Shown piece after piece: positions 1 to 64,000 of a stretch of DNA of 64,000 nucleotides. The position numbers and the translations under genes are program-made. Source of the DNA: Gracilaria domingensis. Taxonomy: Eukaryota; Rhodophyta; Florideophyceae; Gracilariales; Gracilariaceae. The stretch is from the NCBI GenBank assembly GCA_022539475.1, contig VCMS01000034.1:186001-250000 (forward strand), given 5' to 3'. Under the pieces are notes generated by a model. The model did no database searches. It had not been told where the DNA came from and saw nothing but the letters and a program-made list of their open reading frames with translations. Every line of letters begins with the position of its first letter. Position 1 is the first letter of the stretch.

Positions 1-187
1 TGTCACCCTCTCCGCCCCCACTCTCTATCTGGTCTCCAACCTCTAACTGACTCAGATGCACCGCACCCCTTCTCTCCATTGCGACCCCCTCCACCTCCAA
101 TTCTACACCCTTCTCCAGCTCATCACCATCCCCTCTCCTCGCCTCACACTTCTTTCCTTCATCGGCCACTTCCTTCTTCTGCGACAT
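1..187 (-). CDS. Partial ORF at window edge with a Hint-like stretch
   Basis: On the minus strand an ATG at 187 opens a frame that stays open to the window edge (62 codons). It is rich in Glu, Lys and Gly. Near the edge it reads RRGAVHLSQLEVGDQI, which resembles the 'V..S.L.vGD.V' strand found early in Hint (hedgehog/intein-type) domains. The domain itself would lie outside the window, so this is only a hint. A short upstream ORF (ATG at 301, 18 codons, stop near 246) precedes it and could be a uORF or a first exon; I could not find a splice pair that keeps frame. A TTTAA-type box lies further upstream near 485. Confidence 0.3.
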   Translation of the reverse strand, partial: MSQKKEVADEGKKCEARRGDGDELEKGVELEVEGVAMERRGAVHLSQLEVGDQIESGGGEGD

Positions 188-587
188 CGGACCAGCCGCC
201 GTAATCACGTCCTCTTCCCGCTTTGGTGACGCCGTCGGCGGTACCTACTTCCCCTCCAACAGCGCCAACAGCTCCTCATCCTTCACGTATCCGTTCGACA
301 TCTTCAGAAGAAGAAGTAGTAGTTGGATCGAAGTTTCCGCTGCGATACAGTGCAATCGAGCTAAACTGTGCTGTCCACCCCCACTGTCCAACCACACGGG
401 CTATATCCAGCACCATGATTGTCCCTGTTTCCCTCATCCCATTTCCCGCCAAAACATCTACTGTACACTTTCGCACCTTCCGCTATTTAAGCCCCACCTC
501 TCTGTCTCCTCTTTCGCGCTCACATAATCCCCACCCACCTCGCCTCGACCGGCGATATTTTTCTCTTCCACCATAACCTTACTCGAT

Positions 588-941
588 GGTTATAGCAAAA
601 CTGGAAGATATTGCCAGTGGAGGCAAACTACGGACTAGTGATTGTACTAAGAGTTGCTCACCCTCTGTCTCGACTCGGGGCATCTTCTTCTTCCGTCACA
701 TCCTGTGTGGGTTGTGACAAAAAAAGAATATGTCACCACTCGACACCGGATGGGTAACAATGGTAGCACGTAGAGTAGTTCATCCTCCCTCTCAGCGTCC
801 ACTGGGGATATATTGATGTTCTCTCACATCCTTTCCCGGTTGTGATACAAGAGAAATACATCTCCAATGGAGACGGAGAATATAGTCGTGATAACACGTA
901 AAGGTAACAATGTAATAAACAATAAAGTTATGCTACTATCT
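588..941. other. Intergenic, no gene seen
   Basis: No convincing coding frame. The segment holds two loosely similar copies of a 'cacatcct...ggttgtga' stretch (near 700 and 830), otherwise unremarkable AT-moderate sequence. Confidence 0.4.
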
Positions 942-1262
942 CTAACCAACCTTTCGAAAACCAGCTATGACATGAGCTGGGTTACTCGAGCCAAAGATGG
1001 CAGATCCTGCAACTGAAATGTTTGCACCGGCCTTCACTACTCCTTTCACAGTACTCAGTCCAATACCCCCATCCACCTGTATCCCTATTCTTGGGTACAA
1101 CTCCCTTGCATGTCGCACCTTATCAAGAACACCCTCCATAAACGCCTGTCCTCCAAACCCTGGCTCCACCGTCATCAACAATAACATGTCTACAACTCCT
1201 TCCTTCATACGTGCTTCTACGACCTTTATAGACGCATTCGGGCGCAACCCAACTCCATCCTT
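942..1262 (-). pseudogene. Ribulose-phosphate 3-epimerase, C-terminal fragment
   Basis: The frame encodes the C-terminal half of a TIM-barrel ribulose-5-phosphate 3-epimerase (pentose phosphate/Calvin cycle). It includes the hallmark VDMLLLMTVEPGFGGQAF and the phosphate-binding end with IQVDGGI and AGANISVAGSAIF. It ends naturally with a TGA/TAA-type stop at 942, but upstream the frame closes at a TAA (1263-1265). No N-terminal half, with its first metal-binding residues, is visible in the next 1.5 kb. It is either the last exon of a gene with a long intron or, more likely, a truncated gene copy. The family is clear; intact function is not supported. Confidence 0.6.
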
Positions 1263-1659
1263 TTAATTATGGCAATCCGAGTGAAGCTATAGAACCCGTT
1301 CACGTCATTTATGAATCCAAAATGGCTCCTTTCATCCTGTATTCAAGCTCCCCGAAACTCGTACTTTACAACTACTTTACAACTCAGGTTCGAAATCAGT
1401 TTCATTCATTGCACACTTTCTACTCTTCCACCTACCTTTCATAAAACATCATCACACTTTGTGGCTTGTCGTCTCATACAAGCCCTATTATTCATTCAGT
1501 ACAATCACATATCATACATTTCGCTCACTTTCACAAAGTGAACCATGTTCCCGTTCTGCGCTTCCCAACCGTTTGTACTTAAGTATCACTCTTTACCCCA
1601 GCAGTTCTCCGCGCCATCTTCCATTTCTATCGTCACACAAAAACAATCGAACACTCGCA

Positions 1660-2562
1660 ATGAACTCCCAGTCCGACATGCCTCCGACTCCGCCTCCGAG
1701 TCCCAGATACTCTGACGTCCCTCGGGCCTCATCTCCCGCCCGAAGGACTCGGGCCGTTATTGTTGGAAGGGGGCGTATAGGTACCATGCTGGCGAACGAA
1801 GAAGATACGGTCATTTCCGCACACGAATTCTGCAGCATGGCTGCTACCTCTCATCTTTCTGATGTACCGATACTAGTTTGTGGAAGAACGAACACCCTGG
1901 AGACCGTAATTCAGGCTTGCCCTTATTCGCTCAGAGAGAATCTCGTTTTCTTCCAGAATGGAGACATCATACCATTGGTTTCGAAGCTCGGTGTGGACAA
2001 ATGTTCAAAAGTTGTCCTATACGTTGGTGTCCCCTCAAGAAACGCAGCTCCGCAGGATGGTGTCACTCCTCAAAGTCCGGATGGTCTCACTGTCGCAACA
2101 GGAAAGTGGGCCTCCAACGTTGCAGACAGGTTTAGGTCTATGGGTCTCACTTGCGGGGTTGTCGACGAAGACACATTTCTCGTAAGCTATTATGAGAAGC
2201 TCGTGTGGCTATCAGCGTTCAACATCGTCGGGGCCTCAAGAGGTTTCATTCCTATGGACGTAGTCGCTACGGAGTGCAGTACGGTTGTGCTCACAATAAT
2301 GAAAGAGCTGTTGAAGATAATTTCGCTTAAGACAGGTACTACTTTCAACCTGGAAGAGACCGTTGGGCGACTTCTTGCATATGGGAAAACTCTCGTTGGC
2401 TTCCCTACTTCTTTCTCCGACTTTCAGTTTATGAACGCGTACTTCTACGACTTTTCCCGCCAAGAAAGAAACATTGTAGGCGGTGACCCCGCTCCTTTTC
2501 ATACAAACTACGTCAACGTTGTTAAGGAAAAGTTATCCCCCTCCCCATTCCCCCAGCTTTGA
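1660..2562 (+). CDS. Ketopantoate reductase-like NAD(P)-binding protein
   Basis: A 300-residue protein if the ATG at 1660 is used; the open frame extends upstream without convincing coding character. After a Pro/Ser-rich N-terminus of about 30 residues it shows a Rossmann dinucleotide motif AVIVGRGRIGTML (GxGxIG, about residues 33-45). A segment follows that resembles the ApbA/PanE nucleotide-binding half (ILVCGRTN, LVFFQNGDI) and then a mostly helical C-terminus containing NIVGASRGF. PanE-type enzymes reduce ketopantoate in pantothenate synthesis, but many homologues have other substrates, so only the fold class is proposed. It appears intronless. An AT-rich 620 bp gap separates it from the next gene. 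Confidence 0.5.
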   Translation: MNSQSDMPPTPPPSPRYSDVPRASSPARRTRAVIVGRGRIGTMLANEEDTVISAHEFCSMAATSHLSDVPILVCGRTNTLETVIQACPYSLRENLVFFQNGDIIPLVSKLGVDKCSKVVLYVGVPSRNAAPQDGVTPQSPDGLTVATGKWASNVADRFRSMGLTCGVVDEDTFLVSYYEKLVWLSAFNIVGASRGFIPMDVVATECSTVVLTIMKELLKIISLKTGTTFNLEETVGRLLAYGKTLVGFPTSFSDFQFMNAYFYDFSRQERNIVGGDPAPFHTNYVNVVKEKLSPSPFPQL

Positions 2563-3188
2563 GGTTAGAACACATGACTCTTCGGTGTTGTAAACCTTTT
2601 AGAGATAGTTAAACATAAAAGTTACTTTATCGAAATGACCTGTTTCTATTACATTACTTACATTGTTCGTCCTTCTGTGGTTCAAATATGCCCCTTTAAA
2701 TCCTACATCCCTGATCACTAATACCTGGCTAAGTTTTTGCTAGATGGAAAAGGGTCATTCCACATCATTAAAGTGCACGATACTAGTAACGAAACAAGTA
2801 CAAAATTGTGATATTTCTGAAGAACTAAGCCTTTGCAATACTTGGGTCACCCGTATAAAGTAAGGTAAACATTTTATGGGTTTCAACCCTTAATGGAGGT
2901 TGTTTTACTGATCTTGATTTCTAAGCTCATGTTGAAGATATTCATAGTTTTCTTTACCCACTTGAACCCGTACATATAATTTATGACTAAATCATCCTTT
3001 CTTTACTGGAAATCGATGCAAAAGCTTCTCGTCGTAGTAACGTTTTAAAACAGTGCTACAATACCCGTATATGGTCGTTCTTAGACTATTTTTATGCTAC
3101 GAAACACCTTGTGAACATCAATCACATCCTTCTCATTCGTATACCCACACCCATTTGCAAAACGAACCCTTTCGAAAGCTTTCAAAAC
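2563..3188. other. AT-rich intergenic region
   Basis: No coding frame or repeat recognised. It presumably holds the 3' end of the upstream gene and the promoter of the HAD gene that follows. Confidence 0.4.
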
Positions 3189-4061
3189 ATGTATAACTCA
3201 GAAGTTAAAGCCCAAGAAGTAACTCCTCAGCAGCTGGCTAACGAAATATTCGAAAATGGCTACGCCGTGATTAGTGATATTGACGGTACTCTGAAAAGAG
3301 CTGGGGAGAACATTCCTGCCGAAACAGCCAAATGCATGAAGTACATCAACGCACGCGTTGGTTTCGGAATTGCTACTGGGCGAGATATAGAGGATGCCGA
3401 GAGTTTCATGGAGCACCTGGGTGGCTACACTTTTGGCATCTCTGGAAACCAAGGCGCACGGGTGAGATTATCCAATGGTACCGAAATTGATCAGGACCTT
3501 GACAGGGAAGGCTACGAAAGATGTGCAGCCGAACTTGAGAGACTTGCACTCTCCTTAAATGAATCGCACGGACTTCACGAAGAGCGTCAACAAGCAGTTG
3601 TGAGCACTAGAAAAGACAGTGGACTCCCTAACTTCACGTACAATGGACTGTCGAAGTGGAAAACGGAAGTTAACTCCGGTATTTCAAAAGTGTTGACATC
3701 CTTTCCGAACCTGGTTGCGTACCCTCAAGATGAAAACTGTGACATAGGGGACATTCGTTTCACGAAAAATAGTGGGGCGCTAGCCTTGGTTGAAAACGAC
3801 CCCCAGTTCGACAAACATTTACTCGTTGCTTTCGGGAATACTTCCAATGATGGCCCTCTATATGAAATGGCAACCCTGGCAGTTCATGTGAAGGGAGAAG
3901 ACCATCCAGCAGCGGTAACATATCTTGTTGATGGGGTGGAGGACGTGCATGAGACCATCAGAAGGGTGGCAGAACTGTACGGGTACAGAAAATGCAAATG
4001 TCAATGGTTTAGAAATGCTCTTGGAATTTGTTTCAAGTGCTACGATGCCTTTAATACTTAG
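3189..4061 (+). CDS. HAD-superfamily phosphatase, trehalose-phosphatase-like
   Basis: 290 residues from the ATG at 3189. The frame is open for 26 more codons upstream, but the MYNSEVK start matches the length of its neighbour paralogue better. HAD motif I is VISDIDGTLKRAGENIP, with nucleophile Asp30 and acid/base Asp32. A second conserved region is GFGIATGRD, and the C-terminal acidic motif is FGNTSNDGPLYEM, in the position of the GDxxxDxxM motif of trehalose-6-phosphate phosphatases and sucrose-phosphatase-like HADs. All catalytic elements are present, so it is probably an active phosphatase of unknown (possibly sugar-phosphate) substrate. It is convergent with a diverged paralogue; the two stops are only about 50 bp apart. 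No intron. Confidence 0.65.
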   Translation: MYNSEVKAQEVTPQQLANEIFENGYAVISDIDGTLKRAGENIPAETAKCMKYINARVGFGIATGRDIEDAESFMEHLGGYTFGISGNQGARVRLSNGTEIDQDLDREGYERCAAELERLALSLNESHGLHEERQQAVVSTRKDSGLPNFTYNGLSKWKTEVNSGISKVLTSFPNLVAYPQDENCDIGDIRFTKNSGALALVENDPQFDKHLLVAFGNTSNDGPLYEMATLAVHVKGEDHPAAVTYLVDGVEDVHETIRRVAELYGYRKCKCQWFRNALGICFKCYDAFNT

Positions 4062-4113
4062 CTATGATATGAGATCTCAGTAATAAAAGTGTCGTATATA
4101 TCTCAATACCCTT

Positions 4114-5025
4114 TTATGATTCATGGTGGTTTTTATCGTGCTGCTTTTCCTCGTAGCCGTACAACAGAGCCACCAGCATAATTGTCGAATGTACATCCTC
4201 CACTCTTTCGAACAGGTTGTGTACTCCACCCGGGATACAATCTTCTTTGACGCGAACGCCGTACACGCCTACCTCATGCGAAGGCCCGTCGCTCAAAGCA
4301 CTTCCGAACGTCACGACGTCATCCGTATGAATAAATCTCGGTTCATTATCCACAAGATTTTCTCCTCCGCTTCCTTTTTTGTATCGCTTGTCCACAATTT
4401 CGCAACTTTTATCGCCGGGATAGATAACAAACGCATCCATCTTCTGCAACAGGTCCCCAATAGCAGAATCCACTTCTTCTCTCCACTGCCACAGTTTGTT
4501 GTACACGAAATTGGGAAGGCCACTATCACTTTTGGTCTCCACGAACCCCTTCTCATCATCATTCACAATACCATGCCTCCTATTCAAATCCCTTGCCAGG
4601 AACAGTAGTCCGTCAACAGTGTGGTCAAGGGTGTGATCATTGAATGCAGCCTTAATTTCCCTCTCGTCAGAGAAACGGAGGAAAGCTCCATGATTCGCCG
4701 AGACACCAAACTTATAGTCTCCGAGTTCTTCTATTTTCCCCTCCACGTCGCCCACATCACCCCCTGTGACAACTCCGAAACCAACACGTTCGTCAATGAA
4801 CTTCATACACTTCACAACGTCTTCTGGAATTGACTCTCCTTCTCTTCTCAACGTTCCATCAACGGAACTTAATATACCGTAACCATTGGCATATATGAAC
4901 TTAGACAAGGTATTGGGTGAAATTTCGGCCAAGTCTCTCTGTTCCTCTGCCCTTTTTCCTGATACAGTCACCATACTGCCACAAGTACCGCATAGACAGA
5001 AACTGCATAGACTTCTCAGTTTCAT
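4114..5025 (-). CDS. HAD-like paralogue with degenerate active site (probable pseudoenzyme)
   Basis: 303 residues; a shorter start at Met18 is also possible because the first 17 residues are Cys-rich. It aligns along its length with the HAD protein at 3189-4061 (EDVVKCMKFIDERVGFG, SDSGLPNFVYNKLWQW, VEDVHSTI). Motif I reads GILSSVDGTL: the first Asp, which forms the phospho-enzyme in active HADs, is Ser, while the second Asp remains. GIATGRD has become GVVTGGD. The third motif is FGSALSDGPSHEV. The frame is intact over 300 codons, so it is probably still a protein, but classical HAD phosphatase chemistry is unlikely. A regulatory or binding role is inference only. Confidence 0.6.
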   Translation of the reverse strand: MKLRSLCSFCLCGTCGSMVTVSGKRAEEQRDLAEISPNTLSKFIYANGYGILSSVDGTLRREGESIPEDVVKCMKFIDERVGFGVVTGGDVGDVEGKIEELGDYKFGVSANHGAFLRFSDEREIKAAFNDHTLDHTVDGLLFLARDLNRRHGIVNDDEKGFVETKSDSGLPNFVYNKLWQWREEVDSAIGDLLQKMDAFVIYPGDKSCEIVDKRYKKGSGGENLVDNEPRFIHTDDVVTFGSALSDGPSHEVGVYGVRVKEDCIPGGVHNLFERVEDVHSTIMLVALLYGYEEKQHDKNHHES

Positions 5026-5289
5026 ACTTCTCTTAAAAGCAACCTTAAGTGCAGTTTCAGAAGTGTTAGGACGCTACATGTTCAATTGCGAATTGAATGG
5101 TGCCACCAATGATGTTAACGATACCGAGCATTTGGCATGTTGCAATTAGACGCAACTGGACCAAAGACGTATGACATTTGTTAAATTACCAGCCTGCCGC
5201 ACCTTTTCTATGTTCATATTTATAGCCTTGTAATAGTATACTACTCTTAATACTCGCAAGACACTCATAATTTACTAATCATCTCATTC
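5026..5289. other. Intergenic; expected left boundary of the large element
   Basis: AT-rich and non-coding. It separates the host HAD pair from the left arm of the palindrome-centred element. I looked for a CACTA-type terminal repeat here and saw none by eye. Confidence 0.3.
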
Positions 5290-6594
5290 TCATCCACTTC
5301 GAGGCACTCGCAGCCTCATTATTGGCAAATCGTCATCACTACTACTCTCGAGCACTTCGGTTCTACCGGCGTCCGCTTCCACACCAATCTCCACGACCAC
5401 TTGGTCTTCGTCCATGTCAACCGCCCCACCCTCCTTATCGGACAACAGTTCATCCTCCGCCTCCTCCTCCTCGTCACCGTTGACAAACGTGGGTCGGAAA
5501 TCCCGCACCCGATGAACAGCATCAGGTAGTGCGTAGCCCTCTGGTACCATGTACATGTGGTATCTAACCAGCAAATCCATAGACTCGGGCCTATCCACCT
5601 TGTCCTTCCCACTTGCTCCAGCATGTGTCACATCACCACGGCCCACGAATGCAGAGTACGGTGGGATGATTATCTTCTTCGCTGGATACACCTCCGACAT
5701 CACTCGCAACTGTTGGTTGTTCATCCCCACCAGTTGATGGCTTCCAGCGCTCACCCAGAGAGGAAAGCCCTCTTTCCCAGAGGCCATTACAAAGTATCCG
5801 GGGTTGCCAGTATTCATTGTTTCCTTCGTAACCAGATCACTGAAGTCGGTGTGCAGCGTCTGGCGCTTGCACATTCTCGTCGTCCCCAGAAATCGACCAC
5901 CAGTTTTCGGAGTGTACATCTTCACAGCTTCCCTTTCATTGTCGCATAGTCCCAAAGCCGCAGCAATTGTACCCATTCGAACATCAAGTAAAGCACGCGA
6001 CCTTACAACCCACCTGAGCTCCTCATTATCCTCCGGCTTCTCCACCGTACCCCAACCTGTCGACATCACTTTCCCCTCAAATGGTCCATCGCTACCGTCC
6101 TTCCATCCTTCACCATCGTTGATTATTTGAACAAACGACTTTTGTTCCTCCCCTTTCCGTATATCCGGCATCGCTCCATACTCATTCTCGAAGAAGTCCA
6201 CCAACTTCCCCGACACATCTCCGAACTCCCGAACGTCTTCCAACTCCTCCCATTTAGGGACACCATTATCCGTCGCAAAGCCATCAAGCACGCAATATCC
6301 ATTCTGCCTTAGCTCAGCTTGCATTCGGGCGAAGAACATTTGCCCAAATTCGTCATGCTCCTTCGCAGCAACTCACAGCACCTCTTCATCATCCATACCT
6401 GTCGGTCGAGTACGAGGATACTGCATACCAAATGTCTCCGCCCGTAGGCGATGTTCAGCCCTTGCAGCGTGCCAAAAGACAAGATGGTGTACATCTCTGA
6501 GATTCGAGACACTTAGCAGCTCCGACCTATGTCCCTTCGGCAAGTGAATGACTCTGCGCCGGGGGTCCTTGTGCTCAATTACGTTCTTCCCTTG
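5290..6594 (-). CDS. 2-oxoglutarate/Fe(II)-dependent dioxygenase domain (left arm, 3' part)
   Basis: The uninterrupted part (5290-6339) has 349 residues with the iron facial triad HxD...H: His163 and Asp165 in RQTLHTDFSD, and His239 in GRGDVTHAGA. Arg259 in DLLVRYHMY is placed to bind 2-oxoglutarate. IIPPYSAFVGRGDVTHAGA is a typical last core strand of double-stranded beta-helix oxygenases. The C-terminus is long and acidic. Upstream (6376-6594) the same frame stays coding (LVFWHAARAEHRLRAETF) beyond a TGA at 6373-6375; a 69-nt GT-AG intron (6308-6376, donor GTGAGT) could remove this stop. TET/JBP-type enzymes share the fold, but membership cannot be proved here. It is in frame with the ParB-like domain upstream, so it may be one long protein. 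Confidence 0.6.
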
Positions 6595-7407
6595 TCATTC
6601 CTGCGGTCTCAGCCTGGCATACCCGCACCATGATGGGTTCGGTGGGCCATCATATGGGTCACCTCGAACAAGTCCGTGCTCCTCAGACTCCGGAAGAGCT
6701 GTAGGTAACTCTTCATCAAAGGACCCCCCACCTGTCTCTTGCTGATCGTCTGGCGCAGCATCTTTCTCGACGGTGACAACCCGTGAAACTGTCACAGAAA
6801 GAAGCTCATCGTCATCCACAAATGCAGAACTGCCTGCGTTCTCTGCATTCCCTCCCTCTTCCAATGCCACGAACTGAATCTTCATCGACCTTCCTCTCAG
6901 CACATGTTCATTTAGTTGAGACATCAGGTCATCCGGTGTCATGCTGTTCAGAGTAGATCTCATATGTTGTGTGAAAGTCTTTCTCCGTTTCTTCCTCGGC
7001 GGAGCCCGCTGTTCTTCTTCAGAGCTATTCAGAACTTCTATGGCACCTCGATTTCGGCCGTGCTCAATTTCCCTATAACTCACCTGCGCCCGTTCTCGTG
7101 CACTTCTTCGCGGCTCCCCTTCTTCACTGGCAGATGTTGCAGCAGCAGCAGCGGAAGTCCTCCTCTTCGTCACGGACTGCTTCACTGGTGCGGGGGGCGG
7201 AATTACCTTGAGCATCGTCCGCAATCGATTCTGAACGGAAGTCGTGGCAGTTCTAATTGAGTTCGTCCTGCTCCGAACACGCGGCAATGTGTTGAAGTTC
7301 ACAACTTGTCCCAAAAGGAACTGATACACAGCTGCGTTGTTGTCTGGGTCTTCAACGTCATCTTCATTCGATGGAGCAGACAGACTGATTTCGCGTTTCA
7401 GGAACAC
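6595..7407 (-). CDS. Low-complexity linker between ParB-like and dioxygenase domains
   Basis: 270 codons with no known domain. The stretch is charged and probably disordered, with Ala runs, an Arg/Lys block (APPRKKRRKTFTQHMR) that could be a nuclear localisation signal, and several acidic clusters. It lies in the same frame as the ParB-like domain upstream (TAA at 7408-7410, beside a GTAAGT donor) and the dioxygenase downstream (TGA at 6595-6597). A 69-nt intron 6554-6622 (donor GTATGC, acceptor CGCAG, TAAT branch-like sequence inside) would remove the TGA and join NPSWCG to VIHLPKG in frame. I therefore treat 9206-5290 as one gene with short introns, or as a lightly damaged copy of one. Confidence 0.45.
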   Translation of the reverse strand: MFLKREISLSAPSNEDDVEDPDNNAAVYQFLLGQVVNFNTLPRVRSRTNSIRTATTSVQNRLRTMLKVIPPPAPVKQSVTKRRTSAAAAATSASEEGEPRRSARERAQVSYREIEHGRNRGAIEVLNSSEEEQRAPPRKKRRKTFTQHMRSTLNSMTPDDLMSQLNEHVLRGRSMKIQFVALEEGGNAENAGSSAFVDDDELLSVTVSRVVTVEKDAAPDDQQETGGGSFDEELPTALPESEEHGLVRGDPYDGPPNPSWCGYARLRPQE

Positions 7408-8409
7408 TTACATCGACTCTTCCTCGTTCAGTTCATTCCTCACTACTCGAGCCGCGCGGAACAGAGACACTGCTCTATCATAAAAGAAACCTCGAACCTC
7501 CTCAAAGCTTTTCCATTGCTTTGTCTTCGTCGACTTGCCCTTCAATAGAAACATCTGAAGACTATCAAGAATGAAGGAAAACTCCTCGGCATCCAAAACA
7601 TATAGCGGAGTATGGGACAGATATGTGAGACCTATGTCACTCACAGTCTCACATATATCCTCGAAATGGGCCAGCATTCCCTCACGAGACATGAGTTGCA
7701 GGGCGACATTGGCGTATCTCAGATACTGACGCTCTTGCACAGTCCCAATCAGTTGGCTCTCCTTCAACACTTCTGTCACTTCTGCAGGATCCACGTCTGC
7801 CGGCGTCACCCCCTCAACATCTTCAATTAGAATGGCGACCACACTAATTATAGAGTGTATCTTGTCTGCAAACATCATCCTTCGCATGGTACTCGTCGAC
7901 TCATTGAGGTACGAAGCAACACATAACAATTCCTTCATCCCAATGGGCCTCCCATCTCTTCGTATCAGCAGATTGCAACGCCAAAACTTGGCTAATCGCT
8001 TCCACTTCGGTGCACCAGTCGCTGCCAAATATTGTATAGCTTTCAGACGATGCAAACCATCTACAATGAAGCACTTCTTCGTTAGGCGTCCCTTGTCAGT
8101 ATCCCTCTCTCCCGTAGTAGCATCTTGTAAGGCCGCCACTGGAGAACCCATCGACTGCAATATCCCCCGCTCCTCCATACTCTTCACAAGGGCTTCAACG
8201 TGGCGTTTACTTACTCCACGGAGTAAATTGGGCGGAGTGTCCACCAGAGTGATGTCAACAGTAACAACAACCATCCGGTACTGATTGAGGGTCACCTTTG
8301 GTACCTTCTGACGAATTCGTCTGTACGTCTTGCTCCGAGTAGGTGTCCCTTGTGTTCCAGACCGCTCGCCAGAAACACTTGAACGTGCCATTCTTGCTGA
8401 CAGAAGCAC
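7408..8409 (-). CDS. ParB/sulfiredoxin-fold domain protein (left arm, middle part)
   Basis: 333 codons. The N-terminal third matches the ParB N-terminal nuclease/CTPase-like fold: VSKRHVEALVKSMEERG is the conserved 'vS..hvE.L..SI...G' helix, and CFIVDGLHRLKAIQYL carries the GxHR-type motif of the ParB/Srx superfamily. The remaining two thirds are helical with no recognised domain. In bacteria and phages this fold acts in DNA partitioning or as a nuclease or DNA-modification partner; in a eukaryotic transposon its job is unknown. Upstream the frame shifts near 8430, where GTACCC...GAGCAG could be a very short intron. Downstream it runs in frame into the linker and dioxygenase. Confidence 0.6.
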   Translation of the reverse strand: MLLSARMARSSVSGERSGTQGTPTRSKTYRRIRQKVPKVTLNQYRMVVVTVDITLVDTPPNLLRGVSKRHVEALVKSMEERGILQSMGSPVAALQDATTGERDTDKGRLTKKCFIVDGLHRLKAIQYLAATGAPKWKRLAKFWRCNLLIRRDGRPIGMKELLCVASYLNESTSTMRRMMFADKIHSIISVVAILIEDVEGVTPADVDPAEVTEVLKESQLIGTVQERQYLRYANVALQLMSREGMLAHFEDICETVSDIGLTYLSHTPLYVLDAEEFSFILDSLQMFLLKGKSTKTKQWKSFEEVRGFFYDRAVSLFRAARVVRNELNEEESM

Positions 8410-9206
8410 AACGTCATCGTCCTGCTGCTCCGCAGTTCCGGTGCAGTTTGGGGTACAGATGAACCAGCTCCTTGTGCGGATTGCGCATCCGCGTCTGGAA
8501 GGGGACCTTTTATGATCTCATCTTCCTCCTCTTGCACAGCCGTCCCCTGCTGAACCGTCTGTTTCGACGCAGAAGATCCCATTGTGTCGACGGTCTGATT
8601 CATCGCAGGAGAAGCCCTTTTCGACGCAGTGGGCTTCGCAGCGGAGGTAGACTTTGTTTGACCTGTCCGCTTCGTAGCTGGGGATGCTCTCCTCTCCATA
8701 GACCGCTTCGTAACAGACGACGGACCTGCCCGCGGAGATGCTACTGATGCGCTACCTCTCGGTTGTTGATGAACTCCGAATTGGCTCCGTGCGGCTTGTC
8801 GGCGTCATCACCTCACTCATAGCGCTCACCGTTCCTCGCTTCGACGCCGGAATGCTGGCTGCCACCGGTTCCATCATTTTCTCATCCCAAGGAGCGGCCG
8901 TCCGGAGATCCTGGATGTATTGTGGAAGATCCAGGCCCTCCGCCTGGTAGGGTAGAACGTCTGACCGCTTCGACTGATGAGAATATTATGAACCACCACA
9001 AGACCTGGGTCCAATTGCTTCCCGTGCAACTCGCGGCGTAGAACACTTCCAATTTCATGCAACAACGCTTCCCCGACTATCACCTTTCCTTCATTCTCAA
9101 TATCCATCTGCAGAGAAACCCGCATTCCACCTTGCAATGATCGAGTGCTCCGCCGAGTGCGAGGAGTCACGCTTTGCGTACGCTTTCGAACATGAGTTGG
9201 CTTCAT
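8410..9206 (-). CDS. N-terminal part of the left-arm gene (frame interrupted)
   Basis: The ATG at 9206 lies about 80 bp downstream (minus strand) of a TTTAAA box inside the 88-bp inverted repeat, so it is the natural start. The first frame (9206 to about 8985) encodes a basic N-terminus and GKVIVGEALLHEIGSVL. Coding then moves to a second frame (LPYQAEGLDLPQYIQDL, about 8970-8755) and to a third (Ser/Thr/Ala/Pro/Lys-rich, 8750-8435). Each change could be a short intron or an indel; I cannot choose. No domain is recognised. The low-complexity basic tail is typical of a disordered nuclear linker leading to the ParB-like domain. Confidence 0.4.
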
Positions 9207-9270
9207 GTTGAACAGCTATTGCAGTGAAAGGTGTATATCAACAATACGCTCGCTCTGGACGATACAAGAA

Positions 9271-9358
9271 CGGAGGCGAGCCTTTAAATGGCGACTTACG
9301 CTGGGCACCCCCGCTTTCGGCAGCTCCTCCCAGCGCACTGCCAGTCTCGTCCGTGTCC
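9271..9358 (-). promoter_or_regulatory. Left arm of 88-bp perfect inverted repeat, left-gene promoter
   Basis: This 88-bp block is, by letter-by-letter comparison, the exact reverse complement of 10638-10725. It contains TTTAAA and lies directly upstream of the left-arm start codon at 9206. Confidence 0.7.
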
Positions 9359-9633
9359 TGTCCGTGGCCGCTCGCACGCTGATTGTACGCTTTAGAGTCG
9401 TGGAGTTCGCGCAATGATGACTCACGCCAGCAATGGTCGCGCTCTCTAATCGTGCTCTTCAAATGCTTTGCATAGTAGTCAAGAGTACACTCATTCACTT
9501 TCATATACAGCCTACTCCCGCAAATACACGTGGACAGCGGCGCCAACGTACCGGCGGCCGGGTGTAGCGAAATGACTGCGGGGCGGCGTGTTTTGGGAGG
9601 TCCCGGGAAGGGGCCGGAATGTTGCCAGAACGT

Positions 9634-10413
9634 GCCCGCGGGCGGGGGGGTCGGTCGTGTTAGGGTAGGTACCCTACCACGACCGGACCCCCCCGCCCGC
9701 GGGCATAAAATCGCACATTTTTCAAAAAATCGCCCAAAACGTGCCCGCGGGCGGGGGGGGGGGGGTCGGTCGTGTTATGGTAGGTACCCTAACACGACCG
9801 GACCCCCCCCGCCCGCGGGCATAAAATCGCACATTTTTCAAAAAATCGCCCAAAACGTGCCCGCGGGCGGGGGGGTCCGGTCGTGTTAGGGTAGGTACCC
9901 TAACACGACCGACCGCCCCCCCCCCCCCCCGCCCGCGGGCACGTTTTGGACGATTTTTTGACACCCTCCGGAGACCTCCCAAAACACTCCTCCCGGCACT
10001 TCCTGTACCCACTGCGTCACCTTAGTGCACCATCCCGTCATCTTCACCCTCCAGACACTCCCTAATTTCCGGGATTGTGCACTGAGGTGACCATCCCGTC
10101 TTCTCCACCCTCCAGACACTCCCTAATTTCCGGGATGGTGCACTGAGGTGACGCAGTGGGTACAGGAAGTGCCGGGAGGAGTGTTTTGGGAGGTCTCCGG
10201 AGGGTGTCAAAAAATCGTCCAAAACGTGCCCGCGGGCGGGGGGGTGTCGGTCGTGTTAGGTTACGTACCCTAACACGACCGGACCCCCCCCTCCGCCCGC
10301 GGGCACGTTTTGTGCGATTTTTTGAAAAATGTGCGATTTTATGCCCGCGGGCGGGGGGGTCCTGTCGTGTTAGGGTACCTACCCTAACACTACCGACCCC
10401 CCGCGCCCGCGGG
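9634..10413. repeat. Five GC-rich palindromes arranged as a larger inverted repeat
   Basis: Five near-perfect palindromes of about 70-85 bp lie at roughly 9634-9704, 9743-9820, 9859-9941, 10228-10304 and 10343-10413. Each has outer arms cccgcgggc, a G7-G13/C7-C14 run, then gtcgtgttagggta meeting its complement around a central GGTACC or a variant. They are joined by a conserved AT-rich spacer (taaaatcgcacatttttcaaaaaatcg in either orientation). Three copies lie left and two right of a unique centre, and the flanking 'cctcccaaaacactcctcccggcacttcc' blocks are also inverted. Together they form a 1.5 kb imperfect palindrome between the two divergent arms. Confidence 0.85.
10030..10151 (+). repeat. 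61-bp tandem duplication at the palindrome centre
   Basis: Two adjacent 61-bp units (10030-10090 and 10091-10151) differ at only a few bases. Each ends in a gcac..aggtga stretch. They sit at the symmetry centre, flanked by an inner inverted repeat (about 10000-10036 against 10131-10169, sharing gtacccactgcgtcacct). Confidence 0.75.
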
Positions 10414-10637
10414 CACGTTCTGGCCACATTCCGGCGCCTTCCGGAGACCTCCCAAAACACTCCTCCCGGCACTTCCGGCAGTGATTTCGCTGCACACGCC
10501 GTGAACATATATCAAACTAGAGAAAACTAGCGCTTCACACCCACTTGATCCGCGACTTTTAGCACTATACGGGACCGTTGCAATAGCTCCGAATCGCGAC
10601 TTGGCCGACACGCGACGCTATCGCACCGAGCGGACAC

Positions 10638-10725
10638 GGACACGGACGAGACTGGCAGTGCGCTGGGAGGAGCTGCCGAAAGCGGGGGTGCCCAGCGTAA
10701 GTCGCCATTTAAAGGCTCGCCTCCG
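10638..10725 (+). promoter_or_regulatory. Right arm of 88-bp perfect inverted repeat, right-gene promoter
   Basis: Exact reverse complement of 9271-9358. The TTTAAA (near 10708) sits about 30 bp upstream of the ATG at 10743. Identical core sequence on both sides suggests that the two divergent gene blocks share one control signal. Confidence 0.7.
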
Positions 10726-10742
10726 TTGTTTGCGCTGAAGCG

Positions 10743-13322
10743 ATGGATTCCACCGATGATGGAGAGGAGATACATCCTATCGACATGAGTGCTCCGCCTC
10801 CGGCGTTCCATGCATATGTCAGACTTTTCTTGGTTCTTCGCGATGCTTTGGCAAACAGCGATGGAGGCCCTGATCGGCCACGGTACGTGGGGTTTAGAGG
10901 GTTAATAGAGTTCTGCGCCGAGAATTATAAGGATATTCCGGAGGCAAGGAAGATGTTTGAGGAGGCCACTAACTCCAAGAACCTCCAGAACTTGACACTG
11001 CAACAGCTGCGAAAGAGTGTTGTGAATAACAAACCTGTGGAACAACGATATCTTGTAACGAAGCTTCTTGACAAGAAGGACGGGGATGAGGACCAGAGAC
11101 TGCGCGATTTTTTCCTTCTCTCTATGGATATGGGTATATAGCTACCGGTGCGATGCCTGGTTGGTTATTTCATGACCAGGAGAAAGCAGGTTCTGAAGAC
11201 GACAGTGTTCATCCCACCAACAGCTGTGAACCCATTTGAGGTCGTTATATACTTATCATACCTCGGCCACATAATGGGAGAGAACGACAACATCCGAATG
11301 ATGAAGAAGAAACAACCGAAAAGGAAACGAAAAGTGAACCATGCACCATCTGTGTACATACCCACTTTTACGTCGTTCTCCAAAGACAAATGTGATCGAC
11401 TGGGATTCGCTATCAGTGAGGTCGTATGGGCATGGAGTTGTTTTGCGGCTCATCTTGGATACACGAACGTTCAGCATATGGTTAAACCATACATTTACAT
11501 GAATATGCAGACGTTGAAGTATACGGCGCTAGAGACACGGGAGTCTAGTTATGCCCCATTGAGCCAGAGTACTCGACTCAACACACAGGATGTGCCACAG
11601 AGCAGTACTAGAGGATCAGTGGAGACCTTGAGTGATGAATGCGATACAAACTTCCGAATACTGGCTGAGGAATTTTTGACAGACCTCGAAACCATATGCA
11701 CCCACGATAGCCTCTATAGCTTACGGGCTGATCAGATGAGGAACTGGATAGAGTTTTCGGAGATACGGATGGATACCGTATCTGGTTCTGACTCCGGTGA
11801 GTTGCCTGCTCCATTTCAGAAGTTTTCGGAGTTGCTATGGAAACCGATACAGGATATGCGTCATGCGGCAGGGTTTAATGTGGGCATTCACGCGAAACCT
11901 GATATTGAACTGACGAAAACCCCTAAAACTTCCGGTAATGCCGAACCTTCTTCGACCAAGTCTGCCCCACCCCCACCTCGTCGAGAGTATATGAACCTCG
12001 TGAGCTCCGATAGCGACGACTTCGAGAAGCCGGTGAATCTTGCGGAGCATGAATCTCGGGTTGCCGGTTACAACATCGAAAAGACTGGTATTGAGCCGCC
12101 TATGAAGGGGATATCCAGTCTCCTTCGAATGAATATGGACAAGGTGTGGAAGGGGATGAGAAAGTCACACTTTGTAGCGTACAACTGTGACATGAAGGAC
12201 CTGAGGCACACACACGAAACGTTTGTGAATCAGAGTGAGATTTTATGGGGTGAGGCACAGCTTGTCCTAACAGACCCTCCCTTTAACACTCGAAGGAACA
12301 GAAACAATCGGAATAGTGCTCACGATGTCTTCAGTGAGGATGACATGATCCGTACGGCTGACTTAATAAGTTCCGCGCTTCGGTCAGGTGGGCACTTCAT
12401 TATATTCTGTGCCATGGCACAGTTTCATGTTTGGCACAGGATACTTTCGGAAACGGCGAGTACGAAAGATGAAGCTGGAAGCGAAGGTAAACCAGAACTC
12501 ATGCCTTCGTTTAAAGTGGATGCGAATCCACTGGTGTTCATCCGGGATCGAAGTAATGTTGGAGGGAATCCACGGAAGTTTGGGATACAGCCCGTAACGG
12601 ACTACGCCGTTCATGGGGTGAAGCGTGGATTGCGACCATCGGAGGAAGCCAGTCTTACTCCATTTGAGGAGAACAATTTCATTCCTTCTACTTTCCCGGC
12701 TAACAGGAATGTAATTGACCGGGTGCCAAAACCGAGAGCGGGGGAGTGGTTGACATGGAAGGTACATGAGCCAGGTAGTTCAGTACCAAGTGGGCATTAC
12801 ATAAGACCGGAGCAGAAGTCCAGGGAGTTGATGAAAGAGTTGATATGTCGCTTCACAAGACCGGGTGATCTTGTCATGGACATGTTCGCGGGAACGTTTT
12901 CTACGGGTATGGCGTGCCTATCGCTGACAAAGCATAGGAAGTTCTTGGGGTGCGAGAAGAATAGGCCATGTTTCAGCCATGCGAAGCACCATATAACGAC
13001 TCTTATTGCCGAAGTTATTCGCGGGGGGAAGAATGACATCCTGGTTGAACAGGAGGTGGTGGATGCGGCTTCAACGACTTATGAACGGGTTCCACATCGG
13101 GACCAAGGTCGGCTTGAATGGGAGGCTCCATTTGGTTACCCCCAGTATCAAGTGATGCCTGCACATATTACTCAGTTCCTAGGAAGATACTGGAAGGACT
13201 GGGACTTTGTCGACAAGTGTGGACAGCATACTGTAGATCTTTGGGACCAGCAGTACCGAGGAGCTCTGAATTTAATGGATATGCAAATGCTGTTGACTGT
13301 TGAAGCCAATCGCTATCGCTGA
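10743..13322 (+). CDS. Beta-class DNA amino-methyltransferase (N6-adenine or N4-cytosine)
   Basis: Start ATG at 10743. A TAG at 11139 is best explained by a 90-nt GT-AG intron (11134-11223, acceptor accaacag) that joins SMDM to AVNPFEVV in frame. A mostly unknown N-terminal 450 residues includes a basic KKKQPKRKRK block. The catalytic domain has motif IV first, LVLTDPPFNTRR (about nt 12270), and then the AdoMet site LVMDMFAGTFSTGMACLSL (about nt 12875) followed by FLGCEKN. The order DPPF, recognition region, then FxGxxS defines the beta class of DNA amino-methyltransferases, common in bacteria and phages and rare in eukaryotes. The frame continues past a TGA at 13320 into a SET domain. Confidence 0.7.
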
Positions 13323-13325
13323 CAT

Positions 13326-13880
13326 GTAGCATCTTCTAAGATTCGACATCCCCGTGCTGGTATGGGGGTGTTCACGGAACATAAGATATTGGCTGGGGAA
13401 ACTATCTGTCATTTTTATGGAACTTTGGTATACACGGATCTGACGAACCGGAAGGAAAGACACTTAACGTATGGAAGTGGCTGTCTCGGAGCAACTCCAG
13501 TGCGGTACAAGTTGTTTTCTATGATGGTCACTGTGACTGGTACGGAGTTTCTGCAGCTGAGGAACAGACCAGGACAGGCTCAGGATAGAAAGGAGAGCGA
13601 AGTCTACATTGTCCCGGCGCCTTTTTGTATCGGTGGCTACATTAACGACGCCGGATATCATGCTGGGGATCCCGATTTATCGCAGCCCCGGTCAAACAGG
13701 ACTCGAAGTGCCAATGTGCAGGTGGTGGAAGCCAAGTCGGTGATACAGTTTAAGTCCGACCTTTCTAACTATGCTCTACTTCGTTGTAGAGCAGTAAGAG
13801 ATATTGAGAGGGGCGAAGAGTTGTATTTCAACTACGGAGAGCAGTACGCCTGGGACTGGGCTCTGACATTGGAGCAATAG
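13326..13880 (+). CDS. SET-domain lysine methyltransferase
   Basis: The frame is the same as the methyltransferase just upstream, separated by one TGA. If it starts independently, the first ATG is at 13362, but SET-type sequence (VASSKIRHPRAGMGVF) begins before that ATG, favouring read-through, splicing or a damaged fusion. SET features are GMGVFTEHKILAGETICHFYG, then INDAGYHAGDPDL in the place of the NHxx motif (Asn-Asp instead of Asn-His), and the C-terminal RDIERGEELYFNYGEQY that closes the active site. There is no post-SET Cys cluster. Histone or other protein lysine methylation is the family role; the target is unknown. Confidence 0.6.
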   Translation, partial: VASSKIRHPRAGMGVFTEHKILAGETICHFYGTLVYTDLTNRKERHLTYGSGCLGATPVRYKLFSMMVTVTGTEFLQLRNRPGQAQDRKESEVYIVPAPFCIGGYINDAGYHAGDPDLSQPRSNRTRSANVQVVEAKSVIQFKSDLSNYALLRCRAVRDIERGEELYFNYGEQYAWDWALTLEQ

Positions 13881-14133
13881 ATGAGTTCAGTACCGAATAG
13901 AAAGTAAATATGCTTGTGAATGTTGCAGCTGCCTGCAATACGCGTTGTTGTACATGTACACTGGAGCTCTTCATCTGTAACGGCGATATTTGCGACCCAT
14001 TGGGCACCTCAAATTACTAAAAAGCAGGAACTGCGGAGTCTCCCGGAATATCTGAACCATGCACCCCCTCCCCACCCCTTCCCCGCCCCCCCCCCCAACA
14101 ATTTCGTTTCATTACCCCGTTTATCTCCACAAC

Positions 14134-16529
14134 ATGGGTATAACGCCGAGAGAGCGAAATAGTACGCAGCGCAACAAGAGTAGACCGAAGAAGAGAAGAG
14201 CATTGGATGATACGAATCAGGCTACAAGCACCGCACTTCCTAAACGGAAGTCGTCCTCGACGAGGAAGAGAGTCAGTGGGCGTCCTTCTACAGTATTCTC
14301 TCGCCCATCTCGCACCGGAGCGTCTTCCGGGATTGCGCAAGAATTCTTGGATCAGCGAAAGATGTCGTGCCGTCAACTGCCGATAATGCAAATCGTGCAT
14401 CTGTCTCTGCTCCTCAAGAAGATGAGGTAACTCGGCCCAGCGGGTCAGGACAGGAGGGCATGACAACTGGAACTGAAGAAATTCGTATGACACCAAAACC
14501 TTCATTTCTCCGGCCGATATCGAAGACCGGAGCTACTCGGGCGCGGGTTACGCCGCCCAGTGGATCTGGACAACAAGGGACAATGACGAGAAGTCGTGAG
14601 AGCCCTAGTATATTAAGATCGTCACGTCCATCCCTGTCTTCTAGAACTGGCGTCGCTATGAATCGTGTTATGCCTCGCAATGGGTCCGGACAAGGGAGAA
14701 AGACAATAAGAAATCGAGAGAAAACTGATAGACGAGTTAATCCTCGACCTTCCCCTCTTTCCAGAACGGGGGCCGTTGCAGCTCGTACGAGGCCCAATTC
14801 ATTTGATATACGATGCCATGGAGGAGGACAGACACGAGAGTTGGAGCTCGGAGTCGTGCCAAGGGTGGACACAGAACGCCTGCAGCCTCTCGTGTCTAAG
14901 GGTATGGCACATGAGGAAAGTTCCGATAACGAAATAACACCGAATCCTGTGGCATTACCGGGGCCTGTCGCCAAAGAGGCTAGGTAAATACCGGAAGATA
15001 TCCACACTGGTGTGAAATCAATCTCTTTGAACAGACGTGATCTTTTAAATGAACTGAATTGCTTGAAAGAAAAGGTTAAGACGCTACAAGAGGACTTGAT
15101 GGTTCGGGGTATTCTAGTGAAGGTCGCCCAAGAGCAGAGTACGGCTTTGAAAAAGAGGCTGGAAGAGAAGGATCTAGTCATTGAAGGGCTAAGGGGGGCA
15201 CTGAAACAGGAGGGAGATAGGAGTACACGTGCTGGTGAACCTGGGCAGACAGGTCGAAAGAAGCATAAAATTGAGGTGTGCGACGAGTTTCGAGGGGTTG
15301 CTCGAGCAGTGTATCAGAACATGCTGACGTGGGCAAGGAGAGAAACAAGTGAGCTATGGCTCGAAGGTGAGTCGCTCACCCGAAATTGGGGTAACCGTGC
15401 CGAGAAGGTGGAAGACGCAACTGAGAGTGGGGAAGGGCTTATTGAGCCGGGGGAAGGTGGTTCATACATGGTTCCTAAAAACCCCGTGGAGCTCTTGGGC
15501 AGTTTTGGCATGTTCACACCTTCGGTAGAGGGGGGGCCAGATGCTTTGCTGAAGAAAAGGGTTGAAAGCGAGTTGAAGGAGTTGAGCTGGGAAGGTATTA
15601 GAAAAGCATCTCTTACCGACAGGTGTATACTGGAACTTTGTGCAGATATGTGCCTTAGGCAGAGAATGCGGCAGACCATGAGTGACGTCGTGGGGGTTCG
15701 TAAGGGAAATACGAGGGATAAACTATTTCTGCTCCTGGGGTACGATCTGATTTGGAGAAGAACAAAGCTGGTAGAAGAGAATGCTGACGAACTCACAATG
15801 CAGTTGAAGGAAGCGCAGGAGAACATACTGCGTCTTGACGAAAATGGTGTACCGAACACTTCATGGTGGAGAAAAGCCCCATTTGTTCGTCTAAAGTACT
15901 CCAATGCGGACAATGTCGAGGATATGCCGACGGAAGATCAAGACTTGTTCTTCCGAAACCGTGTCGGGGTACAAGTACTGAAGGAGTTTATTGGATATGA
16001 TGTGGAACACAAGGATACGGGCACCTTTTTAGAAGGCACAATACTGTTGCTCGCACGTTTGGACGCTTGGGTGTTGACGGTTGTGAGCCTTCTAAGTACG
16101 GATGTGTCAAGGGGTGGCCAGAGACAGAAACTGTTTACAAAGAAGTTTGCCGAACTGCTACCTCTGTGTTTAAAGAATGTTCTGGGGGATGTTAGGCAAC
16201 GTGTCTTGAGGACCAATTCCAGCGAGTTTCATAATTTTGGAACGACAACGGAAGATTGGACTAACGTTCTTGGTAATGACATGAGAGAGGCTACATTTGG
16301 ATATCGAATGCCGTCGAACGGAAGACTTTACCTCACTGTGAAAGAACAATTTTCTATTGACAGTGTGAGCCAAAGATTGGGTTCTATTAGCGATTGTTTC
16401 GTTGGTGAATGCGAGGAAGGGGATATGGAGTTCAAGGAAATGGACATGAACGATTTCGGAAGTACCGCAGGATCACAAGAAAAGGCACCACAAGGTGAAC
16501 ATGTAGAGGATGGAGCCCTTAATGTTTAA
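14134..16529 (+). CDS. Right-arm protein with tandem repeats and coiled coil, function unknown
   Basis: Start ATG at 14134. The basic N-terminal part has three to four degenerate repeats of about 36-40 residues with the core 'SRTGA..AR..P..GSGQ.G', with one frame change near 14340. A stop at 14985-14987 lies inside a convincing 51-nt intron, 14984-15034 (AG|GTAAAT ... TTTGAACAG|A), which joins KEAR to RDLLNELNCLKEKVKTL in frame. The second exon (15035-16529) starts with a coiled coil of about 70 residues and continues with about 400 residues of unknown fold ending in an acidic tail. Placed downstream of the methyltransferase and SET genes on the same strand, it may be a structural or targeting component, but that is inference. 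Confidence 0.5.
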
Positions 16530-16591
16530 GTCTGTACAAGTTCAACGTGCTCAGTTGGTCCTTCATCTGAATCATGATAGAATCGATTGAT

Positions 16592-19500
16592 TTAGAATCG
16601 GTGTTGAAACCATTGAAGTGGAGGACAAAAAGGTGGAGCAGGGTAGTTTGATCGAACAACATGGACAGTTCCCTGTAGTGCAGAAGCCGGAACCATCCCG
16701 TACCAAGGAGTTAACTCTACGATAGTCCCCGCTTTGGAATGAGGAGGGAACGGAAGAGTGTGGTTCTTTTCATCGTTTGTAGCCAACCGTAAAGATATGC
16801 ATTTCAATATGTGGTCGATGTTTGTTGCGGGGGGTAAAACCTCGAAATACCGGACGAATGCCACCTCTGGTGCGGTAAGTACAGAATCAAGGAGAGATAT
16901 TCGAATCAGAGCGACTACCTGGGCAACCCAAGTCTCTAAATCTTCTCCGCTTACCAATACAGTGGAAAACTTTGGCTTTCTGCTGGGACCAAATGCTGGA
17001 GAAGCGAAGACTCGTTGGATGATGGGGTATTTGGGTCGTCCCAGCTTAAGTGCCTTAGAAGACGAATCGAAATGTTCAAGAGTCTAAACGAAACCGCCTT
17101 TCAGGAGGGCCGAATTCACCAGAGTTATCCTTTTCTTTTCTGGGAAGTATGTAATAGAGTGCTCATCCAGTGTTTCTTTCTCGAAACTGAGGAAAGGAGG
17201 AAGGGCCTGTTCACCAATTTGGTCAAGTATCGACCTTGTGTCCGTACTTGAGAACATCTCTCTAACAGCAGTCCATGTTTTTGAACTGGACATACTTGAA
17301 ACACAATGTTGAAGAGCTCGTAAAATGAAAGAACGCCCTCTCATTGCAAATCGAGGAAGCTGTGTAGAAGTTCTTGGTAAACCTGGATTACGCTGGTAAG
17401 GAGTATTGCCATTCCATTGCTTTCTAACATGTCCGTGCTCAATGGAGCGAATAGTCTCCTCCACAGCCGTTGCTGTTCTTCTGGACGTCTTTTTGTAGTG
17501 TCTCTTAAGTAGCAGGTGTGCATGTTCGTATATGCCTGCGTCGTAGTACTTGATACTTTCCAGACGGCGAATATCGTCCACGAGATGATCGAGAAGATGA
17601 AACTTCAGAGTTCCCAGTCTGGAGGGATGAAAAGCCGCCAGAGTCTTTGTTGCGGAACGCTTGAAAGCTTCAATCTCCGAACTAAGACGCAGAAGAGAGC
17701 TTTCAGTCCAATGCGGGTCACGATTGTATCTGAATAAGGTCGAAAGCAAGTCCGAGAACTGAGAGAAAACGGTTGTGATTGGGGCAACGTCCTGTTCTCC
17801 ACAGCATATGTCAAAGAATGCTCCTCTGAAGGGGAAGACCATGTCAAGTGCTTTGTAGTTTTTGGCCTCCAGCATTCCACGGAGACCGTCTTTCGTGAAG
17901 ATACCATTCAAAGATTTGCCTTTCTCCTGCGTGGAGAAATCGATATGTAAACCTTTGGCAGGAGAATCGCGTTCTATGGCAGCTAGAATTGCGTTTGCAT
18001 GGTTGAGGAGTTGGGTGCTTATCGTTCGAAATGAACGCGATGCAGATGTTCCTATTGTGGTGCACAGGGTGTCTGACTGCAGTCTCTCGATTGTGGCCGT
18101 TCTTATCAGCTTCGAGATGCAGAGATGCAAGTTGTGTAATGGTTCGAATGAGAACAGACTGTATGGAGACAATCCCGGGATCATTCCAAGGCTTACGGAA
18201 GTTTCGAGGAACGAAGAAATGAGAGATATGGAATTTGAACGCATCAGAGTATCCGCTTGAGGTCTTCTCTCCCTCGCACGACGTGGACGTCTTTCCGCCT
18301 CGTCTTTTTGTGCATGTTGCAAGATAGCTGTGTATGTCTTTTGGGTGCTTTTCGTGTGCTTTTGAGAACGTCCGTTGAATGAGGTGGGAATAGGACTGCA
18401 TAAAGATGAGCGAGGGGCTTTGCATCTATGACACGGGCTTTACGTTTTGGTCCCATGAAGAATGGACAGAATGTCCTTAGCCTCAGAAATATCCGCACAA
18501 TAACTTGCAAGCAGAGCATGGCACACTCGACTTAGTTTGTCTTCGCCGATGAACTGAAAACCTTTCTGCGTGAGATTTAGAATGGGCTCCAGGACTTGAC
18601 GAAGAGATTCTTGAAGGATTTGCATCCTGGACTCGCGTAGACACTTGCTAGAAACAAATGGCATTGCGTCTGCTTTAGATGCGGAAACCTCGATCAGTGT
18701 GGTAGGGAAGTATGCCACTACTGTGAGGTCATCACGGATACACTTACGGCGAAGCTCGTCGGAGAAGTTGAGAAATATGAGGTGAAGAGGATAGGCCGTA
18801 ACCGATGTTTGCTTTAGAGTTGTTGAAGACTTATCGGTGTATACCTGCAGAAGACCTACGAAAGATTCACTGTAACTTATTTCTTGGGAGTACCACACTA
18901 TTCTACTATCCAAAGAGCTCATGACCATTTGCTTAAGTTTTGAGGTGGCGTCTCTTGCGAGAGAGCCGGACATGGGGTGAGATATTTTCGTGGAGTGGGT
19001 CTGAGGTATAGGGTGGAAGAATGTGTTTTCGTTGTTATCCAACTGGAGCTGTTTCACAAGTGTCTGAACGGGGTCTCTCGTGTAGAGGGTGGCGCTGAAC
19101 TTACATCCCTCTGGCGAGACAGTTCTTCGATTGAAACCGTCCTTTGAGGCGTATCGTTCGAAAATGGCGTTCTTCAGTTCTGTACAGCGCTTGGAACTTG
19201 TTATGGTCTCGTTGAATCGCTTTTGCGCGAATCGCGGGTCCCGAAGTAGCCCAATTAGCTCGTCCGCCTCACGATGACCAAGGTTGAAAGCTACTGAAGC
19301 CAGACAAACCGTGAGATAATCCATATGCAAATCACCGAGGGCCTCCTCAGAAGGCAGTGGGCGGGAACTGCTTCCGTGTTCTCGCTCTAATGACGCGGGA
19401 CCCGGGGAAGAAAAAACAAAATGCGAAGAGTCCGGAATGAGAGGGGCGCACGGAGTGTGATCAACGATGTCCTCGGACACCGGAGGCTCGGGAAGGCGAC

Positions 19501-19705
19501 AAGGGGCAGTGACCGTTTGGGAAGATGCGGGCGCGGGCGCGGAAAGCTTGAGACGCTTGCTTCTCCGAATGGGCCGGCTATGGTCGTCTTCCAGCGCTGC
19601 TTTCAGACGAAACGGGCAATGGTTGACATGCTGTTGAAGAGATAAGACTCCTCGGCGAGTAACGAAGGGGCACCCACGCTTCTTATGTGTACAGTAGTAG
19701 ACCAT
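16592..19705 (-). pseudogene. CACTA/Plavaka-like DDE transposase with two in-frame stops
   Basis: One frame runs from the ATG at 19705 to 16592. It has an N-terminal C2H2-type finger (MVYYCTHKKRGCPF ... HVNHCPF), an RNase-H-like core with LLQVYTDKSST (first acidic residue), HLIFLNFSDELRRK and VVAYFPTTLIEV, a Cys pair SPCHRCKAP, then SPYSLFSFEPLHNLHL and LKFHLLDHLVDDIRRLES ... YDAGIYEHAHLLLK, and a C-terminal VRYFEVL/WYGMVPASALQGTVHVV module. This order fits Plavaka and related CACTA-type transposases as I know them. TAA at 18440 falls just before the Cys pair and TAG at 17084 just after GGFV; both could derive from CAA/CAG codons. It is convergent with the right-arm gene, 62 bp away. Confidence 0.7.
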
Positions 19706-20069
19706 GGGAAGAAGAAATGAACGAGAAACGACGACAAAGACTGCAAGGGAAGGGCGTCCGAAGGGAGAAGGAGGTCGAGCGACAGTCAATATCGACGTGT
19801 TGCTCAGAACGGAGAACATATTTTGAGTTTAAATCACGTGCTTTCGTTCAAAAAGGAACGTAGGTACACGTCGACCTCAACACAAGGGTGTACTTCTCGT
19901 ATTATCTACCACTGGTTATAAACCTCTGGTTTCCTAACGTTGTACGCTGTACACTTGTCCAATCTCGCACAAAAAAATAAATCTCTTCCCTCCGCCGCCG
20001 CCCCCGCCCGTCCGACGTCCGATCTTTTGTTACCGTCGTGATCTGTGCCATCCTCGCGTTCTACTCCGC
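19706..20069. other. Upstream region of the transposase, no gene seen
   Basis: Non-coding by eye, with a GC-rich pyrimidine stretch near 19985-20010. It probably contains the transposase promoter and the right end of the element; I could not identify a terminal repeat. Confidence 0.35.
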
Positions 20070-20140
20070 TCCGTCGTACGTTTTTCCGCCCTTGCACTCG
20101 CTACGAAGTGCGAGGGCGGAAAAAAGTACGACGGATTACG
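20070..20140. repeat. Fold-back inverted repeat
   Basis: About 30-bp arms (ccgtcgtacgtttttccgcc...gcactcg and its complement) separated by only a few bases form a long hairpin with a few mismatches. It resembles a fold-back or MITE-like end. Confidence 0.7.
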
Positions 20141-20396
20141 AAGTAGCGTGCTGAGAATAGATTCCATTAAGCGGACATGAAGCGTACCTTATTCTCTTTC
20201 TCCGCCCTCGTCGGACGCCTCCATAAAGCGGACAGCATCCGTATCTCACGGATGTATTCCGTGCAGTCTTTCCGTGCAGTCTTTTCGTACGTGCTTCCAT
20301 TTCCTTCTACGTATCTTTGTTCTAAACTAACCAATCCTCACCACGTCTCTTCGCGCTCTGCGACATGTAAACGGCAGGAAAAAGGCTTTGGGTTAC

Positions 20397-20537
20397 TTTT
20401 GCGAGTTACTAGGTCCCTCGACTTTTCTAGCGCAACGTTTCTGTTTTGCTCTTATCAATGGTACGTTCTATCGCATTTCAACTGTATCCAACGGAGCATT
20501 GACTAACTTATGGATACTTTCTGCTTGCGTATACAGG
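20397..20537 (+). repeat. 140-bp direct repeat, copy 1
   Basis: Nearly identical to 20779-20918 (about five differences), from ttttgcg.gttactaggtccctcga to cttgcgtatacagg. Confidence 0.85.
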
Positions 20538-20778
20538 AAAACGACCAATTTCATTTCGTTGAGAGGCTCTCAAGATCGATCTCTGGCTGTTCGGGATAGG
20601 CGATTCTGGTACTTGGTTGCGACATAGGCTGCTCTCTCGTTTATCGCATCTTGCGGTATGTTTGCTGCATGGGCATTCTTCGTGTCGTTGCTTGTGAGTT
20701 CTCGCTTCGGGACCTTTCGCGTTTTACGATGAATGGATTGCTGGTAATCTAACCGATCCCTTTCCTTCCTCTTCTTCC

Positions 20779-20918
20779 TTTTGCGGGTTACTAGGTCCCT
20801 CGAATTTTCTAGCGCAACGTTTCTGTTTTGCTCTATCAATGGTACGTTCCATCGCATTTCAAATGTATCCAACGGAGCATTGACTAACTTATGGATACTT
20901 TCTGCTTGCGTATACAGG
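20779..20918 (+). repeat. 140-bp direct repeat, copy 2
   Basis: Second copy of 20397-20537, about 240 bp apart from the first. No coding content. Such spacing could be solo-end duplication or a small tandem-repeat element. Confidence 0.85.
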
Positions 20919-20954
20919 TAATTGACTTTTGATGCGTACGTAGCTCACGAGATG

Positions 20955-21125
20955 CAGGTGCAGGTCCCTCAAGTAGGGAACCATGCATCTGGGCATGGTT
21001 CCCTACATGTGGAACGGAGAGGATGAGGCGCTTCGGGCCTCATCCTCTCGGAGTGCGTATTTGCTCTACCGATACCGCACTTTGGTGCAGGTGCCCTCTG
21101 CGGCATCTGCCGCAGATTGCGCCTA
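20955..21125. repeat. Cluster of short perfect hairpins
   Basis: Consecutive stem-loops: tagggaaccatgc/gcatggttcccta (about 20980-21005), gaggatgaggc/gcctcatcctc (about 21022-21050), and tctgcggca/tgccgcaga (about 21097-21117). The stems are perfect and the loops 1-7 bases. Confidence 0.7.
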
Positions 21126-21579
21126 CACCCGCTTCATCATGGGGAAATGGTACATGTAATATAGCGAGGTAGTGGTTAGCAAAAGCCGTCTATAGAAGAA
21201 TAAATACGAATAAAACGGTATGATTTCATAATGGACATCATCTGTACTAGCAACAGTATTCCATGCGTTGCAGGGTATCATTCCGCAGAAGGTATCGTGT
21301 AATGTGCACCTTAATGGAAATTGAACCTAGACTTCGCGAAATACCGTTCAGGTAGCCCTCGACTAAAGAACTAGCACGAGTGGAAAACCCACCAGTATTT
21401 ACTGCACAGCGATTCTGGACGACCCAAGCAATTATCTTCAAATTTTGAAATAATTGATCTCGATATTTTTTCAAAAAATTTACTGGACGACCGTTGCCAC
21501 TTTCTGGACGACCCTCGCCAAAAACTAGCATCTGCAAGAGACAGACGTAGAACACCCTCAAAGCTCTTTTTGTACTTTC

Positions 21580-21700
21580 ATAGACAAAATGAGTCAACGT
21601 TTAAAACCGCTAGAGCTAAATGTAAACTTTGTCAAAAAACTGTTTCGGCTACAACAAACAATATGACGACACACTACGAGAACTGTCCCGCATGTTTAGA
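21580..21700 (+). pseudogene. BED-type zinc-finger remnant (hAT-like)
   Basis: A short frame reads AKCKLCQKTVSATTNNMTTH followed by YENC: C-x2-C, an Asn/Thr-rich loop, then H-x3-C, close to the BED finger at the N-terminus of hAT transposases. Nothing downstream resembles a hAT catalytic domain, so this is at most a relic. Chance similarity is possible. Confidence 0.35.
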
Positions 21701-22184
21701 TCTTTTTAGCTTATTTATGTTATGCGTCCTTTATGGTACACGGCACCTGGCTTCGTTCTAGCTCTCACCGTGAGAGCGTCAAAATCTCACATTATAATGA
21801 TATTATGAGCCGTTCAATACGAACCGTTTATGGTGATGACGACGTGGTTGAGGAGTATGGCTGTCTGCCTATACAAATACAACATGGTACGCTCAGGTGC
21901 GAAACAGTACAGCGGTAATACGGGTGGCTACGCGCTTCAATCTCCCCGTGGCACACCTGTACGTACACGTGTACGAGTTTCAAACGTTCTTTAAAGTGAG
22001 AGTAAAAAGTAAACGTTTTAAAAACGTTGTAAAACGCTAAAATTTAAAATGTCGATTTTGCGAACCTTTGTATATAGCGCTGTGCGTTTACACGACACCT
22101 ACCTCTAGGCTTTGACATCTAATTGGGATCAATTAAAGACGTCTCAATTAAATTACCAGACCTTTCCCGAAAGGAAGGTTCTGG

Positions 22185-22460
22185 ATAGCGATAAGTGGTC
22201 ACGAACGGGGGTAGGAGGAATTAAGCACTGTGAGGAACGTACAAAAAATGCCGAAGAAACTCTGTGTTTATGTGACAAATTTCAGAGGATCCTCCACTCA
22301 TGAACGTAACGCTTCCGGAGGCTCGAAGGGCTTCCGACACCGCAAATTGTCTGGTTCCTCTGTGTCCTTCACATTAATTGGTTCTGCGATGTCACGAAGG
22401 GACGTACGACGGCAGAGGAGCCGAAGGCGGCAGCCCCGGTAGCTATTGCTCTCCGAGTTC
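22185..22460 (+). repeat. MULE terminal inverted repeat, left copy
   Basis: Two matching parts. 22185-22300 (with gtgaggaacgtac and acaaatttcagaggatcctc) is an imperfect inverted match to 36290-36410. 22338-22460 (gcttccgacaccg...ctcctctgtgt-like) is an imperfect inverted match to about 28370-28510. It marks the left end of the Mutator-like region. Confidence 0.6.
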
Positions 22461-23506
22461 AGTTTGAAATGTCCGCGCTTTTTGTTTCTGTTTCTGAACA
22501 GTATATCATCGCACTACCCTTGCTCCTACCAAAAGAGCGCTCGCTGCAGTCGCGGGTTTGAAACTTTTGTGAATAGGGCGCTCGTCTGCAGCTGTAACTT
22601 GGTCGTTATTGCAGCTGCTTTATAGCAGCGTGTTTCTATCGCTGGTCTGCATCAGGGCGATCTTATCGGTTGTTTCTGAAGCCGAGCTACTTGTCTAAAG
22701 ATCCGCACTTCAAGCGCTCATCTGGATGGCTGCGCTTTTGAGAGTGGTTGTAAGCGCCGGCCTACCGGCGCTGGTCGAAGCTGAATACTTCTGTGGCTAG
22801 CCAAGGACGTGGTACTTGCAACACTGCGCGCACTCGGGGCACTAATGGCACAGATGTGGAGCTAAGTGCTTGTGATACCTCTTTGTGGCTCCCTCCTGTT
22901 AACGCTGGTTTAAAACGGCACGATGGTTGCGCTGTTCTAGGTTGGCGCCCCGCTAGCACTGGCTAAAGTGGTAGAATGGTAAGCTCGGTTTGAAAGGTGG
23001 CATGGAGCTGGCTCGCAATGGCGACGAATATGTTACGAAATGAAGCACCTCACATTGTAGAACTTCAGGCAAGCGCGTTTCTCCTGTGAACTGCATTGCA
23101 AGCCAACAATGATGTTGCCGGTGATGTTGCTTTCTGGGTCCAGCCAAGCCACGGCAACAAAAAGTCTGGCAGCACTTTAGGGGCACTACGACGTGAAACA
23201 GGTTCGAGGCGATATTGAAGAAATCAACGCCTGCGGAAGGCCCTTATTTGCCGATCGCACTTTGCTCACGCCAGATTTGTATTTTACGTGCTGAGGAAAT
23301 TGACAGTGAGCTACAGGAACAAATGAAAGGAGAATCGCAGCAGTGAAAAGTGGCCAGGGGAAGCCTGTCTCGGATATTCTATCATTATGAACAGTTGGTA
23401 GAGTTTATTGGTCTCGACGGGACTGAATAATACGGCTAAGAAAAGTTCTTTTACTTTCGAATGACAAGATACTCAAGCTAATTAACAGTGCTTTTGTCTT
23501 CGTTCT
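22461..23506. other. Non-coding interior of MULE left end
   Basis: About 1 kb with no supported frame. It contains repeated 'gc(g)ctcgtctgcag'-like and 'ggtggcatgg'-like words and is probably subterminal repeat sequence of the element. Confidence 0.4.
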
Positions 23507-26500
23507 TCACAGGTGCTTTTGATACTGGTTATCTGGATGATCCACAGTTTGTAGAGCTCTTTCTATTGCTTGAACGGGATTTTGGATGCCCCCGTTTGGC
23601 CTTTCATTGCCATTACTTATTATTCTATTGTTCGAATGAATTGCTGCCTGAGCCTCAGTTTTCGCACTGATCTTCTGCTTTTTGGAAGGCGTTTTACGCT
23701 CCGAAAACGAACGTTTGCGCTTTCGTGCAGCTTTTCCCATCCCAGCATTAGGGTCTTTTATGGCCGTCGTGGGGATTGCTGTGACTTGAGTGTCTTGAGC
23801 ATCAGGGCGGGGGAGATCCTGCACTCGAGTGCTAACCGGAAGCGGTAAATCTGGTCTGTTTGGGTAGCGGCTAGAGTTCAACTGCTCAAGTCCATTTCGC
23901 AAGTAGTGCTTTAAACTCTCGACGGCTACTTGGGCCATAGGTCTGTGCCACTCTGTGCATTTGATCACAGAGAGCCTTGCAGTCTGAATAAGCTGCGTAT
24001 GAAGATACTTCTTGCCATCGTTTTGTTACTTTGGGCTGTTGCTTTGCTGCATTTGACGACTGGTTTCGCCCACAATTGGTCCTTCGTTACTATCTGGGTA
24101 AGGCTCTTGTTCCGCCTCAGCATTCAACCTCCTTTGAAATTCGCCACGGAAAACGTTTTGATTGTCCTGAGACTCAGTTCCCATTTTGGCTCTTAGTTGA
24201 AGTATCTCTGTAATAGGCCATTGCTGAGGATGTCGGCACCAATAACGGTGCCAGAGATGCTCTATGCAGAACCGCGTAGCAATTGCGTTTCGCACGTCGG
24301 GCCATCGGTCACAAACGTCGTTATAGGTGACAAACAAGCGCGTAAGATGGCAGCAGGGAATGCCCATGGCTGTTGTGTCGCGACAAGTGCAGCCGCCTCT
24401 AATGGACCTTGTGATCAGGGCTGTTGTGTACGTTGATAAATACGCATTATACGTTTCGGGTTGGTTGCCTTCTTCGATGTGCGATCTTCGTATGGTGAAT
24501 AGTGCAAGTGGTTGTTCAGAAGATATGTCGAGGTCCTTTATATCGAGTGGAAAGTTGAATGGAGCATTTCTTGTAGGCAGTACCACTGCATCTACGACCT
24601 GAAAGTATGCCGAGAAGCGCACACTGGAACCGAGAAATCTGCGGATGCTATAAGCAGTGTATGCTTGGACAATTCGTGTTGAGGTCTCCACTGTGAGCGG
24701 CAATCCTGAAATGAGCAGCTCATTTCTAAGTGATGTGTCACTTAACGATGCCTTCTGATCCTGCTCCTCCTTCTGGCGCTCTGTGATTTTCATCATGGTG
24801 AACGGCACATCTGCCAGGGGGACGTCATTTGAGAACACATATTGGCGGTATCGAGAGTGAGAGGCTTCAGAATACCCGCTACCTTGGAACAAAAACCTCC
24901 GTGGGAGGCTGACGTCTTTGTAACACCGAACGAGCATTTCCGGATTCTCGTGATATAGAAACTTGTACCAACGAGGGAGCGATGTATTAGAACCAGTAAA
25001 GAATCTTTGTTCACTTGCGCTACGTTGTTGTACAAATTGTTCCATAGTTGTACTTTGACGAAGCTCGTACAAGGCGTTGTTCATATACTCTCGCAGATCG
25101 GATTTATTGATCGTCTTGCACCACCGCTCTGTGTTAATATTCTGGTTCTTTTTGATGTGCCAGTCGTCTAATATAATAGACGATAAAGGAAACACTTGAC
25201 GTAGCGCCCCGATCAGAGCAGTGCACTGATCAATTGCGAAACAACTCCGGGATATCTGAACACACTCATTGAATCTTTGTAGAAACCACACAAAGCTCTC
25301 CATTGTTTCGTTAACCAAGTAGCCCATGAAGTAAGTTTTCAAATGCCCAGCATTGTCTCTCCCATTGATAGATATCAATGGGATACTGAAGCGGTTGGCA
25401 ACCGCCTTGCAGTCTACTGACACCCCAGGCACAATTGCAAAGCGCTCATAATCTTTTTCCCAGGGTTCTAAGCTCCAAGCAACAAACTGCAGCTCGTTGC
25501 TATCTCCAGTGCCACAATAAACTTTGTTTCGGGCGTTTCGAGACTGTAGTCGTATGAGATTCTGATACAGTCGTAAACACTCCTTCTGCTTCGGATGCCG
25601 TGTATCAGAAATATATTTCAGACGCTTCCTGAACAATACCTTGTCGATCTTCACAATAAACGTGTCTTCAATAATAGTGAGCACAGTATTGTACCGAAGA
25701 TGCAGACTGTGGCGTAAGTGCGCAGCCTCCCGTTTCATCTCAGGCGTAATCAATGTCCGAAATAGCGAGCTCCGTGCTGCATGATTATGAAAAGCGTTGG
25801 AGAAGCTCGGGGATAGAGTGTACTTCTTGCCCTCAGATGAGGACACCGTAACAAGTCGAAGTGCAAACGTATAGGGACATTTGTACCTTTCATTGTTCAG
25901 TAAAGAACACTGGAGATAACCGCGCAGTAAATTCTTACTTCCATCCTGTTCGATATACTTCGAGTCCCGTATGTAAAGTTTGAACCCAAAGTTATCAGCT
26001 ATTTCCTGTAAATGTTGTAGCACCTCGTATGAATCTACAACGTCCATTTGGTCCAGATACGCAGCAAGAAGTCGACGCACCACCTCTTCATCGTCAATAC
26101 TGTTGTCAAGCACCGCACTCCCCTCTGAGCCTCCATCAATTAAAGAACTGCTTTTATTCTGTTCGGACTGTGCGCGAGGAAGGATTTCCTCCGGAATTGA
26201 GGTGGGTGAAGGCTGTGTACATGTCATGGTTAGAACGGTGACAGATTCTTTTCTACATTATAAAACCACTTACCGATTTGGAATTCGAGCTCTCTCTGTC
26301 CTTCGGTACGGCAGTAATGTCAATGACAGAACTATCCTCTGACAGGGCAACAGAATTTGTATCACAGTTGTGCACAGATCCCGTCTGTTTTTTCTTCTGC
26401 TCGAGCTCCTGTTTGTCGGTCTCCAGATCAATTACCTCCAGTTCCCTGGTCAGTCCGAAGTCGTTTTTTGAACTTATGTAGTCTCCATCCTTGCGTTTCA

Positions 26501-26703
26501 TCCCACTGGAGAGCCAGTTATAGAGATTCGCTGGGCGAGGGGGTATCTGTTCGGGCATAAAGTTATCTCCATCTGAAGAAAAATTCTTCTTGAACCCAGG
26601 CGGAGTGAAATGAAAGAACGGTACCTTAAACCCTCCCAGGCAGTTACTTTCAAATGCAGATCTGACCGACTCTTTGCGTTTGTCCTTACTGCTCCGGCGC
26701 TAC
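23507..26703 (-). mobile_element. Mutator-like (MULE) transposase with SWIM finger
   Basis: The main exon 23507-26212 is spliced to an upstream exon ending at 26275. The intron 26213-26274 has donor GTAAGT, a TTCTAAC branch-like site and acceptor TACACAG, and joins SNSKS to PSPTS in phase. The core is of MULE type: VDCKAVANRFSIPLISINGRD, then CFAIDQCTALIGALRQVFP and SSIILDDWHIKKNQNI (acidic residues of the DDE triad region), and the zinc-binding SWIM motif GGCTCRDTTAMGIPCCHL. A TAA at 24026 is followed in frame by a basic, nuclear-type tail (RKRKRSFSERKTPSKKQK) to 23507; a 54-nt intron (23976-24029) could bypass it. Upstream coding probably reaches an acceptor near 26703. Confidence 0.75.
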
Positions 26704-27185
26704 TGTTCCAATCGTATGTGATTGTGCGCTCCAGATCTCGACACAATCCACCCACTTCCATGACAACAAGCCTTGGCCATAAAGGCAGCCTTACAGCCAG
26801 TCCCAGGAGGCTTGTTTTTATACTTTAGGGACCTCAGCCTAGTGTTAAGACGGTATCTTTTTGAACCCCTCACCGTCTTACAGAGCTGTACGCCATATTC
26901 ATAGCTTTCTTCGGCACAGAGATTATAAACATAAGCAAGCAGATCATGAACCTTTTCTTCACCTCCAGAAACTTGTTCGACGCCAACATCCTCGTCTAAA
27001 CCGGACTCCTGGCTCCTGACCGCGGATTGGGGGCCACGATTTCTCCTCGACCCAATTTCTTTAAATCTACCTCCACCTCTCCTTCTTTCTTCAGTACAAT
27101 TGCTACGATGCGCCTCAGCTTCACCCGTCTGGTTCTCATGTATTTAATGTCGTTGCACATACATACGCTCTCGCCGCGCTATCTG

Positions 27186-28244
27186 CTATCCATCTAAGAT
27201 AAATTCGTCCGTGACAGTCATCTTGTCCCACACGCCGATAACTAGTGAAATTCTTGCCGCCGTACACGCCCATTGGTAACGTTCCGTCAAGTCAGCATCA
27301 TGGCCTGGAACAAATGTCGCATCTGGCATTCTTCCCTTTGTGCGTGCGAAATGAGACATCATGGAGAGCACATACGCCCCGCAACTGAACGAATCGTGCT
27401 GTTTTGAATAACCTAGAACATCCAGTATGTAATTTTGCTTTGGATACTCCCATGCTATAGTTTCATCCATCGCAAACTATACGATTGGGCAGACGAGGGT
27501 CTTGCAGCCGGCAGGGCATTCCCATTGTAGACTTTCGCCCCAGTATAAGCGCCATTTCATGCCTTCGACTCGTTTGGCAAATAAAGCTCCCCAATGCATA
27601 TTCCTCACATTTATGGGAACAAGTATCTTAGATATTTTCCCCGGAGTAAGATACAGCTTCTCCCTAAACTTTGTCGTAAAGCGGTTCACAATTACCATTT
27701 GATCCGCAGGCTGTAAATCCTCACATGTCGCTGCGTTGTGTCCAATACGGACTCCAGAATCCACTGAAACAAATACAACGCCACAAGCAGGCTCCAGCTT
27801 TCAGATACCTGCTTTAATGAGACCGTTGCAAAACCATGTGTTTTTGTCACAGGACCCGATAAGGTTTGCTCGAATCACTCCTTCGCAGTCTATCGCATTC
27901 TTTCGGATCATGATAAGGTGATACTAGTGTTTTTGGAGCTCATTGAAACCCTTATTAGTACGCCTGTCAAAGGAAATGGTGGCATTACTTTGCAGTCTTT
28001 TCAAGAACAAGGATATGTATTGAAAAGTCTGCCGTATATTCTTGATCTCAGCCATTGTCAAAGACCCATCCAGATCATAATTGGTTTCATTATCATCGAC
28101 TTTCTTGACTGGACGATAATTTTCGTCCATCTCATCGCCAAAGTCTTCATTTCTTGGGTCAATAAATCCGAACACGGCTTGGTCAAGCGCATCTCGTGGA
28201 AGGTATCTCACGGATAGATCTTCTGAATCACGAAATGCAATCAT
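27186..28244 (-). pseudogene. Ulp1/SENP-like cysteine protease of the MULE
   Basis: The same frame carries the C48-peptidase signature in order: WFCNGLIKA (N-terminal Trp region), ILVPINVRNMHWGALF (catalytic His), and KQHDSFSCGAYVLSMM (Gln and catalytic Cys). A 45-nt intron (27764-27808; donor GTATCT, acceptor TTTCAG) joins NGLIKA to VDSGVRIG. TAG codons at 27924 (after LQKH) and 27477 (after CPIV) interrupt it without changing frame. Ulp1 proteases process SUMO, and genes for them are often carried by MULEs in plants and algae. Whether it still makes protein depends on these two stops. Confidence 0.6.
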
Positions 28245-28369
28245 TCTTTGCGCCAGTGATTTGCGCCCTGAATGAGATGCATAAGTTGTTCCAAGTTAAT
28301 ATCTCTTCGAGACAGGTCTCAAGCTGCGTCAGTGTTTACGAGCTCCTATCACACTTTGCAGAGTGAAAT

Positions 28370-28560
28370 GTGCCGATGGCGGCGCATTCGGTGGCAGCGG
28401 CGCCTTTAGCGTCGCTGCGTGCACCTGTCACACTGAGTTGTTCGATAAAAGCTCATAGAGCCAATGGTTGTAGAGCACACAGAGGAGCTAGACACATGTC
28501 GGTGTTGGAAGCGCTTAGAGTCTCTAAGGGGCGTTCCGGGAGTTTACGAAATCCGTAAGC
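28370..28560. repeat. MULE terminal repeat segments back to back
   Basis: The first part (28370-28510) is the imperfect inverted counterpart of 22338-22460. The following stretch (28515-28560, aaggggcgttccgggagtttacgaaat) is an inverted match to 36255-36295. The site therefore looks like the junction of two MULEs, one to each side. Confidence 0.55.
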
Positions 28561-28731
28561 GAAACCTGGAAACGTTCATCCAAGCAATCAGCTGTTGACA
28601 CATTTGTGTGCTGGCAAAATACATCTGTTTCTTGTCTGCGAAACGTTATGTTTCCCAGTCAACGAAACTTCACCCCTTGCCGCTGCATGGTCTCCTATCT
28701 CGCAAAACTCACCCGCACCTCCTGAACATCC

Positions 28732-30111
28732 ATGAAGTGTCCACCATCGCCACAAACCATCACCGCAAGCGCAGAAAAACAAACACCACAGCGCAGCGTC
28801 AATGTTTCTCTGTCTCAATCAAGTGCAACACTTCGCAATCATATCAGTCAGGCAGAAATTTCACACAAACCATCGAACAATAACACTGCATGCCAAACAA
28901 CAGCCGAGGCGTTAAGCGCATTGAAGATAAACCATTTCACCAACGCCAAATGCAAACTTGCACAAAAACTGTTAAATGTTTTAGGTGCTCATAACGCAAA
29001 ACATGCCACAAAACTGTGGATTCTGTCAGTGAAAATGGTGCAAAGGTCCATACCTATGGCTGATTTACTTCAAGTGCTTAACAACTCGAGCGAGAACACC
29101 AATAGAGACTTTGCAGAAATCTTAAATCTGCCGTCAACAACCGTTCGGCTTCGTAAAATCTCGGACAAAAACGAAGAGGTGTTGTGGCTGAGAGGTGATA
29201 CACCAATCTTCGAGGATGATAAGGTTATAGTCGGGCAGCCAAACACAATTGTTGAAACAGCGCAGACCTACACGCCAGAAGAAAGACAGCCAAAGTTTGA
29301 GAGCGTGGAATACTGTCGGCTTTTACATGTTCTTGCAGACTCTCGAATGGCCTCGACAAGACAAAAGCTAACTGAATGAATGGACGGAAAAGAGCTCGAC
29401 TAGGAACAAGAAGATCCGTGGACGGTATATATAGCACCTCTGTTTAATGATGGGCAGTTTAAGCCGGTGGCAGTTAGCGTTCTAGCTGTGGGGGTTACAT
29501 TGAGTGATATAAGTAATTCAAATCCGGCACGAAGACCACATATTAGAGATGGAGGGATGCTGAAACGTAAGTATGTCTCATTTAAAAGTGAATACGGAAC
29601 TGCGCTGACGCGTTACGAAGCATCGGGACAAGGGGATCCAGACGCGTTTGCAGAATTCGCAAATGGAAGAAGCTACATTATGTATGCTTTCTGTTTTTTG
29701 GAGGTATATCGAGCTCTTGAAGCCCTTGCTACACGAGCGTTTGCTTCAGATGCACGACGGGAAGAAGGTGTAAGAACTCCTCTTTGTGGATATGGCTTCG
29801 GGGGAAGGGATACGTTGCAGCCGCGAACGAAGAGGCAAAAAGTTTCCGGAATGGAATCGAGCCATTCTGGAGTAGACAGCTTTATAACCGCACTGAAGCC
29901 TCATAACCATGAGGTGGCTAAGGAGTTTGAAGAGGCGGAACCAGACAAAATGCGCTTTGAGGCCTATGAAGCAGAGGCGCGATTTACAAAAGCAACAGTA
30001 GAAGCCATTTAAGCTTTACGAGCACAAATGAAAGGCACAGAAGACGATGAAGAACGTAGTGTTTTAGAGAATAGTTTGCGGTACTTGCTTGCCAAACTTG
30101 GCAACAAGTAA
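28732..30111 (+). pseudogene. MULE accessory gene, function unknown, three in-frame stops
   Basis: A single frame from ATG 28732 to TAA 30109 is coding-like throughout (FTNAKCKLAQKLLNVLGAHN, EDPWTVYIAPLFNDGQFKP, ALRAQMKGTEDDEERSVLEN) but contains TGA near 29377, TAG near 29401 and TAA at 30010. No frameshift occurs between them. The last one (EAI*ALRAQ) would be Gln with one C-to-T change. The C-terminal part is charged and helical, with a basic QPRTKRQKV patch. No family is recognised; its position between MULE ends suggests a transposon-borne protein. Confidence 0.45.
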
Positions 30112-30122
30112 AACGATGGACT

Positions 30123-30583
30123 TCATCTCTCTATCATTGCCCGCTGCACTTGCTTGCCCGCTGCACTTGCTTGCCCGCTGCACTTCATTGCCCGCAGCAT
30201 TTCAGCCCAGAGATGAGCTATACACGCTTCAGACACAGAGCGCTGTTGCCGCTCTAGACTTTCAAGAATGCCGGTTCTTACTTCGTCGTCCTCAAACTTC
30301 GCATTATGAAGATAGTCTAGGTTACCCCACAGCGCGTTCAAACGATTGTGCTTGACTTGCGCTTCAGCTACACAGGGTAGATTTTGAATGGGAGTATTAG
30401 CAGACATGAAAATGCCGGCAGCCACGAGTTCATAACGGCGTTGACCACAATGATGCATGTAGTGCACTCATGAGGGCAGTAGATGCATCCCTGTGGTTCT
30501 CTTGCATTCACATTTATACCCAGCTTTGAAACAAAGTGCTTCCGTTTCTTGACAGCCAATTCTTGATCGTGTTCAGTGTTCAA
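30123..30583 (-). CDS. Hypothetical protein fragment
   Basis: Two overlapping minus-strand frames look partly coding. One (from 30583) has a Cys/His-rich CIYCPHECTTC stretch; the other (to 30123) encodes NRLNALWGNLDYLHNAKF and a helical C-terminus. They would need a splice or frame change near 30450. No family recognised; low confidence. Its 3' end overlaps a short tandem repeat. Confidence 0.25.
30137..30206 (+). repeat. Short tandem repeat, unit ttgcccgctgcacttgc
   Basis: Four adjacent 17-18 bp units, the last two slightly diverged. Confidence 0.75.
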
Positions 30584-30909
30584 TGTTGTGTCATAAACGC
30601 ATGAATATTGGACATTATAAGTAGCACGAACATAGGCTTCGATTTCGACCTGACATCGGTTGCGTTTCGCTTTACTATTGGCTTCGTCTTCGATTGAAGA
30701 TAGTATTCGGCTTACAGCGTTTTATTCAACACCCGGCGAGATATTCCTTGTCTTTCATAGAAGAACTTTGCGAAGTCGATTATCCGAAACGCCCAAGCAT
30801 CCACGGCTGATGCGTAAACAACGTTTCCAACCTTCGGAGAGATGTATCCGCTTATGGCGCTGTCGTGTTCATCAGGTCGATCTTCTTGAAGGCTCCAATC
30901 TGACTCATT

Positions 30910-31260
30910 CTATGCTTCACTTTCCAGCTCTGAGGCGGCAGCCATCATTTTCTCCACCTGACGCGTGCCCATACGGTCGTTACATCCGGCCAATGTTCCC
31001 AGAATCTGCTCATAAGCTTCCCGGGGGTCAAGGTCAAGTTCCACGAACAAGCGGTCGATCTTGTTGAGTACTAGCTTTGGCCGCACCTCGTGCTTCAAAG
31101 CAGCTCGCAGCAGAGTTACTGTTTGCAGGCAAACGAAGTCCACAACGTCCACGACGATAAATGTACCGTCACACACTGGCAAGGCGGCCTCAACTTCGGC
31201 GTTTAAGTCTATTTGTCTGAGAGCGAATTGTCTAGCTTCCTCTGGATAATGCCGTTCCGC
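30910..31260 (-). pseudogene. Captured fragment of an EF-2/EFL1-type translational GTPase
   Basis: The frame contains CDGTFIVVDVVDFVCLQT, then RPKLVLNKIDRLFVELDLD (the NKxD guanine-specificity motif) and PREAYEQILGTL. These correspond to the segment just after the G3 motif of EF-2 and of the ribosome-assembly GTPase EFL1; the wording around NKIDRL favours EFL1, but I am not certain. G1 is absent and the G3 DxPGH motif is missing from its expected place, so it cannot be a working GTPase. It lies inside the MULE-bounded region beside a second captured host gene fragment. Confidence 0.6.
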
Positions 31261-32444
31261 AGAACCGAATGGTTGAGGTACGGAACTATGAGGGGGGCGA
31301 GATGGTGCTGCTTCATTACTCAACGGTTCAGTACTGAATCGAAGGTTGAAATTCGAGCTTCCCCTGTCAGCGTCTTTGACTGATCTTGTCGCAGTGGAAG
31401 AGATCGAAAGTTGACGTGATGACATTCCCGACCTGAACATCTTCGTTGCCGGCTTCGGCGCACGGTGGCTTCCTGTTGCTCAGCGCCTCAATCTCTTCGC
31501 GCCAGAGTTCAATACAGTGCGGAACGGCAGCCGGGCAGTACGTAATGGAGGGATTTCTTGATCTTCGTGCCCCACCAGTTATTCGTCGAATCGTTACGCG
31601 TCTCATCGCCATAATCCCTGCTCTGTTTGTTATGTTCATTATGGGCGATACTGGGACATATCAACTGCTTATGTTTTGTCAAGTCGTTCTTTCTCTTTAG
31701 CTCCCGTTTGCAATCGTTCCAATGGTTCCAATGATAAGATTCACGAAATCCCCAAGAAGAATGAAGGAGTTCAAGAACTCCAAGTCCATATCCGTGCTGG
31801 CGTGGGCTGCTGCCGGCGTCGCACTTTCTCGTAACCTTGCCTTTGTGCTTCATTCAGTAACTCAGGGCATTAGTTCTAGTCATGTGGCACTGAGGATGCT
31901 CACTCTCGGATGCGTCGTACGCCATGTTGTTCGGTAATGATATTTCTTGCATGGATCGCACTTAGAACGGAAACTGGGAGACCAGGTCCCGTGTATAGGG
32001 TTGAAGATGGATATGAGCTCTTGCTAGAAGATGGATTTGAGTGTGGACTCGTTAGTTTCTCCTGTTGGGAGCCTGCAGACCCCATCTCCAACGCCAGAAC
32101 CTTTGCACATTGCTATCGAGGCGCACGCGGAGCGTGATGAAACTATTGACTGAAACAGAACAGAAAAAGCGCGAGAGTAACACAGCGACACTTTCGGCTG
32201 GTTGTACATGGCTTTCATCATGAGACTCTTCATTATGGGCATGTTCGCTTCCTTCTGTCGCTCAACATTACGATCACGGTGAGAGTTTCTGTCTCAATTT
32301 GCTCCGTTGCTTCAGAGATTTGTCCGTTTTTCTCTCGTTGAAGACGGTCTTTTTAGAGATATCACGCTTCACGGAATTGCTTACAATGTCATTTTCTGGT
32401 CATACAAGTCGAGCGGGACTTAGCTGACGCACATCTGACTATGT
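31261..32444. other. No supported gene
   Basis: Only weak, short frames. Probably transposon filler between two captured gene fragments. Confidence 0.35.
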
Positions 32445-33470
32445 TTAAAAGAGTCTGGGCGCTTCTTCTTCCGAGACGGGTGAAGCATCATCTCGTGAGA
32501 TCGGCGTCTTTTGCCCTGCTTTGATTTGCTCACGCTGAGCATCTGATACCAACTCATCCTCCTCATATACAGACAAAGCACTTTCCTCTTCTCTTAATCT
32601 CACTTCCTCCTGTTCAAGAGTTTGTGTATCTTCACTGTCGAGGTAGGTTTGCTGTGCTTGCTTCTCAGCGGGAACGTAAAAAAGGAAAGAAAAGTCAGTC
32701 TTGAAAGAACTTGGGTTCATACCGAAGGTTTTCTCGTACGTGCATATGTAGCTATCAACTTTTTCCGCGAGAACTGTAACATCTCGAGTGGGGAAAAGCC
32801 AGAGGCCATGGTCATGGGCCCAGAGAACTGATCTCGCAGAGAATAGCAGTGGGGTGAAATAAGATTGATCGCTCACAATCTTCACCAAATGAGCGTGCAT
32901 CAACCCAGCCTCCGTCAGATCAGGTTTAACAGCGCAATGACGAATCATTTTCTGCATGAGGTCGTCTCTCCGAACAGCAATCTCTTGAACAATAAAGCGA
33001 ATTCGAAAAGGGTTGGTAGCAAGATGAACTGTTCCTGCACCCAGAGCTTGCACGAATCGCTTTGTGAACATTTGTGGTATCGACGGTCTTGGCGGTACAT
33101 TTCCCGCTCCTGAGTCGTTCGGTCCGGGGACTAAGACAAAAGTGGTTTTGTCCATTACTTCCCCGAACGCGTCTTTGACCATGGCGCCCAACTCTCGAAA
33201 GTTGTCCCACAGAGTTGAAAAATCATCTAGTTTGTGCCGAAATGGTTGGGAAACAAAATTGCCCATGACAATTAAAACAGCAGGAACAACGCCGTCTTGA
33301 ACAAAGTCTTTCCAGGTATGTCACAGTCCAGCGAGAACGCGAGAGGTATCCAAATACATGTCTGAAATGAAAGCAAAGACAGTGTCTAAGCTTTGCTCTT
33401 CAAGCTTTAGAAGATCTGAGGTCTCACAAGTTCCACCAAACAAGTTTGAATCTCCTCCAATACCCATCTG
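32445..33470 (-). pseudogene. DNA polymerase epsilon subunit B (POLE2/DPB2) fragment
   Basis: The main frame (32445-33266, 273 codons) holds the conserved calcineurin-like/OB part of the B subunit: FVLVPGPNDSGAGNVPPRPS, RIRFIVQEIAVRRDDLMQKM, HLVKIVSDQSYFTPL and the C-terminal DFSFLFYVPAEKQ. Upstream the same frame continues (SNLFGGTC, DTVFAFISDMYLDTSRVLAGL) across one TGA at 33321-33323. The N-terminal third of the protein is missing; the coding signal fades above 33470. An unusual acidic tail extends the C-terminus. In cells this subunit is part of the leading-strand polymerase. The truncation and stop, and its place between MULE ends, make it a captured pseudogene copy. Confidence 0.7.
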
Positions 33471-36254
33471 GAAGCTGCTATTGCTGCCAGATCTGTATCT
33501 TTCTACTGACGTCTTTGGGCTCTTCTTGTTCTTCTCTGCGACGAAGACTGTAGTTGCCACCGTCGCAGTGGTAGCGGTCGCAGCGGTAACTACCGCTGCT
33601 GCAACTGCTGCTCCCTCTCGTGGCGCCGCCCATGGAGCCGCCCGTGTCGCATCCCGGGGCACCGTTTGTAGTGCTGTACGTGGTTCTGTATTTCACGCGG
33701 CATGTGGCGCTCCATGAGGCGATGTCGGCATTGCGATATGTTTCGGTGGGTATTGCGGCGTGCCATACTGCTGAGGAGTGCACGGTGGGGCGTGAACTGG
33801 TTTCCGTCGTGAATAGAGCTGATATGGCGGTGGGTGTTGTGCAAAACCCAGCGATGGGGAAAGACACACAAGGGCGGTTCAGACCCTTTCTCAAGAGGTG
33901 AGCACAGCAGTAGAGCGCTCCCACAGGTGCGACACGGCAATGCCGGGTGTAAGACCGGGGTCGACCCTTCCCAAGCAGCGGAGGGAGCGGGAGGCGAAGA
34001 AGACGCGTAAGGCGGTAGAGATCACGACACAAATCGGGCAGTGACGTCAGTATGGCGGACGACAGCACTCACGGGAGTGGCGACGACGTTCGTTAGCGGT
34101 ACAGAGCGGCGCGCGCGGAAACCAGAGGACGGTAGACACTGGCATGCATACACGCAATACCTGTGCACAGGGGTCAAAAGAACACACGAACACACAAAGG
34201 TAGACGCGCAAGAGCAGTAGTGTTGTGTAGAATGCCGCGAGGCGGATGATGAACCCTGCACAAGGTGTCGGCTCTCCGGGAGGAAGATATCGGTCACCAA
34301 GGGTGAAACATCAGAGCCGAACACTCGGTTGGTTTGTTTACTTCCCCGACAATGCGTGCAGCTCAACCTACTAAGTAGTATAGAGTGCCAACCCACTGTC
34401 AAGCGGTGTAGCGAAAATATCTAAAATAAATATCTAAAATACTCCAACTAATGGGTGTAAACTTCCCACAAGTGTATGACTAACCAGCAATGCTGTGCAC
34501 ACCTCCTGGATCCAATCCAGTGTATAATCCGCCCGAGAATGGGTCTTCCGCCTCACTTCATAATTTGCGGTACCATCTCCCGCATCGGCGGCGTATGCTA
34601 TGACTCGCAACAGCGGTGAAGTGACCGCTAAAGCGTTGCACCACAGTGAGCTTATTTTATGAGGGCTGTTTGAAGAAGTTAGAGCATGGGAAGTATTGAT
34701 CTGCTGTCGGGTGGCAATGTAGGCCAGAGAAAGCATGTGACTCGATGACGGACTATACGACGGCGACGGGGACGGCCACAGTCACACGGGATTGGGCAAG
34801 CGTGGGCAAGCTTTCGAGTATCGGCATCTTACATATCTCAATCGCTGCCGCTGAACAACGATGTTGTCTCGCATCACTGATGATTCTCGACTTCGGTTTC
34901 TAGACCGTATGTTGTCTGACTCTATGTGCAAGTTGTTCTGTAAATGCACGATCGGTGAACCATGTCCACTGTTGTCTACATGGCTTGGAATTGTTTCAAA
35001 TGATGTTTCATCGTCGACATCTAATATAAAATTATGCAGTTTTCATGCAACCATAATTATAAGCGTAACTTGTGGAGAGGGTAGCAAATTGCCGACCAAA
35101 AGATGCCAAACCGACAGACCAATATTCCAAATGCCTGCTCCACTACAGTCTTACAAGACGAAAAATACGCGTTAAACGAATCTTTAAGCCCACTTCAATA
35201 TTTTCCAGAATATGGTTTCAACACTCTGTACTCATTTGGGTAAGCTTCCTCAGCAGCAACAACAGCTCAATTAGGGAGCTGGGATCCTTCGAGAAGCTCA
35301 GACAGTTTTGTAGGGGCAAACGCAGTAGAGTCATGTGTCCCCCCAGAGTGCGTTGCTGAAACAAAGCAGAATCTATAGTCTGCTTGTGCTGCACCCTGAA
35401 CGGGCATAGCGAAGAATCTTTTCCGATAAAGTACTTCTTAGAATCTTTTACATCGCTTAGTTTTGGCTTAGTTATCTCGATCGCAATTACATCGAGTGTT
35501 GCAAGTGTAACAAAGATTAGAGATAGCCGCAGTTGAAAAATGATATTGGCCTTCTGTGTGCATTCACCGTGGGTCGTAGGAAATCGAAATTTGGGTAGTA
35601 ACATATCTAAGGCACACAAAGTTTCTTCAAGCAAGCTCTAAACTGTGCTTGAAGCTATCCTATACGACCATCCTACGTTCAAATAGCTGGCTCCAGCCAT
35701 TATACGAAGTGCAACAAACTACATTATTTCGACGTTGATTGCTGTTGAAGCCTGGTTATGGTGTCGCTGTGAGCGTATTAGCGATAGTTGTAGCGTGTCG
35801 GCCAGAAGACAAAATTTTGTCTTTGTCATGCGGTACATCCGGCAAAAGTGCTCAGCTAAAATAATTTTGATATGATGTGTGACGTTGAATATAGGTCGCG
35901 GAAGCACAGTACGGAAAAGTAATAAACAGTGCGTTTCATTCTGGAAAGCAAAAAGCAGATGCGCGAGCAACAACCGCTTACAATTTGGCGCATGCTGTTT
36001 CAGTATGCTTCGCAATATGTAAGGTCTACACAAGGCACGGCAAAGAAGGGCGCGGTTGCCAAGGTTTGCCATGTTAAGGCAACGTCGCGCGTTCGAGACT
36101 GCTCTGGTAGCCTACGAGTGCATGCATCCCTACTGGTGGTAGAGATGCATGCACTTGGACAGAATTCTGGGTTGTGTCTTTACACCGCACGCAATGTTTA
36201 CGGAAACCATACAACCGACCCCTTACAGATCGGGCAGCGTTCACTACTTTCCAA
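33471..36254. other. Transposon interior, no supported gene
   Basis: Several frames of 100-190 codons in different registers overlap each other and lack recognisable motifs. Alanine-coding low complexity lies near 33540-33620. I see no RNA gene or array. Confidence 0.35.
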
Positions 36255-36410
36255 TTTTTCATTTCGTAAACTCCTGGAACGCCCCTAAATGCGTTACGCC
36301 GGAAGGCGGAGGATCCTCTGAAATTTGTTACATAAAAGTAGAGGTTCTCAGGCATTTATCGTACGTTCCTCACAGGGCGTAGTTTCTCCCAAGGCCGTCA
36401 CGAACAAAAT
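36255..36410 (-). repeat. MULE terminal inverted repeat, right copy
   Basis: Inverted imperfect match to 22185-22300 (ggatcctctgaaatttgt, gtacgttcctcac) and, further in, to 28515-28560. It ends the transposon territory just before the SETD3-like host gene. Confidence 0.6.
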
Positions 36411-36575
36411 ATCAAACTTCGAGACTTTTGAGTTTTCTAAACTAAAAACTATAATTTAATTTGTAGTTTGAATCCTGTAAGGAGGTACGAGATCTGAGTA
36501 CAATGCATGATCAGCACCGGCCCGGATGTTCGCTCATACCTGCGGTACGTCGGGACTGAAGAGTATCATCGTACA

Positions 36576-38129
36576 TTAGGCGCAGCAATGGCAACGATTA
36601 ACATCTTCAACTTCGACCGCATCTTCGTGTTCGTAGTCTGGATTCTCTAGAATTTCTAAATCGGTTTCAAGCAACTTCTTCTCACTCAGAAGCAACTGAC
36701 GTACTTCAAGCGTCATGTCCTTACACTTATTCTCTTGCCCATCGCCGACATGCTCAAGAAATGTGTATAGCTCTAGTTTCCCTCGTACAACCGCCGCAAC
36801 CATTCTTCTCGCATTCACTTCGGCATCAGCGTCAACAGCTGCACGCTCGGGCAAGTGGGCGCCCCTTTTCAGCCAATCCGTGAGCGCAGCTTTGTCCATA
36901 GAAACCACTCGTGCCACTGCCAACGCCTCCGCCACAATTCCCCTCCCTATCACCACGTTACATACCCATCCATTGTTGCTTTCTTGTTCCTCAGATCCTG
37001 TTTCCACAGTATCCATCTCCACATCGATGCCCATCTTTGCCAATGCTCGCGCTTTCAACGGAGCGAGGAGCTCTTCTCGAGATATCTTCAGTGATACCGG
37101 CAGAGTGTCGTACGCATTGTCAGGCTGAACGAATCCTGAAAACAAGAGCAGTTTGACATTCGGCCTTGCACCATAAAAGATAGTTATGGGTTCACCAACG
37201 TCAAATGTCCTCATCGCCCGGCATTCTACGGTAACGCTGGTATGCACCTGAACTTGCGTGGTGAAATGTCCGGGTTCGTGATTGCAGAGGTCCCAGAGCG
37301 GAACAAGTGCCAGTGTCGGGGGGTCTGTAGATGGTAAAGCATTCTGCCGAGTCATAACAACCGACAGGGCCCAGACGAAGTTACGAAACGTTAGAACTCG
37401 GAGGGAAAGTACTGGCGCTTTCTGTGATGACAGAATGCGGTAGATGTAAGTGTAGTTTCTAACTTGGGCTCGAAGTGAGTTTACCGCAGCATCACAGGCG
37501 TGCGATGGCCGCAGCGAGAGAAAGTGCTGTGGCGTAAAGTTGGCGAATGGAGTGGTAAAAGTGCTCGGAAGAATTTCGATGTACGGCCTAAAACGGCTTT
37601 TGGGGTTAGCAGCCTCGTACATGAGATACAGTGCCAACGATAATGAAGGCATTGTTGCTAGAGCGGGCATGACGGCTTCCATTGCCTTGATTGGGGAACT
37701 CGTTGCTGTAAGAATAGTCGATGAGGGAACGGACATAAGAAGTTCGTCCTTCTTGATCGCACGAGTGGCAAGTAGAGTAACATCGTTCGTTTCAGAGCCT
37801 GGAGTGAAGTCAATTCGGAACGGTGAATCATCAAGGCAAACGCCGTTAGATGCCAACCAAGTTGTGAAATTTGCAAAACTTTCTGCGGTCCTGTTGGGAA
37901 TCAAACACTCTTCTTCTGCCTTTTGCAACTTTCCAAGCTTCGTTAGCATTTCCTCAAGCTCACTTAACAGGGCACTCTCGTTTTCGGCCGCCCATCTGTT
38001 GTGGTTTTCGACGAAACGCTGAAGCGAATCAACCACGTTCAGTATCGCAGGGGAGGGTTTGTATGGTTTTGGTTGCGTAGTTGACTTTTTTCGACTGCGA
38101 GTCTTGGAACGAGCCTTCGGATTGGGCAT
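36576..38129 (-). CDS. SETD3-like SET-domain protein methyltransferase
   Basis: 517 residues, single exon, start ATG at 38129. The N-terminus is basic (possible nuclear signal). Next comes a split SET domain as in the SETD3/Rubisco-LSMT group: IKKDELLMSVPSS, the long helical insert (SLSLALYLMYEAANPKSRFRPY, a typical 'FW.PYI..LP' region), ALVPLWDLCNHEPGHFTT with the catalytic NH, and VGEPITIFYGARPNVKLLLFSGF with the closing Tyr. A Rubis-subs-bind-like helical C-terminus follows and ends in CHCCA. SETD3 methylates actin histidine; LSMT methylates Rubisco or aldolase lysines. The PLWDLCNH wording is closer to SETD3. No frame damage. Confidence 0.7.
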   Translation of the reverse strand: MPNPKARSKTRSRKKSTTQPKPYKPSPAILNVVDSLQRFVENHNRWAAENESALLSELEEMLTKLGKLQKAEEECLIPNRTAESFANFTTWLASNGVCLDDSPFRIDFTPGSETNDVTLLATRAIKKDELLMSVPSSTILTATSSPIKAMEAVMPALATMPSLSLALYLMYEAANPKSRFRPYIEILPSTFTTPFANFTPQHFLSLRPSHACDAAVNSLRAQVRNYTYIYRILSSQKAPVLSLRVLTFRNFVWALSVVMTRQNALPSTDPPTLALVPLWDLCNHEPGHFTTQVQVHTSVTVECRAMRTFDVGEPITIFYGARPNVKLLLFSGFVQPDNAYDTLPVSLKISREELLAPLKARALAKMGIDVEMDTVETGSEEQESNNGWVCNVVIGRGIVAEALAVARVVSMDKAALTDWLKRGAHLPERAAVDADAEVNARRMVAAVVRGKLELYTFLEHVGDGQENKCKDMTLEVRQLLLSEKKLLETDLEILENPDYEHEDAVEVEDVNRCHCCA

Positions 38130-38390
38130 GCTGTGATGAGTATGATCTTAATCAATGTGAAGCAACAGCTGCGCTCAAGTCCAAACGGACGTAGACACGT
38201 AATATATGACCGGTTGGGGCAAGCTTGTAGGATTTTTCAACCGCTTCGAAAGAAGGATATGTGCCACAAGATTGCAGCAGAGAATGGAGAGACAATATGT
38301 TGATGCACAGTGCAGTGGGAACTTCAAATAAGGCGAGAGAGAGTACCGGCAAGAACAATGCGGGTCCAGACGGAAAACAGAGTGGGAAGC

Positions 38391-39191
38391 TCATCGACCG
38401 TGTCTATGAGCAACATCAAGACGTGGACCTGAGAGGCGGAATTTCATTGACTGATCACTTTTTGCAAGATTCGATCCGGTAGCCTTTTTCAATTGGTTCC
38501 AAACTCCAAAATCAGGCGATGTGTATGCATCAGGTAGACACCAATATGCAAGCATAGGAGCCGCATCAAGATCAAGGTTGGATTGGAAGCCTAGTTGATG
38601 GCAGGGATGGAAGACTAGATTGGCGATGGTTTGTATCTTAACAAACAAACCATAATCCATCTAGCCGTCCCACGCGGGCAGTAAGGATATCCTTGGTAGA
38701 ATTGTAAGGATACTATCTTACCCTTTGTATGAAGGTACACGTAGAAGCATACCTTGTAATCTTTTTTTACCTCTTCGTAGAATAGCAAGCTTTCGTCTTC
38801 TCCTCTTATTTTGTGTACCCTTCGTACACGTACAACACACTTTGTCACAGTGCTCGCGTCTTGGAAAACGTCGAAGAATCCCTCCATGACCTAGTTTTGA
38901 TGTGTTGAGATTTGTGAAGCTTTAGATCCAATGGGGGATACAAAATAGATTTCGGATACTACGGGGACCGTCATACATACCTTCCTGCCGATGGTATCCT
39001 TTATCCAGAGTTCTATTTGATGGGGCTTGTCCAAACCACCGCAACTCGTGCCAACTCAGTGGCTTACGCGAGTTTGCATGTTTTGAGTTTCTAGTACGCT
39101 GCATGGTTCTCCCAAAACGCTTCTGCTTCTGGATGTCATAAACATGTAATTCCACTCTGATGCGAGAGACAAATGTGTTTTTAAAGTTCAT
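38391..39191 (-). CDS. Possible multi-exon hypothetical gene
   Basis: Three coding-like blocks on the minus strand: 39191-38970, 38887-38752 and 38660-38391. Blocks two and three join in phase across a GT-AG intron (donor AAG|GTATGC, acceptor ggctag|ATG), giving EEVKKDYK-MDYGLFVK. Block one ends at a strong AAG|GTATGT donor, but I could not find an acceptor that keeps phase with block two. Readable segments include WHELRWFGQAPSNRTLD and AAPMLAYWCLPDAYTSPDF. No family recognised. Confidence 0.3.
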
Positions 39192-41421
39192 TAAATGTAT
39201 GACAATGGAGACACTATGGCCTTCAACTCATGTGAAAAACGAGCACGTGAAAGGCAACTACCCTAAGCTGCTCTGCTCTATTTCTAAAGATAAGGGATTT
39301 ACAAGGGTGCAGGGGTACTTCACAGGATTAGCAAACGGTTGCCGTTCTTAACCTTGCGCCATTTTCATCATGATGGTCTCGATAACGCTTCCAGGAAGAG
39401 CAACACTTCCGTGCAAAGTTGCTAGATAGATGCTTCGAGAAATCAATCCATTCGGTTTCCTAAAATTTACCCTATACTTCAACGACAAGGCACGCACACG
39501 GGCTAATGTAGGACTAGTTTCCAGAAAGAACGGCGAAGCACGGTGCTTCGCGGTTCTCAGGTAATGTACAACATGTGCTCACCAGAGACCTATTTTGTAG
39601 GAGGTTCGGCTTCTCGAATAACGTATTCGTCATGTACGGCATTGCTGCGTTTTAATCCAGTCCCAATGTAAGACTCGAGCCCCTTAGGAGACCGACGAGA
39701 TTGTCTTCTTTCCTTAGCTTTCGTAGTTTTCTTTGAACCCCTTACAGCTTTGTTTCCCATTATTGAACTGTTTTGATTTCTGCGATCTGACCTCTTTGGT
39801 GTATCCAAGAATTCAGGTTAAGAGTCACGAGCAATGAGTTGGACGGGAGCCGTTCACAACACCGTAAGTACTCGAAAAAGAAGCGAGAGATTATCGAAAG
39901 CTGAGGAGGTTGAGCTGAGTAGCAACAAAAGCGCTTTCCAGGTTTGCAGAGGAGTGAGTGAGAGAGAGAGAGGGAGAGAGAGAGGATAGAGAGAGAAGTG
40001 AGCTGAGATATGGAACATTGTCGGCGTTCAGGTGGCATGAAGCCTTGCGTTATTTATAATGGTTTCTTCGCGAGTACTCATCGAAGGCTTTCGACTCATA
40101 TTCCATTTCATGGTGGCGCTGTGATGGCAAGATAGTAATAGTGACAAGGATTATACCGAGGAAGGACAAAATATTATGCGCAAGACTCTTCGATCGCTTC
40201 GTATCTTGCAACAGAGGTGAACAAATGCATCATTTTGGAGGAGGGCGATGAAAGACAATCTTATAGGAATCCTTGTTGTATGCTTTGTAGCTCTTCGGGT
40301 GAGATCCATCAATGGTTTTGCATGGCTTACGGTCAGAGCGGATGATCTCCCTGGTGGAAATACGTTCGTCTTGAAAAACCTCACATATATTGCTTATCTC
40401 ATAGTGCTTCATATATACATATCTATGAATACCTTGTTCTTGTTGCCAGTCATTGTAGCGTTTATCCGTTTGATAGCGAAGGATATCCTGCAAAGGATAA
40501 CTTTATATGAATCTCAATAATGCTTCAAAGTCCTTGCAACTTACAATCCCTCTAATTATGTTTAGAACCAGTTGCGGTACAGTTTGATCTCCAATCGACC
40601 AATAGTAGGAGAAAGTTCTCACAAGAGAAATAATATTTCTCAGGAGAGCGAGAATGAGAGGTCATGGAAAACGCATTCTGAGGCTTTTGAGAGGCTCAAA
40701 ACGATCAGGGAGAAGGTCCTTACGCACCGTGAAGCATTTTTCACGCTGTATCGAAGACGGGGCTTTGCTCTGCTTTCATGTTGTAGTATCTATATCATAC
40801 TGCCGGAAGATTTGGGATTCCAAATTCTTGAGACCGTGATGTTCATGGCAACATTCTTGGTGATTGGTATAGTGAGGGGACAAGGACGACTTGATTAGTA
40901 TGTTGCAGCAAATTGGTCCTTGGCGATAGACAACGAATCTTTGAGGACAATGGACTCTCACGGAATAGGGGCAAAGAAGCTCTCTGGGTTCTTTGTCACG
41001 ATGTACAGCTGGTTGTTTGGAGAGGTTTGGATACCTTTCCCTTAGGGCGAGCCCTCTTTCATTAAGAAGGCCAAAATCTCTTCCTGGTTCACACCTATAC
41101 AAATGCACACCTACGCAAATACAGATATCGTATTTCCCGTTCTCGCCTCTATGTCTCTCTATGTATCTACAGCAGATATCTGTCCTTGTTTCCTTGACCA
41201 AAGATAACTCAACTGCCTTTTCTGGTATCCATTTGTAGGTCTTGGCTGGCCGAGATCGCAAAATATGACCATACTTGCTCGAGTGTGACACAGTCCTTTT
41301 GAAAACGAGCGGAAAGTATGCCTTCATCCTGTACGGATCCAGACTTGGGTCAAATACATCACACGTCCTCAGATTTCTTTTTCGAGCCGTAACCTTACTA
41401 GTAAGGTCCCTCCCGCTCTAG
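39192..41421. other. Gene-poor stretch
   Basis: Nothing convincing. A (ga)n-rich microsatellite-like segment lies near 39955-39995. A short basic ORF (39590-39760, minus) and a 183-codon minus frame (40776-41327) lack recognisable motifs and are left uncalled. Confidence 0.35.
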
Positions 41422-42080
41422 CTAACAATCTCTGCATAACTCTCGTTTCAAACATCTGTTGGGGTCTGCATCACGAGGTTTGCAGTATGATATTGTCATG
41501 CCATGCATTTGGGCGCAAATGTGAGATGCCATTACGTGTAACATAAGCAGCCTCAACAACAATGGTTCGTCATCTCGCCTCGATGTGTATGCCTCGAGCT
41601 CAATGGCACTGTCCATCCAAAAGTCCAAAGCGGCATTCCTGCAGTTATGATAGAGCACGGTAGTATCTCTACAGATAAAAGAAGGTAGAGTTATCCCTGC
41701 TACCCACTCCCGGTTATATCCCACACATCTTCTTCTTTCTTGCGGTTCACGCTTTTGAGCAACGTGGCATTGCACTCACGATAACCAAGACCCCTATTAG
41801 GAGCAAGAAGTGTGATGGCGATCATGATACGATGACTGTCCTCCTTTTCTGCAACCACGTAAGTTAGATCGTTGTTGATGAGAAGTCCAGAGCGATGTTC
41901 TCTCCTTGTAGGAAATGAAGACTTCCAATTCCAAGGAAGAACTACTGGCCCCGACGTGTTCGGTGTCCTTTTCAGACGTACAAAAGGAAGAACTGCGACG
42001 CTGTGCTTCGTTCGCCTTATTTGGACATGGATACCATTCCGGTGTAGAGAGGAGCAATGAAAATATGAAAAGAACCACAA
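41422..42080 (-). CDS. Hypothetical two-exon gene
   Basis: Two minus-strand blocks (42080-41708 and 41670-41422) can be joined by a short intron (donor GG|GTAGCAG, acceptor tttatctgtag|AG). They encode IMIAITLLAPNRGLGYRECN and LDFWMDSAIELEAYTSRRDD. The start region could also be read in another frame with a signal-peptide-like N-terminus (VLFIFSLLL). No family is recognised. Confidence 0.3.
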
Positions 42081-43445
42081 AGAGGATTATCTCCGCATTT
42101 TCTTGACGTCCCCCTATCTTGACGTCCCCCTAATCAGATCCGCAATTGTTCATTTTGTGTTGAACAGGCTGCAGTCCCTAACGTAGAGCATAATGAAACC
42201 ATTTCTACGCGTCGTTTTTCTCTTTCTCGTAATCTCCGATGACACTTCGCTTGCATTTCATGTGCGAAATTATCTTCGAGCACTAAAAAAATGTTCGGAG
42301 AGGAATCCATTATTGCATAAAAGTCTCCATGACTCTACTCAACAGTCTCATGAGTTCGAAGTATCACATTGTGCTCTTGTTCACGTAGCATTTTAGGCTT
42401 CGCTCTAGAACAAGTCCTGGAGCAAGCCTACACAAGTAATATGTGTCTGTCACCTCTTTGGAAGTGACAAATCTGTGGAGCCAAGATGGAACAAATAAAC
42501 GCTCTTAACTTCTCCTTCAGAGCTCTAATTCAGCCCAATGTCTTGCTCCCTTGATGTTCACGGGCTGAGACTGGAGTAGGGCAAAAGTGTTCTGCAACAT
42601 TAGTGTAAAAATCACAGGTGTTGGCTTGTAAGGATACCAACGGTACCGCGTTGTCGTTCTCCGTCGACGTTTGAAGAAGATATTCAAACCCCCCTTAATT
42701 CTAGTGGAGCACGGCGAGAGGCACCCCTGGAAGCGTGGTGCGGGTGGTATGACAAGGTTTTGCAAAACGTTAATACTGCTTAGGCTAGCCCTCTTGTCAC
42801 CTGCCATTAGAATTCATCAATCAACAAAACTTATACTTCAACGTGAACACTTCCATCTGAATTCAAGTTCTTTTGACTGGAAGCCGCCAAGATATGCCTC
42901 AACGTACCAAAGAGCTCCAGTATCGCTTCTATGATGGTATGCATACATATCCTTCTTCAGAATTGCCAACTATCCTCTTTACGACAACAGGAAAACACTT
43001 CTTCAGAGTACCTTCCCAAAAAAAGCATAACTTTGTATTCTGTCTATCCTGTCGGTACGGCGGATGCACGAAGAATACCTTATCTCGTTAACACGATGGA
43101 GCTGCTGAACAGGAAAGTCATTCGCAGCAAAACAGCAGTCATTAGCCATCAATGACTTTAGGAGAGAAAAACTCAAGTCAATTCGTATGAGAGCACGACA
43201 TGTTGTTATGCATTACGGATAGGTTGTCCAGTGGGGGACTTTCAAGCAGGCCAAAGGAGGTTAACGCATGAGTGCTGCGATGGATGTAGCGGCCATTACG
43301 AAACAGTGCAGGACAAGTACTCCTTTTGTTCGTTCGTTCTACTGGGTTCATTTCCTGTATCGCAGTTGCATGATAACTGAACTCGTAAGAAAGCATGAAT
43401 CAACAGCTATTGAGACCTCAAAGGTTGTACAAACCACAGAACTTG
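42081..43445. other. Intergenic, no gene seen
   Basis: Short frames only, including a 67-codon plus ORF with a hydrophobic start at 42193 that may be chance. Confidence 0.35.
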
Positions 43446-45704
43446 CTAAACAAGCGGTCCCTTCCGCTTTTTCTTCGGTGGTGAATCCAACTCTTTCTCC
43501 GCAACTGCACAACGAAGTTCACCATTGGGGTTTGGCTTAGTTTCATTGTCGATCATGACGGAGTCCTCATGTTTGAGAATCTCAGTCTTTCCTGTTGTTT
43601 CCAAATGCCCAACCACTGCGTGTTCTTCTTTACGAGTATGATCTCGGTTTTGCGGCTCCTCCTCACTATCTTCGATCTCAATAATCTCGGGATCATGACC
43701 ATGGGAAAGCTCTGTCTTGGCTTCACTCTCTTCAGTTCTCCGCACACGTACACCTGCAAGTGAGGCAGGAACCTCGTTCTTCTTCAACAAGGCTACTTCA
43801 ATTCGGTCCAAATTCAACATGACATCCTCATTACCAATAGTCACGTACGCGTTCACTGCGTAGCTTGAATGTCGATGAATTTCTTGCAATGCGCCATTCA
43901 ACACCAGCTCGTTGATGATTGCTACGCGTGTATTCACATTGATATCACCCACCGCAGCTTTCTCCCCACGTTTGGCCCTCTTCCGGGATCCTTTGGTAGA
44001 TTTACCCCAATCGTTGGCAAACTGAAGGATCGTGGTCTTTTTCCCAGGATAGAGAAGAACGAATTCATGGATCATCTCGTAGATATCCTTGGCAAGATCT
44101 GTGACATCAAAGGACTTCAGCCCGGGTGACATAATCCCTAGCCTTTCGTCGCACAGGTCGCAGCAACGATTACGCTGCATCTCAGAGCGTTGAGGCATCT
44201 TCTCACCGAAGGAGTTGAGGATCAACTCACGTCTACATAAACTGCCACTACCTAAGCCCCTTGAACAGGCATACTTGTACATCTCGTACATCTTCTGAAG
44301 GCGGGCTGAGCCTTTGTCGCCGACAAACGCACTCATTCTTGCAAAGTCCCTGGGTTTATGAAGTACTATACATTTTGCAGGACGGCCGTCACGCCCTGCC
44401 CGGCCGCTTTCTTGATAGTAGGCTTCGAGACTAGACGCCATGGTTGCGTGAATAATAAAGCGGACATGCGGATGATCGATTCCAAGGCCGAACGCTATCG
44501 TAGCCACCACAATGTCCAACTGGCCGTTGCTCCACTGATTGTGGACTTTGGTGCGCACAGATATGTCCAAGTCGGCATGGTAACAAGCGGCGTCAATTCC
44601 ATGTTCCTCAAGTCCAGCGGCATATTTCTCCGCATCTTTCCTCGAAAGCACGTAAATGATACCACATTGACGCTGGAACTCTGTTTTGATCCAATGCGCG
44701 ATGTCTGTGACTACTGCTGCGTCTGTGTCTTGCTTATGACGCACTTCGTAGAAGAGATTGGGCCTGTTGACGCCACTCCGAAATACGACAGCGTGTTGCA
44801 TTTCAAGAACGGAAGAAACGTCTTCCACCGTCCGTGAGTCGCATGTGGCTGAGAGCGCAATTATCGGGGTTGAGGGACATTGTCTTCTGAGTATGCCCAG
44901 CTTTCTGTACTCGGGTCGGAAATCATGCCCCCAAGAGGAGCAACAGTGCGCTTCGTCGATGCAGATTCTAGACAAATGTCCTTTCTCATGGAGCTTCTCC
45001 AGACGCGATAGAAGGCGCTTTGAACGAACGGCTTGTTCTGGCGTGACGAACAGGACCATGGCGCAGACGTCGTCTGGTGTCCATTGAACACCGTCCGCTT
45101 TGTTGACGCGAGGATGTTCAGAGGTCTTGTTAAACGCATGTGACGGCAAGAAGGAATCGTATATTGCTTTTTGTTTGTTTTTGCTCAACTCGGAATGCAA
45201 ACAATCCGCAACAATGCTTCGCTTCTTAAGAGCGGCTTTCTGATCCATGGAGAGCGAGATGAGGGGAGAGACGACAAGCGTAAGTCCGCCATCCACGACG
45301 GCCGCAAGCTGATAAATAAGACTCTTGCCTGCGCCCGTGGGCAGAATAGCAAACACGTCGCGCTTCATCAGGGTGCCGTTCAACGCCTCTCGCTGCAAGG
45401 GACGGAAAGAAGTAATGCAGAAAACGTTGGACATGGCGTGTCGGAGACGCGCGTCCCACGGGCACGACTGGAGCCAATCGAACGCGGCATCGGCACGATG
45501 GCGAAGCAGCTTGAGACGGTCGGCCAGCTGCCTCTCCGCGTGCGCAAGCTGATGCGACAGCTCGGTGAGGCGGCGGTGTGCATCGCTCACCTGCTGCCGC
45601 TGCTCCCGCACGCTCTGCGCGAGCTCGGCGGCGAGCTCATCGCGCTCGAGCAGCGAGTCATCGCGCACGGCGGCCGCGGCGTGCGGCCGACGACGGGCGG
45701 ACAT
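43446..45704 (-). CDS. RecQ-family DNA helicase, RECQ1-like
   Basis: 752 residues, intronless. An N-terminal coiled coil (about 30-70) precedes the helicase, as in RECQ1. Motifs in order: FRPLQREAL (motif 0), LPTGAGKS (Walker A, 121-128), VVSPLISLSMDQ, DEAHCCSSWGHDFRPEY (motif II and the aromatic loop region, 250 onward), ALSAT, VVATIAFGLGIDHPHVRF, and YYQESGRAGRDGR (motif VI). The RecQ zinc site includes RCCDLCDE, followed by a winged-helix-like RQC region with DLAKDIYEMIHEF. No HRDC domain is seen; the tail is acidic and then basic (PPKKKRK). It acts in DNA repair and fork processing. It diverges from the C2 gene across a GC-rich shared promoter region. Confidence 0.85.
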   Translation of the reverse strand: MSARRRPHAAAAVRDDSLLERDELAAELAQSVREQRQQVSDAHRRLTELSHQLAHAERQLADRLKLLRHRADAAFDWLQSCPWDARLRHAMSNVFCITSFRPLQREALNGTLMKRDVFAILPTGAGKSLIYQLAAVVDGGLTLVVSPLISLSMDQKAALKKRSIVADCLHSELSKNKQKAIYDSFLPSHAFNKTSEHPRVNKADGVQWTPDDVCAMVLFVTPEQAVRSKRLLSRLEKLHEKGHLSRICIDEAHCCSSWGHDFRPEYRKLGILRRQCPSTPIIALSATCDSRTVEDVSSVLEMQHAVVFRSGVNRPNLFYEVRHKQDTDAAVVTDIAHWIKTEFQRQCGIIYVLSRKDAEKYAAGLEEHGIDAACYHADLDISVRTKVHNQWSNGQLDIVVATIAFGLGIDHPHVRFIIHATMASSLEAYYQESGRAGRDGRPAKCIVLHKPRDFARMSAFVGDKGSARLQKMYEMYKYACSRGLGSGSLCRRELILNSFGEKMPQRSEMQRNRCCDLCDERLGIMSPGLKSFDVTDLAKDIYEMIHEFVLLYPGKKTTILQFANDWGKSTKGSRKRAKRGEKAAVGDINVNTRVAIINELVLNGALQEIHRHSSYAVNAYVTIGNEDVMLNLDRIEVALLKKNEVPASLAGVRVRRTEESEAKTELSHGHDPEIIEIEDSEEEPQNRDHTRKEEHAVVGHLETTGKTEILKHEDSVMIDNETKPNPNGELRCAVAEKELDSPPKKKRKGPLV

Positions 45705-46231
45705 GCTTCCGGGACGCCATATGACACTGCTGGACGGGGCGCGCGCGGTGGCCAGCGGATCAAGCGCGCGCGGCTGCGACGCGCGCGCGTCGCGCGAGCG
45801 CCGCGCGTCAGACGGCCGTCAGCGCGCCGTCAGGCGCTGTAAGCGTCTGGGAATGGGCACGCGCTGTGGCACTGGCACCGCCGCGGTGTGTGGCTCGCGC
45901 CGACAAATCCGTACGTGGCGGAGCCACGCGGATCTGCCACTTCGCTCCTCGCTAAGCGCGCGAGTCAACAGCGCGCGCCTTGGTGGAACTGCTGCGACCA
46001 AGCTCGCAGCGCATGTACCAAACGTACATAAGCGGGTCGTAGCCTACGGTTCGTAGCGTCGTGCGCCGCGCCGCCCCGCGCACGCTAAGCGTTGCTCTCG
46101 CCCCCGCGCCGCTCGCCGCACAACTGCCTCACACGCCTTCTCGCGCCCCCCCACCGCTTCCGTTTCCGCGCCGCGCACGTCGAGGCCCGCTTTTTGGCGC
46201 CGCGAGACCCGCGCCGTGCTGCTGCTCTCCC

Positions 46232-47233
46232 ATGGGGTTGGACGCGCAGTTTTCGCACGACTCGCTGCTGGACGAGCAGGAGCTCAGTTCGATTCGCCTG
46301 CAGTACCCGAAGAGCAGTCGGCTGCTGTTGGGCACGACGGCCAACCTGCAGCAGCCAGCGTTTCTCAAGGCGTTGGAAACGCGCTACCCGTTGGAGTTGA
46401 GCGTGGAATGCCGCCAGCTGCACGCGCCGTCGCGGCTGCTTCCGTTTCGGCAGCTTCGTCCGTTCGCGGTGTTCCTGTACAGCGAGGGGCCCAACGCGCC
46501 CTGGGAGCTTATTGGGCGCACGGAGACTGTGCTGTACGACGAGTATCCTCGCTTCGTGACCAAGCTCAAGGTGTGCTGCGCCACCGAACGGGACCGCCAA
46601 AAGGTACTGCGCGTGGAGCTGTTTGACAGGCGGAACCGCAGCGAGCACATCGAAGACCAGGCGTTCATCGGCGCTGCACAATGCACGCTGGAGGACATCA
46701 TCGCCGAGCCTTTGCTGAGAAAGGAGATGCAAATGTCGGAGTCGAGGGTGATGCGGCCGGGGCGCGTGATCGTCTGCGCCGACGCGATCCGCGCGAGCGA
46801 GCGATCGACGCGACTGGTGCTAAATCTGGATATGGCGTCTGGCACCAAGAAAAACCACCGCGTGTTCTACGTGCTGTCTAGACAGCTGCAATCTGGCGAT
46901 TATACGCCCGTGTACCGCTCAGAGGTTCTGGGACGCGAGCAGAAGCGATTCGAAGGTATGACACGCGACCTGACAGCCGTGACAGCCGGCGTGGACGATA
47001 AGCTATTACGGCTGGAGCTGTACCAGTTCAGCGCGCGTGGCGCGCACGTGCGGCTGGGCTTCGTGAAGACCAGCATCGAGAAGCTGAAGAGCACGGAGCG
47101 GCACCAGCGGCTGCTGTGGTGGCCGAGCGCGCTGGGCGACGGCGACAGCGTCATCGAGGTGGGGCGCATCGTGCTCATCGAGTCGGTGGTGAGTTCGGTG
47201 CTGCTGCAGTTCCGGCTGCGGGTGACGCAGTGA
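46232..47233 (+). CDS. Tandem C2-domain (copine-like) protein
   Basis: 333 residues from the ATG at 46232 (the frame extends upstream, but the added sequence is low-complexity GC-rich). Two C2 domains are visible. The first (about 30-170) has PFAVFLY, WELIGRTETVLYDEYPRFV, LRVELFDRR and FIGAAQCTLEDII. The second (about 185-330) has RLVLNLDM, FYVLSRQ, PVYRSEVL, LRLELYQF and ends in VLLQFRLRV. Spacing and 'GRTE....NP.F' wording are copine-like, but the vWA domain that follows in copines is absent. C2 domains bind membranes, often with calcium; few of the usual acidic calcium ligands are evident, so binding may be calcium-independent. Confidence 0.65.
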   Translation: MGLDAQFSHDSLLDEQELSSIRLQYPKSSRLLLGTTANLQQPAFLKALETRYPLELSVECRQLHAPSRLLPFRQLRPFAVFLYSEGPNAPWELIGRTETVLYDEYPRFVTKLKVCCATERDRQKVLRVELFDRRNRSEHIEDQAFIGAAQCTLEDIIAEPLLRKEMQMSESRVMRPGRVIVCADAIRASERSTRLVLNLDMASGTKKNHRVFYVLSRQLQSGDYTPVYRSEVLGREQKRFEGMTRDLTAVTAGVDDKLLRLELYQFSARGAHVRLGFVKTSIEKLKSTERHQRLLWWPSALGDGDSVIEVGRIVLIESVVSSVLLQFRLRVTQ

Positions 47234-48113
47234 TGAGTGGGCGCCAGCCACACGGCTGCGCGCCGTTTGTTGATGAGCGCTTTTTTTCTTATTTTCTGTC
47301 ATCGCTTCATGACTTGTGTGCCTTACAGCGCGCACCCTTTTTTTCGCTTGTTTTTTCGAATCTGCGTTTGTTGTGCTTACGTCAGAAGGCGTGCTTGACG
47401 AGCTGTCGCCACACCCCAGCGCCGCGCTGACGTAACGGCGCTTCTTGCGCGATGCCAGCCCGCGTGCTTGAATTGAGCGTTGTTGCTTACCGCTTCACGT
47501 CACTTACATTCGTACACCAGTACGTGTAGGCCTTGCTTGCTTTCGGGTGTCAACTGCTGCCACCGTTTGGCCAGAGCAAGACAAACTGCATGCGCAACTC
47601 CACGAGAGAAACTCCGTCCCCCGCCCTTCTTCCGCGCTCATTCCACACTCCGAGTTTGGTCGTGCGCTGATTTCGAGCCTCTTTTAAGATATCAGATTTC
47701 GGTATGAGTTCACCACAGATTCGTGCGTATTTCGGAGGCCACACGGGCCAGCTCCAGTGGAACAGCCACAGCCCGCCAGAGGCGACGCGTACCAGTCTCA
47801 CGATCATCCAAAACTGTAAGACAGGTGTCCTATGTGGACAGCTTGCGCAGATCGCCCATCTGGACACATGTGCTATGCTCATTACGGCGCCACGCTCCGA
47901 CAAGCTCCAACCTGACGTGCCCCCTCCACACCCTGAGCGCAGAGTTCCGCGCGCGCATTGCTGGCGCTTATCTCAACCCCACATCGTTCGTCGTATAAAA
48001 TGTGCGAAAGGCCACTCCGCCCCCATCGTCGTCCCCAACGCCGTCGAAGCCACCCTTCGGCCGCCTTTCTCCGTCGAAGCCACCCCTTCCCCGTCCTCAC
48101 TCACAACACCACC
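47234..48113. other. Intergenic, probable promoter region of CYSTM-like gene
   Basis: T-rich 3' flank of the C2 gene (47280-47360), then GC-moderate sequence with open frames on both strands that show no motifs. Confidence 0.35.
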
Positions 48114-48568
48114 ATGACCGTAAGTGCCGTCAACGCGACCTGGCCTCCCCCGCACTCCCGCGCCCACAGTTTCTCTATGAAAAGCTAACCGAACGATTTT
48201 TCTCCCTAACCGAAACACGCGCGAAGCAGGCTGATAACGTGCCGCCGCCACAGCCGCCCTACTCGCCTTACTCGCCGGATGCTTCCGCCCCACCGCCACC
48301 GCCCCCGCCCGCGCCTGGTGGCTATCCCGGCGCCCCGCAGGGTTACGCTCCGTATCCGCCTCAGCAGCAGCCCGTGTACCCCGACTATCCGCCAGGAACC
48401 TATCAGCCGGGCGTACAACCGCCACCGCCAGCGTACATGAATCAGACTTATCAGACGCCGCCGCCGCCTTCGGATCAGAATCAGAAGCCCGGTGGTGGTG
48501 GCGGCGGTGGACTTGGCTTGTTGGCGGCTTGCTTGAGTTGTTACATCTGCTGTGATATTCTTACCTAA
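48114..48568 (+). CDS. Proline-rich protein with CYSTM-like C-terminus, one intron
   Basis: The first exon is only ATG ACC (48114-48119). The intron 48120-48229 has donor GTAAGT and acceptor gaagcag and is 110 nt long. Exon two (48230-48568) continues in frame as ADNVPPPQPPYSPYSP, giving about 114 residues. The body is rich in Pro, Tyr and Gln (YPPQQQPVYPDYPPG). The C-terminus is a Gly run followed by LGLLAACLSCYICCDIL, a Cys-rich membrane segment like the CYSTM module of small tail-anchored stress-linked proteins. The match is by pattern only. The start in a two-codon exon is well supported by the splice consensus and by phase. Confidence 0.6.
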
Positions 48569-49560
48569 TCTTCTTTGCTTGCTGCTCAACGGGTTTCATT
48601 CCCTTTGACTGTTGTTATGTAACTGTTTGTTTGTTTGATTCTTTGTTGTTGTTGGCCTTGTTTCATGGCGATGTTTTCGTGTTTTATTTTGAATGTTGCG
48701 CTTCGTTCTCGACGTTGTAACTCTCTTGTTTTTGTCTTTTGTCCTCTGTACGAGTGAAGCGTAACGCTCGTATAAAGACTTAAATAACTCACTCCTTTAA
48801 CCAGTCTCGCTAATCATGTGCATCAAACACCTATCAAACCTGCTTCACAACTTATTACGCTTGACCGTTTGCTCAACCCGTTTCGGACTAAACATATTTG
48901 CACCGACTCTAACCCATCTCAATGTTTTCATACGCTTCGTTTTAGGCATTTCTTTTGCCATTTGTCGCATATCGCCTCACGATATTCGTGGGGCCCTCAA
49001 GACGAAAACACATCATCAGCTTCCTCCTGTTCTGCTTCGAACATTTGGGATATGCTGTAATCTCTTTAACCTAGTTCACACTCTCAACGTGCTTCATCTC
49101 CCTACGAACTCATATCATTTGGGCCAAATCTCAACCGTTGTCGAATCTACTACAAATCTGTTTTTGACTCATTACTTGCCCGTCTCTCGCATCGTATCGT
49201 CCCGAAACGGACAATCTGAACACCCTGGGAAACGAATCTCTACCACAGCGCTGTAAGATGAACGTATGCAGTGTCGCTGCCGTTTCGTCATTGTACATGG
49301 CCTTCTATACATCTCCATTTCCTCCTAAGTGTTCCATGTTCAATCCGCAGCCATTCTTCTCTCCCATTCAGACAAAAGGGTGAACCATTTTTGTGTACCA
49401 GTATCTACAAGATTCTTGTGCTGATACGACAAGAGAATCCTAGTGATATGGACTTTCGCACGGGTCGTAAGAGTCATACCTATGACAGCCGCATACAAGT
49501 GTTTTGCCGAATGCAGATGTCTGGCCATTGTTGACCGCATGAGTCACGCCCTTGTGGACA
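48569..49560. other. Intergenic, no supported gene
   Basis: T-rich 3' flank of the CYSTM-like gene, then a 146-codon plus frame (48816-49256) without motifs that I do not call. Confidence 0.35.
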
Positions 49561-50775
49561 TCACGATGCTTGTTCCCTTTTGTCATCAATGGCCTTCACT
49601 GGAATGGTTGCAGTCATGCAATGAAAACCTCCTCCACCGAGCACAATCTCTCTCGCATTCACCATGACAATACTCTGGCCCGTTTCTGCAAACGCCATTT
49701 CCAATTCTGCTCGCGCCCTATTATCAGCCTGTACGTCACCAAAGGCAGGTGCGAAAACAGCTTCGTCAGTAATCACCACGTTTACATAACTCGCACAGAG
49801 TCGCTCTCCTTCGCAGCGTGCCTTCGCAATCGAAGGCGAAACATTCTGCACGCCGTTTGCCTCTATTCTGGACCTCGTTAGCGTCGGTGGCGCAGTCACT
49901 TTGTGAATTACAAGCGCATTGCCCGCTGCATCTGTGCTATTCTCAAGTACTTGGAGCGCAAGTTTGCTTCGTCGATACTGGTCGGGGAATATGGTTTGGT
50001 CGGCCCAAAGCAGTAGTACGTGTCCCGGCCTGATGAAGATGGCCATGTTGTCTACATGGCCATCCGTGTCGGTGTCATACGCGGCTCCAAATGGCAACCA
50101 GATAACTTTTTGAGCTCCAAGTTTTATGCGTAGTGTACGCTCAATGTCCTGCTTCGTTAACTGTGGATTTCGGTTCGCGTTTAGAAGACATTCTCTGGTG
50201 ACCAAGAGGGTTCCTTGGCCATCTGAAGAAATCGATCCCCCTTCCAGTACCATGTTGACATGACGTGCTTCAATGTCAAACCGATGACATAAAAGGGCCG
50301 CGACTTCACTGTCCTTGCTGCAATCTTTGTAGCACCCGCCGTTCGCACCGCCCCAGGCATTAAACCTGAAGCAAACTCCTGTCGCATCTAATCTCGAGTC
50401 CGATAAATTTCTGTCAACCACCAGGAAGGGGCCGGTGTCTCGTATCCAACAATCGTTCATGGGGATGTATTCTACGGAAAAACGGCCACTTTGAAGGCAC
50501 ATTACAGGCCATTTCTTGCTATATAGGTCACGGATGTCTTTGTGATGATTCCCTTCTCCAACAATGATAGAAACGTGAATATCGCACGTGTTTGATAAAA
50601 CAGCCTGTATGAAATGTACTATGGCATCGCGGGCCGGAGCGCCGTTCAGTCGCCATGTATCTTGTCTCTGGGGCCACCCGACCAGAATGTGGCGTGGTTG
50701 AGCCCAGTCTGATATCAAACGCCCCTGACGCAACATCTTCAGAAGGGTGCTGTCAGGGGCTTTTGGCGTGTGCAA
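49561..50775 (-). CDS. aguA: Agmatine deiminase / porphyromonas-type peptidylarginine deiminase
   Basis: 404 residues, intronless. Agmatine deiminase hydrolyses agmatine to N-carbamoylputrescine and ammonia in polyamine synthesis from arginine. Family motifs are all present: SDWAQPRHILVGWP at the start, NDCWIRDTGPF (about 107-117), FNAWGG, VLEGGSISSDGQGTLLVT (175-193), DTDGHVDNMA with catalytic His240, and GGGGFHCMT near the C-terminus with nucleophile Cys386. Length is slightly above the usual 340-370 because of a longer C-terminal part. No targeting peptide is evident. Among PAD-fold enzymes, this motif set fits agmatine deiminase best; substrate specificity is inferred. Confidence 0.85.
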   Translation of the reverse strand: MHTPKAPDSTLLKMLRQGRLISDWAQPRHILVGWPQRQDTWRLNGAPARDAIVHFIQAVLSNTCDIHVSIIVGEGNHHKDIRDLYSKKWPVMCLQSGRFSVEYIPMNDCWIRDTGPFLVVDRNLSDSRLDATGVCFRFNAWGGANGGCYKDCSKDSEVAALLCHRFDIEARHVNMVLEGGSISSDGQGTLLVTRECLLNANRNPQLTKQDIERTLRIKLGAQKVIWLPFGAAYDTDTDGHVDNMAIFIRPGHVLLLWADQTIFPDQYRRSKLALQVLENSTDAAGNALVIHKVTAPPTLTRSRIEANGVQNVSPSIAKARCEGERLCASYVNVVITDEAVFAPAFGDVQADNRARAELEMAFAETGQSIVMVNAREIVLGGGGFHCMTATIPVKAIDDKREQAS

Positions 50776-51497
50776 TGTCTAAGCCAGATGACCTGGCGGA
50801 TATGAACTTGCCTTCCGTGGTTACCCAAATGCAACACGGTTGCATATTCGCTCCTGGCTTGAAGTCCAGGCGCGCATCCATGGACCAAGATATGTATCGT
50901 GAGTTTTTGTCGATAGGTGACACGGTGGCCTTGATGGTCTTTGCACGATGGATGACTGGTGCTCTTTCTTTGTGTCATCAGCCCTGGAGAATTGGACCAC
51001 GCTTGTCGGCCGTATTCCGTCACAACGTGAAACGAATGGTTCCTCAGGCATTTCTGAGAAAATAGTGAAATATTTGAACCTTTTACTGCAAGTTGGCCCC
51101 ACTTTATTCCAAATCAAAGCTCATCGCGAAAACTTGAATATGATATTCTCTTGACGCCCTTTCTATCTGTATACATCCTGGCCAGCCGCCGTGCTATATA
51201 CATGATCGCTCTCGAGCTATATGAAGAACACTGACGTTCTCTCCCTATTCTCGATTTTGTACTTTTTCGCACCGTGGGGTGCAATCGAGGTCTGAACTTT
51301 AAGAGCAGGCTGAACTAACGGTTTGAGGGCCCATCTCGCATTGGTAATCAGACCTGGGCCGTCGTTGCAGCTCGCAAGGTGTCATCGAAAAGGGGAGTTT
51401 AAAAACGATACCAGGGTTCGGCTCGAGACGAGTTGGCTGGTATGCTCGGGTAGGACGTGCGTTACCCTTGTGTGTTTTGGTCGTCTCATGAGTTAAC
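50776..51497. other. Divergent promoter region
   Basis: Separates the divergent agmatine deiminase and helicase genes. A 136-codon plus frame overlapping the 5' end of the deiminase is a shadow frame; no independent gene is seen. Confidence 0.35.
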
Positions 51498-53279
51498 ATG
51501 AAGAGGGCGCGACCGGCGCCATCCATGTTCGGGAATGATTCAGATTCCGACCATGCCACTCGAAGACCATTGTCTCGTTTCAGACCTTTGGCGGTCGTCG
51601 CTGACCATGCCAAAGAACCCTGCGAAGATTCTAGGAACGAAGATGTGGCAGGCAAATTTCAAGATGAAGATACTCTCGACGCGTTCATGAGCAGTTTGCA
51701 GAAAGTCGAAGCGTCCCACGCAAAACCAAAGAAAGACGACACTCAAATTGCAAAAGGTGACAGCGATAGCGATGATGCCGTCGAGTGCCGCGCTCTCAAG
51801 CTGCATGGAAATCCCCGTGAGCCAGGGAAAGAATACGCCAACGAAAACGGGGAAGATCATGCTCGGGACCTGAAGCTCCAGCCTGTAGACTACAAAAGTA
51901 TCCAGCTCTCGAAAGTGATGTGGTCCATGTACAAACCTCTGCCACGTCTGCATCTTTCGCACGAACAACTGAAGGAACGACTGCGGCACTTGGGCGCAAT
52001 CCTGTACAATGGAACATTTTTCCCGTTGACGTCGTTTGACGATCTTGCGCTCGAGCTGCCCAAAAACGTGCTCTCAGCGCTGCTCAACGCGTTTACTTCA
52101 CCAACACCCATTCAGATGTTGGCCATTCCTGCCGCACTCGCTGGACGGGACATTACTGGCGTGGCGAAGACAGGGAGCGGGAAGACGGTGGCGTATGGCA
52201 TTCCGCTGTTGTCGCACGTGGCTCGTCAAGCAGGCGGCTCCTCACGCGGCGCCGGTCCCGTTGCGCTGGTGTTGTCACCGACGAGAGAACTGGCGACGCA
52301 GATCACAGGCGTGCTTCGGCGCTTTGATGCTCGTGCTGGTGTGCTGTGCGTGGTGGGCGGCCACGCCAAGTATGAACAGTTCAAACGCATCCGCGACTCG
52401 GGCGCAGAGGTGATTGTTGCGACGCCGGGCCGGCTGATTGACATGCTCAAGATGCGTGCGTGTGGGATGAAGAGGTGTTCGTTTGTTGTGGTGGATGAGG
52501 CGGACCGAATGTTTGACTTGGGCTTCACCGATCAGGTGCGTGCTGTACTGTCGCAGATACGGCCAGATGCGCAGCGTTTGCTGTTTTCGGCCACGTTCCC
52601 AAAGGTGGTGAGAGGGTTTGCGGAGGAGATTCTCAACAATGCGGTGCGGGTGGTGGTCAAGGGCTCGGGCGGCGATTCGATGGTGAACGAGAATGTGACG
52701 GAGAAGTATCGCTCTTTCAGCAATGAGCGGGAGAGAATGGTGTGGTTGGTGAATGCGGTGGCAAAGATGCGCGAAGAGGGGCTGGTGATGGTGTTTTGCG
52801 GCACTCGAGGCGATGCGGCGGCGGTTGCCAACGGGATACGAATCAAGGGCATCGCGACCGCGTGCATTCACGGCGAGACGGAGGCGGCGGACCGCGAGGA
52901 CTTGCTGAAAATGTTTCGCGACGGCGAACTGCCGCTGCTGGTGACGACTGACCTGTCGGCGCGTGGACTGGACATTGAGGACGTGCGAAACGTTGTGAAC
53001 TACGGAAGCGCCAAGAGCTGGGATTGGCATGTGCACCGCGTGGGACGAACGGGGCGCGCGGGAAGAACGGGCACTTGTTGGACTCTGATTGTGAAGGGCA
53101 GCAAGACGGACAGCGAGTTTGTGTGCGACGCGCTGAAAGCGTATCGTCGGCGCGGTGGGGAGCTGCCTGATGGACTCGACGATATTGTTGCATCTGGGTG
53201 GGAAATGAGTGAGCGCTCGCGCGGACGCGCGAGGAGGAGAAGAGGACGGGTAGCAGGGGTAGAAAAACAAGACAAGTAA
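51498..53279 (+). CDS. DEAD-box RNA helicase, PRP5/DDX46-DDX42 clade
   Basis: 593 residues, intronless. The N-terminal region has EDTLDAFMSSLQ, a short element typical of PRP5/DDX46 and DDX42. Helicase motifs: Q motif SPTPIQ (201-206), VAKTGSGKT (222-230; Ala-Lys-Thr rather than the common Ala-Gln-Thr also fits this clade), PTRELA, VVDEADRMFDLGF (331 onward), SATFPK, RGLDIEDVRNVVNYG and HRVGRTGRAGRTG. The C-terminus is a short Arg/Gly-rich basic tail. The clade works in U2 snRNP handling and branch-site selection, so a splicing role is likely but inferred. Its stop lies 29 bp from the stop of the convergent glycosyltransferase. Confidence 0.8.
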   Translation: MKRARPAPSMFGNDSDSDHATRRPLSRFRPLAVVADHAKEPCEDSRNEDVAGKFQDEDTLDAFMSSLQKVEASHAKPKKDDTQIAKGDSDSDDAVECRALKLHGNPREPGKEYANENGEDHARDLKLQPVDYKSIQLSKVMWSMYKPLPRLHLSHEQLKERLRHLGAILYNGTFFPLTSFDDLALELPKNVLSALLNAFTSPTPIQMLAIPAALAGRDITGVAKTGSGKTVAYGIPLLSHVARQAGGSSRGAGPVALVLSPTRELATQITGVLRRFDARAGVLCVVGGHAKYEQFKRIRDSGAEVIVATPGRLIDMLKMRACGMKRCSFVVVDEADRMFDLGFTDQVRAVLSQIRPDAQRLLFSATFPKVVRGFAEEILNNAVRVVVKGSGGDSMVNENVTEKYRSFSNERERMVWLVNAVAKMREEGLVMVFCGTRGDAAAVANGIRIKGIATACIHGETEAADREDLLKMFRDGELPLLVTTDLSARGLDIEDVRNVVNYGSAKSWDWHVHRVGRTGRAGRTGTCWTLIVKGSKTDSEFVCDALKAYRRRGGELPDGLDDIVASGWEMSERSRGRARRRRGRVAGVEKQDK

Positions 53280-53308
53280 AAGTTTTTTTTGTTTTTGTTT
53301 TTGTTGGG

Positions 53309-54529
53309 TTAGGAAGACGAAGGATCAACGCGTCGAATCTTGATGTGAGTGGCGCCTGGCACGTCGTAAGGATCGGTCCAGTGCTTCATGCTGGGGTTTC
53401 TGTACTGCAGTTGGCGGTATCGGTTCGGGTAGCTCATGGCGATTAGTGGCTCGGGCAGTTTGAGTCTTCGCTCGTCCAGCGGCTGGCAGTCGCGGTTGGG
53501 GTCCTTGTCGGGCGGCCCCATGACGCAGGTGCCGGAGAAGTAGTTGAGTAGATATCGGGTGTTGAAGAAGTAGCTGATCTTGTGCTGGTCATCCACGCGC
53601 GAGAGCACGTCAAACTGGCGCGCAATGTCGGTGATGCCCCACGGGGTGGCCTCGTACAGCTTGCCTGCAAAGTGCAGGATGAAGTCGCCGGGGCGGTACT
53701 CCTCCGTGTAGACGTTGATGAGGTGCTTGGGGACGTTTTTCACGTGCGGCTTGACGCGCGCGTCGTTGGTGAAAAAGTCGTTGAAGGCGCTCTGGTCGAG
53801 CGCGCGCGCGGCGTCAAACTGGCGCGCATCGTACACGCGTTGCAGGAATTGCTTGTTCCACGGCGAGCAGCGGAAGAGCATGACGCCCGCATTGAGCATG
53901 AACCAGTCGTGCGCCACGATGAGGTCGTACGCGTCGTCGACCACATCGAGCAGCGAGATGGATTGATTAACAATCATGGCATCAGCATCGGTCCACAGCA
54001 GCCAGTAGTCATCGCGCGCCACGCAGGCGTCTAGCGCGAGCTTGATCTTGCCAAAGGTGGGGGCGCGGTCGTCGAGGCGGAAGGCGGCGGTGTGTTTGAA
54101 GCATTTGCCGTTTGAAAGGCGGCGCGCGACGGCGGGCTCGGTGCAGTCGGCGGGTGTAAACAGGCCCGAGGTCTCATAGGGGGTGTGAACAACCATCTCG
54201 AAGGCATGACGCGTGGCATAACGTCGCTTGTTACGCAGCGTGAGCTCTGACAGCTCGCGGAAAAACCACACGTCGTTGACCATGTGCAGCAGCGCGACGC
54301 GCGGCGGCGAGAGCGCTACGTCATGCGAGGCGTTGGACAGCGCGCGCAGCGCGCTGAGGTCGCGCGTTTCAAAGCGGTGCAGCTTTTGGGCGCGCGCGCC
54401 GCGGGTGGTGAGCTGCGCCGCGCCCAGCGCCAGCAGCAGCAGCAGCGCCAGCAGCGGCGGCGGCGGCGGCAGCAGCAGCATTTTGGAACGGCGGGTGAGC
54501 GCGCGCGCGCGCGGGCGGCAGCGCGTCAT
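53309..54529 (-). CDS. GT34-type galactosyl/xylosyl/mannosyltransferase
   Basis: 406 residues. Basic N-terminus, one signal-anchor (about residues 18-40, Leu-rich), then a lumenal catalytic domain: type II Golgi topology. Motifs of the GMA12/MNN10 (GT34) family: HMVNDVWFFRELSELTLRNK, KIKLALDACV, YWLLWTDADAMIVNQS with the DxD metal site (181-183), NAGVMLFRCSPW, ALDQSAFNDFF, and FILHFAGK near the C-terminal acceptor region. It probably adds galactose, xylose or mannose to glycans or a cell-wall polysaccharide; the substrate cannot be read from sequence. No intron. Upstream DNA is extreme GC-rich repeat. Confidence 0.75.
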   Translation of the reverse strand: MTRCRPRARALTRRSKMLLLPPPPPLLALLLLLALGAAQLTTRGARAQKLHRFETRDLSALRALSNASHDVALSPPRVALLHMVNDVWFFRELSELTLRNKRRYATRHAFEMVVHTPYETSGLFTPADCTEPAVARRLSNGKCFKHTAAFRLDDRAPTFGKIKLALDACVARDDYWLLWTDADAMIVNQSISLLDVVDDAYDLIVAHDWFMLNAGVMLFRCSPWNKQFLQRVYDARQFDAARALDQSAFNDFFTNDARVKPHVKNVPKHLINVYTEEYRPGDFILHFAGKLYEATPWGITDIARQFDVLSRVDDQHKISYFFNTRYLLNYFSGTCVMGPPDKDPNRDCQPLDERRLKLPEPLIAMSYPNRYRQLQYRNPSMKHWTDPYDVPGATHIKIRRVDPSSS

Positions 54530-56064
54530 GGGGGGCGCGGATCGCGTGCGAGACGCGCGGGCGGAACGCGGTGGAAGCGGCTGCGCGGCGCGCGGCAGAA
54601 CTGGCTGCGCGGGCGGCGGCGGCGGTGGTGGGTGGTTGGTTTGGGCGCGATTTTGATTGCTGTCGGCAATTGGCGGCGGTGCGGAATAATTTTGGGGCAG
54701 CTGAATTGGAGCGCTTTGCTTTGAAATTTGAATTCGAACGGTGAACGAGAGGCGACGCGCGTTGAATTGGATGTGCTGGTGTGTGGCATTTGTTTACATG
54801 GCGAAAGGTGAATTTGGTTGCGCGCTAAGCAACGGTGCGCGCGCGCGTGTAGATGAAGGTGGGGGGCGCTCAAATGGTTGTGGCGCTTTGCGGGCGCGGC
54901 GTGTTTCTAATGCGCGGCGCGGCGGCAGGCGGCAGTTGGTGGTGGGTGTAAGCGCGCGCGGCGACGTGCAGCAGGCGCGCTGCGCGCTTGGCGCGGCGCG
55001 GGGGGCGGGGGGCGGGGGGCGGGGGGGGGGGGTGATCGGCGCGAGTGGTCGGTATGAGCTGCGGAGAAAATGCGCACGAGTACAAGATACGTGGGGCACG
55101 CGCAGCGGCCGGCGCGCGCCGGGCCAAAAGCGGCGCGCGCGCGCGCGCGCGCACTGACAGTTTGACCACTCGTGCTGCGTGGGTGGGGGGGGGCGTGCGC
55201 GCCCGTGCGCGCGCGCGCGAGAAGCGCACGGCGCGCGCGCGCGCGAGAAGCGCACGGCGCGCGCGCGCGCGAGAAGCGCACGGCGCGCGCGCGCGCGCGC
55301 GCGCGGCGCGCTTTCCGTTACACGCAAAGGCGCGCGCGGCGCGGGGTAAAAAAGGCGCGCGCGGCGGGAGCGCTGCTTCCGGCGGGGCGGCGGCGGCGGC
55401 GGTGGTTTGGTGGTTTGGGGTTGGGGGGCGGGGCGGGGCGGCGGTGGGACACGGATGCGCGGTGATGGGCGCGTGGCGCGCGCTATAAACGCGGCGCGCG
55501 CGCGCGCGCGTATGACAGTGTCATTGGCGGCGGCGCGGCGGTGGCGTGCAGCAAGCAAGCGCGCATACAGCGCGCGTTGCTCGCGCCGCGGCCGCGCCAG
55601 CAGCAGAACCATTTCCAAATATAGCGCCGCGCCGCGCCGCGCCGCAAAAAAGGCGCCGCCGCGTTTTTGGCACGCTGGCCGAATTAGATGGGCCGCGCGC
55701 GCGCGCGCGCGGCGCGGCGGCGCGGCGGCGCGGCGGCGCTGCGCGCGGCGCGCGCTGACGTAACGCGCGCGCGCGCGCGCTGCGGCTGCGGCTCACCGCG
55801 CAAATTCGTACCGCGCGCGGCACGCGTCGCGAGAGCGCGGCGCGGCGTGGCGTGGCGCGGCGCGGCGCGGCGCGGCGCGGCGCGGCGCGCTCGCCCTCTC
55901 CGCGCGCGGCGGCATGCGCATTACGCAACGGGGCGCGCTGGCGGGCGCCGATTTGTCTTTTTATGTCATCCAGAGGTGTTGTTAGCGCGGGGGGTTTCTA
56001 TACACAAAACTAAAAAAAAGGAAAAAAGAACAGAAAAAAAAAAAAAAAAAAAAACGGCGCGCGC
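54530..56064. repeat. CG-dinucleotide-rich low-complexity region
   Basis: Long alternating (gc)n tracts (for example 55130-55150, 55225-55310, 55490-55515, 55700-55790), G-runs near 55000-55035, a gcggc-rich block near 55850-55890, and an A-tract at 56033-56054. Open frames on both strands are products of the high GC content, so I call no gene. The alternating tracts are good candidates for Z-form DNA. Confidence 0.7.
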
Positions 56065-56442
56065 TCACTGCGCCGCGCCCGCCAGCAGGAACGCAATGGC
56101 GCACTTGGGCGGCGGCGAGCAGCTCAGCTTCTTCCGCTTCACGATGCCGCGCGTCGCCTGCAGGTAGCGGTGCACCGTGCTCTTGGGCAGCGACAGCGCC
56201 GACGCCGCCTTGCGCACCGAGTACTTCTCCGTCGTCACCAGGCGCACCGCCGTCTCCAGCCGGCTGTCGCGATCGTGCTCGTCGCCGGACAGCACCGACA
56301 CGGGCGACGACGGCGGCAGCGCCGCGGCTGGCGGCGACGCCGACGGCAGCATTGCGCGCGACGGCGCGCGCGAGGCGGCGCGCGGCGGCGAGAGCGACGG
56401 CGTCAGCGCCGACGACGCGCACAGCAGCTGCACCATGTCCAT
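56065..56442 (-). CDS. Small Psq-type HTH DNA-binding protein
   Basis: 125 residues if the first in-frame Met of MDMVQLL at 56442 is used; longer readings upstream are GC-rich low complexity. After a Ser/Pro/Ala-rich half, residues about 72-105 read RLETAVRLVTTEKYSVRKAA followed by SALSLPKSTVHRYL, a clear helix-turn-helix of the Psq/CENP-B N-terminal type. A basic patch (VKRKKLS) follows. This HTH occurs in pogo/Tc1-type transposases and in transcription factors derived from them. With no DDE domain, this may be a domesticated or stand-alone regulator. Confidence 0.55.
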   Translation of the reverse strand: MDMVQLLCASSALTPSLSPPRAASRAPSRAMLPSASPPAAALPPSSPVSVLSGDEHDRDSRLETAVRLVTTEKYSVRKAASALSLPKSTVHRYLQATRGIVKRKKLSCSPPPKCAIAFLLAGAAQ

Positions 56443-57135
56443 CTCTCCGTCTCGGGCTGGCTGTCGGTCTCCCGGGCAGCTTAACGCGGCGGAGCGGCGG
56501 CGGCGGCGGCGGCGGCGGCGAGCGCGGCGGCGGCGAGGGCGGCGGGAGCGCGAGCGCGAGCGCGAGCGCGAGCGCGAGCGCGAGCGCGAGAGGGCGGGAG
56601 GGCGGGAGAGCGGGAGAGCGAGAGCGAGAGCGCGCTGGCGGAGCACAGACAGGCGCCGATAGCAGCAGAGCGACCGGCGAGCAGCGCGGCGCCGCGCGCG
56701 CGTATTTGTACCGCTGGTGGGACGCGCGCTGCCGCCGCCGCAGCGCCTGAAGCGCCGCCGAGAAAAGCAGCCGCTGGAAAGCGCTCGCGGCGCGCGCGCG
56801 TATTTTTAGCGGCCGCGCCGGCGCGCCTTTTTGCGCGCCGCGCCGCCGCCGCGTTTCTCGCGCGCGCGCCCGTCTCACGCGCGCCGTTTGGGTCGCGTCA
56901 GCGCCGCGCGTGCGAGCCGTGCACGCACTTTATCGCCTTTACGTCAGCCGCGCCGCGCCCGCGCGCCGCGCGCGCGCCGCCGCACGCACTCGAGACGCGC
57001 GCGCCGTCGCGAGGCACGGCTGCGCGCGCGCGCCTTCACATAACTTTTTTTTTTTTCCCGCGCGGGGGCGCCGCCGCCGCCGCCGCCGCAGCGCGCCGCC
57101 GCCGCCACCCCCTCCCGCCTGCGCGCGCGCCCGCC
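56443..57135. other. GC-rich divergent promoter region
   Basis: Lies between divergent HTH and phosphatase genes. Contains a (gagcgc)n microsatellite near 56545-56590 and a (cgg)n run near 56490-56520. Confidence 0.4.
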
Positions 57136-57237
57136 ATGAGCGCGTTCCTCGCGCCGCTGCCGCTGCCGCGCGCGCCCGCGCCCGCGCGCCGCGCGCGCCG
57201 CCGCCGCCGCCGCGCCGCCGCCGCGCTGCGCGCAGGC

Positions 57238-57277
<40 letters not shown>

Positions 57278-57363
57278 GCGCGCCGCAGCCGCGCCGCTCC
57301 AAGCTCATCCTCACGCGCCGCGCGCACGCCTGCACGCTGCGCGCCGTCGCCGCGCCAGCCGCC

Positions 57364-57405
<42 letters not shown>

Positions 57406-58527
57406 CCGGAGCCGCCGCGCAGCCTGCCGTCGCTGCCGGCCGTGGCGCTGGACGCGCCGCCCGCGCCGCCCGAGCAGCTGCTGGCCGCCGCGCCGCCCGT
57501 GCTCACGTACGTGTTTCAGCGCGGCTTCATCACCACCACCAAGAAGCGCCGCGCCGCCGACCCGCCTTATCGATACCTGCGCCTGCTGTACGGGCTCATC
57601 ACCCCGTTTTCGCCGGGCTACCTCACCGCGTCCAACCCGCGCGCCGCCGGCGCTCGCGCGCTCAAGAACTGGTATCGGAACGCGGCGCGCTGGCGCCTGC
57701 TGCAGCCGTCGCGCTCTCGCTTGTGGCTGTCGAGGCGCTTTTCGCCCCCGCCCTCCGCGTCGCCGGCGCCGACTCCGCCGCCTGCCGCGCCGCATGTGTC
57801 CACGTCCGCCGCGCCCGAGCGCGCGCTGGGCCTGTCGCCGCGCCTCATCGTCGTCGGCGACGTGCACGGCTGCATCGACGAGCTGCAGGCGTTGCTGCGC
57901 CTGGCCGACTACGCCCCGGGCGACCAGGTCATCTTTCTGGGCGACCTGGTCGCAAAGGGGCCCGACAGCGCCGCCGTCGTGCAGCTGGCGCGCGAGATCG
58001 GCGCCAGAATGGTGCGCGGCAACCACGACTACGAGGTGATTCGATTCTGTGCCGCCAGGCGACGCGGCGTCGACGCCATCGTCTCGCCCGAGCACGCCAG
58101 CATCGCCTCCACGCTGTCCTCGCACGACTTCAAGTTTCTCAGCGACGCGCCGTGGTTCATCGAGTGCGCGCCCTGGAAGCACCTGTTTGTGCACGCCGGC
58201 TTCATTCCCGGCGTCAAGCTCACGCAGCAAAACCCGCGCCTCATGATGAACATGAGGAGCGTTTTGAACGACGGCACCGTCACCGCCAAGAGCGTCGCCG
58301 GCTGCGAGTGGGCCAGACTGTGGCGCGGTCCGCACACCGTCGTCTTTGGTCACGATGCGTGCAGAGGCCTGCAGCAGTACCCGTTCGCAAAGGGCATCGA
58401 TACCGGCTGTGTGTACGGCGGCCGACTCACCGCGCTGCTGCTGCCGGACAACCGCCTACTTTCCGTCGCCGCCAAACGCGCCTATGTGTCGCCCAAAAAG
58501 TTGAGGTTCATTCGCTCCGCCGTTTAG
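57136..58527 (+). CDS. ApaH-like (ALPH) metallophosphatase
   Basis: 463 residues from ATG 57136. The first 120 residues are Ala/Pro/Arg-rich low complexity, possibly a targeting or linker region. The middle (120-205) is unassigned and starts VLTYVFQRGFITTTKKR. The catalytic domain has all calcineurin-like phosphoesterase signatures: VVGDVHGCIDEL (239-250), FLGDLVAKGPDS, VRGNHDYEV (293-301), FVHAGFIPG and VVFGHDACRGLQ. It lacks the PP1/PP2A-specific signatures and matches ApaH/ALPH phosphatases, which act on dinucleoside polyphosphates or, in some eukaryotes, on mRNA caps. The substrate here is unknown. Third-position GC is extreme at the 5' end. Confidence 0.75.
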
Positions 58528-59095
58528 ACTTGGTGTGTAGTACATCTCTCGCTTTGCTGCCGCTAGCCTTATACCCCCCCCCCCCCCCTTCCTGTACACA
58601 TGTGTGTGATACAAACCAATGCCAAGCCTAGTGATCGTATCACATACAAAAACTGTTTTTTGGCCCCACTGTCTTGTCGTCAACTGTCGTTTTTCTTGCC
58701 AGCAAAACCCTATCATCATAATACCATCAGCCTCATCGCCATCGATGCTACCGTCGGGCCACAATCTGATCACCACTACCCCTTGTAGCAGCTTGCTCTG
58801 TGCGCAGTGGCCCATATTCGCTGCAACGCGCTGCTTTATCGCTCGCGCAGGTGCGGTCGAGCATCGCTGTTGGTGCTCGTGTACCAGCGATATGAGGTCG
58901 GCACTCATGCATCTGCACACCACTTCCATTTCAACCCCCGCAATGCGCCATTTCTTCGTACCTTGCTCCCTGTTAATGTGCTCCCAGCCGTGTTCCCGTG
59001 CCTGAACAACAGCTTCACACGCACAAAACTCGGTAGAAAAAAGAAAAAAAAAAACGCGAAAAAGTGCACACCACTTTGGTTGTTGTTCTCAACGG
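58528..59095. other. Intergenic
   Basis: A C-run (58575-58590) follows the phosphatase gene. No gene is supported. Confidence 0.4.
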
Positions 59096-60448
59096 ATGGC
59101 TCCCATTCTGCATCTGCGTGCAGACGCTGTTTCATCGACGTCCGCTCCCGTTTCACCTGGCTCTGGTGCTGGAACCAGGCTGGAATTGGCACTGATTACG
59201 GTTTCAGTATTGCTCACTATTCTTGTGCGCCTTGTGCGATCAGAGCTTCCGGGCAGGGCGTTTGCCTCCTTTCGCTTTTGGGAAACCAACTGGTGTGTGT
59301 TCCTTTTGTACCTCGTCATTGCTTGCGTATCGATAGCGGCGCTCGCGCTTGGCTGGCTGCGACGAATCAGCCTAGAAGCGTTGGTGGCCATTAGCTTTGC
59401 TTTCGGCTCCACTCTCGGTCATTTCAGCGCGCGCGTCTTGGTTTTTCGTCGAACGTTCAAGTTTCATTGGTACGCGTATTGGAACGGATATAGGACCCAC
59501 ACAGACTCATTTTGGAACACAGACGAACTTTGTTACCTTCGTATCGAAAGCCCATGCCATGCCGTCATGAAGGGCAACGCACATCGATGCCGCAAATGCC
59601 AAGGAGACGCTTGCCATGCGCAGATATATTGCGTGTATCTTGGCCGCCGAGCCACTTTTTCGCTCGTCCAGGCATTTCTTTCTAGACTAGCCCGACATTT
59701 GCGCCGCGGCGATGCTCGGAAGGACATAAAGGTTTTCCTCCCGCTCCATGCCAGGCGCGAAGGTTGCTATCAGCGTTGCGATGCCTACCTCAATGCCCAC
59801 TTGAAACACCATGCAAAGCATTCCATCGATTTGTGCACCCCCGCCGACGAACCGCGGCCCTTGAATGTCGACTTCTGGAAGACATCGGTGTTCGCTCTTT
59901 CGCTGGTCGACGAGCCATATGCGGTATTCCTGGATACAAAGAGCCAGGTCTTCGTGATACTGAACCTCATCATAGAAATATGCGTTATCGGCGAGCTTGT
60001 CAGCTTCGTAAGGGGAGCGTATCTAGATGACCAACTGCAGCATATGGTCCGCAAGCAGCGCGCAAACAAGTGGACGCGTTTAAAAGGACGATCGGCCCTA
60101 GTGCACAGACGAGTTATAGAACGGCTGCAACTATGGGACTGGAAGCCAAGCAACTTCAGGCACTTCACGGCGGATGGCGCGATAAGCAAGGAGAGTCAAT
60201 CGCAGCTTTTCTACATTCTTCTTGAGAAATCAAATGTCCTGCACAAGCGGCCTATAGTACTGGGTCAGGTTCCAGCAATGAGCGTAGTCACAGCTATAAA
60301 ACAATGCGAGCTGGACGCCAACGAATTTGAACACTTTCTCTACGACAAAGTAGATCAGTGGCTTGTTTCTTGGGGTTGCAGTCACAAACAACTCCGTCAA
60401 TTTAGGAGGCCGCCTCTTCCTTGGCCGTCGGTATCTTCTGTGGTCTAG
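59096..60448 (+). CDS. Uncharacterised membrane protein with Cys motif (family copy A)
   Basis: 450 residues, intronless. Hydrophobic segments at about 30-48 (LELALITVSVLLTILVRL), 65-90 and 95-115, and again near 280-305 (VFVILNLIIEICVIGELV) suggest a multi-pass membrane protein. Between them lies a conserved block RIESPCHAVMKGNAHRCRKC then QGDACHAQIYC, whose Cys spacing could bind zinc or form disulfides. FLDTKSQVFVILN is strongly conserved in the copy at 63052. The C-terminal 130 residues are helical and soluble. I do not recognise the family. Three related sequences within 5 kb show a local, recently expanding family. Confidence 0.55.
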   Translation: MAPILHLRADAVSSTSAPVSPGSGAGTRLELALITVSVLLTILVRLVRSELPGRAFASFRFWETNWCVFLLYLVIACVSIAALALGWLRRISLEALVAISFAFGSTLGHFSARVLVFRRTFKFHWYAYWNGYRTHTDSFWNTDELCYLRIESPCHAVMKGNAHRCRKCQGDACHAQIYCVYLGRRATFSLVQAFLSRLARHLRRGDARKDIKVFLPLHARREGCYQRCDAYLNAHLKHHAKHSIDLCTPADEPRPLNVDFWKTSVFALSLVDEPYAVFLDTKSQVFVILNLIIEICVIGELVSFVRGAYLDDQLQHMVRKQRANKWTRLKGRSALVHRRVIERLQLWDWKPSNFRHFTADGAISKESQSQLFYILLEKSNVLHKRPIVLGQVPAMSVVTAIKQCELDANEFEHFLYDKVDQWLVSWGCSHKQLRQFRRPPLPWPSVSSVV

Positions 60449-60882
60449 AGCTTGAGCTTGTTCCTGTCTCTTCAGCAACTCAACCGCGCTTTTTGTTTCG
60501 ACTGTGGAAAAACGCAGCGACTGGAACACCCAGACAATCGAAACACACGTGCTACTGCAATGTTCACGACCCAGGGAAATAGGTATCGTATACCACTCCC
60601 TCTCACCAATCTCTGTCTTCGAACTGTCTTTTAAGCAAAGTAGCGAATTTTTTTGGGTGGAACTGTGTCCAACTCAGCTCTGACGTTAAGAACGACGAGT
60701 TTGATTGCCCTTCACGAAGGAGAGAGCTGAAAATGGAGGCGAAAACAATATTGTTTTCAGTTTGTACAGATTTCTCGTAACACAACAGTGTGAGTCACAC
60801 TGCATCACTCACTCACTCACTCACTCACTCCTAGTTTCTTGATATTGAACGTCTTTCTGCGAGAGGAGGGAATCATACGAAT

Positions 60883-61033
60883 ATGGATATGCACCACGAG
60901 TCGAGTAGTCATCAAAGAGATGGACTTGCCAAACTGCAGTTCATTATCTTTGAAACACCTATCTCCACACTTTCGTCAGCGGATGAGCCTCAAAAAGTGT
61001 TCCTGGAAACGAAGAGCCAAGTTTTTATCCAAG
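60883..61033 (+). pseudogene. Remnant of the same membrane-protein family
   Basis: A short frame contains SSADEPQKVFLETKSQVFI, matching LSLVDEPYAVFLDTKSQVFV (copy A) and LSLIDEPRMVFLETKSQAFV (copy B). Nothing of the preceding membrane and Cys regions is seen, so it is a broken copy. Confidence 0.55.
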
Positions 61034-61307
61034 GAACAAAGCATATCCAGCTCAAACTGATGATTCACTTCGGAATTGCGAAGCACTGCTCCTGTATCGC
61101 AGGGAAATTGTAAGAGTATTAATCTCTTCTTCTTCTTCTTTAGTATGGTGCTCTACTCCTTATTTCGAAGTAGTGAGAGAGCTCCACTGTCATATGTAAC
61201 TCTCTCTCCTAAAAAAGGCCAAATCTTTGACGGCCACTGCTTAATCATATCTATCATTGTCATGTGTATTTATCTCTATTTCGCACATAATGGAACTGGA
61301 TCGTTTC

Positions 61308-61515
61308 CCCTGGTAAAAAGAAAGGAATTTTGTTTCCAAACAACTACGACTTCAAGCTCACAGCTTTCGATTCTTAGGCCTGCATACTCACGTTTGAGGA
61401 ACTTGAAGTCGATATGGAATTCAGCCCCGAAGTTGGGGTTGAAGTCAGATGCTACGAAGTTCTCAAATCATCAGATCTCATCTTCATTGGACGTGATACG
61501 TACGACCTTCGGAAG
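61308..61515 (+). pseudogene. Possible C2-domain exon fragment
   Basis: A frame reading NNYDFKLTAFDS, one stop, then FEELEVDMEFSPEVGVEVRC and DLIFIGRDTYDLRKM resembles strands of a C2 domain, like the 'FIG...L.dmi' end in the protein at 46232. It ends at a GTAAGG donor-like site. Low confidence. Confidence 0.3.
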
Positions 61516-63051
61516 ATGGTAAGGGAGGAATTGCAAAGATGAGGCCGTCGTCCATCTCAGTAGCGTACACAAGAAATATCCATTGTATTCGGTGGGACGA
61601 TAGGCTACGAAGATGAAGGACTAAACGCAGAGAAAGAAGCGAGGGAGGGGGGCACTGAAGAGGATATGGAGTCACAAGTGTCTCTCTCTCTCTCTTTATG
61701 GGTATTCTAGCCTAATTCCGACGTAGAATATAGCGCTTCTCGTCGAAGAAGCGCTCTCATGGCTCGAAACGAAATACCTGTAACATAAAGTCTCGACCCG
61801 GGAGGTCGTTAAACTCGTTAAACTCGTCCGAGCGATCGGTCAGCTCGCTGGTCGCCCTCATGGACCTGGGTGGCACGTTGCTAAAATGCCCCCATTTAGC
61901 TGCAAAGTAAGCAGTAGGTCACATTGGAGCAAGATCCTACCGCCGTTTCCCTGAATTTTTCCCTCGGAGGGAAGAGCTCCAACGGGGCCGGGGTTTTTCC
62001 AGGGTTTTCTCGGACGGACTACACTAGTAGGGTTGGATTACTGTGAAAGGCTACGGACTGGTTCTTGCACCTGGTTTCGCCGATGATGTGAGGATCAGGT
62101 GGAAAGAACATCGCTCATGGTTTCTTGAGTGGCCGATGTGGTATGTGCGGAGCGCCTTGTCGTGGTGCACTCCTCTGCCGACGGTCTCTAGAGGATGAAT
62201 GAAGAGAGTAGTGGGAGGAAGAAGGCGATAAGCGTCGGTAGCGAAACGTCCGCGGTCGGGAACACCTAAGGTATCTAATATATCTCATCGTAGTCCAGTA
62301 AGTGTAGTACGGCTACTTCGTTGTGGTCAGTGGTTGCGATGTGGAGGTATAATAGGTCGTTGGGTCTTGAGCAAACCCACGCATAGGAGCGGAATTAGCT
62401 CTACCGTTTCCATAAATGAGAGAGAGAGAACATAAGGTCCATAATGAACTTTGTTCGTTCATTTTTCCTTCTACTTCACTTCTTTGGCATTAACATCGTA
62501 TATAGTGGCGACGAACATTATCATGATGTTGGTACTAATTTATGAAGAGACTGGAGAGAAATGCTAGTGGTATCCTTAAGATATCCTTATAGATAGCCTT
62601 AAACGGGTAACTGTACAAGGCTAAAAAGGTCAACTCTCACCAATAGCGTTTCTCACCTACGGAAAATGAGAGGAACGCTAGTAGTAGTGGTAGCAATGCT
62701 GCCATCAAATCTTTCGTTTGTAAGATACAGTACGAACGAATCGAGTTGCTGCCCTTGGAAGGTCAAGCTAGAGGCAAAATTGACGACACTCAAAATTGAA
62801 CAGGCTGATAGTTTCCGCGCCTTCACCGCACAACGCTATCACGTCCGTTTTGCTAACACCGTATCTGAACCACGGAGAACTTGCCCGCAACTGATATTGG
62901 CATCCGAACAGAAAACTCCAATATGTTTTCAGAAACGCAAACTCCATCTTCTCACGGGTCAGGCAGTGCCAATGGCGTCCCTCTATCAGAATAACTGCCG
63001 TTCTAATAGTTTGTCCCTCCCCCCGCGCTACACGCTCCTGTGGATACCACT
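61516..63051. other. Non-coding spacer between family copies
   Basis: A (ct)n run lies at 61681-61696. No gene supported; a 132-codon frame overlapping the next start shows no motif and is probably chance. Confidence 0.35.
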
Positions 63052-64000
63052 ATGGTTCCCATAGCGCATGAGACCTCCAACGTTCCACCGTCCGGCACTG
63101 GTACCAAGTTGGAGCTCTCCTTGATAACTTTCTCTATTATCTTGACTATTCTCGTTCAAATGACACAAACAAAGCTTCCTGGTAGAGCTCTTGCCAGTTC
63201 TCGCCTCTTGAATAGCAGAGCAGTTGCCTTGAGTTTGTACGGCCTGACTGTCTCGATATTTGTAGCTTCGCTTGTTCTTGGCTGGCAAAAACGAATCACT
63301 TTAGAGGCCCTGGTGGCCGTAATATTTTCTCTTGCCCCTGCTTTAGCGACAGTGAGCTCGATCTTGGTCTTCATTCGTCGATTTGGATTGCTTTTCTGGA
63401 AAACGTATCGGACCGGGTTCAGCATCTATGCATTAGTTGATGAGCAGCAGCTGTGTCACCTTCGCATTGAAACTCCATGTCGAACTACCATGATTAACGG
63501 AAATGCACATCCAGTTGCGAGGTGTCAGGGAAGGACTTGCAATGCACAGATTTACTGCGTGCATCACAAAGCTCGCAAAGCTTCCCCGTCACGCCTCACA
63601 GAAATCGCAAAAGCAATTCACCGAAAACTTTTCTTCATCCGCCCTCCAAAAACTGCAAGCATTCGCATCCCGCTCTACACAATACACAAAGGCAGCTACC
63701 GACTTTGTCGTTCCAGTTTGAAAGCTGACATAGTTGATCATGGGAAACATACCATCGATGTACGCCCGGCAGCGGAGGAATCACTTCCATGGAGCGCCGA
63801 TTTAAAAGCAACAACACTGTCCGCGCTATCCCTGATAGACGAACCACGAATGGTCTTCTTGGAAACAAAGAGCCAAGCTTTTGTAATATTGAACCTGATT
63901 ATGGAAATACTTATGATTGGAGAGTTGGTTTACTTCGTAAGAGGCAATTACTTAGATGGCGAGCTGCAAAAGCTGGTTGACCAACAGATGACTGAGAATT
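63052..64000 (+). CDS. Uncharacterised membrane protein (family copy B), runs off the window
   Basis: I translated this from the ATG at 63052 and the frame is open for 316 codons to the window edge. It aligns throughout with the protein at 59096: GTKLELSLITFSIILTILV, LPGRALASSRL, KRITLEALVAVIFSL, LCHLRIETPCRTTM, ARCQGRTCNAQIYCVH, DEPRMVFLETKSQAFVILNL and YFVRGNYLDGELQKLV. The same hydrophobic segments and Cys pattern (C..RCQG..C.AQIYC-like) are kept, so the Cys block is functionally constrained. The C-terminal helical domain lies outside the window. Function unknown. Confidence 0.65.
   Translation, partial: MVPIAHETSNVPPSGTGTKLELSLITFSIILTILVQMTQTKLPGRALASSRLLNSRAVALSLYGLTVSIFVASLVLGWQKRITLEALVAVIFSLAPALATVSSILVFIRRFGLLFWKTYRTGFSIYALVDEQQLCHLRIETPCRTTMINGNAHPVARCQGRTCNAQIYCVHHKARKASPSRLTEIAKAIHRKLFFIRPPKTASIRIPLYTIHKGSYRLCRSSLKADIVDHGKHTIDVRPAAEESLPWSADLKATTLSALSLIDEPRMVFLETKSQAFVILNLIMEILMIGELVYFVRGNYLDGELQKLVDQQMTEN

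Follow-up and report, generated by a model that had tools for sequence, protein, structure and literature searches.

A 22.6-kb Plavaka-like transposon of Gracilaria domingensis with methyltransferase-SET and ParB-like-putative dioxygenase fusion genes

The red alga Gracilaria domingensis carries a giant repeated element that is almost certainly a mobile Plavaka element, and most of one copy lies in the window, the 64,000-base stretch of DNA analysed here (C34:186001-250000). The element has defined ends, encloses its transposase, has inserted precisely at least once with a 2-bp duplication, and bears gene fusions that recur in its copies and have relatives in other sources. The reading favoured here is that of a giant cut-and-paste Plavaka (CACTA-like) transposon, a single 22.6-kb unit that would act on chromatin with a toolkit of its own; together with its proposed mechanism, we give this reading a probability of roughly 55%. 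An earlier note on the same DNA had suggested a large transposon with a DNA- and chromatin-modification cassette, and this suggestion is borne out by ten copies with both ends and by one clean insertion. The features within the window are listed in Table 1.

Table 1. Features of the element, in window coordinates (a dot in the strand column marks features without strand).
Feature	Position	Strand	Basis or remarks
Element, part inside window	1..21547	.	shared stop points of matching copies, differing flanks
Cargo frame, 415 aa stop to stop	1315..2562	+	GxGxxG-like motif; recurs in L013, L017, L021
Cargo HAD hydrolase (Hydrolase_3, PF08282)	2991..4061	+	E 4.3e-13
Second cargo HAD hydrolase	4114..5073	-	E 5.6e-4, just under cut-off; L013 E 4.4e-5, passing cut-off
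Putative Fe(II)/2OG dioxygenase half of left-arm fusion	5290..6372	-	motifs only
ParB-like half and linker of left-arm fusion	6595..8804	-	phrog_3264, ParB-like; interrupted in window copy
GC-rich palindromic core between divergent fusion genes	9266..10730	.	arms 93, 114 and 119 nt, 96-99% complementary
Palindrome GGTCGTGTTAGGGTA-NN-TACCCTAACACGACC, five copies	9653..10394	.	at 9653, 9768, 9879, 10249, 10363
DNA amino-methyltransferase-SET fusion gene	10743..13880	+	stops 11139-11141 and 13320-13322 in window copy
N6_N4_Mtase domain	12258..12971	+	Pfam; frame residues 373-610
SET domain	13359..13838	+	Pfam; frame residues 13-172
Coiled-coil protein	14056..16529	+	interrupted in window copy; 867-aa frame in L016
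Plavaka transposase	16592..19828	-	interrupted in window copy; L024 frame 1100 aa stop to stop, 1059 aa from ATG
Right terminal inverted repeat	21528..21547	-	starts CGTCTGT; 13 of first 20 bases as at left end

The assembly used for comparison comprises 680 contigs and 77,892,253 bases. Within it, DNA of the window recurs beyond chance, at 92-98% identity in ten methyltransferase-bearing copies whose flanks were fetched (20 stretches, three of them shortened by contig ends). For the left end, 10 kb upstream of the window was added to the comparison, and matching stops at one identical base in three fetched copies, at C34:184904, which is 1,097 bases ahead of window base 1. On the right, several fetched copies cease matching at one base, window position 21547 (C34:207547), and the flanks beyond it are unlike each other. 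The whole element between these points is 22,644 bases long, and the span of 5290-19705 first proposed for it has to be widened on both sides. The left terminus is CGTCTGTGTTCTGCAAAGTG, and the right one, when reversed, is CGTCTGTCTCTTGCAGATGC. Both ends were placed in ten copies, taken from the sites where gene positions allowed the ends to be predicted (predicted sites with no end were excluded from the ten); these measure 22,644 (the window copy), 22,815, 18,824, 22,883, 10,811, 10,667, 22,031, 22,371, 23,447 and 22,678 bases, so that seven of the ten fall between 22.0 and 23.5 kb. The self-comparison of the genome that had been recommended thus yielded copies, ends and short terminal inverted repeats, as well as a 2-bp repeat in four of the ten copies.

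The element is abundant. Among the matches listed, there are at least 64 for the methyltransferase, 92 for the transposase, 111 for the ParB-like part, 84 for the coiled-coil protein and 40 for each end, the counts of transposases, ends and cores being lower bounds. Truncated copies are common. A host gene cluster was considered and ruled out, because the region is repeated many times with the same ends. No Rfam match was obtained within the 64-kb window.

A 2-bp direct repeat is present at four of the ten end pairs (C9, C155, C158 and C187; permutation mean 1.4, p 0.026) and absent from the other six, the window copy included. Other end registers and longer target duplications were also scanned, and only the 2-bp register reached four of ten. 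When the two flanks of C158 are joined, junction-spanning matches are found at 17 places, which represent empty sites; ten of the 17 were fetched, and all ten are gap-free in alignment. Therefore, at least one 10.7-kb derivative with element ends has inserted precisely, with a 2-bp duplication. This empty-site evidence concerns the 10.7-kb derivative and not a full-length copy. For the remaining nine joined flanks, no junction-spanning match was found among the best 40 of 580 candidates. The repeats missing from other copies may have been lost by recombination between copies. Open frames adjoin the window copy on both sides, one containing its left flank and another lying next to its right flank, and the window copy may therefore be rearranged.

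That the transposase belongs to the same element had been offered as an inference, and the copies now argue directly for it: both ends were found in ten of them, and the order from methyltransferase to transposase and on towards the right end is collinear over 10 kb in L016, L024 and L028, over 9.2 kb in L022 and over 8.9 kb in L026. The earlier note named, as grounds for giving up its proposal, copies in which cassette and transposase never travel together; instead, the genes are found together repeatedly, with the spacing and orientation expected and far more often than by chance. Among the matches listed, expected spacing and strand were found for at least 27 of 62 methyltransferase-ParB pairs, 18 of 62 methyltransferase-coiled-coil pairs, 20 of 84 coiled-coil-transposase pairs and 12 of 111 ParB-transposase pairs, with a chance expectation of about 0.2 for each of the three pairs for which it was computed; these figures are minimum values from match lists ranked by different genes. 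The linkage of methyltransferase and transposase, at least 4 of 62 among the matches listed in these differently ranked lists, counts against a single unit. The transposase as an unrelated neighbour is ruled out by the collinear copies, the insertion with empty sites and the shared ends.

The transposase was expected to be CACTA/Plavaka-like, and it matches PF18759 above the cut-off, with E 1.5e-13 in window frame 18443-19828 (-) and E 7.1e-17 in L024. The 2-bp target duplication falls within the 2 or 3 bp of Plavaka elements; in the excerpts of PMC12730594, the fungal duplications are 2 bp for PlavakaA and 2-3 bp for PlavakaB. The termini CGTCTG..CAGACG differ from both TGT..ACA (fungal type A) and CATCA..TGATG (type B). 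Because they match neither type, the element is classed here, on its transposase sequence, as Plavaka-like and as a member of neither PlavakaA nor PlavakaB.

Each arm had been read as separate genes, yet in other copies each pair of domains forms one fused protein. In the right arm, N6_N4_Mtase (PF01555) matches frame 11142-13319 (+) with E 2.1e-15, and SET (PF00856) matches frame 13323-13877 (+) with E 7e-9 (36.5 bits against a curated cut-off of 22.4). The two domains occupy a single frame in L002 (1055 aa), L008 (1050 aa) and L007 (989 aa), in a reading that left out L004-L006, which are in reversed orientation. L003 has lost the SET domain. In five other copies (L010, L014, L016, L018 and L022), no stop interrupts the 912 aa that follow the counterpart of window position 11142, and eight of the 11 copies used for dN/dS likewise lack a stop there. 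The same fusion, with its catalytic motifs kept, occurs at 26-42% identity in five proteins from other sources (P0001, P0002, P0003, P0004 and P0005), all above both Pfam cut-offs. Both domains are also found, at 33% identity, in L177, which represents a second family within this genome.

The domain calls for methyltransferase, SET and transposase are solid. The earlier assignment to the beta class of amino-methyltransferases is supported at the sequence level by the Pfam match, by a DPPF motif ahead of FAGT, and by relatives of the methyltransferase profile in the PDB, which include DpnA, CcrM, MboIIA and RsrI, all of which we take to be beta-class. The enzyme probably acts on DNA. Active SET enzymes usually have an N-H motif, and N-D stands in its place in seven of seven aligned sequences. 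The SET part is predicted to be a histone-methylating enzyme, which is probable. The coiled-coil protein encoded downstream has no family match.

In the left arm, a ParB domain and a dioxygenase had been called, and the two fared differently. The ParB call stands weakly: the best matches are ParB-like PHROGs (phrog_3264, E 4.7e-4 to 2.6e-3), and no Pfam family matches. The dioxygenase half has no credible match in Pfam, NCBIfam, PHROG or PDB, and PDB profile searches with either part returned nothing meaningful; its putative assignment comes from motifs. An H-x-D...H...R pattern is common to this half and its distant relatives (the H is missing in P0011 and the R in P0009), and the motifs H-T-D-F, RGDVTHAG and LVRYHMY are also present in P0008. 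This 1102-aa protein from another source has the same ParB-dioxygenase order and a basic linker, and is itself without a match to ParB PHROGs. Both parts lie in one frame in L114 (1236 aa, 5' end open) and L025 (1070 aa), which puts the length of the fusion at 1236 aa or more. Three NCBI proteins of Gracilaria domingensis (P0006, P0007 and P0009) are 94, 89 and 96% identical to the left-arm protein; together with phycobilisome genes on contig C680 of the assembly, they fit the red algal host. In the annotations of P0006 and P0007, most of the dioxygenase part is missing. Viral and prokaryotic pattern scans with the ParB and dioxygenase parts turned up 21, 20 and 69 candidates, none of which was confirmed as a relative. 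The left-arm fusion protein may bind and oxidise DNA.

The link to TET/JBP oxygenases drawn in the earlier note was not upheld, as Tet_JBP (PF12851) has no match in the element proteins or the assembly (the control is weak, with one genome matching and none over the cut-off) and the putative dioxygenase matches no family; TET/JBP identity is rejected on these grounds. C5 methyltransferase (PF00145) also has no match in a single-frame search of the assembly, and ten of 14 control genomes do match. For N6_N4_Mtase in the assembly, the best 150 of 328 candidates were scored, and all are above the cut-off. These methyltransferase and Tet_JBP searches were single-frame or single-exon and covered one assembly, in which a split gene could escape. 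If the enzymes were directed against host silencing, they would combine a classic TET/JBP-like eraser of 5-methylcytosine with an active histone mark, and TET/JBP enzymes are indeed carried by fungal Plavaka, KDZ and other transposons according to the excerpts of PMC12730594. However, a 5-methylcytosine eraser role is unlikely because no C5 methyltransferase or Tet_JBP match was found, against 150 scored N6/N4 matches, and the putative dioxygenase lacks TET/JBP similarity; we consider this explanation very improbable.

The palindromic core described earlier does lie between the two arms. Eleven cores contained 33 palindromes (mean 3.0), and the core palindrome has 1,344 matches genome-wide at up to two mismatches (reversed control, 0); if it is confined to cores, the genome would therefore hold about 450 of them. 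In the proposed mechanism, the central palindrome array would act as a control region for both directions. Bound to the array, or to element DNA, the ParB-like protein would bring the putative dioxygenase there, and the methyltransferase-SET protein would, in one step, give element DNA an amino-methyl mark and the nucleosomes a lysine-methyl mark. Judging by the N6A relatives of the methyltransferase, the amino-methyl mark is more likely to be 6mA than 4mC. The chromatin state of the element, and through it expression or transposition, would depend on a writer and a candidate eraser encoded divergently on either side of a single core. The element may thus mark or unmark its own chromatin, and our preference for self-marking over host-wide marking or defence is tentative, at somewhat less than even odds. 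A bolder version is unlikely: the element, with its sister families, would alone supply the DNA-methyl mark of the genome through one DNA and histone writer, a ParB-guided dioxygenase would remove N-methyl marks, and the host would be without C5 methylation. If true, a mark that owes its existence to one transposon would be both written and erased by enzymes of that transposon.

The fusions could instead be dead or passenger cargo, captured and copied along and of no use to the transposon. Many copies contain stops, with 29 of the 64 methyltransferase matches listed being stop-free, and dN/dS of the HAD and Rossmann-like cargo has means of 0.87 (five copies) and 0.82 (six) for the two HAD genes and 0.81 (four) for the Rossmann-like gene. 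In contrast, the means are 0.37 for methyltransferase-SET (11 copies) and 0.58 for ParB (eight), which do not exceed the 0.60 of the transposase (seven), and the fusions are retained in distant relatives; the passenger explanation is accordingly judged quite unlikely. The coiled-coil protein and the dioxygenase have means of 0.66 (eight copies) and 0.67 (five). The value for methyltransferase-SET is the lowest of eight gene segments in a biased sample, and it is itself biased low because most copies were drawn from the highest ranks of the methyltransferase similarity list.

Alternatively, the element could lay repressive marks on its own copies, a self-silencing or copy control comparable to host silencing by the bdelloid 4mC methyltransferase and SETDB1. 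Among SET enzymes in the PDB, EZH2 chains are nearest to the SET profile (E 4e-7), and the bdelloid loop of N4CMT-chromodomain and SETDB1 is a published parallel (PMC8885841, excerpts). However, the SET match spans 88 positions and is a poor guide to substrate, and the copies are numerous and young-looking, which argues against strong self-restraint. Self-silencing is possible, if on balance doubtful. An integrated virus or virus-derived element is suggested by the size, the gene cargo and the phage-like DNA methyltransferase domain, but it is scarcely credible: the element frames scanned include no capsid, packaging or polymerase domain, a Plavaka transposase, short inverted repeats and a 2-bp duplication are present, and scans of viral contigs gave no relatives of the ParB or dioxygenase parts and, among the matches listed, only methyltransferase-domain relatives of methyltransferase-SET.

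The giant Plavaka transposons of Petroll et al. 2025 reportedly form a single lineage. As they are cited in the excerpts of PMC12477816, these giant Plavaka/EnSpm elements of red algae (Bostrychia moritziana) are similar to the present element in host group, giant size and accessory genes, and that study may already describe part of the gene set. The earlier note knew of no eukaryotic element with this gene set, and this holds in part. The literature search, with Petroll et al. 2025 outside the comparison, found no methyltransferase-SET fusion in a transposon and no eukaryotic ParB-dioxygenase fusion. However, the kind of element is already known, because citations in print cover both giant red algal transposons that carry accessory genes and algal transposon proteins that join ParB to a methyltransferase (PMC12477816, excerpts). 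For instance, Sola1-1_Ec32 of Ectocarpus is a 21.5-kb transposon with a 1104-aa protein that joins a ParB-like part to an N4C/N6A DNA methyltransferase. The present element is akin to it but is Plavaka rather than Sola, and pairs ParB with a putative dioxygenase and the methyltransferase with SET in two divergent genes (comparison with the excerpts of PMC12477816).

In fungal Plavaka elements with TET/JBP, too, a dioxygenase gene has been captured alongside a Plavaka transposase, but their termini are TGT or CATCA rather than CGTCTG, the putative dioxygenase here has no Tet_JBP similarity, and the excerpts of PMC12730594 report no methyltransferase or SET gene for them. The giant Plavaka repeats of Amoebidium comprise gene clusters that reach 50 kb, have a Plavaka transposase at their flank and show matches to red algae; in the excerpts of PMC11244446 they have tandem clusters and tyrosine recombinases, whereas none were found among the frames scanned here. 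A transposon-borne SET histone methyltransferase is also present in HarbingerS and MuDR elements of Phytophthora, which belong to other superfamilies and whose SET is not described as a DNA-methyltransferase fusion in the excerpts of PMC12730594. Similarly, N4CMT of bdelloid rotifers joins an N6_N4_MTase to a chromatin domain in a eukaryote, but according to the excerpts of PMC8885841 its gene belongs to the host and its chromatin domain reads histones (chromodomain), whereas the gene found here belongs to a transposon and encodes a predicted histone writer (SET). The analysis defines where this large, abundant element of a red alga ends, how it inserts and which of its genes are fused. Transposon-controlled chromatin would become directly testable: with methyltransferase-SET present and no C5 methyltransferase found, a 6mA or 4mC mark tied to the copies is predicted. 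The protein family, spread over diverged sources, bears on how bacterial-type DNA methyltransferases enter eukaryotic chromatin.

Among the remaining cargo, the frame at 1315..2562 matches no Pfam family at E <0.01, and we take it, as a guess, to be reductase-like. The window copy is a damaged copy: besides the two stops in its methyltransferase-SET gene, it has interruptions in the frames for ParB, the coiled-coil protein and the transposase.

Besides the element's own fused N6/N4 DNA methyltransferase and SET protein (MTase-SET), the same genome holds a second, diverged MTase-SET family, and several such families therefore coexist. Three further methyltransferase matches lie on a single contig (Table). 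The left arm carries two divergent HAD hydrolase genes (window 2991-5073), for which dN/dS between sampled element copies is 0.82-0.87. Two of the NCBI-listed proteins that match the left-arm fusion protein, P0006 and P0007, are named there as mediator subunit 15-like and cell-wall-anchored SasA, names that look spurious for proteins of this element. The core palindrome (window 9653-10394) contains TTAGGG/CCCTAA, resembling telomere repeats.

Frames resembling those of other mobile elements lie beside both the element and its copy on contig C465. The frame beside the latter presumably encodes an integrase with a chromodomain-like end, and the arms of an inverted repeat in the window are possibly the ends of another element.

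Table. Methyltransferase matches, frames like those of mobile elements, and repeats (L177 and L010, fetched genome stretches; C12 and C382, assembly contigs)
Feature	Location	Strand	Remarks
Second MTase-SET family	L177:142-3201 (C12:73700-76900)	-	33% identical to the element's MTase-SET
Three N6_N4_Mtase matches	C382 near 10484, 36683, 110684		frames ~1170 aa (among matches listed)
MULE transposase frame	window 24029-26257		PF10551, E 5.4e-11; beside element
Inverted repeat	window 22205-22295 and 36308-36398		81% over 91 bases; arms 14 kb apart
Retrotransposon-like integrase frame	L010:7079-10000	-	adjoins C465 element copy

At window 54001-58000, GC content is 67 to 80%, with long CG and CCG runs, the surrounding region being otherwise 42-53% GC.
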